NCBI GenBank assembly: GCA_002709405.1
Contig: PAQV01000034.1
Span: forward strand, 1 to 41,126
From: Paracoccaceae bacterium
GTDB taxonomy: Bacteria > Pseudomonadota > Alphaproteobacteria > Rhodobacterales > Rhodobacteraceae
DNA: 41,126 nucleotides
Direction: 5' to 3'
Both the position numbers and the translations under genes were made by a program. Within the stretch, counting starts at the first letter, position 1. Each line of letters opens with the position of its first letter. Shown piece after piece: positions 1 through 41,126 of the stretch. The notes under the pieces are model-generated. The model saw nothing but the letters and a program-made list of their open reading frames with translations. It did not search any database and was not told the origin of the DNA.

Positions 1-2453
1 ACGAGCCCGATGGCGACGACCTCGCCGAGGCCCGCGCTGCCAGTCTCGCTGATGGCGTGCCGGGCATGGACGTGGTCGATGTCGCGGACGACGAAGGCGC
101 GACCGCTCCGGGCGACGACCACGAGCGTTCGGATCACGACGACAAGCGGGACCGCGACGCCTCGCGCCACGATACCTCAATCGAATCCGTTGCCGATGAC
201 GACGTCCAGGACGAGATGCGCCCGGCCCGCAAGCCGCGCGCCAAGCGCTACAAGATCCAGGAAGTCATCAAGGTCCGCCAGATCCTGCTGGTGCAGGTCG
301 TCAAGGAAGAGCGCGGCAACAAGGGCGCGGCCCTGACCACCTACCTGTCGCTGGCCGGGCGCTACTGCGTCCTGATGCCCAACACCGCCCGGGGCGGGGG
401 CATCAGCCGCAAGATCACCAATGCCGCCGACCGCAAGAAACTGAAGGAAATCGCCGGAGAGATCGACGTGCCCCAGGGCGCGGGCCTGATCATCCGCACC
501 GCCGGGGCCAAGCGCACCAAGACCGAGATCAAGCGCGACTACGAGTACCTGCAGCGCCTGTGGGAACAGATCCGCGAGCTGACGCTGAAATCGATCGCGC
601 CGGCCAAGATCTACGAAGAAGGCGACCTGATCAAACGCTCGATCCGCGATCTGTATAGCCGCGAGATCGACGAGGTGCTGGTCGAGGGCGAGCGCGGCTA
701 CCGCGTGGCCAAGGACTTCATGAAGATGATCATGCCGTCGCACGCCAAGAACGTGCAGCGGTACGAAGACCAGATGCCCCTGTTCGCGCGCTACCAGGTG
801 GAAAGCTACCTGGGCGGCATGTTCAACCCGACGGTCCAGCTGAAATCGGGCGGCTACATCGTGATCGGCGTGACCGAGGCGCTGGTGGCCATCGACGTGA
901 ACTCTGGCCGGGCGACCAAGGAAGGCTCGATCGAGGAAACCGCGCTGAAGACCAACCTGGAGGCCGCCGAGGAGGTGGCCCGCCAGCTGCGCCTGCGTGA
1001 CCTTGCCGGTCTGATCGTCATCGACTTCATCGACATGGACGAGCGCAAGAACAACGCGGCCGTCGAAAAGCGGATGAAGGACCGGCTGAAGACGGATCGG
1101 GCGCGCATCCAGGTGGGGCGGATTTCCGGCTTTGGCCTAATGGAAATGTCGCGCCAGCGTCTGCGCCCGGGCATGATCGAGGCGACGACCCAGCCGTGCC
1201 CGGCCTGCCATGGCACCGGCCTGATCCGGTCGGACGACAACATGGCGCTGTCGATCCTGCGCCAGGTCGAAGAGGAAGGCGTGCGCCGCCGCTCGCGCGA
1301 GGTGCTGGTGAAATGCCCCGTGGGCATCACCAACTTCCTGATGAACCAGAAGCGCGAACACATCGCCCAGATCGAGATGCGCTATGGCCTGTCGGTCCGC
1401 CTGGAAGGCGACCCGCACCTGGTCAGCCCCGATTTCTCGCTTGAGCGGTTCAAGACGGCGACGCGGAACGTGCCGGCGGTGTCGGCTCCGGTGGTGTCGG
1501 CGGATGCCTCGATCATGGACCTGGTCGATGCCGAGGAAGACACCGACGAGGACGTGACCGAGGAGACCGTCGCGGACGAGGTCGAGGACGATCCGAAGTC
1601 GACCGGCAAGTCGGGGTCGAAGTCCAAATCGGGGTCCAAGTCGGGGTCCAGGTCCGGCTCGGCGTCCGAGGACAGCTCGGACGGCGAGGCGGCGTCAGGC
1701 GATGACGAGGAAACGCCGAAGCCCAAGAAGCGTCGGCGGCGTCGGCGGCGGAAGTCGAAGTCGGGGAACGGGACGTCGGAGAACGGCGAGACCGGGTCCG
1801 AGGACTCGACCGACGGCAACGGCGGTGACACGAGCGCTCCGGCCGAAGGTGCTGACACGCCGGTGACGGCGGAGGCGGCTGAGACTCCGGCGAAAACCCC
1901 GGTCGAGGCCGAAACGGCAACGGCTGGTGAAACGCCCGAGGGCGCGGACGAGGCGAGCGCCGAAGCCGCTGCTCCGGCCGAGGTGGAGCTGCCGATCGAG
2001 CCGACAGCAGAGGAAGCGCCCCAGGCGGCCTTTGCCCACGAGCCCGAGGCCGAAGAGACCGAGGCGGCTCAAGAGCCCGTCGCTCCGGAAGTGGCGGCCG
2101 TGACTGAAACCGACGATCCGGCTGCAGACGTGGCCGTGGCCGAGGTGCCGGCGGAAGAGGTTGTCGCCGAAGAGGGTGCCGTCGCAGAGGCCCCGGTCGA
2201 AGAAACGCCGGTCGAAGAAATGCCGGTGGAAGAACCTGCGGTGGAAGACGCGCCGTCCGACGTGGTGGCCGACGAGACCCCCGCGCCGGAACCGGAACCT
2301 GCGCCTGAAGAGGTGACGGAAGAGGTGGCCGAAGCGCCTGCATCGGACCCCGAGCCCCAACCAGAGCCCCAGCCCGAACCGGTGACGGCCGAGGCCGAAC
2401 CCGAGGCTCCGCCGAAGCCCAAGCGGCGCGGCTGGTGGTCCATGGGATCGTAA
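1..2453 (+). CDS. rne: Ribonuclease E, 5'-truncated by the window edge
   Basis: Endoribonuclease that processes rRNA and tRNA precursors and starts mRNA decay as the core of the degradosome. The reading frame is already open at base 3, so the N-terminus (start of the S1 domain) lies outside the window. Visible features: the RNase E/G catalytic core with AIDVNSGR near base 885-910 and the VIDFID aspartates near 1015-1035, which supply the metal-binding residues in this family, and the zinc-link CPACHGTG near 1197-1220. The tail is long, acidic and rich in Pro, Ala and Glu (about 1500-2450), with Lys-Ser-Gly repeats and an arginine block (KKRRRRRRRK, about 1724-1753), typical of the disordered scaffold and RNA-binding arm. 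An acidic stretch at 1-220 resembles the insert found in alphaproteobacterial RNase E. It ends in KRRGWWSMGS. Confidence 0.97.
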   Translation, partial: EPDGDDLAEARAASLADGVPGMDVVDVADDEGATAPGDDHERSDHDDKRDRDASRHDTSIESVADDDVQDEMRPARKPRAKRYKIQEVIKVRQILLVQVVKEERGNKGAALTTYLSLAGRYCVLMPNTARGGGISRKITNAADRKKLKEIAGEIDVPQGAGLIIRTAGAKRTKTEIKRDYEYLQRLWEQIRELTLKSIAPAKIYEEGDLIKRSIRDLYSREIDEVLVEGERGYRVAKDFMKMIMPSHAKNVQRYEDQMPLFARYQVESYLGGMFNPTVQLKSGGYIVIGVTEALVAIDVNSGRATKEGSIEETALKTNLEAAEEVARQLRLRDLAGLIVIDFIDMDERKNNAAVEKRMKDRLKTDRARIQVGRISGFGLMEMSRQRLRPGMIEATTQPCPACHGTGLIRSDDNMALSILRQVEEEGVRRRSREVLVKCPVGITNFLMNQKREHIAQIEMRYGLSVRLEGDPHLVSPDFSLERFKTATRNVPAVSAPVVSADASIMDLVDAEEDTDEDVTEETVADEVEDDPKSTGKSGSKSKSGSKSGSRSGSASEDSSDGEAASGDDEETPKPKKRRRRRRRKSKSGNGTSENGETGSEDSTDGNGGDTSAPAEGADTPVTAEAAETPAKTPVEAETATAGETPEGADEASAEAAAPAEVELPIEPTAEEAPQAAFAHEPEAEETEAAQEPVAPEVAAVTETDDPAADVAVAEVPAEEVVAEEGAVAEAPVEETPVEEMPVEEPAVEDAPSDVVADETPAPEPEPAPEEVTEEVAEAPASDPEPQPEPQPEPVTAEAEPEAPPKPKRRGWWSMGS

Positions 2454-2460
2454 GACACGG

Positions 2461-2487
2461 AAAGGCGCGGCTTGGTCCGCGCCTTTT
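2461..2487 (+). terminator. Rho-independent terminator of rne
   Basis: A 10-bp perfect stem (AAAGGCGCGG / CCGCGCCTTT) with a 6-nt loop begins 7 bases after the rne stop codon and runs into a short T tract. Confidence 0.8.
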
Positions 2488-2526
2488 GCGTTGTAGGGGG
2501 TAAGTTCCGGGGCGCGGGGTGGCGGG

Positions 2527-2766
2527 TCAGCCGCCCTTGCGGATCAGGTAGATCTGCATCTCGTCCCGGTCGTCCTGTGACAGAAGCGCGTGGCCGGCCT
2601 CTCGGCAGAAATGCGGCACGTCGATCACGGCGGCCGGGTCATCGGCCCAGACCTGAAGAACGCCCCCGTCTGGCAGGCCCTGCAATCGCTTGCGGGCCTT
2701 GAGGACGGGCAGGGGGCACAGCAGGCCACGGGCGTCGAGGGTTTCGCTGATCTCGGTCATGGGCAT
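2527..2766 (-). CDS. TusA/SirA-like sulfurtransferase
   Basis: Small (79 aa) TusA-family protein. Family members carry persulfide sulfur on a conserved cysteine for tRNA thiolation, cofactor synthesis or sulfur trafficking. The diagnostic motif near the N-terminus is present: LDARGLLCPLPVLKARKRL, with the active Cys in CPLP. A beta-alpha-beta fold with the usual length follows. The frame is open further upstream, but family length favours MPMTEIS; the second Met (base 2760) is an equally possible start, and no strong ribosome-binding site separates them. It is divergent from ccdA, and the shared intergenic space (about 160 bp) must hold both promoters. A link to CcdA-mediated thiol chemistry is only inferred from adjacency. 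The partner cannot be assigned from sequence. Confidence 0.85.
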   Translation of the reverse strand: MPMTEISETLDARGLLCPLPVLKARKRLQGLPDGGVLQVWADDPAAVIDVPHFCREAGHALLSQDDRDEMQIYLIRKGG

Positions 2767-2925
2767 GTTGATAGGATGCGCGCACGGGCGATGTCCATGG
2801 GCATGTCCGGGCATGTGGCCTTTGCGCCTTCCGCCACCTGCGCCCCCGGTGATGTTGCAAAGCGCCACGCGGATGTGACCTTGCGGCGCGTGACTGCGGG
2901 CACGGGATGGCATAAGCGTCGATCC

Positions 2926-3678
2926 ATGTTCGGACTGGATATCATCGACGCCGCCCTTTTGCCGGCCATGGCCATCGCCCTTGTCGCGGGGCTGATCAGC
3001 TTCCTGTCGCCCTGCGTGCTGCCGATCGTGCCGCCCTACCTGGCCTACATGAGCGGCGTGTCGGTGACCGAGCTCAGCTCGGGCGAGCGGGCGCGCAACG
3101 CGGCGCTGATCCCGGCGGTCTTCTTCGTGCTGGGCCTGTCGACGGTGTTCCTGTTCCTAGGCTTCACGGCCTCGGCCATCGGGTCGATCTTCCTGGCCTA
3201 CCAGGGCTGGTTCAACACCATTGCGGGCATCCTCGTCATGGCCTTCGGCGCGCATTTCGTGGGCGTCTACCGGATCGGCTTCCTGGACCGCGAGGCGCGG
3301 ATCGACGTCGGAGACCGGGGCGGGTCGTCTTTCGGGGCCTACGTGCTGGGCTTGGCCTTTGCCTTCGGCTGGACGCCCTGCATCGGGCCCCAGCTGGGGG
3401 CGATCCTGTCGCTGGCCGCCTCCGAGGCATCGGTCACGCGGGGCACCATGCTGCTGGCGGTCTATGCCATCGGCCTGGGCGTGCCCTTCCTGCTGGTCGC
3501 GGCCTTCTTGCCGCGCATGGGCGGGCTGATGGGCTGGATGAAGCGGCACATGGAACAGATCGAGCGGATCATGGGCCTGTTGCTGTGGACGGTGGGCCTG
3601 TTGATGCTGACGGGTGGGTTCTCGCGGTTTTCGTACTGGCTGCTGGAAACCTTCCCGGGCCTGGCGGTGTTGGGATAG
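2926..3678 (+). CDS. ccdA: Cytochrome c biogenesis protein CcdA
   Basis: Inner-membrane thiol-disulfide transporter of the CcdA/DsbD transmembrane family. It passes electrons from cytoplasmic thioredoxin to periplasmic thiol reductases used in c-type cytochrome maturation. The 250-residue protein has about six hydrophobic segments. Its two hallmark cysteines are visible: Cys30 in SPCVLP within TM1 and Cys152 in TPCIGP within TM4. The ATG at 2926 puts TM1 at its usual place; the open frame extends further upstream, but that part is not hydrophobic and looks like read-through of the intergenic region. The gene stands alone, divergent from the TusA-like gene and followed 62 bp later by an unrelated hydrolase gene on the same strand. 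Confidence 0.93.
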   Translation: MFGLDIIDAALLPAMAIALVAGLISFLSPCVLPIVPPYLAYMSGVSVTELSSGERARNAALIPAVFFVLGLSTVFLFLGFTASAIGSIFLAYQGWFNTIAGILVMAFGAHFVGVYRIGFLDREARIDVGDRGGSSFGAYVLGLAFAFGWTPCIGPQLGAILSLAASEASVTRGTMLLAVYAIGLGVPFLLVAAFLPRMGGLMGWMKRHMEQIERIMGLLLWTVGLLMLTGGFSRFSYWLLETFPGLAVLG

Positions 3679-3740
3679 GGCGACAGCGGGCCTTAATCCG
3701 GACATGATAGGCTGCTAGACTGACGCCAAAGAGGTCAGAG

Positions 3741-4970
3741 ATGAGCAGTCCTTCGCTTGGGTCGGTCGCGCGGCGGCGGGTGTTCTATATCCCCGGGTAC
3801 GATCCGATCCCCGCCCGCAAGTACCGAGAGATCTATCGCCGGGAAGGGGCCGAGCAGGCGCTGATTTCCGGCTATGAGCTGGCCGTGGCGGGACGTCCTG
3901 CGGGCCAGGGGCCGTTCGGCTGGCAGGTCACGGCGATCATGGACGGGGCAGAGGTCTCGGCCGATATCGACGTGCTGGTCTGGTCCGACATCGTGAAATC
4001 TAGCATGTCCGGGTCGATTGCTGCCACCTATGGGCAGATGGTGCGGACGGCCTGGGCCTACCTGGGCACGGGTGCGTTCTGGCCGTTGCTGCGGTTGCGC
4101 AAGGGCCCGGTGATTGCAGCCCTCTACCCGGTGGTGATGCTGCTGGTCTATGCGCTGGTGGCGTGCGGGCTGGGGTTGTGCGCCGGCCTGCTGGTGGCCC
4201 GGTTGGCGGGCGGCGGCTGGGTTGCGCTGCTGGGCTGGGCCGTGGGGCCGGCGGTGGCGGCCCTGGTCCTGAGGCTGGCCCGGCGCCTGGATGGGCGCAC
4301 CTTCGTCTTTTACCTGATGCACGATTTTGCCCATGCGGCCGAGGACCTGGGAGAGATCCCCGCGGCCCTGTCCGACCGTCTGGCCGCCTTCGGCGACCTG
4401 GTGGCCGAGTCCCTGGCCGACGATGTGGACGAGGTGCTGGTGGTCGGCCATTCCTCGGGGGCGCACCTGGCGGTGACGGTGCTGGCCGACCTGATCCGGG
4501 CGGGCCGGGTGCCTGTTGATGGGCCGGCGCTGGGGCTTCTGTCGCTGGGCCAGGTGGTGCCGATGGTGTCGTTCCTGCCCCGGGCGGACCGGCTGAGGGC
4601 AGACCTGCGCTACCTGTCGGCCCGGCCCGAGCTGACCTGGGTCGATGTCACGGCGCCCGGCGATGGCTGCGCCTTTGCCCTGTGCGATCCGGTGGCGGTG
4701 ACGGGGGTTGCGCCCGACGGGCAGCGCTGGCCCCTGATCTTGTCGGCAGCCTTCACCCAGACGCTGTCTCCCGAACGCTGGGCCGCGCTGCGCTGGCGGT
4801 TTCACCGGCTGCACTTCCAGTATCTGCATGCCTTTGATCGGCCGGGGGATTACGATTACTTCCGCATCACGGCCGGCCCCCTGACACTGGCCGCGCGCTA
4901 CGCGGGGCGGGTGCCGTCGAAATCGCGGATCGTGACGGCCCTGTCGCGGTATACCTCGGTGCGGGCATGA
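3741..4970 (+). CDS. Alpha/beta-hydrolase-like membrane protein, unknown substrate
   Basis: 409-residue protein that I can place only by motif. It has GHSSG (residues 236-240), a GxSxG nucleophile elbow after a hydrophobic beta strand (VDEVLVV), which suggests a serine hydrolase/lipase-like fold. The N-terminal VFYIPGYDP resembles the first beta strand and oxyanion region of such folds. Between the two halves lie two hydrophobic segments (about residues 123-152 and 157-180), so it is probably anchored in the inner membrane. The start is supported by AGAGGTCAGAG just upstream. Its stop overlaps the next start (ATGA at 4967-4970), so it is translationally coupled to the P450. The substrate is unknown; lipid or ester hydrolysis is an inference. 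Confidence 0.7.
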   Translation: MSSPSLGSVARRRVFYIPGYDPIPARKYREIYRREGAEQALISGYELAVAGRPAGQGPFGWQVTAIMDGAEVSADIDVLVWSDIVKSSMSGSIAATYGQMVRTAWAYLGTGAFWPLLRLRKGPVIAALYPVVMLLVYALVACGLGLCAGLLVARLAGGGWVALLGWAVGPAVAALVLRLARRLDGRTFVFYLMHDFAHAAEDLGEIPAALSDRLAAFGDLVAESLADDVDEVLVVGHSSGAHLAVTVLADLIRAGRVPVDGPALGLLSLGQVVPMVSFLPRADRLRADLRYLSARPELTWVDVTAPGDGCAFALCDPVAVTGVAPDGQRWPLILSAAFTQTLSPERWAALRWRFHRLHFQYLHAFDRPGDYDYFRITAGPLTLAARYAGRVPSKSRIVTALSRYTSVRA

Positions 4971-6340
4971 GACCGCCCAAACCGGTGCCCCGCCCGGATC
5001 GGGTGTCGCTGTGGCGCTACATGCGCCTGTTTCGCAAGGATATCCTGTCGGCCCAGCCCGAACGGCTGTACCGGGCCTGGATGGCCGAATTCCGCACGCC
5101 GTTCTTCCGGTCCTTCCTGGTCAACCAGCCCGACCTGGTGGCCGAGATCCTGAAGGCGCGGCCCCGGGACTTTCCGAAATCCGACCGGATCGGCGAGGGG
5201 CTGCGGCCGCTGCTGGGCCGGTCGGTGTTCCTGACGAACGGGGCCGAGTGGGAGCGGCAGAGGCGGATCATCGACCCGGCCTTCGAAGGGGGGCGACTGA
5301 AGGATACGTTCCCGGCCATGCTGGCGGCGGCGGATCGGGCGGTCGACCGGTTGGGAGACGAAGCGGGCGGGCCTGTCGAGATCGAGGAAGTGACCAGCCA
5401 TGTGGCGGCGGACGTGATCTTTCGGACCCTGTTCTCGATCCCGATCGATCATCGCCTGGCCGCACAGGTCTTTGCCGAATTCCGCGACTACCAGCGCAGC
5501 CAGCCGATCCTGAACCTTGCGGCTTTCGTGCCGGTGCCGAGCTGGGTGCCCCGGTTCTTTTCGCGCCGGACCCGGGATGCGGCCCGGTCGATCCGGGGGC
5601 TGATCACGCAGCTGACCGAGGCTCGCCAGCAGGCCATTTCCGAAGGTACGGCCCCCGACGACCTTGCCACCAAGATCATGACAACGCGGGATCCCGAGAC
5701 GGGCGAAGGGTTCGCGACAGAGGAAATGGTCGACCAGGTGGCGATCTTCTTCCTGGCGGGGCATGAAACCAGCGCCTCGGCCCTGGCCTGGAGCTTGTAC
5801 CTGCTGGCGCTCTACCCCGAATGGCAGGACCGTGTGGCCGCCGAGGCCCGGGCGGTCGAGCGCTGGGAGTTCGGGGCCATGTCCCGGCTGGGCGTGACGC
5901 GCGATGTCTTCCGCGAGGCCCTGAGGCTTTATCCGCCGGTCCCGATGATGGTCCGGCAGGCCACCGGATGCGAGCGGTTCCGGGACCGTGATGTGCCGGA
6001 GGGTGCGCAACTGGTGCTGAGCCCCTGGCACCTGCATCGCCACACGCGGCTGTGGGACGACCCCGACGGGTTCAATCCCGGGCGCTGGCAGACCGAGAAC
6101 GGACGGCGCTGCGGGCGAGAGGCCTACATCCCCTTTTCCGCCGGGGCGCGGGTGTGCACGGGGGCGGGGTTTGCCATGATCGAGGGCCCCCTGATCCTGG
6201 CGCGGATCCTGGCCCGCTACCGGGTGACGCCGGTGGATGGGCGAGTGCCGGTGCCGGTCGCGCATCTGACGGTCCGCTCGAAAGAGGGGATCTGGCTGGA
6301 CCTGTCCGAACGCGGGTCGGGCCGGGTGCCGGAATTTTAG
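4967..6340 (+). CDS. Cytochrome P450 monooxygenase
   Basis: Heme-thiolate monooxygenase of 457 residues with all the family signatures: the I-helix oxygen-activation motif AGHET (264-268), the K-helix ExxR (EALR, 317-320), a PPVP segment just after it, and the heme-binding loop FSAGARVCTG (390-399) with Cys397 as the axial ligand. No membrane anchor or fused reductase is visible, so electrons must come from separate ferredoxin or flavodoxin partners, none of which is in the window. Translational coupling to the upstream hydrolase-like gene implies a shared pathway, perhaps hydroxylation plus hydrolysis of a lipophilic substrate, but the substrate cannot be read from the sequence. The stop codon is embedded in a palindromic terminator. 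Confidence 0.95.
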   Translation: MRPPKPVPRPDRVSLWRYMRLFRKDILSAQPERLYRAWMAEFRTPFFRSFLVNQPDLVAEILKARPRDFPKSDRIGEGLRPLLGRSVFLTNGAEWERQRRIIDPAFEGGRLKDTFPAMLAAADRAVDRLGDEAGGPVEIEEVTSHVAADVIFRTLFSIPIDHRLAAQVFAEFRDYQRSQPILNLAAFVPVPSWVPRFFSRRTRDAARSIRGLITQLTEARQQAISEGTAPDDLATKIMTTRDPETGEGFATEEMVDQVAIFFLAGHETSASALAWSLYLLALYPEWQDRVAAEARAVERWEFGAMSRLGVTRDVFREALRLYPPVPMMVRQATGCERFRDRDVPEGAQLVLSPWHLHRHTRLWDDPDGFNPGRWQTENGRRCGREAYIPFSAGARVCTGAGFAMIEGPLILARILARYRVTPVDGRVPVPVAHLTVRSKEGIWLDLSERGSGRVPEF

Positions 6341-6373
6341 AAAATTCCGGACCGTTTTCTTTCAAGAAAACGG
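6329..6373. terminator. Tandem AT-rich palindromes, bidirectional terminator
   Basis: Two perfect inverted repeats lie back to back. CCGGAATTTT-AG-AAAATTCCGG (6329-6350) contains the P450 stop codon, and CCGTTTTCTT-TC-AAGAAAACGG (6352-6373) abuts the stop of the convergent small gene. The T/A-rich arms and convergent layout suit termination in both directions. A similar pair is found at 33,331-33,379. Confidence 0.75.
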
Positions 6374-6604
6374 CTACAGGATGGGTCGGATCGGTTCACG
6401 GTTGCAGAAGATCACGATTTGGCCGGCGTTTTCGACCGCCTGGAACCCGCGCCTGCGCAATTCGTCCTCGAACCTGTCCCGGCCGACGAACCGCTCCACA
6501 TCCCGAAGCTTGCGCCGGATGATCGCGCCTTCGCAGACGGCCTTGGACGAAAAGACATGGGCAAGCCAGGCGTCGGCGGTGAAGGGGGCAGGCAGGGATG
6601 ACAT
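6374..6604 (-). CDS. Conserved small protein, unknown function
   Basis: 76-residue soluble protein, rich in Arg and Phe, with a compact N-terminal helix pattern and the C-terminal segment AVENAGQIVIFCNREPIR. As I recall, similar short Rhodobacterales proteins are sometimes labelled phosphoribosylanthranilate isomerase. Nothing in this sequence supports a TIM-barrel enzyme (a real TrpF is about 200 residues), so I would not transfer that name. It is the last gene of the minus-strand run fumC - DUF4169-like - RHH - this gene, starting 23 bases after the RHH stop, which suggests co-transcription. No strong ribosome-binding site is visible. Confidence 0.7.
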   Translation of the reverse strand: MSSLPAPFTADAWLAHVFSSKAVCEGAIIRRKLRDVERFVGRDRFEDELRRRGFQAVENAGQIVIFCNREPIRPIL

Positions 6605-6627
6605 GTCCCGAAATTGCCAAAGGACGG

Positions 6628-6843
6628 TTACCGTCCCCTTAAACGCCGCAGCACGAACAGGCGGATGGCCGAGGCCAGCCCCGTGTCCAAGTCCCGCTTC
6701 GCGTCGATTTCAGCGGCGAGGGCGTTGATCGCCTTGTCATCCTCGGCGGCAATGTCGCGGAACGCCTCCCAGAATTCGTCTTCCAGGGTCACGCTGGTGC
6801 GGTGGCCCCTGAGGGTCAGCGAACGCTTGCGCGGCGGGCTCAT
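6628..6843 (-). CDS. Ribbon-helix-helix domain protein
   Basis: 71-residue protein that appears to be an RHH-type DNA-binding domain throughout: a basic N-terminus (PPRKRSLTLRGHRT), a beta strand SVTLEDEFW that would insert into the DNA major groove of a dimer, then two helices. Its start overlaps the stop of the upstream DUF4169-like gene (ATGA at 6840-6843), so the two are translationally coupled, downstream of fumC. A regulatory role is inferred from the fold; the target is unknown. No adjacent toxin is recognisable, so I do not call it an antitoxin. Confidence 0.8.
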   Translation of the reverse strand: MSPPRKRSLTLRGHRTSVTLEDEFWEAFRDIAAEDDKAINALAAEIDAKRDLDTGLASAIRLFVLRRLRGR

Positions 6844-7012
6844 TCCTCGGATTTGTGGCCGTCAAGCCGCCGCTCGGCCAGGTTCTCTTCGGCCCTGGCC
6901 CGATCCTTTTCGGCCTTTGTCCGGCCGAATTTCACCGCGTTCTCGTCTGCGCGGGCCTTTTTGTCGGCCCGCGCCTTGTCTTTCCGGAACCTGTTGAGGT
7001 TGACCGGTTTGC

Positions 7013-7016
<4 letters not shown>
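6840..7016 (-). CDS. DUF4169-like small basic protein
   Basis: 58-residue, highly charged, helix-forming protein beginning [18 protein letters not shown] and continuing with alternating Lys/Arg/Ala/Glu. This matches the small DUF4169 family often found beside fumC in Rhodobacterales (family recall, not searched). I place the start at a TTG (7014-7016) that overlaps the fumC stop codon (TTGA), which would make it translationally coupled to fumC; no in-frame ATG is available nearby. Its stop overlaps the start of the RHH gene. Function is unknown. The composition suggests a nucleic-acid- or ribosome-associated protein, but that is speculation. Confidence 0.75.
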
Positions 7017-8407
<1,391 letters not shown>

Positions 8408-8722
8408 CGGTCGCTCCCTTGCGCGATTACTCGCTTGGGGGTTTAGCCTCGTGCGGGGGCAGAGGCAATCTGACACTTGGCCGTCAGCGCTATCACCCGC
8501 GGCTGGCCAATCTGTGGCCCATATCTGGCCCGCGCTTCGGGCACCGGTGCTCAAGGTCTTTGCCGCTATCGTGACCAACGGCGCGCGCGGGGCGACCTAG
8601 AAAGGGCTTGAGTTCGCGCCACCGCTCGCGGACACTTGGCCGCGCGGGGCCGGATCCCGCTGTCCAACGGGCCGTCGGGCCCTATATTATGACCACGTGC
8701 GAGTGACGACAGGAGAGCGCCG
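8408..8722. other. Intergenic region between divergent fumC and exported protein
   Basis: 315 bases without a convincing gene. It must hold the divergent promoters of fumC and of the exported protein at 8723. A ribosome-binding site AGGAGAG lies just before 8723. I see no clear sigma-70 -35/-10 pair, riboswitch or repeat. Confidence 0.5.
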
Positions 8723-9277
8723 ATGCGTCTGCCAACCGGCCAAATGGCCCGTCTGAGGACCCTGGGTGCGGCCGCGGCCGTTCTGGTCAGCTGTGCAACT
8801 GCCGGGCTGGCCGCCGAGGTGTCGGATTTCGTGGGCAGCTACATGGGCACGGCCGAGGTCCAGTCGGGCGACGAAGTCCAGCAGCGCGAGCTGTCGGTCG
8901 AGGTGGCGGAAACCAAGCAGGGGTTCCGGGTCGACTGGACGACGATCACCTACCGGGGCGACGGCCGGGTGAAAGAGGCGGCCTATTCCATCAACTTCGT
9001 GCCCAGCGACCGCGATGACGTGTTCGCGGCGGCCATGACCAAGAACATGTTCGGCCACGATGTGCAGCTGAACCCGATGAAGGGCGAACCCTTTGTCTGG
9101 GCGCGCATCATCGGCGACACGATGACCGTCTTTTCGTTGTTCGTGGACGACGAGGGGGGCTATGAAATCCAGGAGTTCAACCGGACCCTGGCCGAAGGCG
9201 GGCTGGAGCTGGATTTCCTCAGCGTGCGCAATGGCGCGCTGCGCCGGCGGATCGAAACCTTCCTGGAACGGCAATAA
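8723..9277 (+). CDS. Exported protein, unknown function
   Basis: 184-residue protein with a signal peptide at the N-terminus: positively charged MRLPTGQMARLR, then a hydrophobic alanine-rich stretch ending LAAE, with likely cleavage after AGLAA. The mature part reads like a beta-rich, lipocalin-like small domain (alternating hydrophobic strands: FVGSYMGTAEV, GFRVDWTTITY, YSINFVP, MTVFSLFVDDEGGYEI). It has no cysteines or catalytic motif that I recognise. The ribosome-binding site ACAGGAGAG precedes the ATG by about 7 bases. It is probably periplasmic. It is monocistronic, divergent from fumC and convergent with sspB. Confidence 0.8.
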   Translation: MRLPTGQMARLRTLGAAAAVLVSCATAGLAAEVSDFVGSYMGTAEVQSGDEVQQRELSVEVAETKQGFRVDWTTITYRGDGRVKEAAYSINFVPSDRDDVFAAAMTKNMFGHDVQLNPMKGEPFVWARIIGDTMTVFSLFVDDEGGYEIQEFNRTLAEGGLELDFLSVRNGALRRRIETFLERQ

Positions 9278-9319
9278 ATACCAGGCCAACCAGTCTTGCC
9301 CACTGGTCTAGTCTACGGG

Positions 9320-9339
9320 GCCCGGCCTGACGGCCGGGC
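9320..9339. terminator. Hairpin between convergent genes
   Basis: An 8-bp perfect stem (GCCCGGCC / GGCCGGGC) with a 4-nt loop sits between the convergent exported-protein gene and sspB. There is no strong T tract on either side, so terminator function is plausible but not certain. Confidence 0.5.
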
Positions 9340-9347
9340 GCAGGGCG

Positions 9348-9818
9348 TCACTTGCGGAACTTGTCCAGCGACACGACCTCGGCATCCGAACTGCGGGGCG
9401 CCTCGGTCTGGGGCGGATCCTCGGGTTCGGTCGGCTGGGGAGGCTCGGCGTCGGGGTCGTCATCTTCGGGCGATTCAAAGCGCAGGCCGAATTCGACCGA
9501 CGGATCAACGAAGGTCTTGATGGCGTCGTAGGGGATGTAGAGCGGCTCGGGCTGGTCTCCGAAATTCAGCGTGACGGCAAAGCCGTCGTCGGTGACATCG
9601 AGGTTTTCAAACCAATGCTGCATGACCACGGTCATTTCAGAGGGGTACCGGTCGGACAGCCAATCGGCCAGCAGGGCATCGGGATGTGTGGTGTCGAAGG
9701 TGATGAAGAAATGATGTGCGCCGGGCAGACCGTTGGCCTGAACATCCGTCAGGACGGACTTGATCAGTCCGCGCATGGCCGTGTGCATCAGATTTCCGTA
9801 GTCGATATTGTGTGACAT
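9348..9818 (-). CDS. sspB: SspB, ClpXP adaptor for ssrA-tagged proteins
   Basis: Adaptor that tethers ssrA-tagged proteins to the ClpXP protease. The 156-residue protein has the alpha-type SspB substrate-binding domain at about residues 1-110 (MSHNIDYGNLMHTAMRGLIK, then HHFFITFDT and the strand MTVVMQHWFENL). An acidic, proline-rich linker follows, ending in a short basic tail (VVSLDKFRK) that in SspB proteins is the ClpX-docking segment. The tmRNA gene that writes the tag, ssrA, lies only about 13 kb away, beside the integrated element. A short gap and a divergent-looking intergenic region separate sspB from chrA. The start gives the full conserved N-terminus. Confidence 0.93.
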   Translation of the reverse strand: MSHNIDYGNLMHTAMRGLIKSVLTDVQANGLPGAHHFFITFDTTHPDALLADWLSDRYPSEMTVVMQHWFENLDVTDDGFAVTLNFGDQPEPLYIPYDAIKTFVDPSVEFGLRFESPEDDDPDAEPPQPTEPEDPPQTEAPRSSDAEVVSLDKFRK

Positions 9819-9895
9819 GACACCGTTCCCTGGGGGCTTGGCCTACAGAATAGGGGATTCGAGCGGAAACGAAAGACGCCCTGTGCCTTTATCGG

Positions 9896-11215
9896 TCACA
9901 CCAGATTCAGGCAGAGGGCGAACGCCGCGCAAAGCGCCAGAACCGGGACCATGCCGAGGCGCAACCCGAAGACGAGCAGGGCGGCCAGGACGGTCAGGGC
10001 CAAAGCGGCCGGATCCAGGCTGGACCAGGCGGGCCAGGGCAGGGACACAGGGCCAAAGCGGGCCTGGCCCACGTCGCGGAACAGGACATGCAGGGCGAAC
10101 CACAGCGACAGGTTGGCGATGACGCCGACCACGGCGGCAGTGACGCCCGAGAGGGCGGCGGTCAGGCGGGGGCGGGCGGCCAGGCGGTCCAGGAACGGGC
10201 CGGCCAGGAAGATCCACAGGAAGCAGGGCACGAAGGTGGCCCATAGCGCCACGACCCCGGCGGCCAGGGCCAGCCCGGTGCCCCCCGACAGGAAGCCGGC
10301 CAGCATGGCCACGAACTGGGTGACAAGGATCAGCGGCCCGGGCGTTGTTTCGGCCAGGCCCAGGGCGTCGATCATCTGGGCGGTGGAAATCCAGGCGTAT
10401 TGCTCGACCACGGTCTGGGTCATGTAGGCCAGCACCGCGTAGGCCCCGCCAAAGGTCACCACGGCGAGCCAGGCGAAGAACCAGCCGATCTCGGCCAGCA
10501 GCGGCGGGCCGGTGAGGCTGAGCGCGGCAAGGGGCACCAGCCACAGCACCAGCCAGGTCGCGGCGGTGCGGAGGGGGCCGGCCGATAGCGGGGCGGGGGG
10601 CGGCAAGTTGGGAATGGGCGGGATGTCGGCGGGCGTTGTGGGGGGCGGTTTCAGGTAGCCCCACAGCCCGGCGCCCAGGATGATCAGGGGGAAGGGCAGG
10701 TTGAGGGCGAAGATGGCCAGGAAGGCCAGGCTCGCCACGATCCAGGCTCCGCGCGATTTCAGGGCCCGGCGGGCGACGCCGCGCAGGGCCTGCACGACGA
10801 TCACGATGACCGCCGCCTTGACCCCGACAAAGGCCGCCTGCACCGGATCCAGCTGACCGAAGGCGGCATAAAGCGCCACCAGGACGGCGATGACCAGCGC
10901 ACCGGGCACGACAAACAGCCCGCCGGCCAGCAGGCCCCCCGGCACGCCGCGCAGGCGCCAGCCGGCATAGGTGGCCAGCTGCATGGCCTCGGGTCCGGGC
11001 AGCAACATGCACAAGGAGAGCGCGCGCAGGTAGGTGTCTTCGTCCAGCCAGGGCCGGTCCTCGACCAGTTCCTTGTGCATCAGGGCGATCTGGGCCGCCG
11101 GGCCGCCGAAGGACAAAAGGCCGATGCGCCCGAAGACACGGACCATCTCGGCCGTGCCGGGCCCCGGAAGAGCACCCGGGATCGCATCGCGGTCCGCACC
11201 GGCTGTCTCGGGCAT
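9896..11215 (-). CDS. chrA: ChrA-family chromate efflux transporter
   Basis: Inner-membrane CHR-superfamily transporter, 439 residues, long form with two homologous halves. Each half begins with the family-type signature: FGRIGLLSFGGPAAQIALMH (about residues 27-46) and, in the second half, WFFAWLAVVTFGGAYAVLAYM. The first half also has LPGPEAMQLATYAGW and the second TTPGPLILVTQFVAMLAGF, the paired PGP motifs of the family. About 10-12 hydrophobic segments are visible. It exports chromate, and sulfate antagonises it in characterised members. No chrB regulator is adjacent. A longer alternative frame in the same region (9843-11,246, minus) is an out-of-frame shadow. The start is the ATG at 11,215, just downstream of an AGGAGA-type site. 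Confidence 0.92.
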   Translation of the reverse strand: MPETAGADRDAIPGALPGPGTAEMVRVFGRIGLLSFGGPAAQIALMHKELVEDRPWLDEDTYLRALSLCMLLPGPEAMQLATYAGWRLRGVPGGLLAGGLFVVPGALVIAVLVALYAAFGQLDPVQAAFVGVKAAVIVIVVQALRGVARRALKSRGAWIVASLAFLAIFALNLPFPLIILGAGLWGYLKPPPTTPADIPPIPNLPPPAPLSAGPLRTAATWLVLWLVPLAALSLTGPPLLAEIGWFFAWLAVVTFGGAYAVLAYMTQTVVEQYAWISTAQMIDALGLAETTPGPLILVTQFVAMLAGFLSGGTGLALAAGVVALWATFVPCFLWIFLAGPFLDRLAARPRLTAALSGVTAAVVGVIANLSLWFALHVLFRDVGQARFGPVSLPWPAWSSLDPAALALTVLAALLVFGLRLGMVPVLALCAAFALCLNLV

Positions 11216-11343
11216 GGGGGTCTCCTGTCCGGGCAGGCCAGCGCAAGGCCCGTTCAGGCGCGACCTGACCCCGCCGTGCCAGCCTTTGTCAAGAGACGCC
11301 CCGGCCGGCCTGGCCCCTGCGGGCCACGCTGTCTAGGGGACGG

Positions 11344-11739
11344 CTATTTCCGGCCCTTTGACACCTGGGCTTCCAGCGACGTCAGGCGCATTTCGATGGC
11401 CCTGATCTGCGCTTCGCTGGCGGTTTCCTTGCTCATGCGCATCAGTTCCTTGTCGTAGCGATCCATGTCTTTCTGATACTCGCGGTCGCGCGCTTCACGG
11501 GCCTTCTCGCTCAGCTCGTATTCGCGCATGACGACCTTGTTGGAAAACTGCGGGTCCGCAGACATGCGCCGGTAATAGGCCTCGAGGATCTTTTCGATGT
11601 CTTTCGAGCTGGTCAGGCTGTCGGTCAGGACCTTGATCCGGTCTTCGGCGAAGCGCAGGCGGCGCTCGGTGTCCAGCTGCTTGAGTTGCTTTTCCAATTG
11701 CGCAACGCGCTTGGTCAGCGCCTTGATGTCGTCGGCCAT
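11344..11739 (-). CDS. Coiled-coil protein, unknown function
   Basis: 131-residue, strongly charged, almost wholly helical protein. Heptad-like patterns are clear at the N-terminus (IKALTKRVAQLEKQLKQLDTE) and C-terminus (AIEMRLTSLEAQVSK), with a basic/acidic middle. No membrane segment or catalytic motif is seen. I prefer the ATG at 11,739 (MADDIKAL) because GGAG lies 6-8 bases upstream; an earlier Met at 11,757 has no such site. It is the last host gene before the left attachment site of the integrated element. Its 5' end points toward the ssrA-proximal flank, so its promoter lies in the chromosomal sequence at about 11,740-11,900. Confidence 0.75.
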   Translation of the reverse strand: MADDIKALTKRVAQLEKQLKQLDTERRLRFAEDRIKVLTDSLTSSKDIEKILEAYYRRMSADPQFSNKVVMREYELSEKAREARDREYQKDMDRYDKELMRMSKETASEAQIRAIEMRLTSLEAQVSKGRK

Positions 11740-12145
11740 GGGGGCTCCGTAATTCAATTTTCGAATGCATTAACTATATCGTGAAGAAGTGGGGATCCGG
11801 TGGCAAAATGCCAAGCCCCCAAGCGTCATGTCCGAGATCCATGTCGCCCCATGTCCCGGACCATCGGAACCCGAGCGCAATCCCTTGGGACACTGTCGAA
11901 AAGGGGGGAAATGCAGGCTTCTGCATGGACCAGACCTTTCCCTGAAAAAACAAAAGGAAGCGGTTTGCAACCAAGCGGCCGAATTCTGTGAACAGGTCGA
12001 GAACAAACCGGGCGTTTGTAAAACGAAAAAAGCGCCCATTAAAAAGGAAAGCCCCGACGCGCTGGCGGGCGCAGTCGAGGCTCAAATTCCACAGAAAGAC
12101 ACTCATCTTTCCCCACAAGAATCTCACAAAGCTTGGGAAAAGGCA
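11740..12145. other. Left junction region: host promoter, attL, element left end
   Basis: About 400 bases without a firm gene. Bases 11,740-11,909 are host DNA containing the promoter of the coiled-coil gene and, on the minus strand, the likely original ssrA terminator (C- and T-rich run just left of attL). Bases 11,924-12,145 are element DNA, clearly richer in A and T than its surroundings, with no recognised site. An open frame on the plus strand crosses the junction and joins the first element gene. Confidence 0.5.
11910..11923 (+). repeat. attL, left attachment core
   Basis: AATGCAGGCTTCTG, identical to the copy inside ssrA at 23,042-23,055 and in the same orientation. On the minus strand, the bases left of it continue as a C-run and T-run that would be the natural ssrA terminator before integration. 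Confidence 0.85.
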
Positions 12146-12526
12146 ATGTCATTTCATGACATGCCGAGCCCACAAAAGATGGCTCGCGTCTTTGGGTACG
12201 CCCTGACCTTGGGCGATAGCCCGGCTTGGCACGACTTCTCGCGCTTTGCCGAGATCTACTTGAGCGAAGAGGAACGGGCCAAGCTGGCGCATGCGGCGCT
12301 AAAGGCATTGGGCGGCAATGATCTTCTTCATGTAATAGCAGACGCCTTCAGCCGTGCAGGGCCTCCGCGCGAAGCATGGTACAACCCGTTGCCCGAGGCG
12401 CGAGAATGGGCGGATTGGGCGACGCCCGCAGAACGCGAGGCATATTGCCTGGCCGCCTTCGAGGCCATGCCATCGGCCCGACGAAAGGCTTTCCTCCATC
12501 ATGTGCAGGGGAGGGACGCAGCATGA
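12146..12526 (+). CDS. Element left-end gene 1, unknown function
   Basis: 126-residue soluble protein if started at the ATG at 12,146 (MSFHDMPSPQKMARVFG), which has AAAAGG just upstream. It is rich in Ala, Glu and aromatic residues and looks mostly helical; I recognise no domain. The same frame is open back to 11,789, across attL and into host DNA. A longer protein is therefore possible, but the upstream translation (Cys-rich, then Lys-rich) looks like accidental coding of the junction. The stop overlaps the next gene by ATGA (12,523-12,526), so the two are probably translationally coupled. In a satellite this end position often carries accessory, interference or defence genes, but nothing here identifies one. 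Confidence 0.6.
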   Translation: MSFHDMPSPQKMARVFGYALTLGDSPAWHDFSRFAEIYLSEEERAKLAHAALKALGGNDLLHVIADAFSRAGPPREAWYNPLPEAREWADWATPAEREAYCLAAFEAMPSARRKAFLHHVQGRDAA

Positions 12527-12753
12527 CCAGCCAAGAGCTTGATGAACTGCTGACCTTTCGCTGGCCCATGGTGATGCGGCGCGTCATGGCGGACGGTTCA
12601 GACGAATGGCTGAAGAACTTCGTCCGTTCCATCGCGAGGCAGGGAAAGCGACCGGCCTGGCGGCCGACCCAGAAGCAAGAGCAGATCATGTGCCGTCTCG
12701 TGTCCGAGCTGGGCACGGCGCCCAACACCGATCCCGAGGTCATCGAGGACTGA
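12523..12753 (+). CDS. Element left-end gene 2, unknown function
   Basis: 76-residue protein beginning MTSQELDELLTFRWPMVMRR. It is helical by appearance, with basic and tryptophan-containing segments (DEWLKNFVRSIARQGKRPAWRPTQKQ) that could bind nucleic acid or a protein partner. No known motif. The start overlaps the stop of the upstream gene, and no ribosome-binding site of its own is needed. It is followed by a 363-base gap with a large hairpin, so this two-gene unit probably forms its own transcript at the left end of the element. The function cannot be assigned. Confidence 0.6.
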   Translation: MTSQELDELLTFRWPMVMRRVMADGSDEWLKNFVRSIARQGKRPAWRPTQKQEQIMCRLVSELGTAPNTDPEVIED

Positions 12754-13116
12754 GGACGTGCGGCCTCGCGCGCATACGTGGGGCCTGCTGGTGTTACGGG
12801 GAAACGACGGTGCGCCGGCAGGAGTGAAGGGCAAACACGGGCAGGGATCAAATTGCCCAGGGCAGTCCGAAAGGTTGAAGCCCGATCCCCGGCACCGCGC
12901 TCAGGTGTCGCAAGTAGCAACCAACCGACCGGCAGGAGCGCATGACCGGACGGGCCCAAAGCGATGGACCGGCTCCGTTGAGCAGGATCTTCACGCGGAG
13001 GGCGTAGGGACTGCCACGCTTCGCGGCGTGGGCAGTCGTCCTATGCCCTTCGCTCCGAACCTCACCATTGAGCAGAGCTCATCTGGTGCAACGTATGAAC
13101 AAGAGAGGAAAGCGAT
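12754..13116. other. Non-coding gap with large hairpin, upstream of packaging genes
   Basis: 363 bases in which open frames on both strands have no ribosome-binding site, no recognisable domain and unlike composition. It holds the long imperfect hairpin at 12,995-13,053, flanked by an 8-bp direct repeat TTGAGCAG (12,978-12,985 and 13,068-13,075). Position ahead of terS makes it a candidate place for a packaging (cos or pac) site or a structured RNA. Confidence 0.5.
12995..13053. repeat. Long imperfect inverted repeat
   Basis: The outer arms AGGGCGTAGG and CCTATGCCCT pair with one G-T wobble. The inner arms GACTGCCACGC and GCGTGGGCAGTC pair with one bulged G. The loop is TTCGCG, and the base extends a few more pairs outward (12,995-12,998 with 13,050-13,053). 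That gives a stem of more than 20 bp. No T tract follows on either strand, which argues against a simple terminator. Confidence 0.75.
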
Positions 13117-13404
13117 ATGCCGAAGAACGAAATTGTCTCATTCGACGCCAACAAGTGGCAGGAGCTGACAGACACCGATGTAACGAGCCTATGCCTACAG
13201 AACATTGGCGCTGGTTCGGTGCACATCATGGCCACGACCAACGCCACGCAACCGTCGAACTTGGGCGGGGCAAAACGGTTCGAGCCGGGGGATATTCTCG
13301 CGGCGAATGTGGATCTTGCCGATCTCTATCCTGGCGTGACTGCCGGGTACCGGGTCTGGGCATTTGGTGAGCTTCCGGGATCTGTCTCGGTGTCTCACGC
13401 ATAG
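13117..13404 (+). CDS. Small virion-associated-like protein, unknown function
   Basis: 95-residue protein with a beta-rich pattern: TSLCLQNIGAGSVHIMATT, then GGAKRFEPGDILAANV and a C-terminal GYRVWAFGELPGSVSVSHA. Short phage proteins with an N-terminal 'signal in the strand, polar loop, then W(A)...G.V.VS' layout are common next to head genes, and decoration or tail-attachment roles have been proposed for some. I use this only as a weak analogy. GAGAGG lies 9 bases before the ATG. It sits directly ahead of terS on the same strand, so it may belong to the packaging transcript. Confidence 0.6.
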   Translation: MPKNEIVSFDANKWQELTDTDVTSLCLQNIGAGSVHIMATTNATQPSNLGGAKRFEPGDILAANVDLADLYPGVTAGYRVWAFGELPGSVSVSHA

Positions 13405-13501
13405 CTGGCCAAGAAATCGGGTCCTTCCCGGCCAGAACGTATACGGGTCGGCGTAGCCCGGAAGATCAGCCGCTGCAAAAATTCCATAAGGGTAAGAAAT
13501 C

Positions 13502-13993
13502 ATGAGGATTTTTTCCGAGTTGGAGCTTGGAGACGAGCCGCTTCACCGGATCGGCGGCAAGGATTTGTGCGCCCTCCTGGACATTTCCTCCGGTGCGCTG
13601 ACGGACCTGAAGAAGCGCGATATCGCAGTGCACCTCGCCCATGACTCCTATGACCTGGTGGAAACCGTCCGCCGCTACACCGCCCACCTTCGCAGCACGG
13701 CTGCTCGCTGGGGGGATTCGGACCAGGTGCCGCAGCTCACAGCCGAAAAAGCCCGCCTCGCCAAGGAACAGGCGGATGCTCAAGCGCTGAAGAACGCGAA
13801 GGCCAGAGGCGAGCTGGTGGACGCAGCCGAGGTGGAGCGCACTTGGTCGGACGTTCTCCGCCAGGTACGCGCGCGGATCCTCTCAACCCCGCCGCGCCTG
13901 CGGCAGATCCTCAACCTGTCTGCCGCCGATGCTGACCTGATCGACCGCGAACTGCGGGACGCCCTTTCGGAGCTTGGCCATGCCGACAATTGA
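13502..13993 (+). CDS. Terminase small subunit, Nu1-like
   Basis: 163-residue DNA-recognition subunit of the packaging motor. The N-terminal part has an HTH-like segment (GGKDLCALLDISSGALTDLKKRDIAV), as expected for lambda Nu1-type proteins that bind the cos region. The middle is a helical dimerisation stretch. The C-terminal half, EKARLAKEQADAQALKNAKARGELVDAAEVERTW, followed by VRARILSTPPRL, is characteristic of alphaproteobacterial phage small terminases and contacts the large subunit. The 3' end overlaps the start of terL by 14 bases, the usual coupled arrangement. Pairing with a GpA-type large subunit suggests cos packaging. Confidence 0.85.
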   Translation: MRIFSELELGDEPLHRIGGKDLCALLDISSGALTDLKKRDIAVHLAHDSYDLVETVRRYTAHLRSTAARWGDSDQVPQLTAEKARLAKEQADAQALKNAKARGELVDAAEVERTWSDVLRQVRARILSTPPRLRQILNLSAADADLIDRELRDALSELGHADN

Positions 13994-15755
13994 AGAAATC
14001 CGCGCCTCGGCCCTGCGCGCCCTGGTCCCGCCGCCGCGCCTTCGCCTGTCCGACTGGATCGAATCCGAGATCCGCTTGCCCGAGGGCGTGAGCGCCCAGC
14101 CTGGCCCCGTGCGCCTCTGGCCATTTCAACGCGAGATCGCGGATGCCATTGGAGATCCGCTGATCGAACGCGTGACCCTGATCAAACCCGTGCGCGTCGG
14201 TTTCACGACGCTTTTGACCTCCGCCGTTGCCTCCTTCGTCGCCAACGAGCCCGCGCCCATTCTCTGCTTGCTACCGGCCGAAGCCGATTGCCGCGATTAC
14301 GTGGTGAGCGACGTCGAGCCGATCTTTTCCGCTTCCCCGGCTGTGGCTGATGCCCTGGGCGATGACCGCGAAGAGGGGGAGCGCAACACGCTCCTATCCC
14401 GCCGCTTTGCCGGCGGATCGCTGAAGGTGGTCGCCGCGAAGGCGCCGCGCAATCTCCGCCGGCACAATGTCCGGATCCTCTTCTGTGATGAAGTAGATGG
14501 GATGGTCGCCACGGCCGAGGGGTCGCCGATCCTGCTGGCCGAGCGCCGCACGCTGTCTTTCCCGGATCGCAAGATCGTCCTTGGGTCGACCCCCGTCCAC
14601 GAGGAAACGAGCCACGTCTTGCGAGCTTATGCCCAGTCAGACGCCCGGATCTTCGAGGTTCCGTGTCCGAGCTGCGGAGCCTTCGAGGAAGTTTCCTGGG
14701 CCCAGATCATATGGGATGAAGGCAAGCCGGAGACTGCCCGCTGGTGCTGCCCGCATTGCCGGGAAGAGATCGAGGAACGGCACAAGCCGGCCATGGTGGC
14801 GGCAGGCGCCTGGCGGGCCACCCGGCCGGAAGTGAAGAGCCATGCGGGCTTCCGGCTGAATGCCCTGGTCAGCCTTCACGCCAACGCGGCATGGGGCAAG
14901 CTGGCGGAGGAGTTCATCAGTGCAAAAGATGACCCGACCATGCTTCAGACCTTCGTGAACACGATCCTTGGTCAGGGCTGGCGCGGCGATGGCGACGAGC
15001 TGGACGACGAAGAGCTTGCGGGCCGGGGAGAAAACTGGGGGCTGGATGCCGTACCGGCTGATGTTCTGGCGGTGACCGCCGGTTGCGACGTGCAGCACGA
15101 CAGGATCGAGACCACGTTCATCGGGTGGGCCGAAGACGGCGCCGCCTTCGTTCTCGGCCACCGTGTGACATGGGGAGCATGGGACGACGATGCCACCTGG
15201 TCAGAGTTGGACGGGCTCCTGAAACAGACCTTCCCGCACGACCTGGGCGGCCGGATCGGGCTGGATGCCGTGGCGATCGACGCGGGCGACGGCACCACGA
15301 TGCACACGGTCACGGCGTTCTGTCAGCCGCGCACCCGCCGCAAGGTCATGGCGATCAAAGGTGCGCCAGGGAACCGCCCGTTGATCGAGCGTTCCGCGTC
15401 CCGGACGAAGACGGGCGCCAGGCTGTGGATTGTCGGCGTGGACACCGGAAAGACCCTGATCTTCGGCCGACTGGCGCAAGGCACGTCAATACGCGTGTCG
15501 GCCGATCTTCCCCGCGTCTGGTATGAACAGCTTGCCTCGGAGCGTGCCGTGACCCGCTACCGTCGCGGCCAGCCTGTCCGCAGCTTCGAGCGTGTGCCAG
15601 GGCGCCAGGCTGAAGGCCTCGATTGCACCGTCTATGCCTTTGCCGCCCGACAGATCGTCAACCCGGATTGGGAACGGCGACGGGCCGAGCTGGCGCACAA
15701 GACGGTGCCGAAGAAATCTCCACCGAAGCTCCGGTCGGACTGGATGCGGAGGTGA
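13980..15755 (+). CDS. Terminase large subunit, lambda GpA family
   Basis: 591-residue ATPase-nuclease that cuts DNA and pumps it into proheads. Order: N-terminal ATPase with a deviant Walker A (KPVRVGFTT, residues 69-77), as is normal for GpA proteins, and Walker B ILFCDEVD (166-173). A CxxC pair (CPSC at 229-232 and CPHC at 257-260) forms a likely zinc knuckle between domains. The C-terminal nuclease domain has acidic VTAGCDVQHDRIE and the later AVAIDAGDG. ATG at 13,980 has GGAG 8 bases upstream; a TTG two codons earlier is less likely. Length is normal and uninterrupted. The next head gene is 2 kb away, with a regulatory cassette between. Confidence 0.95.
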   Translation: MPTIEEIRASALRALVPPPRLRLSDWIESEIRLPEGVSAQPGPVRLWPFQREIADAIGDPLIERVTLIKPVRVGFTTLLTSAVASFVANEPAPILCLLPAEADCRDYVVSDVEPIFSASPAVADALGDDREEGERNTLLSRRFAGGSLKVVAAKAPRNLRRHNVRILFCDEVDGMVATAEGSPILLAERRTLSFPDRKIVLGSTPVHEETSHVLRAYAQSDARIFEVPCPSCGAFEEVSWAQIIWDEGKPETARWCCPHCREEIEERHKPAMVAAGAWRATRPEVKSHAGFRLNALVSLHANAAWGKLAEEFISAKDDPTMLQTFVNTILGQGWRGDGDELDDEELAGRGENWGLDAVPADVLAVTAGCDVQHDRIETTFIGWAEDGAAFVLGHRVTWGAWDDDATWSELDGLLKQTFPHDLGGRIGLDAVAIDAGDGTTMHTVTAFCQPRTRRKVMAIKGAPGNRPLIERSASRTKTGARLWIVGVDTGKTLIFGRLAQGTSIRVSADLPRVWYEQLASERAVTRYRRGQPVRSFERVPGRQAEGLDCTVYAFAARQIVNPDWERRRAELAHKTVPKKSPPKLRSDWMRR

Positions 15756-15836
15756 GATAGGTCAGGACGCGCCTTCGCAACTACCAGCATCAGCGAAAAG
15801 CGTCCCCGTTAGTCGGCGAGTGGGCAAACCCCGACA

Positions 15837-15875
15837 GCGCGCGGCCCCAATAACCTTTTCAGGGGCGCGGCGCGC
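15837..15875. terminator. GC-rich hairpin between terL and the Arc repressor gene
   Basis: Arms GCGCGCGGCCCC (15,837-15,848) and GGGGCGCGGCGCGC (15,862-15,875) pair with a 2-nt bulge around a 13-nt loop, between the convergent terL and minus-strand Arc genes. No T tract, so function as a terminator is likely only from position. Confidence 0.5.
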
Positions 15876-15877
15876 AT

Positions 15878-16213
15878 TTACCGCTTGATCTGACTGAGTT
15901 CGTACGTCTCAGGGGCCAGCGACGTTGTAGTGATAACGGTCCCGTCCGACTGCAAAACGACCGTAATCGTCTTCTCGCCTCGCTCAATTTTTCGCGGAAC
16001 GCCGTCATTCAGCACCATGTCAACGATGTCTTCCATCGCGGCGTCCGTCACCAGAACCGCCGGTTCGGGATACTTGTAGAGCAATGTGCCGACGATTTCC
16101 GCGTTCATGCTTCTGCCGTTTTCCTCGGCTGCAGATCGAATGCGATCACGTAGCCCATCCGGAAGACGGAGCATGAATTTGTCGTTTAGGGTTCGATTCT
16201 GTTCTTCAGCCAT
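15878..16213 (-). CDS. Arc-family DNA-binding repressor (long form)
   Basis: 111-residue protein. The N-terminal 50 residues form an Arc/Mnt ribbon-helix-helix domain: beta strand DKFMLRLPDGLRDRIR, then helices with NGRSMNAEIV. The C-terminal extension (VLVTDAAMEDIVDMVLN ... TITVVLQSDGTVITTT) is probably an oligomerisation or sensing part. It is divergent from a second Arc protein with nearly the same DNA-contact strand, and the operator between them is a 15-bp inverted repeat plus a third half-site 9 bp from this gene's start. Autoregulation is therefore very likely. Acting as the element's master repressor, in place of a CI-type repressor that is absent, is an inference. Confidence 0.88.
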   Translation of the reverse strand: MAEEQNRTLNDKFMLRLPDGLRDRIRSAAEENGRSMNAEIVGTLLYKYPEPAVLVTDAAMEDIVDMVLNDGVPRKIERGEKTITVVLQSDGTVITTTSLAPETYELSQIKR

Positions 16214-16221
16214 GAATGTAG

Positions 16222-16286
16222 CCTAAGGACATCTTTCCCTCTTGCTGCAATGGCGTCCTTAGGACATGATATCCTAAGGACGCCAT
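16222..16286. promoter_or_regulatory. Operator region for divergent Arc genes
   Basis: A perfect 15-bp inverted repeat ATGGCGTCCTTAGGA / TCCTAAGGACGCCAT (16,250-16,264 and 16,272-16,286) has a 7-nt spacer. A further CCTAAGGAC copy lies at 16,222-16,230. The three CCTWAGGAC boxes lie between the divergent Arc genes, covering the expected promoters of both. Confidence 0.85.
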
Positions 16287-16300
16287 CTCAGGAGGATCCA

Positions 16301-16468
16301 ATGACCCGACAAGCCCAAGACAAATTCATGCTCCGTCTTCCGGACGGGTGGCGTGAGGTCATCAAGGAACTGGCGCAGCGAAACCGCCGCTCGATGAACC
16401 AGGAGATCTTGGCCGCACTGGAAGGCCAGGTTGAGAGCGAAATGCAAAATACCCCCCAGAAAGGATGA
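16301..16468 (+). CDS. Arc-family DNA-binding protein (short form)
   Basis: 55-residue Arc/Mnt-type ribbon-helix-helix protein, essentially only the DNA-binding domain: strand DKFMLRLPDGWREVIK, then NRRSMNQEILAALEG. The strand that reads DNA is almost identical to the divergent long Arc protein, so the two probably compete for, or share, the same CCTWAGGAC boxes, possibly as antagonists. A strong ribosome-binding site AGGAGG lies 6 bases before the ATG. It starts a plus-strand run with two unknown small genes and leads toward the HTH gene at 17,315. The rightmost operator arm ends 14 bases before its start. Confidence 0.88.
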   Translation: MTRQAQDKFMLRLPDGWREVIKELAQRNRRSMNQEILAALEGQVESEMQNTPQKG

Positions 16469-16472
16469 AGCT

Positions 16473-16802
16473 ATGAACTTGATTGAGTTCGCAAAAATGG
16501 CGCCAGTCAACCAAACGCCTGAAGAATTCATCGCCATGATGAACGAAGTCCTGCCGCTGGATGAGGTGAAAGACCTTACAGAGGAAGAAGGGCTGGCGTT
16601 CTTCAGCGCAGTGCAATGGCTCTACGATTTCGCGATCCTACTGACCGAGTTTCATCAGCAAGACAGTGAAATGGAAGCTCCGGACGGACACGACATGGCG
16701 CCATGCCTGCCCGGGACCAGGGGGCCGTTCATCGAAAATCTTCTGACGAGAGGCCCCGGAAAGCCCGACTTCACGCCGCTCACGCACTTCGGCTTGAAGT
16801 GA
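16473..16802 (+). CDS. Regulatory-cassette gene, unknown function
   Basis: 109-residue acidic protein starting MNLIEFAKMAPVNQTPEEF, 4 bases after the Arc stop, with AAAGGA ahead of the ATG. The first 80 residues look helical and acidic (MNEVLPLDEVKDLTEEEGLAFF, then LLTEFHQQDSEME). The C-terminal part is proline-rich and has a cysteine. I recognise no domain. As the second gene of the short-Arc operon it might be an anti-repressor or partner of the Arc proteins, but this is only positional reasoning. Confidence 0.65.
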   Translation: MNLIEFAKMAPVNQTPEEFIAMMNEVLPLDEVKDLTEEEGLAFFSAVQWLYDFAILLTEFHQQDSEMEAPDGHDMAPCLPGTRGPFIENLLTRGPGKPDFTPLTHFGLK

Positions 16803-16876
16803 AATGGGCCGCATGGTGCAGCAACACCTTTCCGGCCCTGACATGAAATCATTCCCTGATCAGAAGGACATCAATC

Positions 16877-17146
16877 ATGAAGGTCGATCCTAGCACTTGC
16901 CCCTACGGCGGCCGGGCACTGCCCATCGCTCTGACCGCTACTGCTCAAATCACGTCGCTGGCGCGTTTCGGCATCGAAGCCGCGCAATTCGCGCCAGGCG
17001 GCACACTAAAGCCACATGATTTTGAGGCGCTGTTCGAGGTCATCTATCGACTAGCAGCGGAGGCAGTAACCGACGCTGACGAGATGTATGAGAGCCTAGA
17101 AGAATTCAGGAATGGCCCTAAAAATCGGACCAGCGACACCCGATAG
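16877..17146 (+). CDS. Regulatory-cassette gene, unknown function
   Basis: 89-residue protein beginning MKVDPSTCPYGGRALPIALTA, with GAAGGACATC ahead of the ATG. It is mostly helical with an acidic C-terminal helix (AVTDADEMYESLEEF) and no recognised motif. It follows the 109-residue gene by 74 bases. Codon choice and base composition here are less GC-biased than in the head genes, like the rest of the 15.9-17.3 kb cassette, consistent with a separately acquired block. Confidence 0.6.
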   Translation: MKVDPSTCPYGGRALPIALTATAQITSLARFGIEAAQFAPGGTLKPHDFEALFEVIYRLAAEAVTDADEMYESLEEFRNGPKNRTSDTR

Positions 17147-17228
17147 ATCTTGCAATCTGGCGAGCAAGCACGGGCCAACATTGCTTGCCGGATCATTGTT
17201 CGCCCACGAAGCAGCTCCCCAAGAAAAG

Positions 17229-17310
17229 AAGTCATTTTGCCAGAATTGACATAGGGCTTCACAGTGTGCTCAATCTTATAAGACTCAATGTGAACCTTAA
17301 TAAGGGTAGG
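17229..17310 (+). promoter_or_regulatory. Promoter/operator A, ahead of HTH-portal-capsid operon
   Basis: Contains TTGACA (17,246-17,251), a -10-like TATAAG (17,277-17,282) and the boxes TTCA-CAG-TGTG (17,258-17,268) and CTCA-ATG-TGAA (17,284-17,294) on either side of the -10. It aligns with promoter B at 21,431-21,510 in blocks: AAGTCATT.TG.CA..ATTGA (17 of 21 identical), CTTATAA, and CTCAATGTGA followed by TAATAA. The -35 to -10 spacing is not canonical (25 bp), so the exact promoter elements are uncertain, but the shared region is clear. Confidence 0.75.
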
Positions 17311-17314
17311 TTGA

Positions 17315-17785
17315 ATGCTGGATCTCACAAGATATACCGTTGGTTCGCAGGAGGCCGCAGACATGTTGGGCTGGCCTCTCGCAACCTTCAAAACGCATCG
17401 CACTCGCAACGAGCTGCTGAAGCGTAAAACTGGTCGCGGGCGCGCGGCCGAGTTCAATTTCGGCGACATCATGGCAGCTCACGTTGCCAAGCGCCTCATC
17501 GAGATGAAGCTGCAAGCGCCGGCAGCGTGTCGGATCGCGAACAAACTGTCCCCCCTGTCGAGCTTCGTGATGGGCGAGCCAATTCAGGTTTTCATTCGCG
17601 ATGGCGAAATCTCCTACACAGGCAACCCGGACGAAGACATCAGCATCCTGATTCCGCTCGAAAAGATCGGCTGGCAGGTCGCCGAGTACTTCGCTGAAGG
17701 CATCGCTGCGGAATACGGGGTTGACGCTGCGCGCGAGGCCAAGGCGCGTTTCCATCGGCAGGTCGCCGAGAAACGGGGGGAATAG
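17315..17785 (+). CDS. MerR-like helix-turn-helix regulator
   Basis: 156-residue protein. The N-terminal HTH is clear: YTVGSQEAADMLGWPLATFKTH, a winged-helix/MerR-like excisionase-type fold, followed by a short basic wing (LKRKTGRGRAAEFNFGDI). The rest is helical with a small beta segment (PIQVFIRDGEISYTGN). It is first in the head operon: its stop overlaps the GTG start of the portal (TAGTG). Its promoter region A shares operator boxes with the promoter of a smaller HTH paralogue (21,521) with the same A..LGWP motif. It probably binds those CTCA-N3-TGAG boxes and controls head and integration operons, as activator or repressor. Confidence 0.75.
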   Translation: MLDLTRYTVGSQEAADMLGWPLATFKTHRTRNELLKRKTGRGRAAEFNFGDIMAAHVAKRLIEMKLQAPAACRIANKLSPLSSFVMGEPIQVFIRDGEISYTGNPDEDISILIPLEKIGWQVAEYFAEGIAAEYGVDAAREAKARFHRQVAEKRGE

Positions 17786-19119
17786 TGGAAACCCGCCAGG
17801 TCATTCGTGCCGTCCAGCGAGGGCTTTCCAAGCTCCTGCGCCGCTCCGGGATTGAAGCCGGCAGCGGCGGCCGGCGTTGGGACGGCGCTTCGACCATCGG
17901 CAACCCGCAGGCATCCACCCTTGCGGCGAGAGGGCCGGCAAAGAACCGCGCCGCCGCCGCGTCGATCAACACCCCGTTCGGGCAGCGCGCCGTTGAAGCC
18001 TGGACCTCCGCCCTGGTCGGGAAGGGCTGGCAAGCGCGGTCCCAGCACCCGGACAAGGACATCGCGCGCCGCCTGTCGTCCGCCTTCGAAGCCCTCGCCA
18101 ACCCGCTGTTGCCCATCATCGCCCGTGCGCTGGTCCGTGATGGCGAGGCCATCGTTCGAACCCGGCTGAACTCCGAAGGTCACTTCCGGGTCCAGCTGAT
18201 CCCTTCGGACCAACTGGACCCGACCTTGAGCCGGGACTTGGGCGGCGGTGCGCGCATCGTCTCGGGGATCGAATTCGACGCGGAAGACGAGGTGGTCGCC
18301 TATCACATTCTCCCCGAAGCACCCGGCACCCCGTTTGCGGTTTTTTCGTCACCCGTCCGCGTCCCCGCCCGCGACATCTTCCATGTCTTCGATCCGATGT
18401 TCCCCGGTCAGGTGCGCGGCCTGTCCTGGTTGGCCCCGGTCCTGACCAAGCTGCGCGACCGTGACGAAGCCTCGGATGCGATGTTGATGCAGCTCAAGGT
18501 CGCAAGCCTCCTGACGGCCTTCATCAGGGATCCGGACGGAAGTCTGGCCGGTTTCGAAGGCGAGACGGACGGCAACGCGCTCAGTGTCGCCCTGGAACCC
18601 GGCGCAGCGCGGATCCTGCCGCCCGGCGCCGATGTCACCATGTCCAATCCGCCCGCCGGATTGTCCGACGCAGTGACCTTCCTGAAAGCGCAGGACCGGG
18701 AAATCGCCGCCGGTCTCAACCTCACCTTCGAGCAACTGACGGCTGATCTGTCCGAAGCAAATTACTCTTCCGCAAGGGTGGGGCTGCTGGAATTCCGCCG
18801 CCGGGCCGAAATGCTTCAGAAACTGTTGGTTGAAGGACAATTCCTCTCCCCGCTCTGGCGCCGCTGGATCGAGCTTGAAGCGCTGTCGGGCCGCATCGAA
18901 GCGAACGGCGCCGCACTGGAAGACTACATGGCTGTCCGGTTTGTCCCGCCCGGCTGGCAGTGGGTTGATCCCCAGAAAGAGGTTTCAGCCGACGTGAAGG
19001 CCATCGAAGCGGGGCTGAAGAGCCGGGAAGAAGTGGTGGCCGGTCGCGGCCGCGACATCGACGAACTGGATGAAGAGCGCGCCAGGGATCGCCGCGCCGA
19101 AAATGGGGGTGAAGCATGA
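17785..19119 (+). CDS. Portal protein, lambda family
   Basis: 444-residue portal that forms the dodecameric DNA channel at one vertex of the head. It has the family pattern: N-terminal RAVQRGLSKLLRRSG, then NTPFGQRAVEAWTSALVGKGW and QLIPSDQLDPTLSR. The core crown/stem follows, with PARDIFHVFDPMFPGQVRGLSWLAP and the C-terminal SSARVGLLEFRRRAEMLQKLL. It starts with GTG, overlapping the stop of the HTH gene. The stop overlaps the next gene by ATGA (19,116-19,119). Length is close to the lambda gpB family norm without the internal scaffold, consistent with the protease being fused to the capsid gene here. Confidence 0.93.
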   Translation: METRQVIRAVQRGLSKLLRRSGIEAGSGGRRWDGASTIGNPQASTLAARGPAKNRAAAASINTPFGQRAVEAWTSALVGKGWQARSQHPDKDIARRLSSAFEALANPLLPIIARALVRDGEAIVRTRLNSEGHFRVQLIPSDQLDPTLSRDLGGGARIVSGIEFDAEDEVVAYHILPEAPGTPFAVFSSPVRVPARDIFHVFDPMFPGQVRGLSWLAPVLTKLRDRDEASDAMLMQLKVASLLTAFIRDPDGSLAGFEGETDGNALSVALEPGAARILPPGADVTMSNPPAGLSDAVTFLKAQDREIAAGLNLTFEQLTADLSEANYSSARVGLLEFRRRAEMLQKLLVEGQFLSPLWRRWIELEALSGRIEANGAALEDYMAVRFVPPGWQWVDPQKEVSADVKAIEAGLKSREEVVAGRGRDIDELDEERARDRRAENGGEA

Positions 19120-20882
19120 CGCTACACATCCGAAGCCTGGCGCCCGCACCGTCTACCGTCGATCTGAACGCCCGCACCGTGGAAGCCATCGTGAGCACCG
19201 GTGCAGATACTCCCCGGCCGGGCTTCGTTGAGCGCCTGGACCTGACCGGCGCCGATCTGACCCGTCTGATCGGGGCGCCCATTCTGGACGGGCACCGGGC
19301 CGCATCCACGCGCGACCAGCTCGGGGTGATCGAGGCGGCAGAGCTTCGACCCGAAGGTATCTGGGTCAAAATGAGATACCGCAGCAATGCCGCCGCCGTG
19401 TCGGTCCTGTCCGATATCGCCGAAGGCACGCTGCGCGGTCTGTCCATCGGCTACCAGGTGGCCGAGTGGAAAGAGGCGAGGGACGGGAACAGACGCCTTC
19501 GTATCGCGACACGCTGGGCACCCATCGAAGTGTCCGTCGTGCCTGTCCCGGCTGATCCGGGCGCACATTTCCGAGCAGGAGAAAGCAGCATGGAACCCGA
19601 AGACCAGGTGGTCGAAACCACCCCCGTTACCCCCACCGTGACCCGCGCGGCGGTCAATGCCGAGATCCGCCAGATGGCTGAGACCGCCGGCCTGACCCGT
19701 GCCTGGGCAGACGCCCAGATCGACGCTGAAACCAGCGCCGAAGACGCGCGCACCGCCGCCTTCGAGGCCATGCGCCAGCGCGGCGCCGAGACCAGCACCC
19801 GCACCACAAGGGCGCAGATCCTGGTCGATCACACGGACCCGGCCGTGATCGCGACGCGGGCCGGTGAAGCGCTCTTCGCCCGTTCCCATCCGGGGCACGA
19901 TCTGTCCGAGGCGGCACGCCCCTTCGCGGCAATGACCACCATCGACCTGGGCCGCGACTGCCTCCGCCGCGCCGGTATCAACATCACCGGCATGGCGGCG
20001 GAAACGGTCATCACGCGGGCGCTGAACACCACCTCGGACTTTCCGCTGATCATGGGCGATGCGGTCGGCCGAGAACTGCGGCGCACCTATGATACGGCAC
20101 CGTCGGGTGTCAGGATGCTGGCGCGCCAGACCACGGCCCGCGATTTCCGGGCAAAGCGGGCCATTCAGTTTGGTGAAGGCCCCGAGCTGAAGAAGGTCAA
20201 CGAAAGCGGCGAATTCAAACACGGCTCCATCGCGGAATCGGCAGAATCATACAGCGTGGAAACTTTCGGCCGCATCTTCAGCATTTCCCGGCAGGCCCTG
20301 GTCAACGACGACCTGGGGGCCTTCATGCAGGTTCCCGCGAAACTCGGCAGGTCGGCCCGCGAGTTCGAAGCGGCGCAGCTCGTGGCGAAGCTGGTCGAGA
20401 ACCCGGCCATGAGCGATGGCCTCACTGTCTTTCATGTCGATCACGGTAACCTGTCGGTCACGGGCGCGGCTATGGCCATCACCACCCTGTCTGGCGCACG
20501 CAATGCGATGCGTCGGCAGAAAGGCTTGGCCGGAGAACTGATCAACGCAGCGCCGTATGCCGTCGTTGTTCCGCCGGAGCTCGAAACCCTGGCCGAACAG
20601 CTGCTTACCCAGATCAATGCGACGAACACGGATGAGGTCAACCCGTTCGGAAAACTCATCCTGGCGGTCGAACCGCGCCTGACGGACACCGCAGCTTGGT
20701 ACGTCGCAGCCGATCCGGCAACCATCGACGGCTTGGAATACGCCTACCTGGAAGGGGCACCCGGCCCGCAGATCGAAACGCGCCAGGGCTTCGAGGTTGA
20801 CGGCATTCAGATCAAGGTTCGCCTGGACTTCGGCTGCGGATGGATCGACCACCGCGGCTGGTACAAGAACGCGGGCGCATAA
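19116..20882 (+). CDS. Prohead protease fused to major capsid protein
   Basis: 588-residue fusion. Residues 1-155 are an S78/U35 (HK97-type) prohead protease with catalytic His60 (LDGHR) and Ser110 (RGLSIGY); Glu138 in WAPIEVSVV is a plausible third partner. Residues about 175-240 are a helical linker that could act as a scaffold (delta) domain. Residues about 250-588 are a major capsid protein of the gpT/HK97-like type, with SYSVETFGRIFSISRQALVNDDLGAF, ELINAAPYAVVVPPELETLA and the final IKVRLDFGCGWIDHRGWYKN. Fusion of protease and capsid occurs in some phages and lets one transcript set the ratio. It starts within the portal stop (ATGA). Confidence 0.92.
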   Translation: MTLHIRSLAPAPSTVDLNARTVEAIVSTGADTPRPGFVERLDLTGADLTRLIGAPILDGHRAASTRDQLGVIEAAELRPEGIWVKMRYRSNAAAVSVLSDIAEGTLRGLSIGYQVAEWKEARDGNRRLRIATRWAPIEVSVVPVPADPGAHFRAGESSMEPEDQVVETTPVTPTVTRAAVNAEIRQMAETAGLTRAWADAQIDAETSAEDARTAAFEAMRQRGAETSTRTTRAQILVDHTDPAVIATRAGEALFARSHPGHDLSEAARPFAAMTTIDLGRDCLRRAGINITGMAAETVITRALNTTSDFPLIMGDAVGRELRRTYDTAPSGVRMLARQTTARDFRAKRAIQFGEGPELKKVNESGEFKHGSIAESAESYSVETFGRIFSISRQALVNDDLGAFMQVPAKLGRSAREFEAAQLVAKLVENPAMSDGLTVFHVDHGNLSVTGAAMAITTLSGARNAMRRQKGLAGELINAAPYAVVVPPELETLAEQLLTQINATNTDEVNPFGKLILAVEPRLTDTAAWYVAADPATIDGLEYAYLEGAPGPQIETRQGFEVDGIQIKVRLDFGCGWIDHRGWYKNAGA

Positions 20883-21097
20883 TGGCCCTGGCGGTCTCCG
20901 AGCTTGAAACCCTGCGCGACGAATTGGTCAGATCGCGCGCGCAGGGTATCCGCGTGGTCTACTACGATGGCCACCGGACCGAATACACGTCGGATGCCGA
21001 AATGGCCTCTGCCATCGCTGACCTGGATCGCCGAATTGCGGCGGCAGGATCGTCCCGCCCTCGCACCGTATCATTCAAGACATCCAAGGGGTTCTGA
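20882..21097 (+). CDS. Head-tail joining protein, gpW-like
   Basis: 71-residue protein (MALAVSELETLRDELVRSRAQG) with the gpW-like layout: N-terminal helix, a short beta hairpin (RVVYYDGHRTEYTS), C-terminal helix (ADLDRRIAAAG), and a basic tail. In lambda, gpW stabilises DNA in the filled head and forms the joining point for the tail. The start overlaps the capsid stop (TAATG, 20,880-20,884). Keeping this connector in an element with no tail genes is what a tail-borrowing satellite needs: an interface for a foreign tail. Confidence 0.85.
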   Translation: MALAVSELETLRDELVRSRAQGIRVVYYDGHRTEYTSDAEMASAIADLDRRIAAAGSSRPRTVSFKTSKGF

Positions 21098-21098
21098 C

Positions 21099-21425
21099 AT
21101 GAAGAACTATATCCAAGCCGGCAACGTGATCACCTTCACGGCCGCTGAGACCATCGTTTCCGGGCAGGGCGTTCTGCAGGGCGCCTTCTTCGGTGTAGCT
21201 GCAACCGACGCCGCTTCGGGCAATGACTTCGAAGCCGCCGTGACGGGCGTCTTCGAACTGCCCAAGGCCGCAGGCGCCCTCACCAAGGGCCAGAAGGTCT
21301 ATTGGAACACCGCCAACGCCAACGTGACTGGCACGGCATCCGGCAACACGTTGATTGGCGCTGTCACCGAAGCGGCAGCAGACGCCGCAACCACGGCCGT
21401 CGTACGGCTCAACGGGACCGTCTAA
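21099..21425 (+). CDS. DUF2190 capsid decoration-like protein
   Basis: 108-residue DUF2190-family protein: MKNYIQAGNVITFTAAETI, then GQGVLQGAFFGVAATDAASG, FEAAVTGVFELPKA, GQKVYWNTANANVT, and a C-terminal ATTAVVRLNGTV. The family is beta-rich and has capsid-cement and decoration members that strengthen the shell. It begins 1 base after the gpW-like stop, and is the last head gene: the next genes belong to the second promoter. A terminator is not obvious after it, only an A/T-rich stretch. Confidence 0.85.
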   Translation: MKNYIQAGNVITFTAAETIVSGQGVLQGAFFGVAATDAASGNDFEAAVTGVFELPKAAGALTKGQKVYWNTANANVTGTASGNTLIGAVTEAAADAATTAVVRLNGTV

Positions 21426-21430
21426 TACGT

Positions 21431-21510
21431 AAGTCATTCTGACATCATTGATTTAAAACTCATAGTGAGTCTTATAATTAGGCTCAATGTGAGGCTAATA
21501 AAAGGCAAGG
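21431..21510 (+). promoter_or_regulatory. Promoter/operator B, ahead of HTH-AlpA-integrase operon
   Basis: A perfect -10 TATAAT (21,473-21,478) follows TTGATT (21,448-21,453) at 19-bp spacing. Two palindromic boxes flank the -10: ACTCA-TAG-TGAGT (21,458-21,470) and CTCA-ATG-TGAG (21,483-21,493), with centres 24 bp apart. The region aligns block by block with promoter A (17,229-17,310). Confidence 0.85.
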
Positions 21511-21520
21511 GGCTGTAAGC

Positions 21521-21700
21521 ATGGAACGCGCTCTCTACATGTACGCCAACGACGTGGCTCAAGCCCTCGGCTGGCCTTGCTGTAACACTGCGTTCTGGAA
21601 CTGGGCGCACACCTTCCGCGCCTCCGACTACGCTCCGGGCGGCTTCCTGAATGTCCGGAAGCTGCCCGAAGAAGCCCGCAAGACGCTGGGGGTGATGTGA
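21521..21700 (+). CDS. Small HTH-like protein, paralogue of the head-operon regulator
   Basis: 59-residue protein MERALYMYANDVAQALGWPCCN... . The segment YANDVAQALGWPCCNTAFWNWAH parallels the HTH of the 156-residue regulator (EAADMLGWPLATFKTHR), and both genes follow the same promoter module, so this is probably a shortened relative, perhaps with one HTH only. The stop overlaps the next start (TGATG, 21,698-21,702). The ribosome-binding site is AAGGGG, about 8-12 bases before the ATG. It may compete with the longer regulator for the boxes. That is an inference. Confidence 0.65.
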   Translation: MERALYMYANDVAQALGWPCCNTAFWNWAHTFRASDYAPGGFLNVRKLPEEARKTLGVM

Positions 21701-21939
21701 TGGCCGGAAACCGCGCAATATTTGGGGACCGGCCGCCGTCGTTTGTTTCGAAAGCCACCCTGGCGGCAGAGCTGGATATGAGCGAATCGACCGTGGACAG
21801 CTATGTTCAGCGCGGGCTTCTTCCGCGTCCGATCAAGCGCGGCGGGTCGGTGCGCTGGTGCTGGGCTGAGGTGGTGGCAGCCATGAATGCGGAAGCATCT
21901 GGCGAAGACCCCTTCATGAGCGGCGTCAATAATGTCTAA
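21700..21939 (+). CDS. AlpA-like excisionase/regulator
   Basis: 79-residue winged-helix DNA-binding protein: SFVSKATLAAELDMSESTVDSYVQRGLLPRPIKRGGSVRW. This is the AlpA/excisionase pattern, with a helix-turn-helix then a wing containing GLLPRPIKRGG and WCWAEV. AlpA proteins activate or direct integrase action in phages and satellites. The start overlaps the upstream gene and the stop overlaps the integrase start by 8 bases (21,932-21,939), so the three form one operon under promoter B. It is likely the excision factor of the element. Confidence 0.85.
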   Translation: MAGNRAIFGDRPPSFVSKATLAAELDMSESTVDSYVQRGLLPRPIKRGGSVRWCWAEVVAAMNAEASGEDPFMSGVNNV

Positions 21940-23008
21940 AGTGCAGTTGCCTCGCCATGTTCACCGTGTGGTCTCGCGCGGCCGTGAATACTACTACTAC
22001 CAGGAAGGCCGGGGTACGCCGCAGGCCGGGGAGCGCATCCGGCTCCCCAACGATCCGCAAACGCCGGAATTCTGGCACGCAGTGCGCCAGGCGCAGGGCG
22101 TCACGGGGCCGACGCCCACAGGTACGATTGGCGCTCTTATTGACGCCTATGAAGTCGCATGGCCGACGCTTCAGCGCCCGCTGAGCGAAGGGACACGGAA
22201 GCAGTACAGGCGGCACCTCAAGCTTGTCCGCGCGGCGTGGGGAGACCTGCAAGCCGACCAGCTTCGACCACGGCATGTAGACGCGTTGATCCGCAAAATT
22301 GGCGCGGAAAAGCCGGGGACAGCGAACAACGTACTCAGCGCTCTTCGGGCAATGGTCGGCTGGGCGACCGGTCCCGTCGAGCTACTGCACCACAACCCAA
22401 CCCAAGGGGTTCAGGCCTTCGGGAAGGGGGAGGGGCATGTGCCTTGGTCCTCGGAGCAGATGGAATTCGCGGAGGCGAATTTCACCGGCATGCTTCGGCG
22501 CTTCTATTTCCTCAGCCGATACACGGGCCAGAGGATCAGCGACGTGGTACGCCTGAACCCGAATGACGTGGACGACGGGGGCTTCTGCCTGCCGCAGAAG
22601 AAGACAGGGGTGAAGCCCTGGTGCCCGATCTTCCCGGAACTGGAAGCTGAAATGGCGACATGGCCAAGGCGTCCGGGGCCGTACCTTCTTCAGGAGGATG
22701 GCAAGAGCCAGGGGAAGCCGTTCAGCACAAACCAGATGTGGAAGGCATTTGACCGTGAGCGTGCGAAGCACCCGATCCTTGCCGGGGCTGTTCCCCATGG
22801 ACTGCGCGCGAATGCCGTCATCAGCCTCAGAGCGGCTGGCAACACGGCGCTACAAATCTCGGACATGGTGGGCATGTCAGTTGAGATGATCGAAGGATAC
22901 TGCCGCCACGCGGACCGAAAATCCAGCGGGCAGGCCGTCTTGAGGGAGTATCGAGAACGGAAACAGGACGAAACTGTAAAACTACTGGAAAATGGAAAGC
23001 GAAAATGA
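21932..23008 (+). CDS. Tyrosine integrase of the element
   Basis: 358-residue site-specific recombinase that acts on the ssrA site. The N-terminal arm-binding and core-binding domains (about residues 60-160) precede a catalytic domain with Arg201 (YTGQRISDVV), Lys224 (QKKTG), His289 and Arg292 (PHGLRANAV) and nucleophile Tyr323 (EMIEGYCRHAD). The position usually held by His/Trp just before the Tyr helix is Met315 (VGMSVEMI), a deviation seen in some active integrases. It reads toward ssrA, ends 34 bases before attR, and is convergent with ssrA, the typical geometry for a tRNA- or tmRNA-targeting integrase. Confidence 0.95.
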   Translation: MSKVQLPRHVHRVVSRGREYYYYQEGRGTPQAGERIRLPNDPQTPEFWHAVRQAQGVTGPTPTGTIGALIDAYEVAWPTLQRPLSEGTRKQYRRHLKLVRAAWGDLQADQLRPRHVDALIRKIGAEKPGTANNVLSALRAMVGWATGPVELLHHNPTQGVQAFGKGEGHVPWSSEQMEFAEANFTGMLRRFYFLSRYTGQRISDVVRLNPNDVDDGGFCLPQKKTGVKPWCPIFPELEAEMATWPRRPGPYLLQEDGKSQGKPFSTNQMWKAFDRERAKHPILAGAVPHGLRANAVISLRAAGNTALQISDMVGMSVEMIEGYCRHADRKSSGQAVLREYRERKQDETVKLLENGKRK

Positions 23009-23041
23009 CTACGGATCAACGGCTTATGTCTGGGAAAGAAG

Positions 23042-23055
23042 AATGCAGGCTTCTG
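23042..23055 (+). repeat. attR, right attachment core within ssrA
   Basis: AATGCAGGCTTCTG, identical to attL. It covers the 3' arm and part of the loop of the last ssrA hairpin, so integration leaves the mature RNA sequence unchanged. Confidence 0.88.
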
Positions 23056-23351
23056 TTGCCAGGTGCCTGCGGACCCCGCCTTACGCGGCTAGGCGCAAGG
23101 ACTTAGATTTCGGTCTTGTTACTGCTTACGCAGCAACGGCGACCGGAGCACGATTGTCGTTGGCAATTGTACTATTTTCGCCGGTAACGGTGGCAGACAG
23201 CCGAGACAAAGCTAACACCTTTAGACGTTCGTCGATCCTGTTTCGGCCCCATGATCCCCCAACGAGGGAGCTTTGGTGGAGCCGCCGGGTACCGCCCCCG
23301 GGTCCGATCCGCTTATTACGTGCGCGTTTATGTCCATAGCTCCGAGGAGCG
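23045..23351 (-). ncRNA. ssrA: Circularly permuted two-piece tmRNA
   Basis: The acceptor piece comes first, ending GGCTCCACCA with its final A at base 23,274, preceded by a T-arm-like GACCCGGGGGCGGTACCC. A short spacer of about 23 nt follows (23,251-23,273). The coding piece then begins GGGGCCGAAACAGGATCGAC at 23,250, the classic tmRNA 5' end. The tag frame is at 23,129-23,164 (ANDNRAPVAVAA) with stop TAA at 23,126-23,128. The coding piece ends in hairpin GCAGGC...GCCTGC (23,045-23,070). This gene order is the alphaproteobacterial permuted form. The tmRNA rescues stalled ribosomes and adds the tag read by SspB-ClpXP. The exact mature 5' end of the acceptor piece is estimated. Confidence 0.95.
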
Positions 23352-23356
23352 ACTTG

Positions 23357-23385
23357 AAAGTAAGCCCATACGGACCCAAGTTCAA
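23357..23385 (-). promoter_or_regulatory. Sigma-70 promoter of ssrA
   Basis: On the minus strand, TTGAAC (23,380-23,385) and TACTTT (23,357-23,362) are separated by exactly 17 bases. Transcription would start near 23,350, just ahead of the acceptor piece. Confidence 0.7.
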
Positions 23386-23465
23386 GCACGGCGCGTTGCA
23401 AAAGTACGGGTTTTCTGGTTTAGTGAACCATAATGCTTGGGTAAGACTGAGTGGGAGGAGCAGAG

Positions 23466-23918
23466 ATGGCGAGAATTCTGGTTCTTGAAGACGACCAGAC
23501 GTTCCTCATGGAATTGCAGTTCGAGCTTGAGGACATGGGGCACACCGTCACGACGTGCATGTCGGCCGCTGTGGCCTATGGCGCGCTGATGCAGGCCGAT
23601 CCGCCTTATGATCTGCTGATTTCGGACATCTACATTCTCAAGAACGGCCGGCCGATCCAGGATGGCGGGATGCGTCTTTTGGGGCTGTTGCAGGTCCTGC
23701 GCGCGTCGGACCGCAGTCATCCCGTGGGCAAGATGCCGGTCTTGGCGATGTCAGGGGCCGTGACCTTGCCGGGGCAATCCAAGCTGCTGGACATGGCCAA
23801 GAAGCTTGGGGCGACCGAGGTTCTCGCCAAACCGTTCCGTCTGCAACACCTGTCCGACCTGCTGGATCAGTTCGTGCCGGGTGGCGCCTTGCCCGGGCTG
23901 CAGCGCAAGGCCGGCTGA
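23466..23918 (+). CDS. Single-domain response regulator
   Basis: 150-residue receiver domain with no output domain. It has the acidic pocket (Asp9, Asp10 in LVLEDDQ), the phosphoacceptor Asp54 in LLISDIY, the switch Ser (LAMSGAVT) and Lys122 (VLAKPF), all in the usual order. A stand-alone receiver of this kind usually acts as a phosphate sink or as a protein-interaction partner (CheY-like). No kinase is adjacent. The ATG has GGAGGAGC upstream. It is divergent from ssrA and convergent with the DUF4345-like gene, whose stop is only 5 bases away. Confidence 0.9.
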   Translation: MARILVLEDDQTFLMELQFELEDMGHTVTTCMSAAVAYGALMQADPPYDLLISDIYILKNGRPIQDGGMRLLGLLQVLRASDRSHPVGKMPVLAMSGAVTLPGQSKLLDMAKKLGATEVLAKPFRLQHLSDLLDQFVPGGALPGLQRKAG

Positions 23919-23923
23919 CGGGC

Positions 23924-24280
23924 TTAGGTGCCCGGCAGGTTGGCGGCGACCAGCCAAAGGGCCATCAGGGCCTCGATCACGCCGAAGGTCAGGGCCTTGC
24001 GCAGGGGCGGGGCGTCCAGCACGATCGACAGGGCCCGGCCCAGGGCTGCTCCGGCATAGACAAAGCCCAGCATGGCCCAGGCCACCGGCTGGTTCAGCCA
24101 CAGCGCGGCCAGTCCGGCGACCACGAACAATCCCCCGACCGAGGCGCGCAGTTCCGACAGGCCCATCGCGCTGCCGTCCGCTTTCAGGTCCAGCGCCGCG
24201 GCCGTCCAGCGCGGGGCCAGGAACCCGAACAGCCCGAACCCGATCGTCAGCAGGGCCATGGCGATATTCACGATCTGCAT
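23924..24280 (-). CDS. DUF4345-like small membrane protein
   Basis: 118-residue protein with four hydrophobic segments (MQIVNIAMALLTIGFGLFGFLAP; SVGGLFVVAGLAALW; VAWAMLGFVYAGAALGRAL; VIEALMALWLVAAN). The loop between TM1 and TM2 has polar LKADGSAMGLSELRA, as in the DUF4345 family of inner-membrane proteins of unknown function. No motif suggests transport of a specific solute. It is monocistronic and convergent with the response regulator. Confidence 0.8.
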   Translation of the reverse strand: MQIVNIAMALLTIGFGLFGFLAPRWTAAALDLKADGSAMGLSELRASVGGLFVVAGLAALWLNQPVAWAMLGFVYAGAALGRALSIVLDAPPLRKALTFGVIEALMALWLVAANLPGT

Positions 24281-24694
24281 GTCGGGTGCTCCGGGATGTG
24301 TCTGGGTCGTTCTTCAGCCCGTAGATAGAGCGGCCGGCCGGTCATGCAATGCACTGGTTACGGGCGGCGGGGCGGCTTTCGGGTGGTTGAACGCGGCAAG
24401 GGGCGCTAGCGGGCTGATTCTCTGGCCTGGCCCGTCCAGATTGATCTTTCGCGCACGTTTGCCCGTGTGGCGCCGTGGGGCCCCTGCATATTTCCTATGC
24501 CCGATTGTCACCGATGGCCGAACAATGTTCGCTGAGGCTCAAAATTGGCGAGGCTGCGCGGATGACGCCACGCCAGCGGACAATAATTCTGCGACTCGAT
24601 TGTAGGGATCTGTTAACTCTTCGGCACTGTCGATTGGCTGCCAATTGACCGGCCGGCGCCGCGTGCGCGGCGGCAATCGTTAGGGGGTACGACC
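24281..24694. other. Intergenic region upstream of VWA-Hint gene
   Basis: 414 bases without a convincing gene. It must contain the promoter of the DUF4345-like gene at its left end and of the VWA-Hint gene at its right end. A GC-rich inverted repeat around GGCGCCGCGTGCGCGGCGGC lies about 40 bases before the VWA-Hint start and could affect its translation. The start itself is preceded by TAGGGGG. I see no repeat or RNA gene. Confidence 0.45.
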
Positions 24695-26317
24695 ATGGCT
24701 ACCGATGTCCAGACTGTCAGTGATGTTGAAATCAATCCGGATTCAAACAATCCGACCTTCTTCGACATGACGTCCACGCTGTTCATCCTGGACGAGGGGG
24801 CCGATGACGACGGGTTCCAGCTGTCCGTCGACCTACAGGGTTCCGATACGGACCAGGACAGGGTCGACATCGCCATCGTGATCGACACCTCGGGATCGAC
24901 CGACGATTCCTCGGGCACCGATTTCAACAACGATGGCACCGACGAAACCATCCTCGAAGCGGAACTGATCGCCGCCCTGAACGTGTTCGATTCCTACATC
25001 GCCGCCGGATACGAGGGCGACGAGATCGTGATCTCGCTGGTGACCTTTGCCGGCAATGCTGACGAGCGCGGGTTTTACACGCTGGATGATCGCGACGATT
25101 TCGTGGCCATGCTGGAAGAGATCCGCGACGACGGGCCGGGCGGGCAGACCGATTACGACGACGGGCTTGAAGCGGCCGAAGACGCGTTCGAAACGGCCGG
25201 GGCGGACCCCGATGGCACCAACATCGTGCTGTTCATGTCCGATGGTTTCCCGACGCAATCGTCGGACAGCGACATCACCAACGCGGCCGGGGACCTGGAA
25301 GATTCCTACAACGCCGTGATCCGGGGCATCGGGCTTGGCCCGAACTCGGCGCTGGACAAGCTGAACCTGCTGGACAACACGGCCAGCGGTGCGGTGCAGG
25401 TGAACTCGGGCGAGGAGCTGACCGACATCATCGTCGAGCCCCTGACCGATGCCGATTTCCTGCGCTTCGAGATCACGATCGAGGGCGTCGACGCCAATGG
25501 CGACCCGCTGACCCAGACGATCGAGCTGCAGGAAAACGACCCGGCGGTCGTCCAGACCTCGCTGGGCTGGTCCATCGACCAGCTGGAGATCGACCCGAAC
25601 TTCGTGGCTCCGCAGGACCTGACGGTCACGGTGAACGGCATCTTCGGAGAGGACCCGGGCGATCCGGGCAGCGGCGAGCAGGTCGTGACGACCGTGCACA
25701 ATATCCCGCTGGTGATCTGTTTCACGCCGGGCGTGATGATCCTGACGCCCACGGGCGAGGTGGCCATCGAAACGCTGGAGGTCGGCGACCGGGTGGTCAC
25801 GCGCGACCACGGGGTGCAGCGGATCCGCTGGATCGGGGCGACGACCCTGCCGGCAACTTATGTGAACCGGACGTCCTCGATGCGGCCGATCCTGGTGCGC
25901 CAGGGGGCCCTGGGGCCGGACATGCCGGCGCGCGACATGCGCCTGTCGCGCCAGCACCGGATCCTGGTGCGGGACTGGCGGGCCGACCTGCTGTTCGGCA
26001 AGCCCGATGGTGTGCTGGTGCCGGTGGTCTCGCTGGTCAATGACGACACCATCCTGGAAGATCGGCCGACCGACGCGGTGACCTACATCCACATGGCCTT
26101 CGACACCCACGAGGTCGTCTATGCCGACGGGATCGAGGCCGAAAGCTTCCATCCGTCCGAGCGCACCGTGTCGGGGCTGACCGCCGCGCAGCGGGCCGAG
26201 CTGTTCGCCCTGTTCCCCGAGCTGGAAGCCAGCGTCGACAGCCATGCCTTCGACGCCGCCCGGTCGAACGTGAAGGGGCGCGACGGGCGGGTTCTGGCGT
26301 CTTCGGGCAGCAACTGA
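24695..26317 (+). CDS. VWA-Hint protein, probably secreted
   Basis: 540 residues, very acidic, no N-terminal signal peptide. Residues about 57-250 are a von Willebrand A domain with an intact MIDAS start DTSGS (64-68), a second metal-loop TDYDDG (152-157) and FMSDGFP (180-186). A beta-rich linker follows, then from Cys342 (CFTPGVMILTPTGEVAIE) a Hint (hedgehog/intein-type) domain to about 480, with DMRLSRQHRI providing the conserved His. Asp-rich composition without a Sec signal suggests type I secretion, though RTX repeats are absent. Hint domains can self-cleave. VWA-Hint proteins occur widely in Rhodobacterales, but their role is unclear. Confidence 0.88.
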   Translation: MATDVQTVSDVEINPDSNNPTFFDMTSTLFILDEGADDDGFQLSVDLQGSDTDQDRVDIAIVIDTSGSTDDSSGTDFNNDGTDETILEAELIAALNVFDSYIAAGYEGDEIVISLVTFAGNADERGFYTLDDRDDFVAMLEEIRDDGPGGQTDYDDGLEAAEDAFETAGADPDGTNIVLFMSDGFPTQSSDSDITNAAGDLEDSYNAVIRGIGLGPNSALDKLNLLDNTASGAVQVNSGEELTDIIVEPLTDADFLRFEITIEGVDANGDPLTQTIELQENDPAVVQTSLGWSIDQLEIDPNFVAPQDLTVTVNGIFGEDPGDPGSGEQVVTTVHNIPLVICFTPGVMILTPTGEVAIETLEVGDRVVTRDHGVQRIRWIGATTLPATYVNRTSSMRPILVRQGALGPDMPARDMRLSRQHRILVRDWRADLLFGKPDGVLVPVVSLVNDDTILEDRPTDAVTYIHMAFDTHEVVYADGIEAESFHPSERTVSGLTAAQRAELFALFPELEASVDSHAFDAARSNVKGRDGRVLASSGSN

Positions 26318-26352
26318 CCCGTCGCTCGGGCGTGCTCGCCCCGGGTGACGGG
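26318..26352 (+). terminator. Hairpin after the VWA-Hint gene
   Basis: An imperfect stem of about 13 bp (CCCGTCGCTCGGG / CCCCGGGTGACGGG) with a 9-nt loop begins directly after the stop codon. Only a weak T content follows. Confidence 0.55.
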
Positions 26353-26495
26353 ACGCGCGCCCGATCCGCGGGAATTGCCCGTTAGATCAGCGCCTTCGGG
26401 CGTGGAGCGACGCCGTGGGTGGCGAAGCCCGGCTCGAGTGTTGCCGCACCGGCCCGCATCTGCCACCACATGTCACAAGCAATCTGGCGGGCTCA

Positions 26496-26515
26496 TGTCA
26501 CGTGGCATGGCCCGT
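26496..26515 (+). promoter_or_regulatory. Repeated element TGTCACGTGGC..GG.CCGT, copy 1
   Basis: A 20-bp block that matches 17 of 20 bases of the block at 27,126-27,145. It ends 58 bases before the dinB start. Its core CACGTG is palindromic. Confidence 0.6.
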
Positions 26516-26573
26516 GGCGACCGGCGGGGACGGGACCACGCCGCATGCACCTGGTGAAGGGCGGAGTGGCGTG

Positions 26574-27074
26574 ATGATTGATCCGGATTATTGCCGCCGG
26601 ATGGTGCGGTACAACAGCTGGCAGAACCGGCAACTGGGCGCCTGCCTGGCAGAGCTGCCCGCAGCCGAACTGACCCGGGACAGGGGCGCGTTCTTCGGGT
26701 CCATCCTGGCCACCCTGAACCACATCCTGTGGGGCGACCGCATGTGGATGTCGCGCTTTGCAGGGTGGGACAAACCGGCCGTGGGCATTCCCGAAAGCAC
26801 GAGCTTCTGTCCGACCCTGGCCGTCTGGCAGGCCGAGCGCTACCGAACCGACGGGCAGCTTGGCCTTTGGGCCGCGCGGGTGCGGGCGGTGGACCTGGCC
26901 GGTGACCTGGTCTGGTACTCGGGAGCGCTGGGGGCGGATGTGCGCAAGCCCATGGCCGTCTGCGTGACCCATATGTTCAACCACCAGACCCATCACCGGG
27001 GGCAGGTCCACGCGATGATCACGGCCGCCGGGGCCAAGGCTCCGGTCAGCGACCTGGCGTTCATGCCCGACTGA
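26574..27074 (+). CDS. DinB-family protein
   Basis: 166-residue four-helix-bundle protein of the DinB/YfiT-like superfamily. The metal-binding histidines are visible: one in TLNHILWGDRMW and two in the C-terminal MFNHQTHHRGQVHAMI. In this family they bind a divalent metal (often zinc or nickel) and many members act as thiol transferases. The N-terminus MIDPDYCRRMVRYNSWQNRQL is typical. ATG at 26,574 follows GTG at 26,571; GGAG lies upstream of both. The substrate is unknown. It shares an upstream element with the next gene, acuI. Confidence 0.88.
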   Translation: MIDPDYCRRMVRYNSWQNRQLGACLAELPAAELTRDRGAFFGSILATLNHILWGDRMWMSRFAGWDKPAVGIPESTSFCPTLAVWQAERYRTDGQLGLWAARVRAVDLAGDLVWYSGALGADVRKPMAVCVTHMFNHQTHHRGQVHAMITAAGAKAPVSDLAFMPD

Positions 27075-27125
27075 CCTGCCCGAGTGGCTCCCGACTGATC
27101 CGGCCAACCAACGTGGGCGTGCTTG

Positions 27126-27145
27126 TGTCACGTGGCGCGGGCCGT
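27126..27145 (+). promoter_or_regulatory. Repeated element TGTCACGTGGC..GG.CCGT, copy 2
   Basis: Second copy, 52 bases before the acuI start. The position relative to the start is almost the same as for copy 1, so a shared operator or promoter part is likely. Confidence 0.6.
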
Positions 27146-27197
27146 TACCCCTTGGTCAGGGCGGGCCATTGGCCTGCGAGGGAAGGGAGAACCCAAG

Positions 27198-28190
27198 ATG
27201 TTCAACGCATTGGTCGTCACCAAGGACGAGGACAGCGGCAAGACTGCCGCAGCCGTGCAGCAGATCGGGATCGAGGACCTGCCGCAGGGCGAGGTGACCG
27301 TGGCGGTCGAGTACTCCACCGTGAACTACAAGGACGGGCTGTGCATCGGCCCTGGGGGCGGGCTGGTGCGCAAGTATCCGCATGTGCCGGGCATCGACTT
27401 TGCCGGCACGGTCGAGGCCTCGGACGATGACCGTTACAGCCCCGGCGACAAGGTCGTGCTGACCGGCTGGCGCGTGGGCGAGGCGCATTGGGGCGGCTAT
27501 GCCCAGAAGGCGCGCGTGCGGGCCGACTGGCTGGTGCCGCTGCCCGCCGGGCTGGACACCCGCCAGGCCATGGCCGTGGGCACGGCCGGGTTCACCGCCA
27601 TGCTGGCGGTGATGGCGCTGGAGGACCAGGGGCTTGAAAAGAACCACGGGCCGGTGCTGGTGACGGGGGCCGCGGGCGGCGTGGGGTCGGTTGCGACGGC
27701 GATCCTGGCCAATCTCGGCTACGAGGTGGCGGGCGTCACGGGCCGCCCCGAAACGGCAGAATACCTGAAGGACCTGGGCGCCACGACGATCGTGCCCCGC
27801 GAGGAGATCAACGAAACCGTCAAGCGCCCGCTGGAATCGGAAAGCTGGGCGGGCTGTGTCGATGCGGTGGGCGGCGCGATGCTGGCCCGGGTGCTGGGGC
27901 AGATGAAATACGGGGCCTCGGTGGCGGCCGTAGGGCTTGCGGGAGGGGCAGGGCTGCCGGCGACGGTCATTCCCTTCCTGCTGCGCGGGGTGAACCTGCT
28001 GGGCATCGACAGCGTCATGCAGCCCTATCCCAACCGCCTGCGCGCCTGGGAACGCATCGCCCGCGATCTGCCCATGGACAAGCTGGAGGCGATGATCCGC
28101 CCGGCCACGCTGGCGGACCTGCCGGGGCTTGGCGCGGACATCCTGAAAGGCCAGGTCCAGGGCCGGGTGGTGGTCGACGTCAACGCCTGA
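27198..28190 (+). CDS. acuI: Acryloyl-CoA reductase, AcuI-type
   Basis: 330-residue zinc-independent medium-chain dehydrogenase/reductase of the YhdH/AcuI group. In marine alphaproteobacteria, AcuI reduces toxic acryloyl-CoA to propionyl-CoA with NADPH, a step in DMSP use. Features: VNYKDGLCIGPGGGLVRKYP, VPGIDFAGTVEAS, GWRVGEAHWGGYAQKARV, and the Rossmann loop VTGAAGGVGSVA with AGVTGRPE after it. The start is supported by AAGGGAG. No DMSP lyase or DMSP demethylase gene lies in the window, so the physiological acrylate source is unseen. A BCCT transporter, a family that can carry DMSP or betaine, is close downstream. Confidence 0.88.
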   Translation: MFNALVVTKDEDSGKTAAAVQQIGIEDLPQGEVTVAVEYSTVNYKDGLCIGPGGGLVRKYPHVPGIDFAGTVEASDDDRYSPGDKVVLTGWRVGEAHWGGYAQKARVRADWLVPLPAGLDTRQAMAVGTAGFTAMLAVMALEDQGLEKNHGPVLVTGAAGGVGSVATAILANLGYEVAGVTGRPETAEYLKDLGATTIVPREEINETVKRPLESESWAGCVDAVGGAMLARVLGQMKYGASVAAVGLAGGAGLPATVIPFLLRGVNLLGIDSVMQPYPNRLRAWERIARDLPMDKLEAMIRPATLADLPGLGADILKGQVQGRVVVDVNA

Positions 28191-28402
28191 CGCCCCGTCC
28201 CAGCGACCCAATCGGGACCTCATCGGCCTGATACGGCGTGATTTCGTCGGTTTCGGGCAAAGAATCGCCTCCATCGGGTGGGTGTCGCGCCTCGCGTGCG
28301 TTACCCTACGTCCACAGCGGCACATTGCCTCAGCGGCAAAAGAGACCGCGAAAGACGCGGCCGGATCTGCGCCGGGCCGCGCTTGGACAGGAAGGAGCAA
28401 AT

Positions 28403-28819
28403 GTGTTTACCAAGATAATGTGTCCCGTGGACCTGGCCCATGCGGACAAGTTGCAAAAGGCCCTGCAATGCGCAGCGGACCAGTCCAGGATGTACGGGGC
28501 CGAGGTGGTCTATGTCGGCGTCACGTCGACCACACCGGGATCGGTGGCCCACAATCCGCAAGAGTTCGGCGACAAGCTGACGGCCTTCGCGGCGGCCCAG
28601 GGCGCGGCCCATGGCCATGCGGCCAGCGCGCATGTCCAGATCAGCCATGATCCGTCGATCGACATGGAACACACCCTGTTGAAGGCGGTGAGCGAGACCG
28701 GCTGCGACCTGGTGGTCATGGCCAGCCACGTGCCCAACGTGATGGACCACATCTGGCCATCGAACGGCGGCAAGCTGGCCGAGCACGTCAAGTGCTCGAT
28801 CCTGGTGGTGCGCGGCTAG
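28403..28819 (+). CDS. Universal stress protein, transporter-linked
   Basis: 138-residue USP-domain protein starting with GTG (MFTKIMCPVDLAHADK), with AAGGAG 8 bases upstream. The core strands are clear: IMCPVDLA, AEVVYVGVTSTTPG, CDLVVMASHVPN and the last SILVVRG. The usual nucleotide-binding motif G-x2-G-x9-G-S/T is altered: here ASHVPNVMDHIWPSNGGK has lost the first glycines, so ATP binding may be weak or of another type. A BCCT transporter gene starts 57 bases later. Like TeaD, a USP that regulates an ectoine transporter in Halomonas, this protein may modulate the transporter. Confidence 0.85.
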   Translation: MFTKIMCPVDLAHADKLQKALQCAADQSRMYGAEVVYVGVTSTTPGSVAHNPQEFGDKLTAFAAAQGAAHGHAASAHVQISHDPSIDMEHTLLKAVSETGCDLVVMASHVPNVMDHIWPSNGGKLAEHVKCSILVVRG

Positions 28820-28876
28820 GCCGGGCGGTGGGCGCCTCGGGGCCCGTACACAAGATATTCACACAAGGAGACCTTC

Positions 28877-30514
28877 ATGGTCGACGATACTTCTCAGGGC
28901 ATCCCCGAGCCAGACGGCCACGCGGATGTCATCGATACCGATTACGAGATCGGTCAGGACAATATCGAAACCCAGATCGGGCCCTTCGGGCTTGATATCC
29001 ACAACCCGGTCTTCCTGATTTCGGGCCTGGCCATCGTTTTGTTCGTCTTCTACACGCTCGCCCTGCCAGAGCAGGCGGGGTCGGTGTTCGGCTGGCTCTT
29101 CGGGGCGGTCACGAAGGGCTTTGACTGGTTCTTCCTGGGGGCGGCGAACATCTTCGTCATCTTCTGCCTGCTGCTGATCGTTCTGCCCGTGGGCTCGGTC
29201 CGGCTGGGCGGGACGGATGCGACGCCCGATTACACCTATGTCGGCTGGTTCGCGATGCTCTTTGCCGCGGGCATGGGCATTGGCCTGATGTTCTACGGCG
29301 TGTCCGAACCGATGAGCCATTTCGCATCGTCCGTCGGCGGCACGGCCGTGGGCGAGGACGGGGTGCGCACCGACTGGGCCCCCCTGGGTGCCGCGGCCGG
29401 AGACGAACAGGCCGCCGTCCGCCTGGCCTTTGCCGCGACGATCTTCCACTGGGGCCTGCACCCCTGGGCGATCTATGCCGTGGTGGCCCTGGCGCTGGCT
29501 CTGTTTTCCTACAACAAGGGTCTGCCGCTGACGATCCGCTCGGCCTTCTACCCGATCCTGGGCGAACGGGTCTGGGGCTGGTGGGGCCACCTCATCGACG
29601 TGCTGGCCGTCTTCGCCACGCTCTTCGGCCTGGCCACCTCATTGGGCTTCGGCGCGACCCAGGCCAATGCCGGCCTGAACGAGCTGTTCGGCATCCCGAT
29701 TTCCTCCACGACCGAGGTCATCCTGATTTCCTGCATCACCGCCATTGCGCTGGTGTCGGTCCTGCGCGGGCTGGACGGGGGCGTGAAGGTGCTGTCGGAA
29801 ATCAACATGGGGCTGGCCTTTGCGCTGCTGCTCTTCGTGCTGATCGCCGGGCACACGATCGCCATCCTGACCGGCTTCGTGGATTACCTGGTGGCCTACA
29901 TCGAGTACCTGCCCGCCTTGTCGAACCCGTTCGGGCGCGATGACGTGAACTTCATGCAGGGCTGGACCTCGTTCTACTGGGCCTGGTGGATTTCCTGGTC
30001 GCCCTTCGTCGGCATGTTCATCGCCCGTGTGTCTCGGGGCCGGACGGTGCGCGAGTTCGTCATCTGCGTGCTGTTGATCCCCTCGCTGGTCTGCGTGCTG
30101 TGGATGTCCGTCTTTGGCGGCGTGGCGATCCAGCAGGTCATCCAGGACGGCTATACCGCCGCCCAGGAAGCCGACCTGCCGCTGAAGCTGTTCAAGATGC
30201 TGCAGGAACTGCCCCTGACCGGGATCACCAGCCTGATCGGCATCGTCCTGGTCATCGTGTTCTTCGTCACCTCGTCGGATTCCGGGTCGCTGGTGATCGA
30301 CACGATCACCGCGGGCGGCAAGGTCGATGCGCCGGTGCCCCAGCGGGTGTTCTGGTGCATCTTCGAAGGCGCCGTGGCCATCGTGCTGCTGCTGTCAGCG
30401 GGCGGGCTGTCGTCGTTGCAATCGATGGTGATCTCGACCGGTCTGCCGTTCACGGTGGTGCTGCTGATCATGTGTTGGGCGATCTACAAGGGTCTTGTCG
30501 ACGAACGGCGCTGA
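28877..30514 (+). CDS. BCCT-family betaine/DMSP-type transporter
   Basis: 545-residue inner-membrane transporter of the betaine-choline-carnitine family with about 12 hydrophobic segments. The first repeat contains GMGIGLMFYGVSEP, the sodium-coupled BetP-type sequence (CaiT-type antiporters differ here), and the second has the tryptophan-rich substrate box TSFYWAWWISWSPFVGMFIARVSRGRTVREF. A 45-residue acidic N-terminus precedes TM1; there is almost no C-terminal tail, so osmosensing of the BetP type (long charged C-tail) is unlikely. Substrate is probably glycine betaine, choline or DMSP. AAGGAG lies 8 bases before the ATG. Paired with the USP gene upstream. Confidence 0.93.
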   Translation: MVDDTSQGIPEPDGHADVIDTDYEIGQDNIETQIGPFGLDIHNPVFLISGLAIVLFVFYTLALPEQAGSVFGWLFGAVTKGFDWFFLGAANIFVIFCLLLIVLPVGSVRLGGTDATPDYTYVGWFAMLFAAGMGIGLMFYGVSEPMSHFASSVGGTAVGEDGVRTDWAPLGAAAGDEQAAVRLAFAATIFHWGLHPWAIYAVVALALALFSYNKGLPLTIRSAFYPILGERVWGWWGHLIDVLAVFATLFGLATSLGFGATQANAGLNELFGIPISSTTEVILISCITAIALVSVLRGLDGGVKVLSEINMGLAFALLLFVLIAGHTIAILTGFVDYLVAYIEYLPALSNPFGRDDVNFMQGWTSFYWAWWISWSPFVGMFIARVSRGRTVREFVICVLLIPSLVCVLWMSVFGGVAIQQVIQDGYTAAQEADLPLKLFKMLQELPLTGITSLIGIVLVIVFFVTSSDSGSLVIDTITAGGKVDAPVPQRVFWCIFEGAVAIVLLLSAGGLSSLQSMVISTGLPFTVVLLIMCWAIYKGLVDERR

Positions 30515-30559
30515 CAGGATTGCGAGCGACAAGGGCGCGCGCTAAGCGTGTGTCCTGCA

Positions 30560-30597
30560 ACGGCCCCGGTGCGTGCTGCGCGCCGGGGCCGTCATCT
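30560..30597 (+). terminator. Terminator after the BCCT gene
   Basis: A 10-bp perfect stem ACGGCCCCGG / CCGGGGCCGT, with extra pairs inside the loop, followed by CATCTT. It separates the BCCT gene from the aminotransferase. Confidence 0.7.
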
Positions 30598-30612
30598 TGA
30601 CGGAGGACCCCC

Positions 30613-31836
30613 ATGGCGCTGGACATCGAATTCGTGCGCAGCCAGTTTCCGGCCTTTTCCCAGCCGGGCCTGTCGGCTCAGGCCTTTTTTGAAAACGCCG
30701 GGGGCTCTTACGCCTGCACCCAGGTGATTGACCGGCTGCACCGGTTCTACACCCAGCGCAAGGTCCAGCCCTATGGTCCGTTCGAGGCCTCGCGCCTGGG
30801 CGGCGAAGAGATGGACGAGGCGCGGGCCCGCCTGGCCGGGATCCTCGGGGTCGAGGGGCAAGAGCTGTCGTTCGGGCCGTCGACCACCCAGAACACCTAC
30901 GTGCTGGCCCAGGCGTTCCGCCAGTGGATGCAGCCGGGCGAAACGATCGTTGTCACCAACCAGGATCACGAGGCCAATTCCGGTCCCTGGCGGCGGCTGG
31001 CCGACGAGGGCATCGAGATCCGCGAATGGCAGATCGACCCGGCCACCGGGCGGCTGAACCCCGAGGACCTCGAACCGCTGCTGGACGAAAGCGTGCGGCT
31101 GGTCTGTTTCCCGCATTGCTCGAACGTGGTGGGGGAAATCAACCCGGTGATCGAGATCACCGCCATGGCCCATGCGGCCGGGGCCTTCGTCTGTGTCGAC
31201 GGGGTGTCCTATGCGCCTCATGGGTTGCCCAACGTGGGCCAGATGGGGCCCGACATCTACCTGTTCTCGGCCTACAAGACCTACGGGCCGCACCAGGGCA
31301 TCATGGTGATCCGCAAGGCCCTGGCCGGGCTGTTGCCGAACCAGGCGCATGTGTTCAACGGCGACACGCTGTACAAGAAATTCACGCCCGCCGGGCCCGA
31401 TCACGCCCAGGTCGCCGCCTGTGCCGGGATCGCCGACTATATCGAGGCGCTGCACGATCACCATGGCGGGTCGGGCAAGACCCTGGCCGAGGCCGGGGCC
31501 TGCGTGCACGACCTGATGCGCGCCCATGAATGCGCGCTGTTGCAGCCGCTGCTGGATGCGTTGTCTGCGCGCAACGATGTGCGCCTGCTGGGGCCGGCCA
31601 AGGCAGAGCAGCGTGCGCCCACCGTGGCGCTTGACCTTGGCCGCCCGGCCAAGCCCGTGGCCGCCGAGCTGGCCGAGCGGGGCATCAATTGCGGGGGCGA
31701 CGATTTCTACGCCGTCCGGCCGCTGCGGGCCTTGGGCATCGATCCCGACCAGGGCGTGCTGCGGGTCAGCTTCGTGCATTACACCACCGCCTCCGAAGTC
31801 GACCGACTGATCGAGGCGCTCGACGCGGTGATCTGA
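30613..31836 (+). CDS. Class V aminotransferase, SufS/CsdA-like fold
   Basis: 407-residue PLP enzyme of the class V aminotransferase/cysteine-desulfurase fold. The cofactor site is clear: Asp196 (FVCVDGVSYAPHG) and Lys222 in FSAYKTYGPHQG as the Schiff-base lysine. ENAGGSYACTQVID at the N-terminus and GPSTTQNTYVLAQA match the family. No catalytic-cysteine loop typical of cysteine desulfurases can be seen at the usual place, so a different reaction (for example a lyase or an aminotransferase) is as likely. The ribosome-binding site is GGAGGA. It lies 69 bases upstream of the photolyase. Confidence 0.85.
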   Translation: MALDIEFVRSQFPAFSQPGLSAQAFFENAGGSYACTQVIDRLHRFYTQRKVQPYGPFEASRLGGEEMDEARARLAGILGVEGQELSFGPSTTQNTYVLAQAFRQWMQPGETIVVTNQDHEANSGPWRRLADEGIEIREWQIDPATGRLNPEDLEPLLDESVRLVCFPHCSNVVGEINPVIEITAMAHAAGAFVCVDGVSYAPHGLPNVGQMGPDIYLFSAYKTYGPHQGIMVIRKALAGLLPNQAHVFNGDTLYKKFTPAGPDHAQVAACAGIADYIEALHDHHGGSGKTLAEAGACVHDLMRAHECALLQPLLDALSARNDVRLLGPAKAEQRAPTVALDLGRPAKPVAAELAERGINCGGDDFYAVRPLRALGIDPDQGVLRVSFVHYTTASEVDRLIEALDAVI

Positions 31837-31905
31837 TCGCGCTTGCCCCGTGGGCGTTTCGGATTAAGTCCGGGCAACGAATTGTCCTGCCCTGAGGTTG
31901 CCGTC

Positions 31906-33318
31906 TTGCCGTCACCGATCCTCGTCTGGTTCCGCCGCGATTTGCGGCTGAGCGATCACGCCGCGCTGACGGCGGCTTGCGACAGCGGCGCCCCGGTGAT
32001 CCCGGTCTTCATCTGCGACGAAACGGTCGAGGCCATGGGCGCGGCACCGACATGGCGGCTTGGCCTGTCCGTTGACGCCCTGGACCGGGAGCTGCGGGAC
32101 CGGGGCAGCCGGCTGATCCTGCGGCGGGGCAGGGCGCTGGAGGTCCTGCGGGCCCTGATCCGCGACACCGGGGCCGGGGCGGTCCACTGGACCCGGGCCT
32201 ACGACCCCGAGGCCATCGCGCGCGACACCGAGGTCAAGGCCGCGCTCAAGGAGGACGGGGTGAGTGCCACGTCCTTTCCCGGCCATGTCCTGTTCGAGCC
32301 CTGGACCGTCGAGACGACCCAGGGCGGGTTCTACAAGGTCTACTCGCCGTTCTGGAAATCGGTGAAATCGCGCGACGTGGCCGAGCTGCTGCCGCCCCCG
32401 ACGCTGGCCGCGCCCGAGCATTGGCCGGGCAGCGACCGGCTGGACGACTGGGCCTTGGGCGCGGCGATGAAGCGGGGCGCTGCGGTCGTTGGCGATTTCG
32501 TGACGGTGGGCGAGGCGGCGGCCCAGGACAGGCTGGACCGGTTCATCGACGAGAAGCTGCCCGATTATGCCGACGGCCGGGACATTCCTTCGGCCGACAA
32601 GACCTCGCGCCTGTCCGAGAACCTGGCCTGGGGCGAGATCAGCCCGGCCAGGCTGTGGCACGCGGGAATGCGCGCCCGGCAAGAGGGGGAGAGCGCCGCC
32701 GAAAAGTTCCTCAAGGAAGTGGTCTGGCGCGACTTTGCATATCACCTGGTCTACCACACGCCGCGCATCACCAGCGGCAATTGGCGCGAGGAATGGGACG
32801 CTTTTCCCTGGAAAACGGATGGACGATTGAAAGAGGTCTGGGCCTGGAAGCAGGGGCGCACGGGCATTCCCTTCGTCGATGCGGCCATGCGCGAGATGTA
32901 CGTCACCGGGCACATGCACAACCGCGCGCGGATGATCGTGGCGAGCTACCTGACGAAGCACCTGATGGTGCACTGGAAACTGGGGATGGAGTGGTTCGCG
33001 GATTGCCTGATCGACTGGGATCCGGCCTCGAACGCCATGGGCTGGCAATGGACGGCAGGGTCGGGGCCGGATGCCGCGCCCTATTTCCGCGTGTTCAACC
33101 CTGACACCCAACGAGAGAAGTTCGATCCCCGCAGAACCTACCTGGATGCCTGGATCGCCGAAGGACGCACGAGGCCCAGCGACACGGCGATGCGCTACTT
33201 CGAGGCCGTGCCAAAACATTGGGCCCTGTCGCCCGATAAACCCTATCCAGAACCGGTTGTGACGCTCGCGGACGGGCGGGCCGCAGCGCTCGGGGCATAT
33301 GAAAACCGCTCATTCTAG
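31906..33318 (+). CDS. Deoxyribodipyrimidine photolyase
   Basis: 470-residue FAD enzyme that repairs UV-induced cyclobutane pyrimidine dimers using blue light. The N-terminal antenna domain begins PSPILVWFRRDLRLSDH. The C-terminal FAD domain has TSRLSENLAWGEIS, VVWRDFAYHLVYHTP, GRTGIPFVDAAMREMYVTGHMHNRARMIVASYLTKHL, and DWDPASNAMGWQWTAGSGPDAAPYFRVFNP, the signature for CPD photolyases. I start at TTG 31,906, where GAGG lies 9 bases upstream and the family N-terminus begins; no ATG is nearby. In R. sphaeroides a phrA-cfaA pair belongs to the RpoE/ChrR singlet-oxygen regulon, so the neighbouring cfa gene supports a photo-oxidative stress role. Confidence 0.95.
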   Translation: MPSPILVWFRRDLRLSDHAALTAACDSGAPVIPVFICDETVEAMGAAPTWRLGLSVDALDRELRDRGSRLILRRGRALEVLRALIRDTGAGAVHWTRAYDPEAIARDTEVKAALKEDGVSATSFPGHVLFEPWTVETTQGGFYKVYSPFWKSVKSRDVAELLPPPTLAAPEHWPGSDRLDDWALGAAMKRGAAVVGDFVTVGEAAAQDRLDRFIDEKLPDYADGRDIPSADKTSRLSENLAWGEISPARLWHAGMRARQEGESAAEKFLKEVVWRDFAYHLVYHTPRITSGNWREEWDAFPWKTDGRLKEVWAWKQGRTGIPFVDAAMREMYVTGHMHNRARMIVASYLTKHLMVHWKLGMEWFADCLIDWDPASNAMGWQWTAGSGPDAAPYFRVFNPDTQREKFDPRRTYLDAWIAEGRTRPSDTAMRYFEAVPKHWALSPDKPYPEPVVTLADGRAAALGAYENRSF

Positions 33319-33330
33319 GCGCAAGGGTGC

Positions 33331-33379
33331 ATTTTCTGCGTGCAGAAAATCCTGGCGAGAAAATTCGTCGAATTTTCTC
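33331..33379. terminator. Tandem AT-rich palindromes after the photolyase
   Basis: ATTTTCTG-CGTG-CAGAAAAT (33,331-33,350) and GAGAAAATTCG-T-CGAATTTTCTC (33,357-33,379) are both perfect. The layout matches the pair at 6329-6373. Confidence 0.7.
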
Positions 33380-33490
33380 CTGTGTTGACCGGGGTCTGGG
33401 GACCTTGCGAAACCTCGTTTTGCACGTGTTGCCTTGCCGCTTCGCCTTCGGCGGCCTAGCCTGTGGACAGATCTTAGCGGGAGGGTGCAC

Positions 33491-34699
33491 ATGATCCTGA
33501 CCAGTACCGATGACCAGACAGGTTTGCCGCGGTATTTTCCGCAAGTGTTCCAGCAGTTGAAGAAGACCAATTCCGGCCGGCTCGACCTGGTCCTGCCGGA
33601 TGGCCGGGTCTTTCGGGCCGAAGGATCCAGGCCCGGTTTCGTCGCCGAAATCCATGTCCACAACCCCGACTGCTTTGCCCGCCTGATCCGGGAAGGAGAC
33701 CTCGGGTTCTGCGACGCCTACCTTGATGGCTGGTGGAGCACGCCGGATCTTCAGGCCTTCATGGATTTCGTGCATGCCGAGAACGACGATGTCTATGACG
33801 GCTTCCCGGGCATGGGGCTGGTGCGGGCCTATGAAAAGCTTCGGTTCTGGTTGCAGCGCAATCACAAGGCGCAGGCCCGCAAGAACATTTCCTACCACTA
33901 CGATCTTGGCAACGATTTCTACCGGCTCTGGCTGGACGACACGATGACCTATTCCTCGGCCCTGTTCGAGACCGGCCAGGAAAGCACCGAGAACGCCCAG
34001 ACGGCAAAGTACAAGAGCCTGATCGACCAGATGGGGGCTCAGCCCGGCGACCACGTGCTGGAAATCGGCTGCGGCTGGGGCGGGTTCGCCGAATACGCCG
34101 CCCGCGACCGGGGGCTGAAGGTCACCGGCCTGACCATTTCCAAGGAACAGCTGAAATACGCGCAAGAGCGCATTCACCGGGCCGGGCTGTCGGACCGGGT
34201 GGACTTCAAGCTGCAGGACTACCGGGACGAGCGGGGCAGCTACGACGGGATCGCCTCGATCGAGATGTTCGAGGCCGTGGGCGAAAAGTACTGGCCCGTC
34301 TATTTCGAAACCATTCGCGACCGGCTGAAGCCCGGGCGCAATGCCACCTTGCAGATCATCACGGTCGCTGACCGCCGCTGGGAGGTCTACAAGCGGGGCG
34401 TCGACTTTATCCAGAAATACATCTTTCCCGGTGGCATGCTGCCGTCGCCCTCGGTGCTGCGCGACCAGATCGAACAGGCCGGCCTGGCCTTCGAGCGCTC
34501 GGTCGAGTTCGGCAAGAGCTACGACATCACCCTGCGCCGCTGGCATGACACCTTCAACGACCGCTGGGAGGCCGTTTCGGCCCATGGCTTCGACGACCGC
34601 TTCCGGCGGATGTGGAACTTTTACCTGACGTCTTGCGCCGCCACCTTCGACAGCGGTAATTGTGACGTCACCCAGATCACCATGTCGCGCCCGACCTGA
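33491..34699 (+). CDS. cfa: Cyclopropane-fatty-acyl-phospholipid synthase
   Basis: 402-residue SAM-dependent methyltransferase of the CFA/mycolic-acid synthase family. It has the phospholipid-binding N-terminal half, then SYHYDLGNDFYRLWLDDTMTYSSA, SAM motif I VLEIGCGWGGFAEYAA (189-204), LTISKEQLKYAQERI and the bicarbonate/active-site region EMFEAVGEKYW. It adds a methylene bridge across cis double bonds of unsaturated phospholipids, hardening membranes against acid and singlet oxygen. The ATG has GGGAGG upstream. It follows the photolyase and precedes trgA by 4 bases, and matches the gene order seen in R. sphaeroides. Confidence 0.92.
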   Translation: MILTSTDDQTGLPRYFPQVFQQLKKTNSGRLDLVLPDGRVFRAEGSRPGFVAEIHVHNPDCFARLIREGDLGFCDAYLDGWWSTPDLQAFMDFVHAENDDVYDGFPGMGLVRAYEKLRFWLQRNHKAQARKNISYHYDLGNDFYRLWLDDTMTYSSALFETGQESTENAQTAKYKSLIDQMGAQPGDHVLEIGCGWGGFAEYAARDRGLKVTGLTISKEQLKYAQERIHRAGLSDRVDFKLQDYRDERGSYDGIASIEMFEAVGEKYWPVYFETIRDRLKPGRNATLQIITVADRRWEVYKRGVDFIQKYIFPGGMLPSPSVLRDQIEQAGLAFERSVEFGKSYDITLRRWHDTFNDRWEAVSAHGFDDRFRRMWNFYLTSCAATFDSGNCDVTQITMSRPT

Positions 34700-34703
34700 C
34701 CAC

Positions 34704-35147
34704 ATGCCCACTGCCGCCCGCCTTGTCGCAGCACTTAGCCTGGCGCTGCTTGCCTTTGTCGTTTCCGGCCAGGTCATTCCACTGTTGCCCGAGGGCAAGG
34801 GCGTCGGCCCCTGGTTCACCCCCGTCAACATGCTCGTCGCGTTAGTGACCGGATGGATTGTCCTGGGCTCTCGGGCGGGGCGCGGCACGGTGCCGGGCAT
34901 CAACAACGGCTTGACCGGCATGGCGGCCATGATGTTCTGGGAGCTCTTCGTCCATAGCACCGACGAGATGGTCCGCCTGGCCATGCGCAATCGCTACGAC
35001 GGCCCGTTCGAGGCGATCATCGCCATCTTCTACATCGGCATCGACTACGCCTGGATGATCAGCACCATGAACATCGGGGTCACCCTGCTGATCGGAGGGG
35101 TGGCGGCCGGGCTTGCGACGGAATATGCCAGCCGCAACTGGCGCTGA
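34704..35147 (+). CDS. trgA: TrgA, tellurite resistance membrane protein
   Basis: 147-residue inner-membrane protein with three to four hydrophobic stretches (LVAALSLALLAFVVSGQVIPLLP; FTPVNMLVALVTGWIVLG; and a C-terminal TMNIGVTLLIGGVAAGLA). MPTAARLVAAL and GPWFTPVNMLVALVTGWI, with an internal NGLTGMAAMMFWELFVHSTDEMVRLAMRNRYDGP, fit the TrgA family. TrgA was defined in R. sphaeroides as one of two adjacent genes (trgAB) that with cysK give high tellurite resistance. Its mechanism is unknown. It starts 4 bases after the cfa stop and 33 bases precede trgB, so one transcript is likely. Confidence 0.88.
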   Translation: MPTAARLVAALSLALLAFVVSGQVIPLLPEGKGVGPWFTPVNMLVALVTGWIVLGSRAGRGTVPGINNGLTGMAAMMFWELFVHSTDEMVRLAMRNRYDGPFEAIIAIFYIGIDYAWMISTMNIGVTLLIGGVAAGLATEYASRNWR

Positions 35148-35180
35148 TCGGGGCGCGGACAGCGGAGCGGTCTGACCTTC

Positions 35181-36278
35181 ATGACGTATTTCCTGTTTGG
35201 CAGCCTGCGCCACCTGCCGCTTCTGGCGGCTGTCCTGGGGCGTGAGGTCTTTGGCCCGCTGACGCCGGCAGAGCTGGAAGGCGCGCGCCCGGTTTACGCA
35301 GGTCCGAGTGGTCCGGCGACGCTTGCCCCCGATGCGGCAACCCGCACCGAAGGCGTGCTGCTTGACGGGGTGACGGAAACCGAGGCCGACCGGCTGCACT
35401 ATTTCGCGGCCGTTCACGGATGCCGGCCCGAAACCCGGCAGGTCGCTGGTGCCTCTGTGACCGTTTTCATGGCGGATGTGCCCGGGGATGCGCGGCCGTT
35501 CCTCTTTGCCGGTTGGCAGGCGGCCTGGGCGCCGTTGTGGGTGCTGGCGGCCGAAGAGGTGATGGCACAATACGGCCGCTGGCCGGGCGAGGGTTTTGGC
35601 GCCCACCGCCTGAAGGCCGTGCACACCCGGGCCGCGGCCCTTCTGCGCGCGCCGGACAGGCCCAGGCCCAGCCGCTTCGACCTGGACCGGGACATCGCGG
35701 TCAAGGCCCGCCATCTGCCCTACCTCAACTTCTTTAGCCTGGCCGAGATCGACCTGCGCTACCGCCAGTTCGACGGCTCCATGGGCCCCGAGATGAACCG
35801 GGCGGCCCTGCGCGTGGGCGATGCGGCCATCGTGCTGCCTTATGATCCGGTGCGCGATTGCGTGCTGCTGATCCAGCAGTTCCGCGCCGCCCCTTACGTG
35901 GCCGGAGACACCGATCCGTGGATCTGGGAAGCTCCGGCGGGGCTTGTCGATCCTGGCGAAACCCCGCAGCAGGCCGCCTTCCGCGAGGCCCAGGAAGAGG
36001 CGCATATCCGCCTCAGCCGGCTGGAACCGGTGACACAGGCCTATTCCTCGACCGGATCGTCGACCGAATTCGCCCACATTTTCGTGGGCATCGCGGACCT
36101 GGCCGGGGCGGGCGTGGTGGCGGGCGTGGAAGCCGAGGGCGAGGATATCTGCAGCGAAGTCATAAGCTTCGACCAGTTCCAGGCCGATCTTCAGACCGGC
36201 CGTTTCGTCAACCTGCAGCTGGTGACGGCGGGTTTGTGGTTGGCACTGAACCGCGAGAGGCTGCGTGGGACGGGCTGA
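35181..36278 (+). CDS. trgB: TrgB, gamma-glutamylcyclotransferase-like plus Nudix hydrolase
   Basis: 365-residue two-domain protein. Residues about 1-130 form an AIG2/GGACT-type domain starting MTYFLFGSLRHLPLLAAV, with a likely catalytic Glu in the body. Residues about 200-350 are a Nudix hydrolase with the full box G-x5-E-x7-RE-x2-EE (GLVDPGETPQQAAFREAQEEAHI, about 254-276), probably acting on ADP-ribose-type substrates. This fusion matches TrgB of R. sphaeroides. Links to tellurite may go through glutathione or redox-nucleotide repair, which is an inference. It is followed by cysK after 63 bases. Confidence 0.9.
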   Translation: MTYFLFGSLRHLPLLAAVLGREVFGPLTPAELEGARPVYAGPSGPATLAPDAATRTEGVLLDGVTETEADRLHYFAAVHGCRPETRQVAGASVTVFMADVPGDARPFLFAGWQAAWAPLWVLAAEEVMAQYGRWPGEGFGAHRLKAVHTRAAALLRAPDRPRPSRFDLDRDIAVKARHLPYLNFFSLAEIDLRYRQFDGSMGPEMNRAALRVGDAAIVLPYDPVRDCVLLIQQFRAAPYVAGDTDPWIWEAPAGLVDPGETPQQAAFREAQEEAHIRLSRLEPVTQAYSSTGSSTEFAHIFVGIADLAGAGVVAGVEAEGEDICSEVISFDQFQADLQTGRFVNLQLVTAGLWLALNRERLRGTG

Positions 36279-36341
36279 ACGCTTGTTGTCGCATCACCCC
36301 GGCGCTACATGTGGGCACGCCAATAAGACTGGGGAGTGCCG

Positions 36342-37376
36342 ATGCGCATTGCACGAGACCTGGCCGACGCCGTCGGCAACACACCGTTGATCCGCCTGCG
36401 CAAGGCGAGCGAGGAAACCGGCTGCGAAATTCTCGGCAAGGCCGAATTCATGAACCCGGGCCAGTCGGTCAAGGACCGGGCCGCGCTTTACATCATCAAC
36501 GATGCCATCGCCCGGGGCGACCTGAAGCCCGGCGGCACCATCGTCGAGGGCACGGCGGGCAACACGGGCATCGGCCTGGCGCTGGTGGGGGCCTCGATGG
36601 GGTTCAAGACGGTCATCGTCATTCCCGAAACCCAGAGCCAGGAAAAGAAGGACATGCTGCGCCTGGCCGGGGCCGAGCTGGTCCAGGTGCCGGCCGCTCC
36701 CTACAGGAACCCCAACAACTTCGTGCGGTATTCCGAACGCCTGGCCGCGAAACTGGCCGAAAGCGAACCCCATGGCGCGATCTGGGCGAACCAGTTCGAC
36801 AACGTGGCCAACCGGCTGGCCCACGTGGAAACCACCGGCCCCGAGATCTGGACCCAGACCGGCGGCAAGGTCGACGGTTTCGTGTCGGCCGTGGGCTCGG
36901 GCGGGACGCTTGCGGGCTGCGCCGAGTACCTGCAACCCAAGGGCGTAAAGGTGGCCATCGCCGATCCGATGGGCGCGGCGCTTTATTCCTATTACACCAC
37001 CGGCGAGCTGCACGCCGAAGGCTCCAGCATTGCCGAGGGCATCGGGCAGGCGCGGATCACCGCGAACCTCGAAGGCTTCACCCCCGATTTCGCCTACCAG
37101 GTCCCCGACGAAGAGGCGCTGCCCATCGTCTTCGACCTGCTGCGCGACGAAGGCCTGGTGATGGGCGGATCGACCGGCATCAACATCGCCGGGGCCATCC
37201 GCCTGGCCAAGGAGATGGGGCCGGGTCACACGATCGTGACCGTGCTGTGCGATTACGGCACGCGCTATCAGTCTAAGTTGTTCAATCCGACATTCCTCAA
37301 GGACAAGGGACTTCCCGTGCCCGACTGGATGGGCCGCGGTCCGGCCAGCATTCCGGGTGTCTTCGAAGACGCGTGA
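36342..37376 (+). CDS. cysK: Cysteine synthase A
   Basis: 344-residue PLP enzyme making L-cysteine from O-acetylserine and sulfide. Active-site lysine is Lys44 in NPGQSVKDRAALYI; the substrate loop EGTAGNTGIG (69-78) and the PLP phosphate loop GSGGTLAG are intact. Length is above the enteric CysK form (about 320) and closer to the alphaproteobacterial variant. ATG at 36,342 has GGGGAG at proper distance; a GTG two codons earlier is the weaker choice. The stop overlaps the start region of the MscS-type gene. In R. sphaeroides cysK works with trgAB in tellurite resistance, and the same order is kept here. Confidence 0.95.
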   Translation: MRIARDLADAVGNTPLIRLRKASEETGCEILGKAEFMNPGQSVKDRAALYIINDAIARGDLKPGGTIVEGTAGNTGIGLALVGASMGFKTVIVIPETQSQEKKDMLRLAGAELVQVPAAPYRNPNNFVRYSERLAAKLAESEPHGAIWANQFDNVANRLAHVETTGPEIWTQTGGKVDGFVSAVGSGGTLAGCAEYLQPKGVKVAIADPMGAALYSYYTTGELHAEGSSIAEGIGQARITANLEGFTPDFAYQVPDEEALPIVFDLLRDEGLVMGGSTGINIAGAIRLAKEMGPGHTIVTVLCDYGTRYQSKLFNPTFLKDKGLPVPDWMGRGPASIPGVFEDA

Positions 37377-37381
37377 CCGCC

Positions 37382-39826
37382 ATGACCTTCCTGATCCGTT
37401 TGATGACGGTCCTGAGCCTTGTGCTTTGGGCCGGGTTTTCCGCCGCCCAATCCCGTACCGACGACAGCATCGACCCGTCCGCCTGGCAGTCCCTCGCGGA
37501 CCGGGCAGAGGAAACGCTGGATGCCGGGCGGGCCTCGGACGCCGCGCTTGAGGCGCTGCGGACCGAGATCGACACCTACCGCCAGCGCTTTGCCGCGGCC
37601 CGCGACGAGAACGCCTCGCGCATTGCCAATATCCAGTCGCAGATCGACGCCCTGGGGCCTGAACCCGAAGACGGGTCGGAAAGCGAAACCGTGGCCAACA
37701 CCCGGGCCCAGCTGGAAGAGCGGCTGCAGGAATTGCGCGCGCCCTCGGTCGTGGCCGAGGCCGCCTTTACCGAGGCCAACGGCCTTGTGGCCGAGATCGA
37801 CACCACCTTGCGCGCGCGCCAGGCCCAGGCGCTGTTCACCCGCGGTCCGGTGCCGATCAACCCGGTGCTCTGGCCTGCGGCGGTGCGCGAGCTGGGCGAT
37901 TTCTTCGATGCCCTGGTGGGCGAAACCCAGGCCGCCCTGTCCAACGACGTGGCCCGCCAGCAAGCGGCCAGTTCCATTCCCATCGCCCTGTTCCTGGTGG
38001 TGCTGGGGCTGTTCTGCATCCTGCGGGGCCGGCGCCTGGCCGGCCGGCTGGGCGATTACCTGCGCAGCTTTGGCGGCGCGGGCAGCGGGGTCTGGAGCTT
38101 TGTCGTCTCGCTCGGCCGCATCTTCATTCCGCTGATCGGGGTGCTGCTGATCCTGACCGCCCTGAAGGTCACGCAACTGACGGGCATGCGCGGCAACGCG
38201 GTCATCGGAGGCGTGATGCACTGGTCGCTGATCATGCTGTCGATCGGCTGGCTGGGCGAGCGGGTCTTTGACGTGCGCGACGACGACGGCCTGTTGCCCA
38301 ATACCGCCCGCAGCCGGGCCTCGATCCGGGCGACGGTCTGGACACTGGCCCTGGTGCTGGTGCTGAAGGATGCCGCCGACCTGATCATCTCGCTTGAGAA
38401 TATCGACGAGGCGACGGCCGCGGTGATCCATTTCCCGATCATCGTGCTGGGGGGCATCGTGCTGTTCCGCCAGATCTCGATTTCGCGCCCCAGCGCGCCG
38501 CCAGAACCGGAGCCGGGCACCGAAGAGTCCGAGGCCGCGGCAACGCCGCCGATGAGCAGCCTGTTCCGGATCATGCCGCCGGTGCGCACGGCCGCCCAGA
38601 TCATTGCCATTGCCGCGCCCCTGGCCGCCGCCGCCGGCTACCTGAACGCGGCCGAGGCCACGCTCTATCCGATGATCTGGACCCTCGCGATCTTTGCGCT
38701 GGCCGCCGTCCTGCAACGCTTCTTTGCCGGGATCTACGGCTATGCCACGGGGCAAGGCGACGGGGCCAACGACAGCCTGTTCGCGGCCTTGCTGGGCTTC
38801 GTCCTGGCCGCGCTGAGCCTGCCGTTCATCGCACTGGCCTGGGGCGTGCGCGACAGCGACCTGGCCGAGCTCTGGTCGCAATTCCTGCAAGGCGTATCCG
38901 TCGGAGGCACCCGGATCTCGCCGGTCGATTTCCTGATGTTCCTGCTGATCTTTGCCCTGGGCTACGGGATCACCCGGCTGGTGCAGGGGGCGCTGAAAAC
39001 CTCGCTGTTGCCGAAGACCCAGATCGACGTGGGCGGCCAGAACGCCATCGTGTCCGGCACCGGCTACCTGGGCATCTTCCTGGCTGCGCTGATCGCGATC
39101 ACGGCCGCGGGGATCAACCTGTCATCGCTGGCCATCATCGCCTCGGCCCTGACCGTCGGCATCGGTTTCGGCCTTCAGACCATCGTGTCGAACTTCGTGT
39201 CGGGCATCATCCTGCTGATCGAACGGCCGGTGTCCGAGGGCGACTGGATCGAGGTCGCGGGCACCATGGGCATCGTCAAGGACATCTCGGTCCGGGCCAC
39301 GCGGATTGAAACCTTCGACCGCACCGACGTCATCGTGCCCAACTCGGACCTGATCTCGGGGGCGGTGACGAACTACACCCGCACGCCCACCGGCCGGGTG
39401 ATCATCAACGTCGGCGTGGCCTATGGCACCGACACCCGCAAGGTCGAAAAGATCCTGCTGGAGATCGCCGAGGACCACCCGATGGTCGTGGCACGTCCGG
39501 CGCCCTTCATCGTCTTCCAGGGCTTCGGAGCGGATTCGCTGGATTTCGAGATCCGGGTCATCATCCGCGATGTCAGCTGGGGCCTGGCGGTGCGGACCGA
39601 GATCAACCATGCCATCGCCGAGCGGTTCGTCGAGGAAGGGATCGAGATCCCCTTCGCTCAGCGCGACATCTGGCTGCGCAACCCCGAGGCCCTGGCCCCG
39701 TCGCCGAGCCCCGCCGGCGCGACCCCGCCCCAGCCGCCCCAGCGCGAGCTGGACGATGGCGGGGATGGAGACGGCCTCAATGACGGGCACGGGCTGGACG
39801 ACGGCCCCGCGCCGCAGACAAGCTGA
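37382..39826 (+). CDS. Large MscS-type mechanosensitive channel with DUF3772
   Basis: 814-residue protein. A signal peptide (MTFLIRLMTVLSLVLWAGFSAAQ) leads into a periplasmic coiled-coil-like domain (DUF3772 type, about residues 25-190), then about 10 hydrophobic segments, and the MscS core near residues 570-770: TAAGINLSSLAIIASALTVGIGFGLQTIVSNFVSGIILLIERP, followed by SEGDWIEVAGTMGIVKDIS and VPNSDLISGAVTNYTR. This is the MscK/YbiO-like large form that releases osmolytes during hypo-osmotic shock. It ends in a long Pro/Gly/Asp-rich tail. It begins 5 bases after the cysK stop, with a possible in-frame GTG at 37,373. Confidence 0.92.
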   Translation: MTFLIRLMTVLSLVLWAGFSAAQSRTDDSIDPSAWQSLADRAEETLDAGRASDAALEALRTEIDTYRQRFAAARDENASRIANIQSQIDALGPEPEDGSESETVANTRAQLEERLQELRAPSVVAEAAFTEANGLVAEIDTTLRARQAQALFTRGPVPINPVLWPAAVRELGDFFDALVGETQAALSNDVARQQAASSIPIALFLVVLGLFCILRGRRLAGRLGDYLRSFGGAGSGVWSFVVSLGRIFIPLIGVLLILTALKVTQLTGMRGNAVIGGVMHWSLIMLSIGWLGERVFDVRDDDGLLPNTARSRASIRATVWTLALVLVLKDAADLIISLENIDEATAAVIHFPIIVLGGIVLFRQISISRPSAPPEPEPGTEESEAAATPPMSSLFRIMPPVRTAAQIIAIAAPLAAAAGYLNAAEATLYPMIWTLAIFALAAVLQRFFAGIYGYATGQGDGANDSLFAALLGFVLAALSLPFIALAWGVRDSDLAELWSQFLQGVSVGGTRISPVDFLMFLLIFALGYGITRLVQGALKTSLLPKTQIDVGGQNAIVSGTGYLGIFLAALIAITAAGINLSSLAIIASALTVGIGFGLQTIVSNFVSGIILLIERPVSEGDWIEVAGTMGIVKDISVRATRIETFDRTDVIVPNSDLISGAVTNYTRTPTGRVIINVGVAYGTDTRKVEKILLEIAEDHPMVVARPAPFIVFQGFGADSLDFEIRVIIRDVSWGLAVRTEINHAIAERFVEEGIEIPFAQRDIWLRNPEALAPSPSPAGATPPQPPQRELDDGGDGDGLNDGHGLDDGPAPQTS

Positions 39827-39834
39827 TCAACAGG

Positions 39835-39871
39835 CCGGCCGCTTCAACGACGAAGCGGCCGGTTCTCGTTT
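39835..39871. terminator. Hairpin between convergent MscS and MBL-fold genes
   Basis: An 11-bp perfect stem CCGGCCGCTTC / GAAGCGGCCGG with a 6-nt loop (39,835-39,862) is followed by a T-rich TTCTCGTTT. It could serve both convergent genes. Confidence 0.75.
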
Positions 39872-39876
39872 CGGGG

Positions 39877-40848
39877 TCAGACCACGTAAGGGTAGCCCTG
39901 GGGTACGAAGCGATACCCCTCGGCGGCCCGTTCCACGTGACCCACGCCGGGGAAGTCCAGGTGCATGCCGGCCACCATCATCTGGTCTTGGGCCACCATG
40001 TCGAAGGCCTTCATCCGGGTCCTTCGCGCCTGGTCCGGGTCGGTGTCAAAGCCCACGGTCACGTCCGGCCGGCGGAACTGGATGGCCGGGAAATGCATCA
40101 CGTCCCCCCAGATCAACAGCTGCGCGCCGCTGTCCTCAAGCAGCACGCCCATGTGGCCGACAGTGTGGCCGGGCAGGGGCAGGGCGGTCATGCCGTGGCC
40201 AAGGTCCGCCTGGCCCTCGACGGGGATCACCCGCTCGCCAAACCGGGCCAGGGCGCCCTGGGCCGCATCGAAGAAGCCCTGCAGGTCGGCCGGGGTCTGC
40301 GCCTCGATGGCCGCATCGGTCCAGAAGGCCCGGTCGGTTTCGCTGACGATCAGGCCGGCGTTCGGGAAGGGCATCGCATCGCCCGCCACCACGCCGCCGA
40401 TATGGTCGGGATGCAGGTGCGTGGCCACCACGGTGTCGATCGTGTCCGGGGCGATGCCCAGGGCCGTCAGGTTGGCCGGCAGATCCCCCAGCGTCGGCCC
40501 GAACAGGGGCCCGGTCCCGGTGTCGACAAGGATGCGCTGACCTGCGGTTTCGATCAGGTAGGCGTTGACCCCGATGACATGGGGGCTGGTCGGCCGGTGG
40601 GCCTCGGCGGTGAGGCGGGCAAAGTCCTCTTCGGTGATCCCGGCCAGCACTTCGCTGCCCACGGCCAGGTACCCGTCAGCCAGGGCCGTCACGCGGGCCT
40701 GGCCCACGGCAAAGGTCCGGGCCACGGCCACCGCCAGCCGCCCGGTCCCCGCTTGCCCGTCCTGAGCCGCCACAGGCGCCGCCCGTACCCCCAGCCCGGC
40801 CCCTGCCGCGGCCCATCCTGCGCTGGCCAGAAAATCGCGTCGTTGCAT
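39877..40848 (-). CDS. Tat-exported metallo-beta-lactamase-fold hydrolase
   Basis: 323-residue MBL-fold protein. The N-terminus MQRRDFLASAGWAAAGAGLG is a twin-arginine (RRDFL) signal, so the protein is folded before export to the periplasm. The metal centre is complete: HLHPDH, then PLPGHTVGH as the third ligand region and WGDVMHFP as the fourth, suggesting two zinc ions. The region DTGTGPLFGP is a conserved early loop. The general sequence looks like quorum-quenching lactonase/aryl-hydrolase-type MBL proteins, but the substrate is not determined. The gene is monocistronic, convergent with the MscS-type gene. Confidence 0.9.
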   Translation of the reverse strand: MQRRDFLASAGWAAAGAGLGVRAAPVAAQDGQAGTGRLAVAVARTFAVGQARVTALADGYLAVGSEVLAGITEEDFARLTAEAHRPTSPHVIGVNAYLIETAGQRILVDTGTGPLFGPTLGDLPANLTALGIAPDTIDTVVATHLHPDHIGGVVAGDAMPFPNAGLIVSETDRAFWTDAAIEAQTPADLQGFFDAAQGALARFGERVIPVEGQADLGHGMTALPLPGHTVGHMGVLLEDSGAQLLIWGDVMHFPAIQFRRPDVTVGFDTDPDQARRTRMKAFDMVAQDQMMVAGMHLDFPGVGHVERAAEGYRFVPQGYPYVV

Positions 40849-41002
40849 GTCATGTCTCCTTCAAGAGCCGGGGCCTTGGTCACCCGGGCCCGGTCGACAT
40901 AGACAGTGCCGCAACGGAAGGAACGGCGCGCCCACGCATGTGCAACATGCGTTTGCGTGCGCTCTTGCCATTGGTCCGGGTTTTTTGCTAAGCGACCCGA
41001 AC

Positions 41003-41092
41003 GGAGAGGTGGCCGAGTGGTCGAAGGCGCACGCCTGGAAAGTGTGTAGGCGGGAAACCGTCTCCAGGGTTCGAATCCCTGTCTCTCCGCCA
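41003..41092 (+). tRNA. tRNA-Ser (GGA anticodon)
   Basis: The acceptor stem GGAGAGG pairs with TCTCTCC (one G-T pair), the D-arm is GGCCGAGTGGTCGAAGGC, and the anticodon arm GCACGCCTGGAAAGTGTGT has anticodon GGA. The long variable arm (AGGCGGGAAACCGTCT) is typical of class II serine tRNAs. The T-arm is CAGGGTTCGAATCCCTG. Discriminator G and an encoded CCA end at 41,092. Confidence 0.97.
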
Positions 41093-41126
41093 CCGACACT
41101 CGTCTCGGTTCCCCACGTCCAATTCG

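Follow-up and report, generated by a model that had tools for sequence, protein, structure and literature searches.

Does the 11.1-kb element that lies between exact 14-bp repeats in Paracoccaceae bacterium contig PAQV01000034.1 represent a working phage satellite, or what is left of a prophage? In this study we analysed a window of 41,126 nucleotides, the whole stretch in which an earlier note had proposed a capsid-forming, tailless satellite integrated into ssrA. Our work supports that proposal: the element is very probably a phage satellite that forms its own capsids and is both integrated and intact, with its particles and its use of a helper inferred. Tailless relatives point the same way, and we regard the element as a functional satellite and not a deletion remnant because the ssrA site is empty in the same-genus genome G239, its genes are under purifying selection, and islands of this kind are similar in size.

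Boundaries and gene content of the element

The two copies of the 14-bp word AATGCAGGCTTCTG (Table 1) are the only exact word longer than 11 bp shared between 22900-23450 and the 10-22 kb region, and the right copy forms the gene end of a tmRNA that ARAGORN calls at 23035-23366 on the minus strand. The word search, ARAGORN, the Rfam model RF01849 and the empty G239 site confirm the matching repeats and the ssrA target given in the earlier note, with the correction that the gene is a permuted tmRNA of the alphaproteobacterial type. Both an integrase and a chromosomal att site are present.

Table 1 Features of the element and its insertion site, with positions in the window
Feature	Position	Strand	Evidence
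attL, left 14-bp direct repeat	11910..11923	+	Repeat search; G239 empty site has core then ssrA
u126, left-most gene, no assigned function	12146..12526	+	Homologues in 19/68 elements
u76, small three-helix protein, no assigned function	12523..12753	+	Homologues in 15/68 elements
u95, no assigned function	13117..13404	+	No homologue in other 67 elements searched
cosQ-like motif, 83 bp before TerS	13419..13431	+	Comparison with lambda record
Predicted cosN cleavage region	13445..13456	+	Judged by eye; inferred by lambda analogy
Terminase small subunit TerS, Nu1-like	13502..13993	+	phrog_57 8.7e-27
Terminase large subunit TerL, GpA type	13980..15755	+	PF05876, PF20454; dN/dS 0.05
Arc-like ribbon-helix-helix regulator	15878..16213	-	PF03869 7.5e-13
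Second Arc-like regulator, divergent from first	16301..16468	+	PF03869 9.1e-12
u123, no assigned function	16473..16802	+	Only element and L101 among 68
u89, no assigned function	16877..17146	+	Only this element among 68
u156, MerR-like regulator fold, upstream of portal	17315..17785	+	AlphaFold2 pLDDT 94; relatives in 25/68 elements
Portal, lambda family	17785..19119	+	PF05136 1e-74
Prohead protease-major capsid fusion	19116..20882	+	PF04586 and PF25209; phrog_4523 4e-181
gpW-like head-tail adaptor	20882..21097	+	phrog_2545 2.8e-15
Capsid cement/decoration, Phage_cement_2	21099..21425	+	PF09956 2.4e-28
u59, no assigned function	21521..21700	+	Only element and L101 among 68
AlpA/MerR-like excisionase or regulator (weak)	21700..21939	+	phrog_66 7.3e-7
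Tyrosine integrase	21932..23008	+	phrog_1 2.1e-30
attR, right 14-bp direct repeat, at ssrA end	23042..23055	+	Repeat search and Rfam
Host ssrA (permuted tmRNA), integration target	23042..23389	-	Rfam RF01849, 291.9 bits

All 17 coding frames scanned are open, eight of them without a clear match; in the 68-element set used for homologues, some elements also occur as their IMG/VR copies. Pfam and PHROG matches bear out the terminase, portal, protease-capsid fusion, connector, decoration and integrase genes reported previously, and the Nu1-like TerS, GpA TerL (Pfam E-values 1.7e-85 and 3.9e-81) and lambda-family portal agree with the lambda-type/GpA head module then described, TerS scoring just below the Pfam Phage_Nu1 cut-off. 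AlpA is upheld only weakly, by the phrog_66 excisionase/regulator profile, with MerR under the cut-off. The fusion joins a Peptidase_S78 to a Phage_capsid_4 domain, and no PF05065 capsid was found at E up to 0.05, the capsid matching PF25209 and PF10124 instead. Against solved structures, the capsid profile matches Mu GpT-type capsids, TerL has no sequence match and gpW has one match at chance level (E 0.46). The gpW-like adaptor shares 33% identity with an annotated gpW-like protein of phage RcKemmy and gave no alignment with the W protein of phage 813R6. The best PDB match of u156 is the MerR-type CvkR (E 1.7e-3, TM 0.44), no structural match reaching E 0.001, and the fold search with u76 returned nothing better than E = 2.

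As claimed before, profile scanning of the 17 frames recognised no tail, tape measure, baseplate or lysis protein. No replication protein was recognised among them either, which holds for this member and not for the family, since some relatives carry such a gene; a replication gene is usual in PICIs, and its absence here counts against the satellite reading. The search of the left arm for origin repeats or iterons gave just one 10-bp pair, also present in L101. An HNH endonuclease was not matched among the 17 ORFs; a GpA-type terminase is not known to need one. For the head-closure protein gpFII (PF05354), neither the element nor the rest of the host genome (G000) gave a match.

Divergence and selection

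Genome G239 carries the same element at tRNA-Cys with a different integrase, the integrase of the window finding there a 27% match at best, and the core proteins of the two copies are 83-99% identical. The element is less diverged than the host between the two genomes, with dS of 0.05-0.58 in 13 element genes versus 0.36-1.29 in ten host genes. Over these 13 genes dN/dS is 0.03-0.33 (TerL 0.05, cement 0.03), as would be expected under purifying selection, and a search for marks of decay, namely broken genes or relaxed selection, found none.

These data also bear on the idea that the host has domesticated a head-only element, for instance as a gene-transfer or delivery device that is now immobile. 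The genome does contain one gene transfer agent (GTA) cluster, so such hosts keep domesticated phage parts; however, the open integrase frame, the empty site in a relative, the presence of the same element at another site within the genus and its divergence below that of the host leave this idea barely credible.

A putative cos-like packaging signal upstream of TerS

With at most three mismatches, the cosQ-like motif occurs upstream of TerS in 48 of 54 loci, versus 5/54, 3/54 and 4/54 in three controls and 3/54 inside TerL. These 54 loci, out of 93, are those with a detected plus-strand TerS preceded by at least 150 bp; eight duplicate loci had been removed beforehand, and TerS starts in distant loci were extrapolated from BLAST matches. 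This putative cos signal, lambda-like and located ahead of the small-terminase gene, is new here, its cleavage being inferred.

The complete packaging and head set, which is conserved and has its own cos-like signal, makes it most unlikely that we are dealing with a classical satellite whose head genes merely redirect a capsid stolen from a helper, although a precedent exists in TG93, a satellite-plasmid whose capsid gene, protease and small terminase are thought to disturb helper heads, according to the part of the source available (PMC13230959).

A family of tailless islands

Among 101 loci (93 distinct), boundaries could be set for 61 distinct islands, seven duplicate islands having been removed. 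No boundary was accepted for 32 of the 93: 30 had none, and L101 and L114 were removed by hand. The repeat of L114 falls inside the element, and this locus was left out; that of L101 was first judged too distant and was later accounted for by inserted IS21-like genes, after which L101 was delimited. The 61 islands share similar gene order and size (9.7-13.3 kb in 60/61, median 11.7 kb) and have exact att repeats at different genes, tRNA or tmRNA genes in 53 cases; repeats of at least 12 bp arose in 26 of 365 random pairings.

Relatives with a tail module at the same locus, named in the earlier note as a possible refutation, were sought. None of 62 delimited islands matched the tail-tube, tape-measure, baseplate or lysis queries; two prophages serving as positive controls were matched by 16/34 and 15/34 of the same queries. 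The relative sited at ssrA, L131 from Gemmobacter megaterium, is likewise tailless and 11.5 kb long. The only tail-side genes matching islands in that scan, gpFII and DUF6441, resemble those of RcKemmy-type phages, gpFII (PF05354) being encoded in L102/L121 and L023/L142. A profile scan detected a tape-measure-like protein in islands L156 and L162 and in the IMG/VR relative L054; not every family member is wholly without tail genes, a point against the satellite reading.

The left arm varies between a helicase, a primase, the u126-u76 pair, or DUF6441 with gpFII, and u126 homologues are also found upstream of AAA_25 helicases. In 27 tabulated islands u76 never co-occurs with a helicase or primase cluster (u76 in 12, replication genes in 5, both in 0), which chance would give in about 4% of draws; this estimate ignores relatedness among islands, and the replication label, built on three protein clusters, may miss short initiators.

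In 57 of the 61 islands gpW follows the capsid gene, but phages RcKemmy and 813R6 have it between TerL and the portal gene. In the capsid tree, a quick build with long phage branches, 74 satellite rows group with seven related rows (support 90, not starred) and all 24 tailed-phage rows lie outside the satellite group. A decaying prophage whose tail block has been lost would fit the lack of tail genes and the homology of the head genes to those of tailed phages such as RcKemmy, and L112 is a genuine prophage remnant among the relatives. It would not fit 61 distinct islands of like order and size with exact repeats at different genes, intact frames with dN/dS well below 1, capsids grouping apart from the sampled phages, or a gpW position unlike that of the two phages compared. 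We thus consider decay, the alternative named in the earlier note, very improbable.

Candidate sources of tails

Besides the GTA cluster, which includes tail genes, an HK97-type prophage in the host genome carries genes of this kind. A satellite that uses GTA tails and no helper phage could be imagined, given this cluster, the absence of any match to PF05354, PF09718 or PF10145 in the genome at E up to 0.001, and the 40-55% identity that four of RcKemmy's distal tail proteins share with their GTA counterparts. With another tail source in the same genome, and with RcKemmy-type phages as the likeness of the only tail-side genes that match islands, we find this exceedingly improbable, and retain tails of a helper phage as the inferred solution; there are no particle, induction or transfer data. 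The tail-joining step remains unexplained because gpFII has no match in element or host genome, which weighs against the satellite reading, and a helper would therefore have to supply more. Nor is PF05354 significantly commoner in satellite-bearing genomes (10/20 versus 80/275, p = 0.075); for 11 of these 20 the class rests on a capsid match over the full length, and inspection covered only part of those 11.

Discussion

The element resembles the head portion of a phage of known type because RcKemmy, among 11 Rhodobacter phage records matched, has the same head set in one cluster (TerS, GpA-like TerL, gpW, portal, protease-capsid fusion with 38.8% identity, cement), followed by gpFII and tail. 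RcKemmy differs as a 41-kb tailed phage with lysis genes and a different gpW position, and has no cosQ-like match with up to three mismatches in the 200 bp upstream of its TerS.

The cf-PICI layout proposed earlier holds for the own head set, the missing tail, and the integrase and att sites, and fails for the HNH, PF05065 capsid, closure and replication genes. As far as the available parts of the sources go, cf-PICIs are likewise chromosomal islands with their own terminases, portal, protease, capsid and connector that depend on helper tails (PMC11389934, PMC10690885, PMC13230959). Their capsids are of the PF05065 family and they carry an HNH gene (PMC13230959, PMC10690885), the latter belonging to the packaging module (PMC10690885), whereas our element has Phage_capsid_4 fused to the protease, a GpA/Nu1 terminase without HNH, and an alphaproteobacterial host, and this member lacks both a closure gene and a primase. 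The 900 published cf-PICI capsids in the tree of PMC13230959 are PF05065, and that source does not exclude other capsid types. Within these limits, an alphaproteobacterial lineage differing in capsid family and lack of HNH from cf-PICIs as described (PMC13230959, PMC10690885) is new here.

The Streptomyces satellites MulchRoom and MiniFlayer also encode heads and packaging without an obvious replicase, but have direct terminal repeats and virulent helpers, and are said in the accessible portion of the report to lack significant homology to cf-PICIs (PMC10690885). The Vibrio satellite-plasmids TG54 and TG93 (15.8 and 11.1 kb) have their own head genes and no tail genes; they differ, on the partial text, in being episomal, without integrase, and with PF05065 and PF03864 capsids (PMC13230959). 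TG54 encodes a head closure protein, and a Stl-like master regulator, again on that partial text (PMC13230959); the candidate regulators seen in our element are the Arc-like pair and the MerR-like fold. Titles and abstract openings on Rhodobacterales, Rhodobacteraceae, Alphaproteobacteria, Rhodobacter, roseobacters and tailless prophages disclosed no such elements, most subscription papers being outside the scope, so that absence is unproven; PMC12324425 proved unrelated in the part available.

In the mechanism we propose, the integrase places the element at the ssrA end, a step shown by the repeats and the empty site. Induction, for which the MerR-like regulators and the two divergent Arc-like proteins are candidates, is inferred, as is copying by helper or host replication after excision. 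The Nu1/GpA terminase would then cut concatemers at the cos-like site just upstream of terS, and a packaged unit of about 11.1 kb, running from terS to the integrase and continuing through the joined att site into the left-arm genes, would fill a presumably small head made of the element's portal, protease-capsid and cement. The gpW protein would finish the head, and a helper phage, an inferred donor, would add the head-closure protein and tail.

Similar elements probably form a family in many alphaproteobacteria that spreads by borrowing the tails of tailed phages. Our wider hypothesis, for which we see even chances, is a separate unnamed lineage of capsid-forming satellites across Alphaproteobacteria that arose from lambda/GpT-type heads independently of PF05065 cf-PICIs and whose heads end at gpW, closure protein and tail being taken from RcKemmy-type or other helpers, with a sub-branch that swapped its replication helicase for the u126-u76 pair. 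If true, satellites that make heads and borrow tails would be a normal component of the genomes of alphaproteobacteria (roseobacters, Paracoccus, Stappia, Bradyrhizobium, Sphingobium and others) and would have evolved from more than one head type. The end of the head at gpW and the alternative left arms would then allow a test of which head and tail parts have to be encoded by a satellite itself and which can be taken from a helper.

Such islands may be stored in databases as incomplete prophages. None of 38 IMG/VR contigs had a terminal repeat of 20-300 bp that would mark it as circular. In one of the IMG/VR sequences, L038, the primase lies downstream of gpW, an order that an excised form could show, but no integrase was seen there and nothing is proved by it. 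IMG/VR also holds an identical copy of the element on an 11.8-kb contig (L021).

Anatomy and insertion of the element

Exact 14-bp repeats bound the element at 11910-23055, the right copy being the end of the host's minus-strand gene for a permuted tmRNA, which confirms the matching repeats and the ssrA integration proposed in the earlier note. Its G+C content is 61.8%, versus 66.6% and 66.0% in the flanks. From left to right it comprises u126, u76, u95, a cos-like site, a Nu1-like TerS and a GpA TerL, followed by two divergent Arc-like regulators, two unknown genes and a MerR-like fold (u156), and then by a lambda-type portal, a protease-capsid fusion, a gpW-like adaptor, a cement protein, u59, an AlpA/MerR-like protein and a tyrosine integrase. 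A scan of 17 ORFs recognised none as a tail, lysis or replication protein, in agreement with the absence of such genes noted before.

In a genome of the same genus (G239), the 14-bp core at the end of ssrA adjoins DNA matching the left flank of the window, and the element is missing there. The same element is found in G239 at another site, next to tRNA-Cys, where a 30-bp tRNA repeat delimits 13.7 kb; this island is larger because an IstB-like gene and a probable transposase gene lie at its left end. The window integrase has a best match of 27% at this tRNA-Cys element. Between the two copies, element proteins are 83-99% identical and element DNA 89-93% in three long aligned blocks, versus 76-89% for host DNA in the four longest blocks of the left flank. 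Synonymous divergence is 0.05-0.58 for 13 element genes versus 0.36-1.29 for ten host genes, and dN/dS of the element genes is 0.03-0.33, lowest for cement and TerL. From these dN/dS values and identities, the empty ssrA site and the second site in G239, we conclude that the element genes are under selection; the element appears to be mobile. A second tyrosine integrase gene (245-1273 of the G239 locus, L101) lies just beyond the left tRNA-Cys repeat, perhaps in a tandem island.

A family of compact islands

Within the same bacterial family, 73 of 295 genomes have matches to the capsid protein at E up to 1e-20, tailed prophages counted too. It also matches 131 stretches of IMG/VR, of which 80 were kept, and 547 stretches of bacteria and archaea searched with one genome per species, of which 80 were likewise kept. 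By record title, with genera placed partly by general taxonomy, 77 of the latter 80 are alphaproteobacterial; represented among these 77 are Rhodobacterales, Stappia, Bosea, Bradyrhizobium, Sinorhizobium, Sphingobium, Roseomonas and others. Of the remaining three, two carry just 'Proteobacteria' in the title and L170 is labelled a gammaproteobacterial MAG. Large secondary replicons carry relatives too, for instance in Paracoccus versutus (66%).

We examined 101 loci (the window and L101-L200), 93 of them distinct, and accepted borders for 68, leaving 61 islands without duplicates. These are delimited at tRNA or tmRNA genes (53) or by repeats of at least 20 bp (8); in a chance control, repeats of at least 12 bp arose in 26 of 365 random pairings. 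Median island size is 11.7 kb, with 60 of the 61 within 9.7-13.3 kb and a single one at 16.7 kb. The usual gene order is TerS, TerL, a variable region, portal, capsid, gpW, cement and integrase, from which a few members deviate; in L137 and L138, for example, cement comes ahead of the capsid. The gpW gene, detected in 57 of the 61 islands at a median of 1.76 kb downstream of the capsid start, usually lies behind the capsid, whereas it is placed between TerL and portal in RcKemmy, a 41-kb tailed Rhodobacter phage, and in a second phage, 813R6.

Between TerL and portal, the related element L110 (capsid 47% identical) encodes a C5 methylase, an MTaX1/HNH protein and an Eco57I-type methylase, and a gene for a CoiA-like nuclease follows cement; these genes, at 6094-9537 and 13385-14746, are probable defence cargo. 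A 10.1-kb IMG/VR contig (L038) has a primase gene after gpW, the permuted order expected of an excised form.

Tail genes

Sixty-two islands were searched with 34 queries; these were proteins of the tail side and of lysis encoded by RcKemmy, by an E. coli lambdoid phage and by the window genome's own prophage and gene transfer agent (GTA). One query, Ec_6328, is a cement protein, judged from where its matches fall. Besides cement, the sole matches were the head-closure protein gpFII (L121) and DUF6441 (L136, L142), while the positive controls, two RcKemmy-like prophages, were matched by 16 and 15 of the 34 queries. A profile scan of 132 representative non-core proteins, judged from the 25 commonest of 97 matched families, returned tape-measure profiles in two, and an IMG/VR relative holds a third such protein. 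The search for relatives with the same order, conserved borders and no tails, proposed in the earlier note, met with a usual order and 61 distinct delimited islands, these tape-measure-like proteins being exceptions to the absence of tails.

Tape-measure-like proteins in otherwise tail-poor members of the family
Locus	Coordinates	Feature	Basis or position
L156	12939-14852	tape-measure-like protein	profile
L162	6174-8825	tape-measure-like protein	profile
L054	5567-8554	tape-measure-like protein	between TerL and portal

In a related genome, locus L112 has RcKemmy tail chaperone- and tube-like fragments at 10010-10497 beside a short portal frame, and looks like a real prophage remnant.

Relationship to phages and to cf-PICIs

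Among 50,697 phage records the capsid has 122 matches, every one below 60% identity and the best 40 of the 122 below 39%, and no near DNA match for the whole element was found among the phages or plasmids searched. A quick tree of 106 capsids groups 74 satellite rows with seven of eight related rows at support 90 (99 for 79 of these 81) and leaves all 24 phage rows outside the satellite group. The closest architecture seen is that of RcKemmy, in which an equal set of head genes is followed by gpFII and a complete tail, so that the element looks like the head half of an RcKemmy-type phage.

Capsid-forming PICIs (cf-PICIs) usually carry a replication gene, and none is recognised in the element. 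Measured against their descriptions (PMC10690885, PMC13230959), it would work like a cf-PICI and meets the functional outline, but its capsid is of another family, and it has neither the HNH gene nor the closure protein. The reading as such a system in the earlier note is supported, with these qualifications. A review distinguishes three radiations of cf-PICI capsids (PMC11389934). Since the capsid family differs and the HNH, closure and replication genes are missing, we file the element as cf-PICI-like, outside the published set; membership in one of the three is not excluded.

An AAA_25 helicase is encoded in the relatives L106, L107 and L029, and primase proteins in L115, L118, L110 and L038. 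Among 27 tabulated islands, u76 is present in the window and 11 others, ten of these 12 also having u126; a replication gene is present in five, and the two occur together in none (weak statistics). u76 may have a role in replication; a fold search with it gave no lead. Connector genes vary as well, gpFII lying between TerS and TerL in two lineages (L102/L121 and L023/L142) and DUF6441 occurring in two (L023/L142 and L136). DUF6441 has relatives in 11 Rhodobacter phages and four other isolated phages, and the satellite proteins are 42-49% identical to those of nine prophage stretches of the same bacterial family, which points to RcKemmy-type phages as putative helpers of the DUF6441-bearing members.

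A putative cos-like packaging signal

A conserved non-coding block lies directly upstream of terS in 30 loci (24 distinct) whose TerS is at least 55% identical to that of the window. Its core, GGGTCCTTCCCGG at 13419, is present with at most three mismatches in 48 of 54 loci; three controls gave 5, 3 and 4 of 54, and a search within TerL gave 3 of 54. The core precedes terS by about 79-88 bp in most near relatives, and by 37-186 bp elsewhere; the 5.39-Mb genome holds two exact copies, the element's own included. The lambda record has the core with one mismatch 30 bp upstream of the cos end, and in the element a GGG-rich, partly symmetric stretch follows downstream, in a position like cosN. Terminase cleavage at this site remains an inference.

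Proposed mechanism and possible helpers

Our data cover anatomy, conservation and insertion, and nothing beyond; the remaining course is only likely. After induction, the integrase would excise the element, and helper or host would copy its DNA. The terminase that the element encodes would then cut this DNA at cos, and the DNA would fill a small head of the element's own. gpW would then close the head, and the helper would add the closure protein, then the tail. A genome of 10-13 kb in a head of the HK97 fold suggests, by rough scaling, T=3 or T=4.

The window genome contains, as a possible resident helper, an HK97-type prophage that includes tail genes (L212 and L213, contig C54). It also has a GTA cluster (L214, contig C64), in which four distal tail proteins share 40-55% identity with their RcKemmy counterparts; PF05354, PF09718 and PF10145 have no match in this genome. 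Elsewhere, two RcKemmy-like prophages with tail genes, L222 and L223, share genomes G153 and G065 with satellites L102/L121 and L104/L124, and form candidate helper pairs with them.
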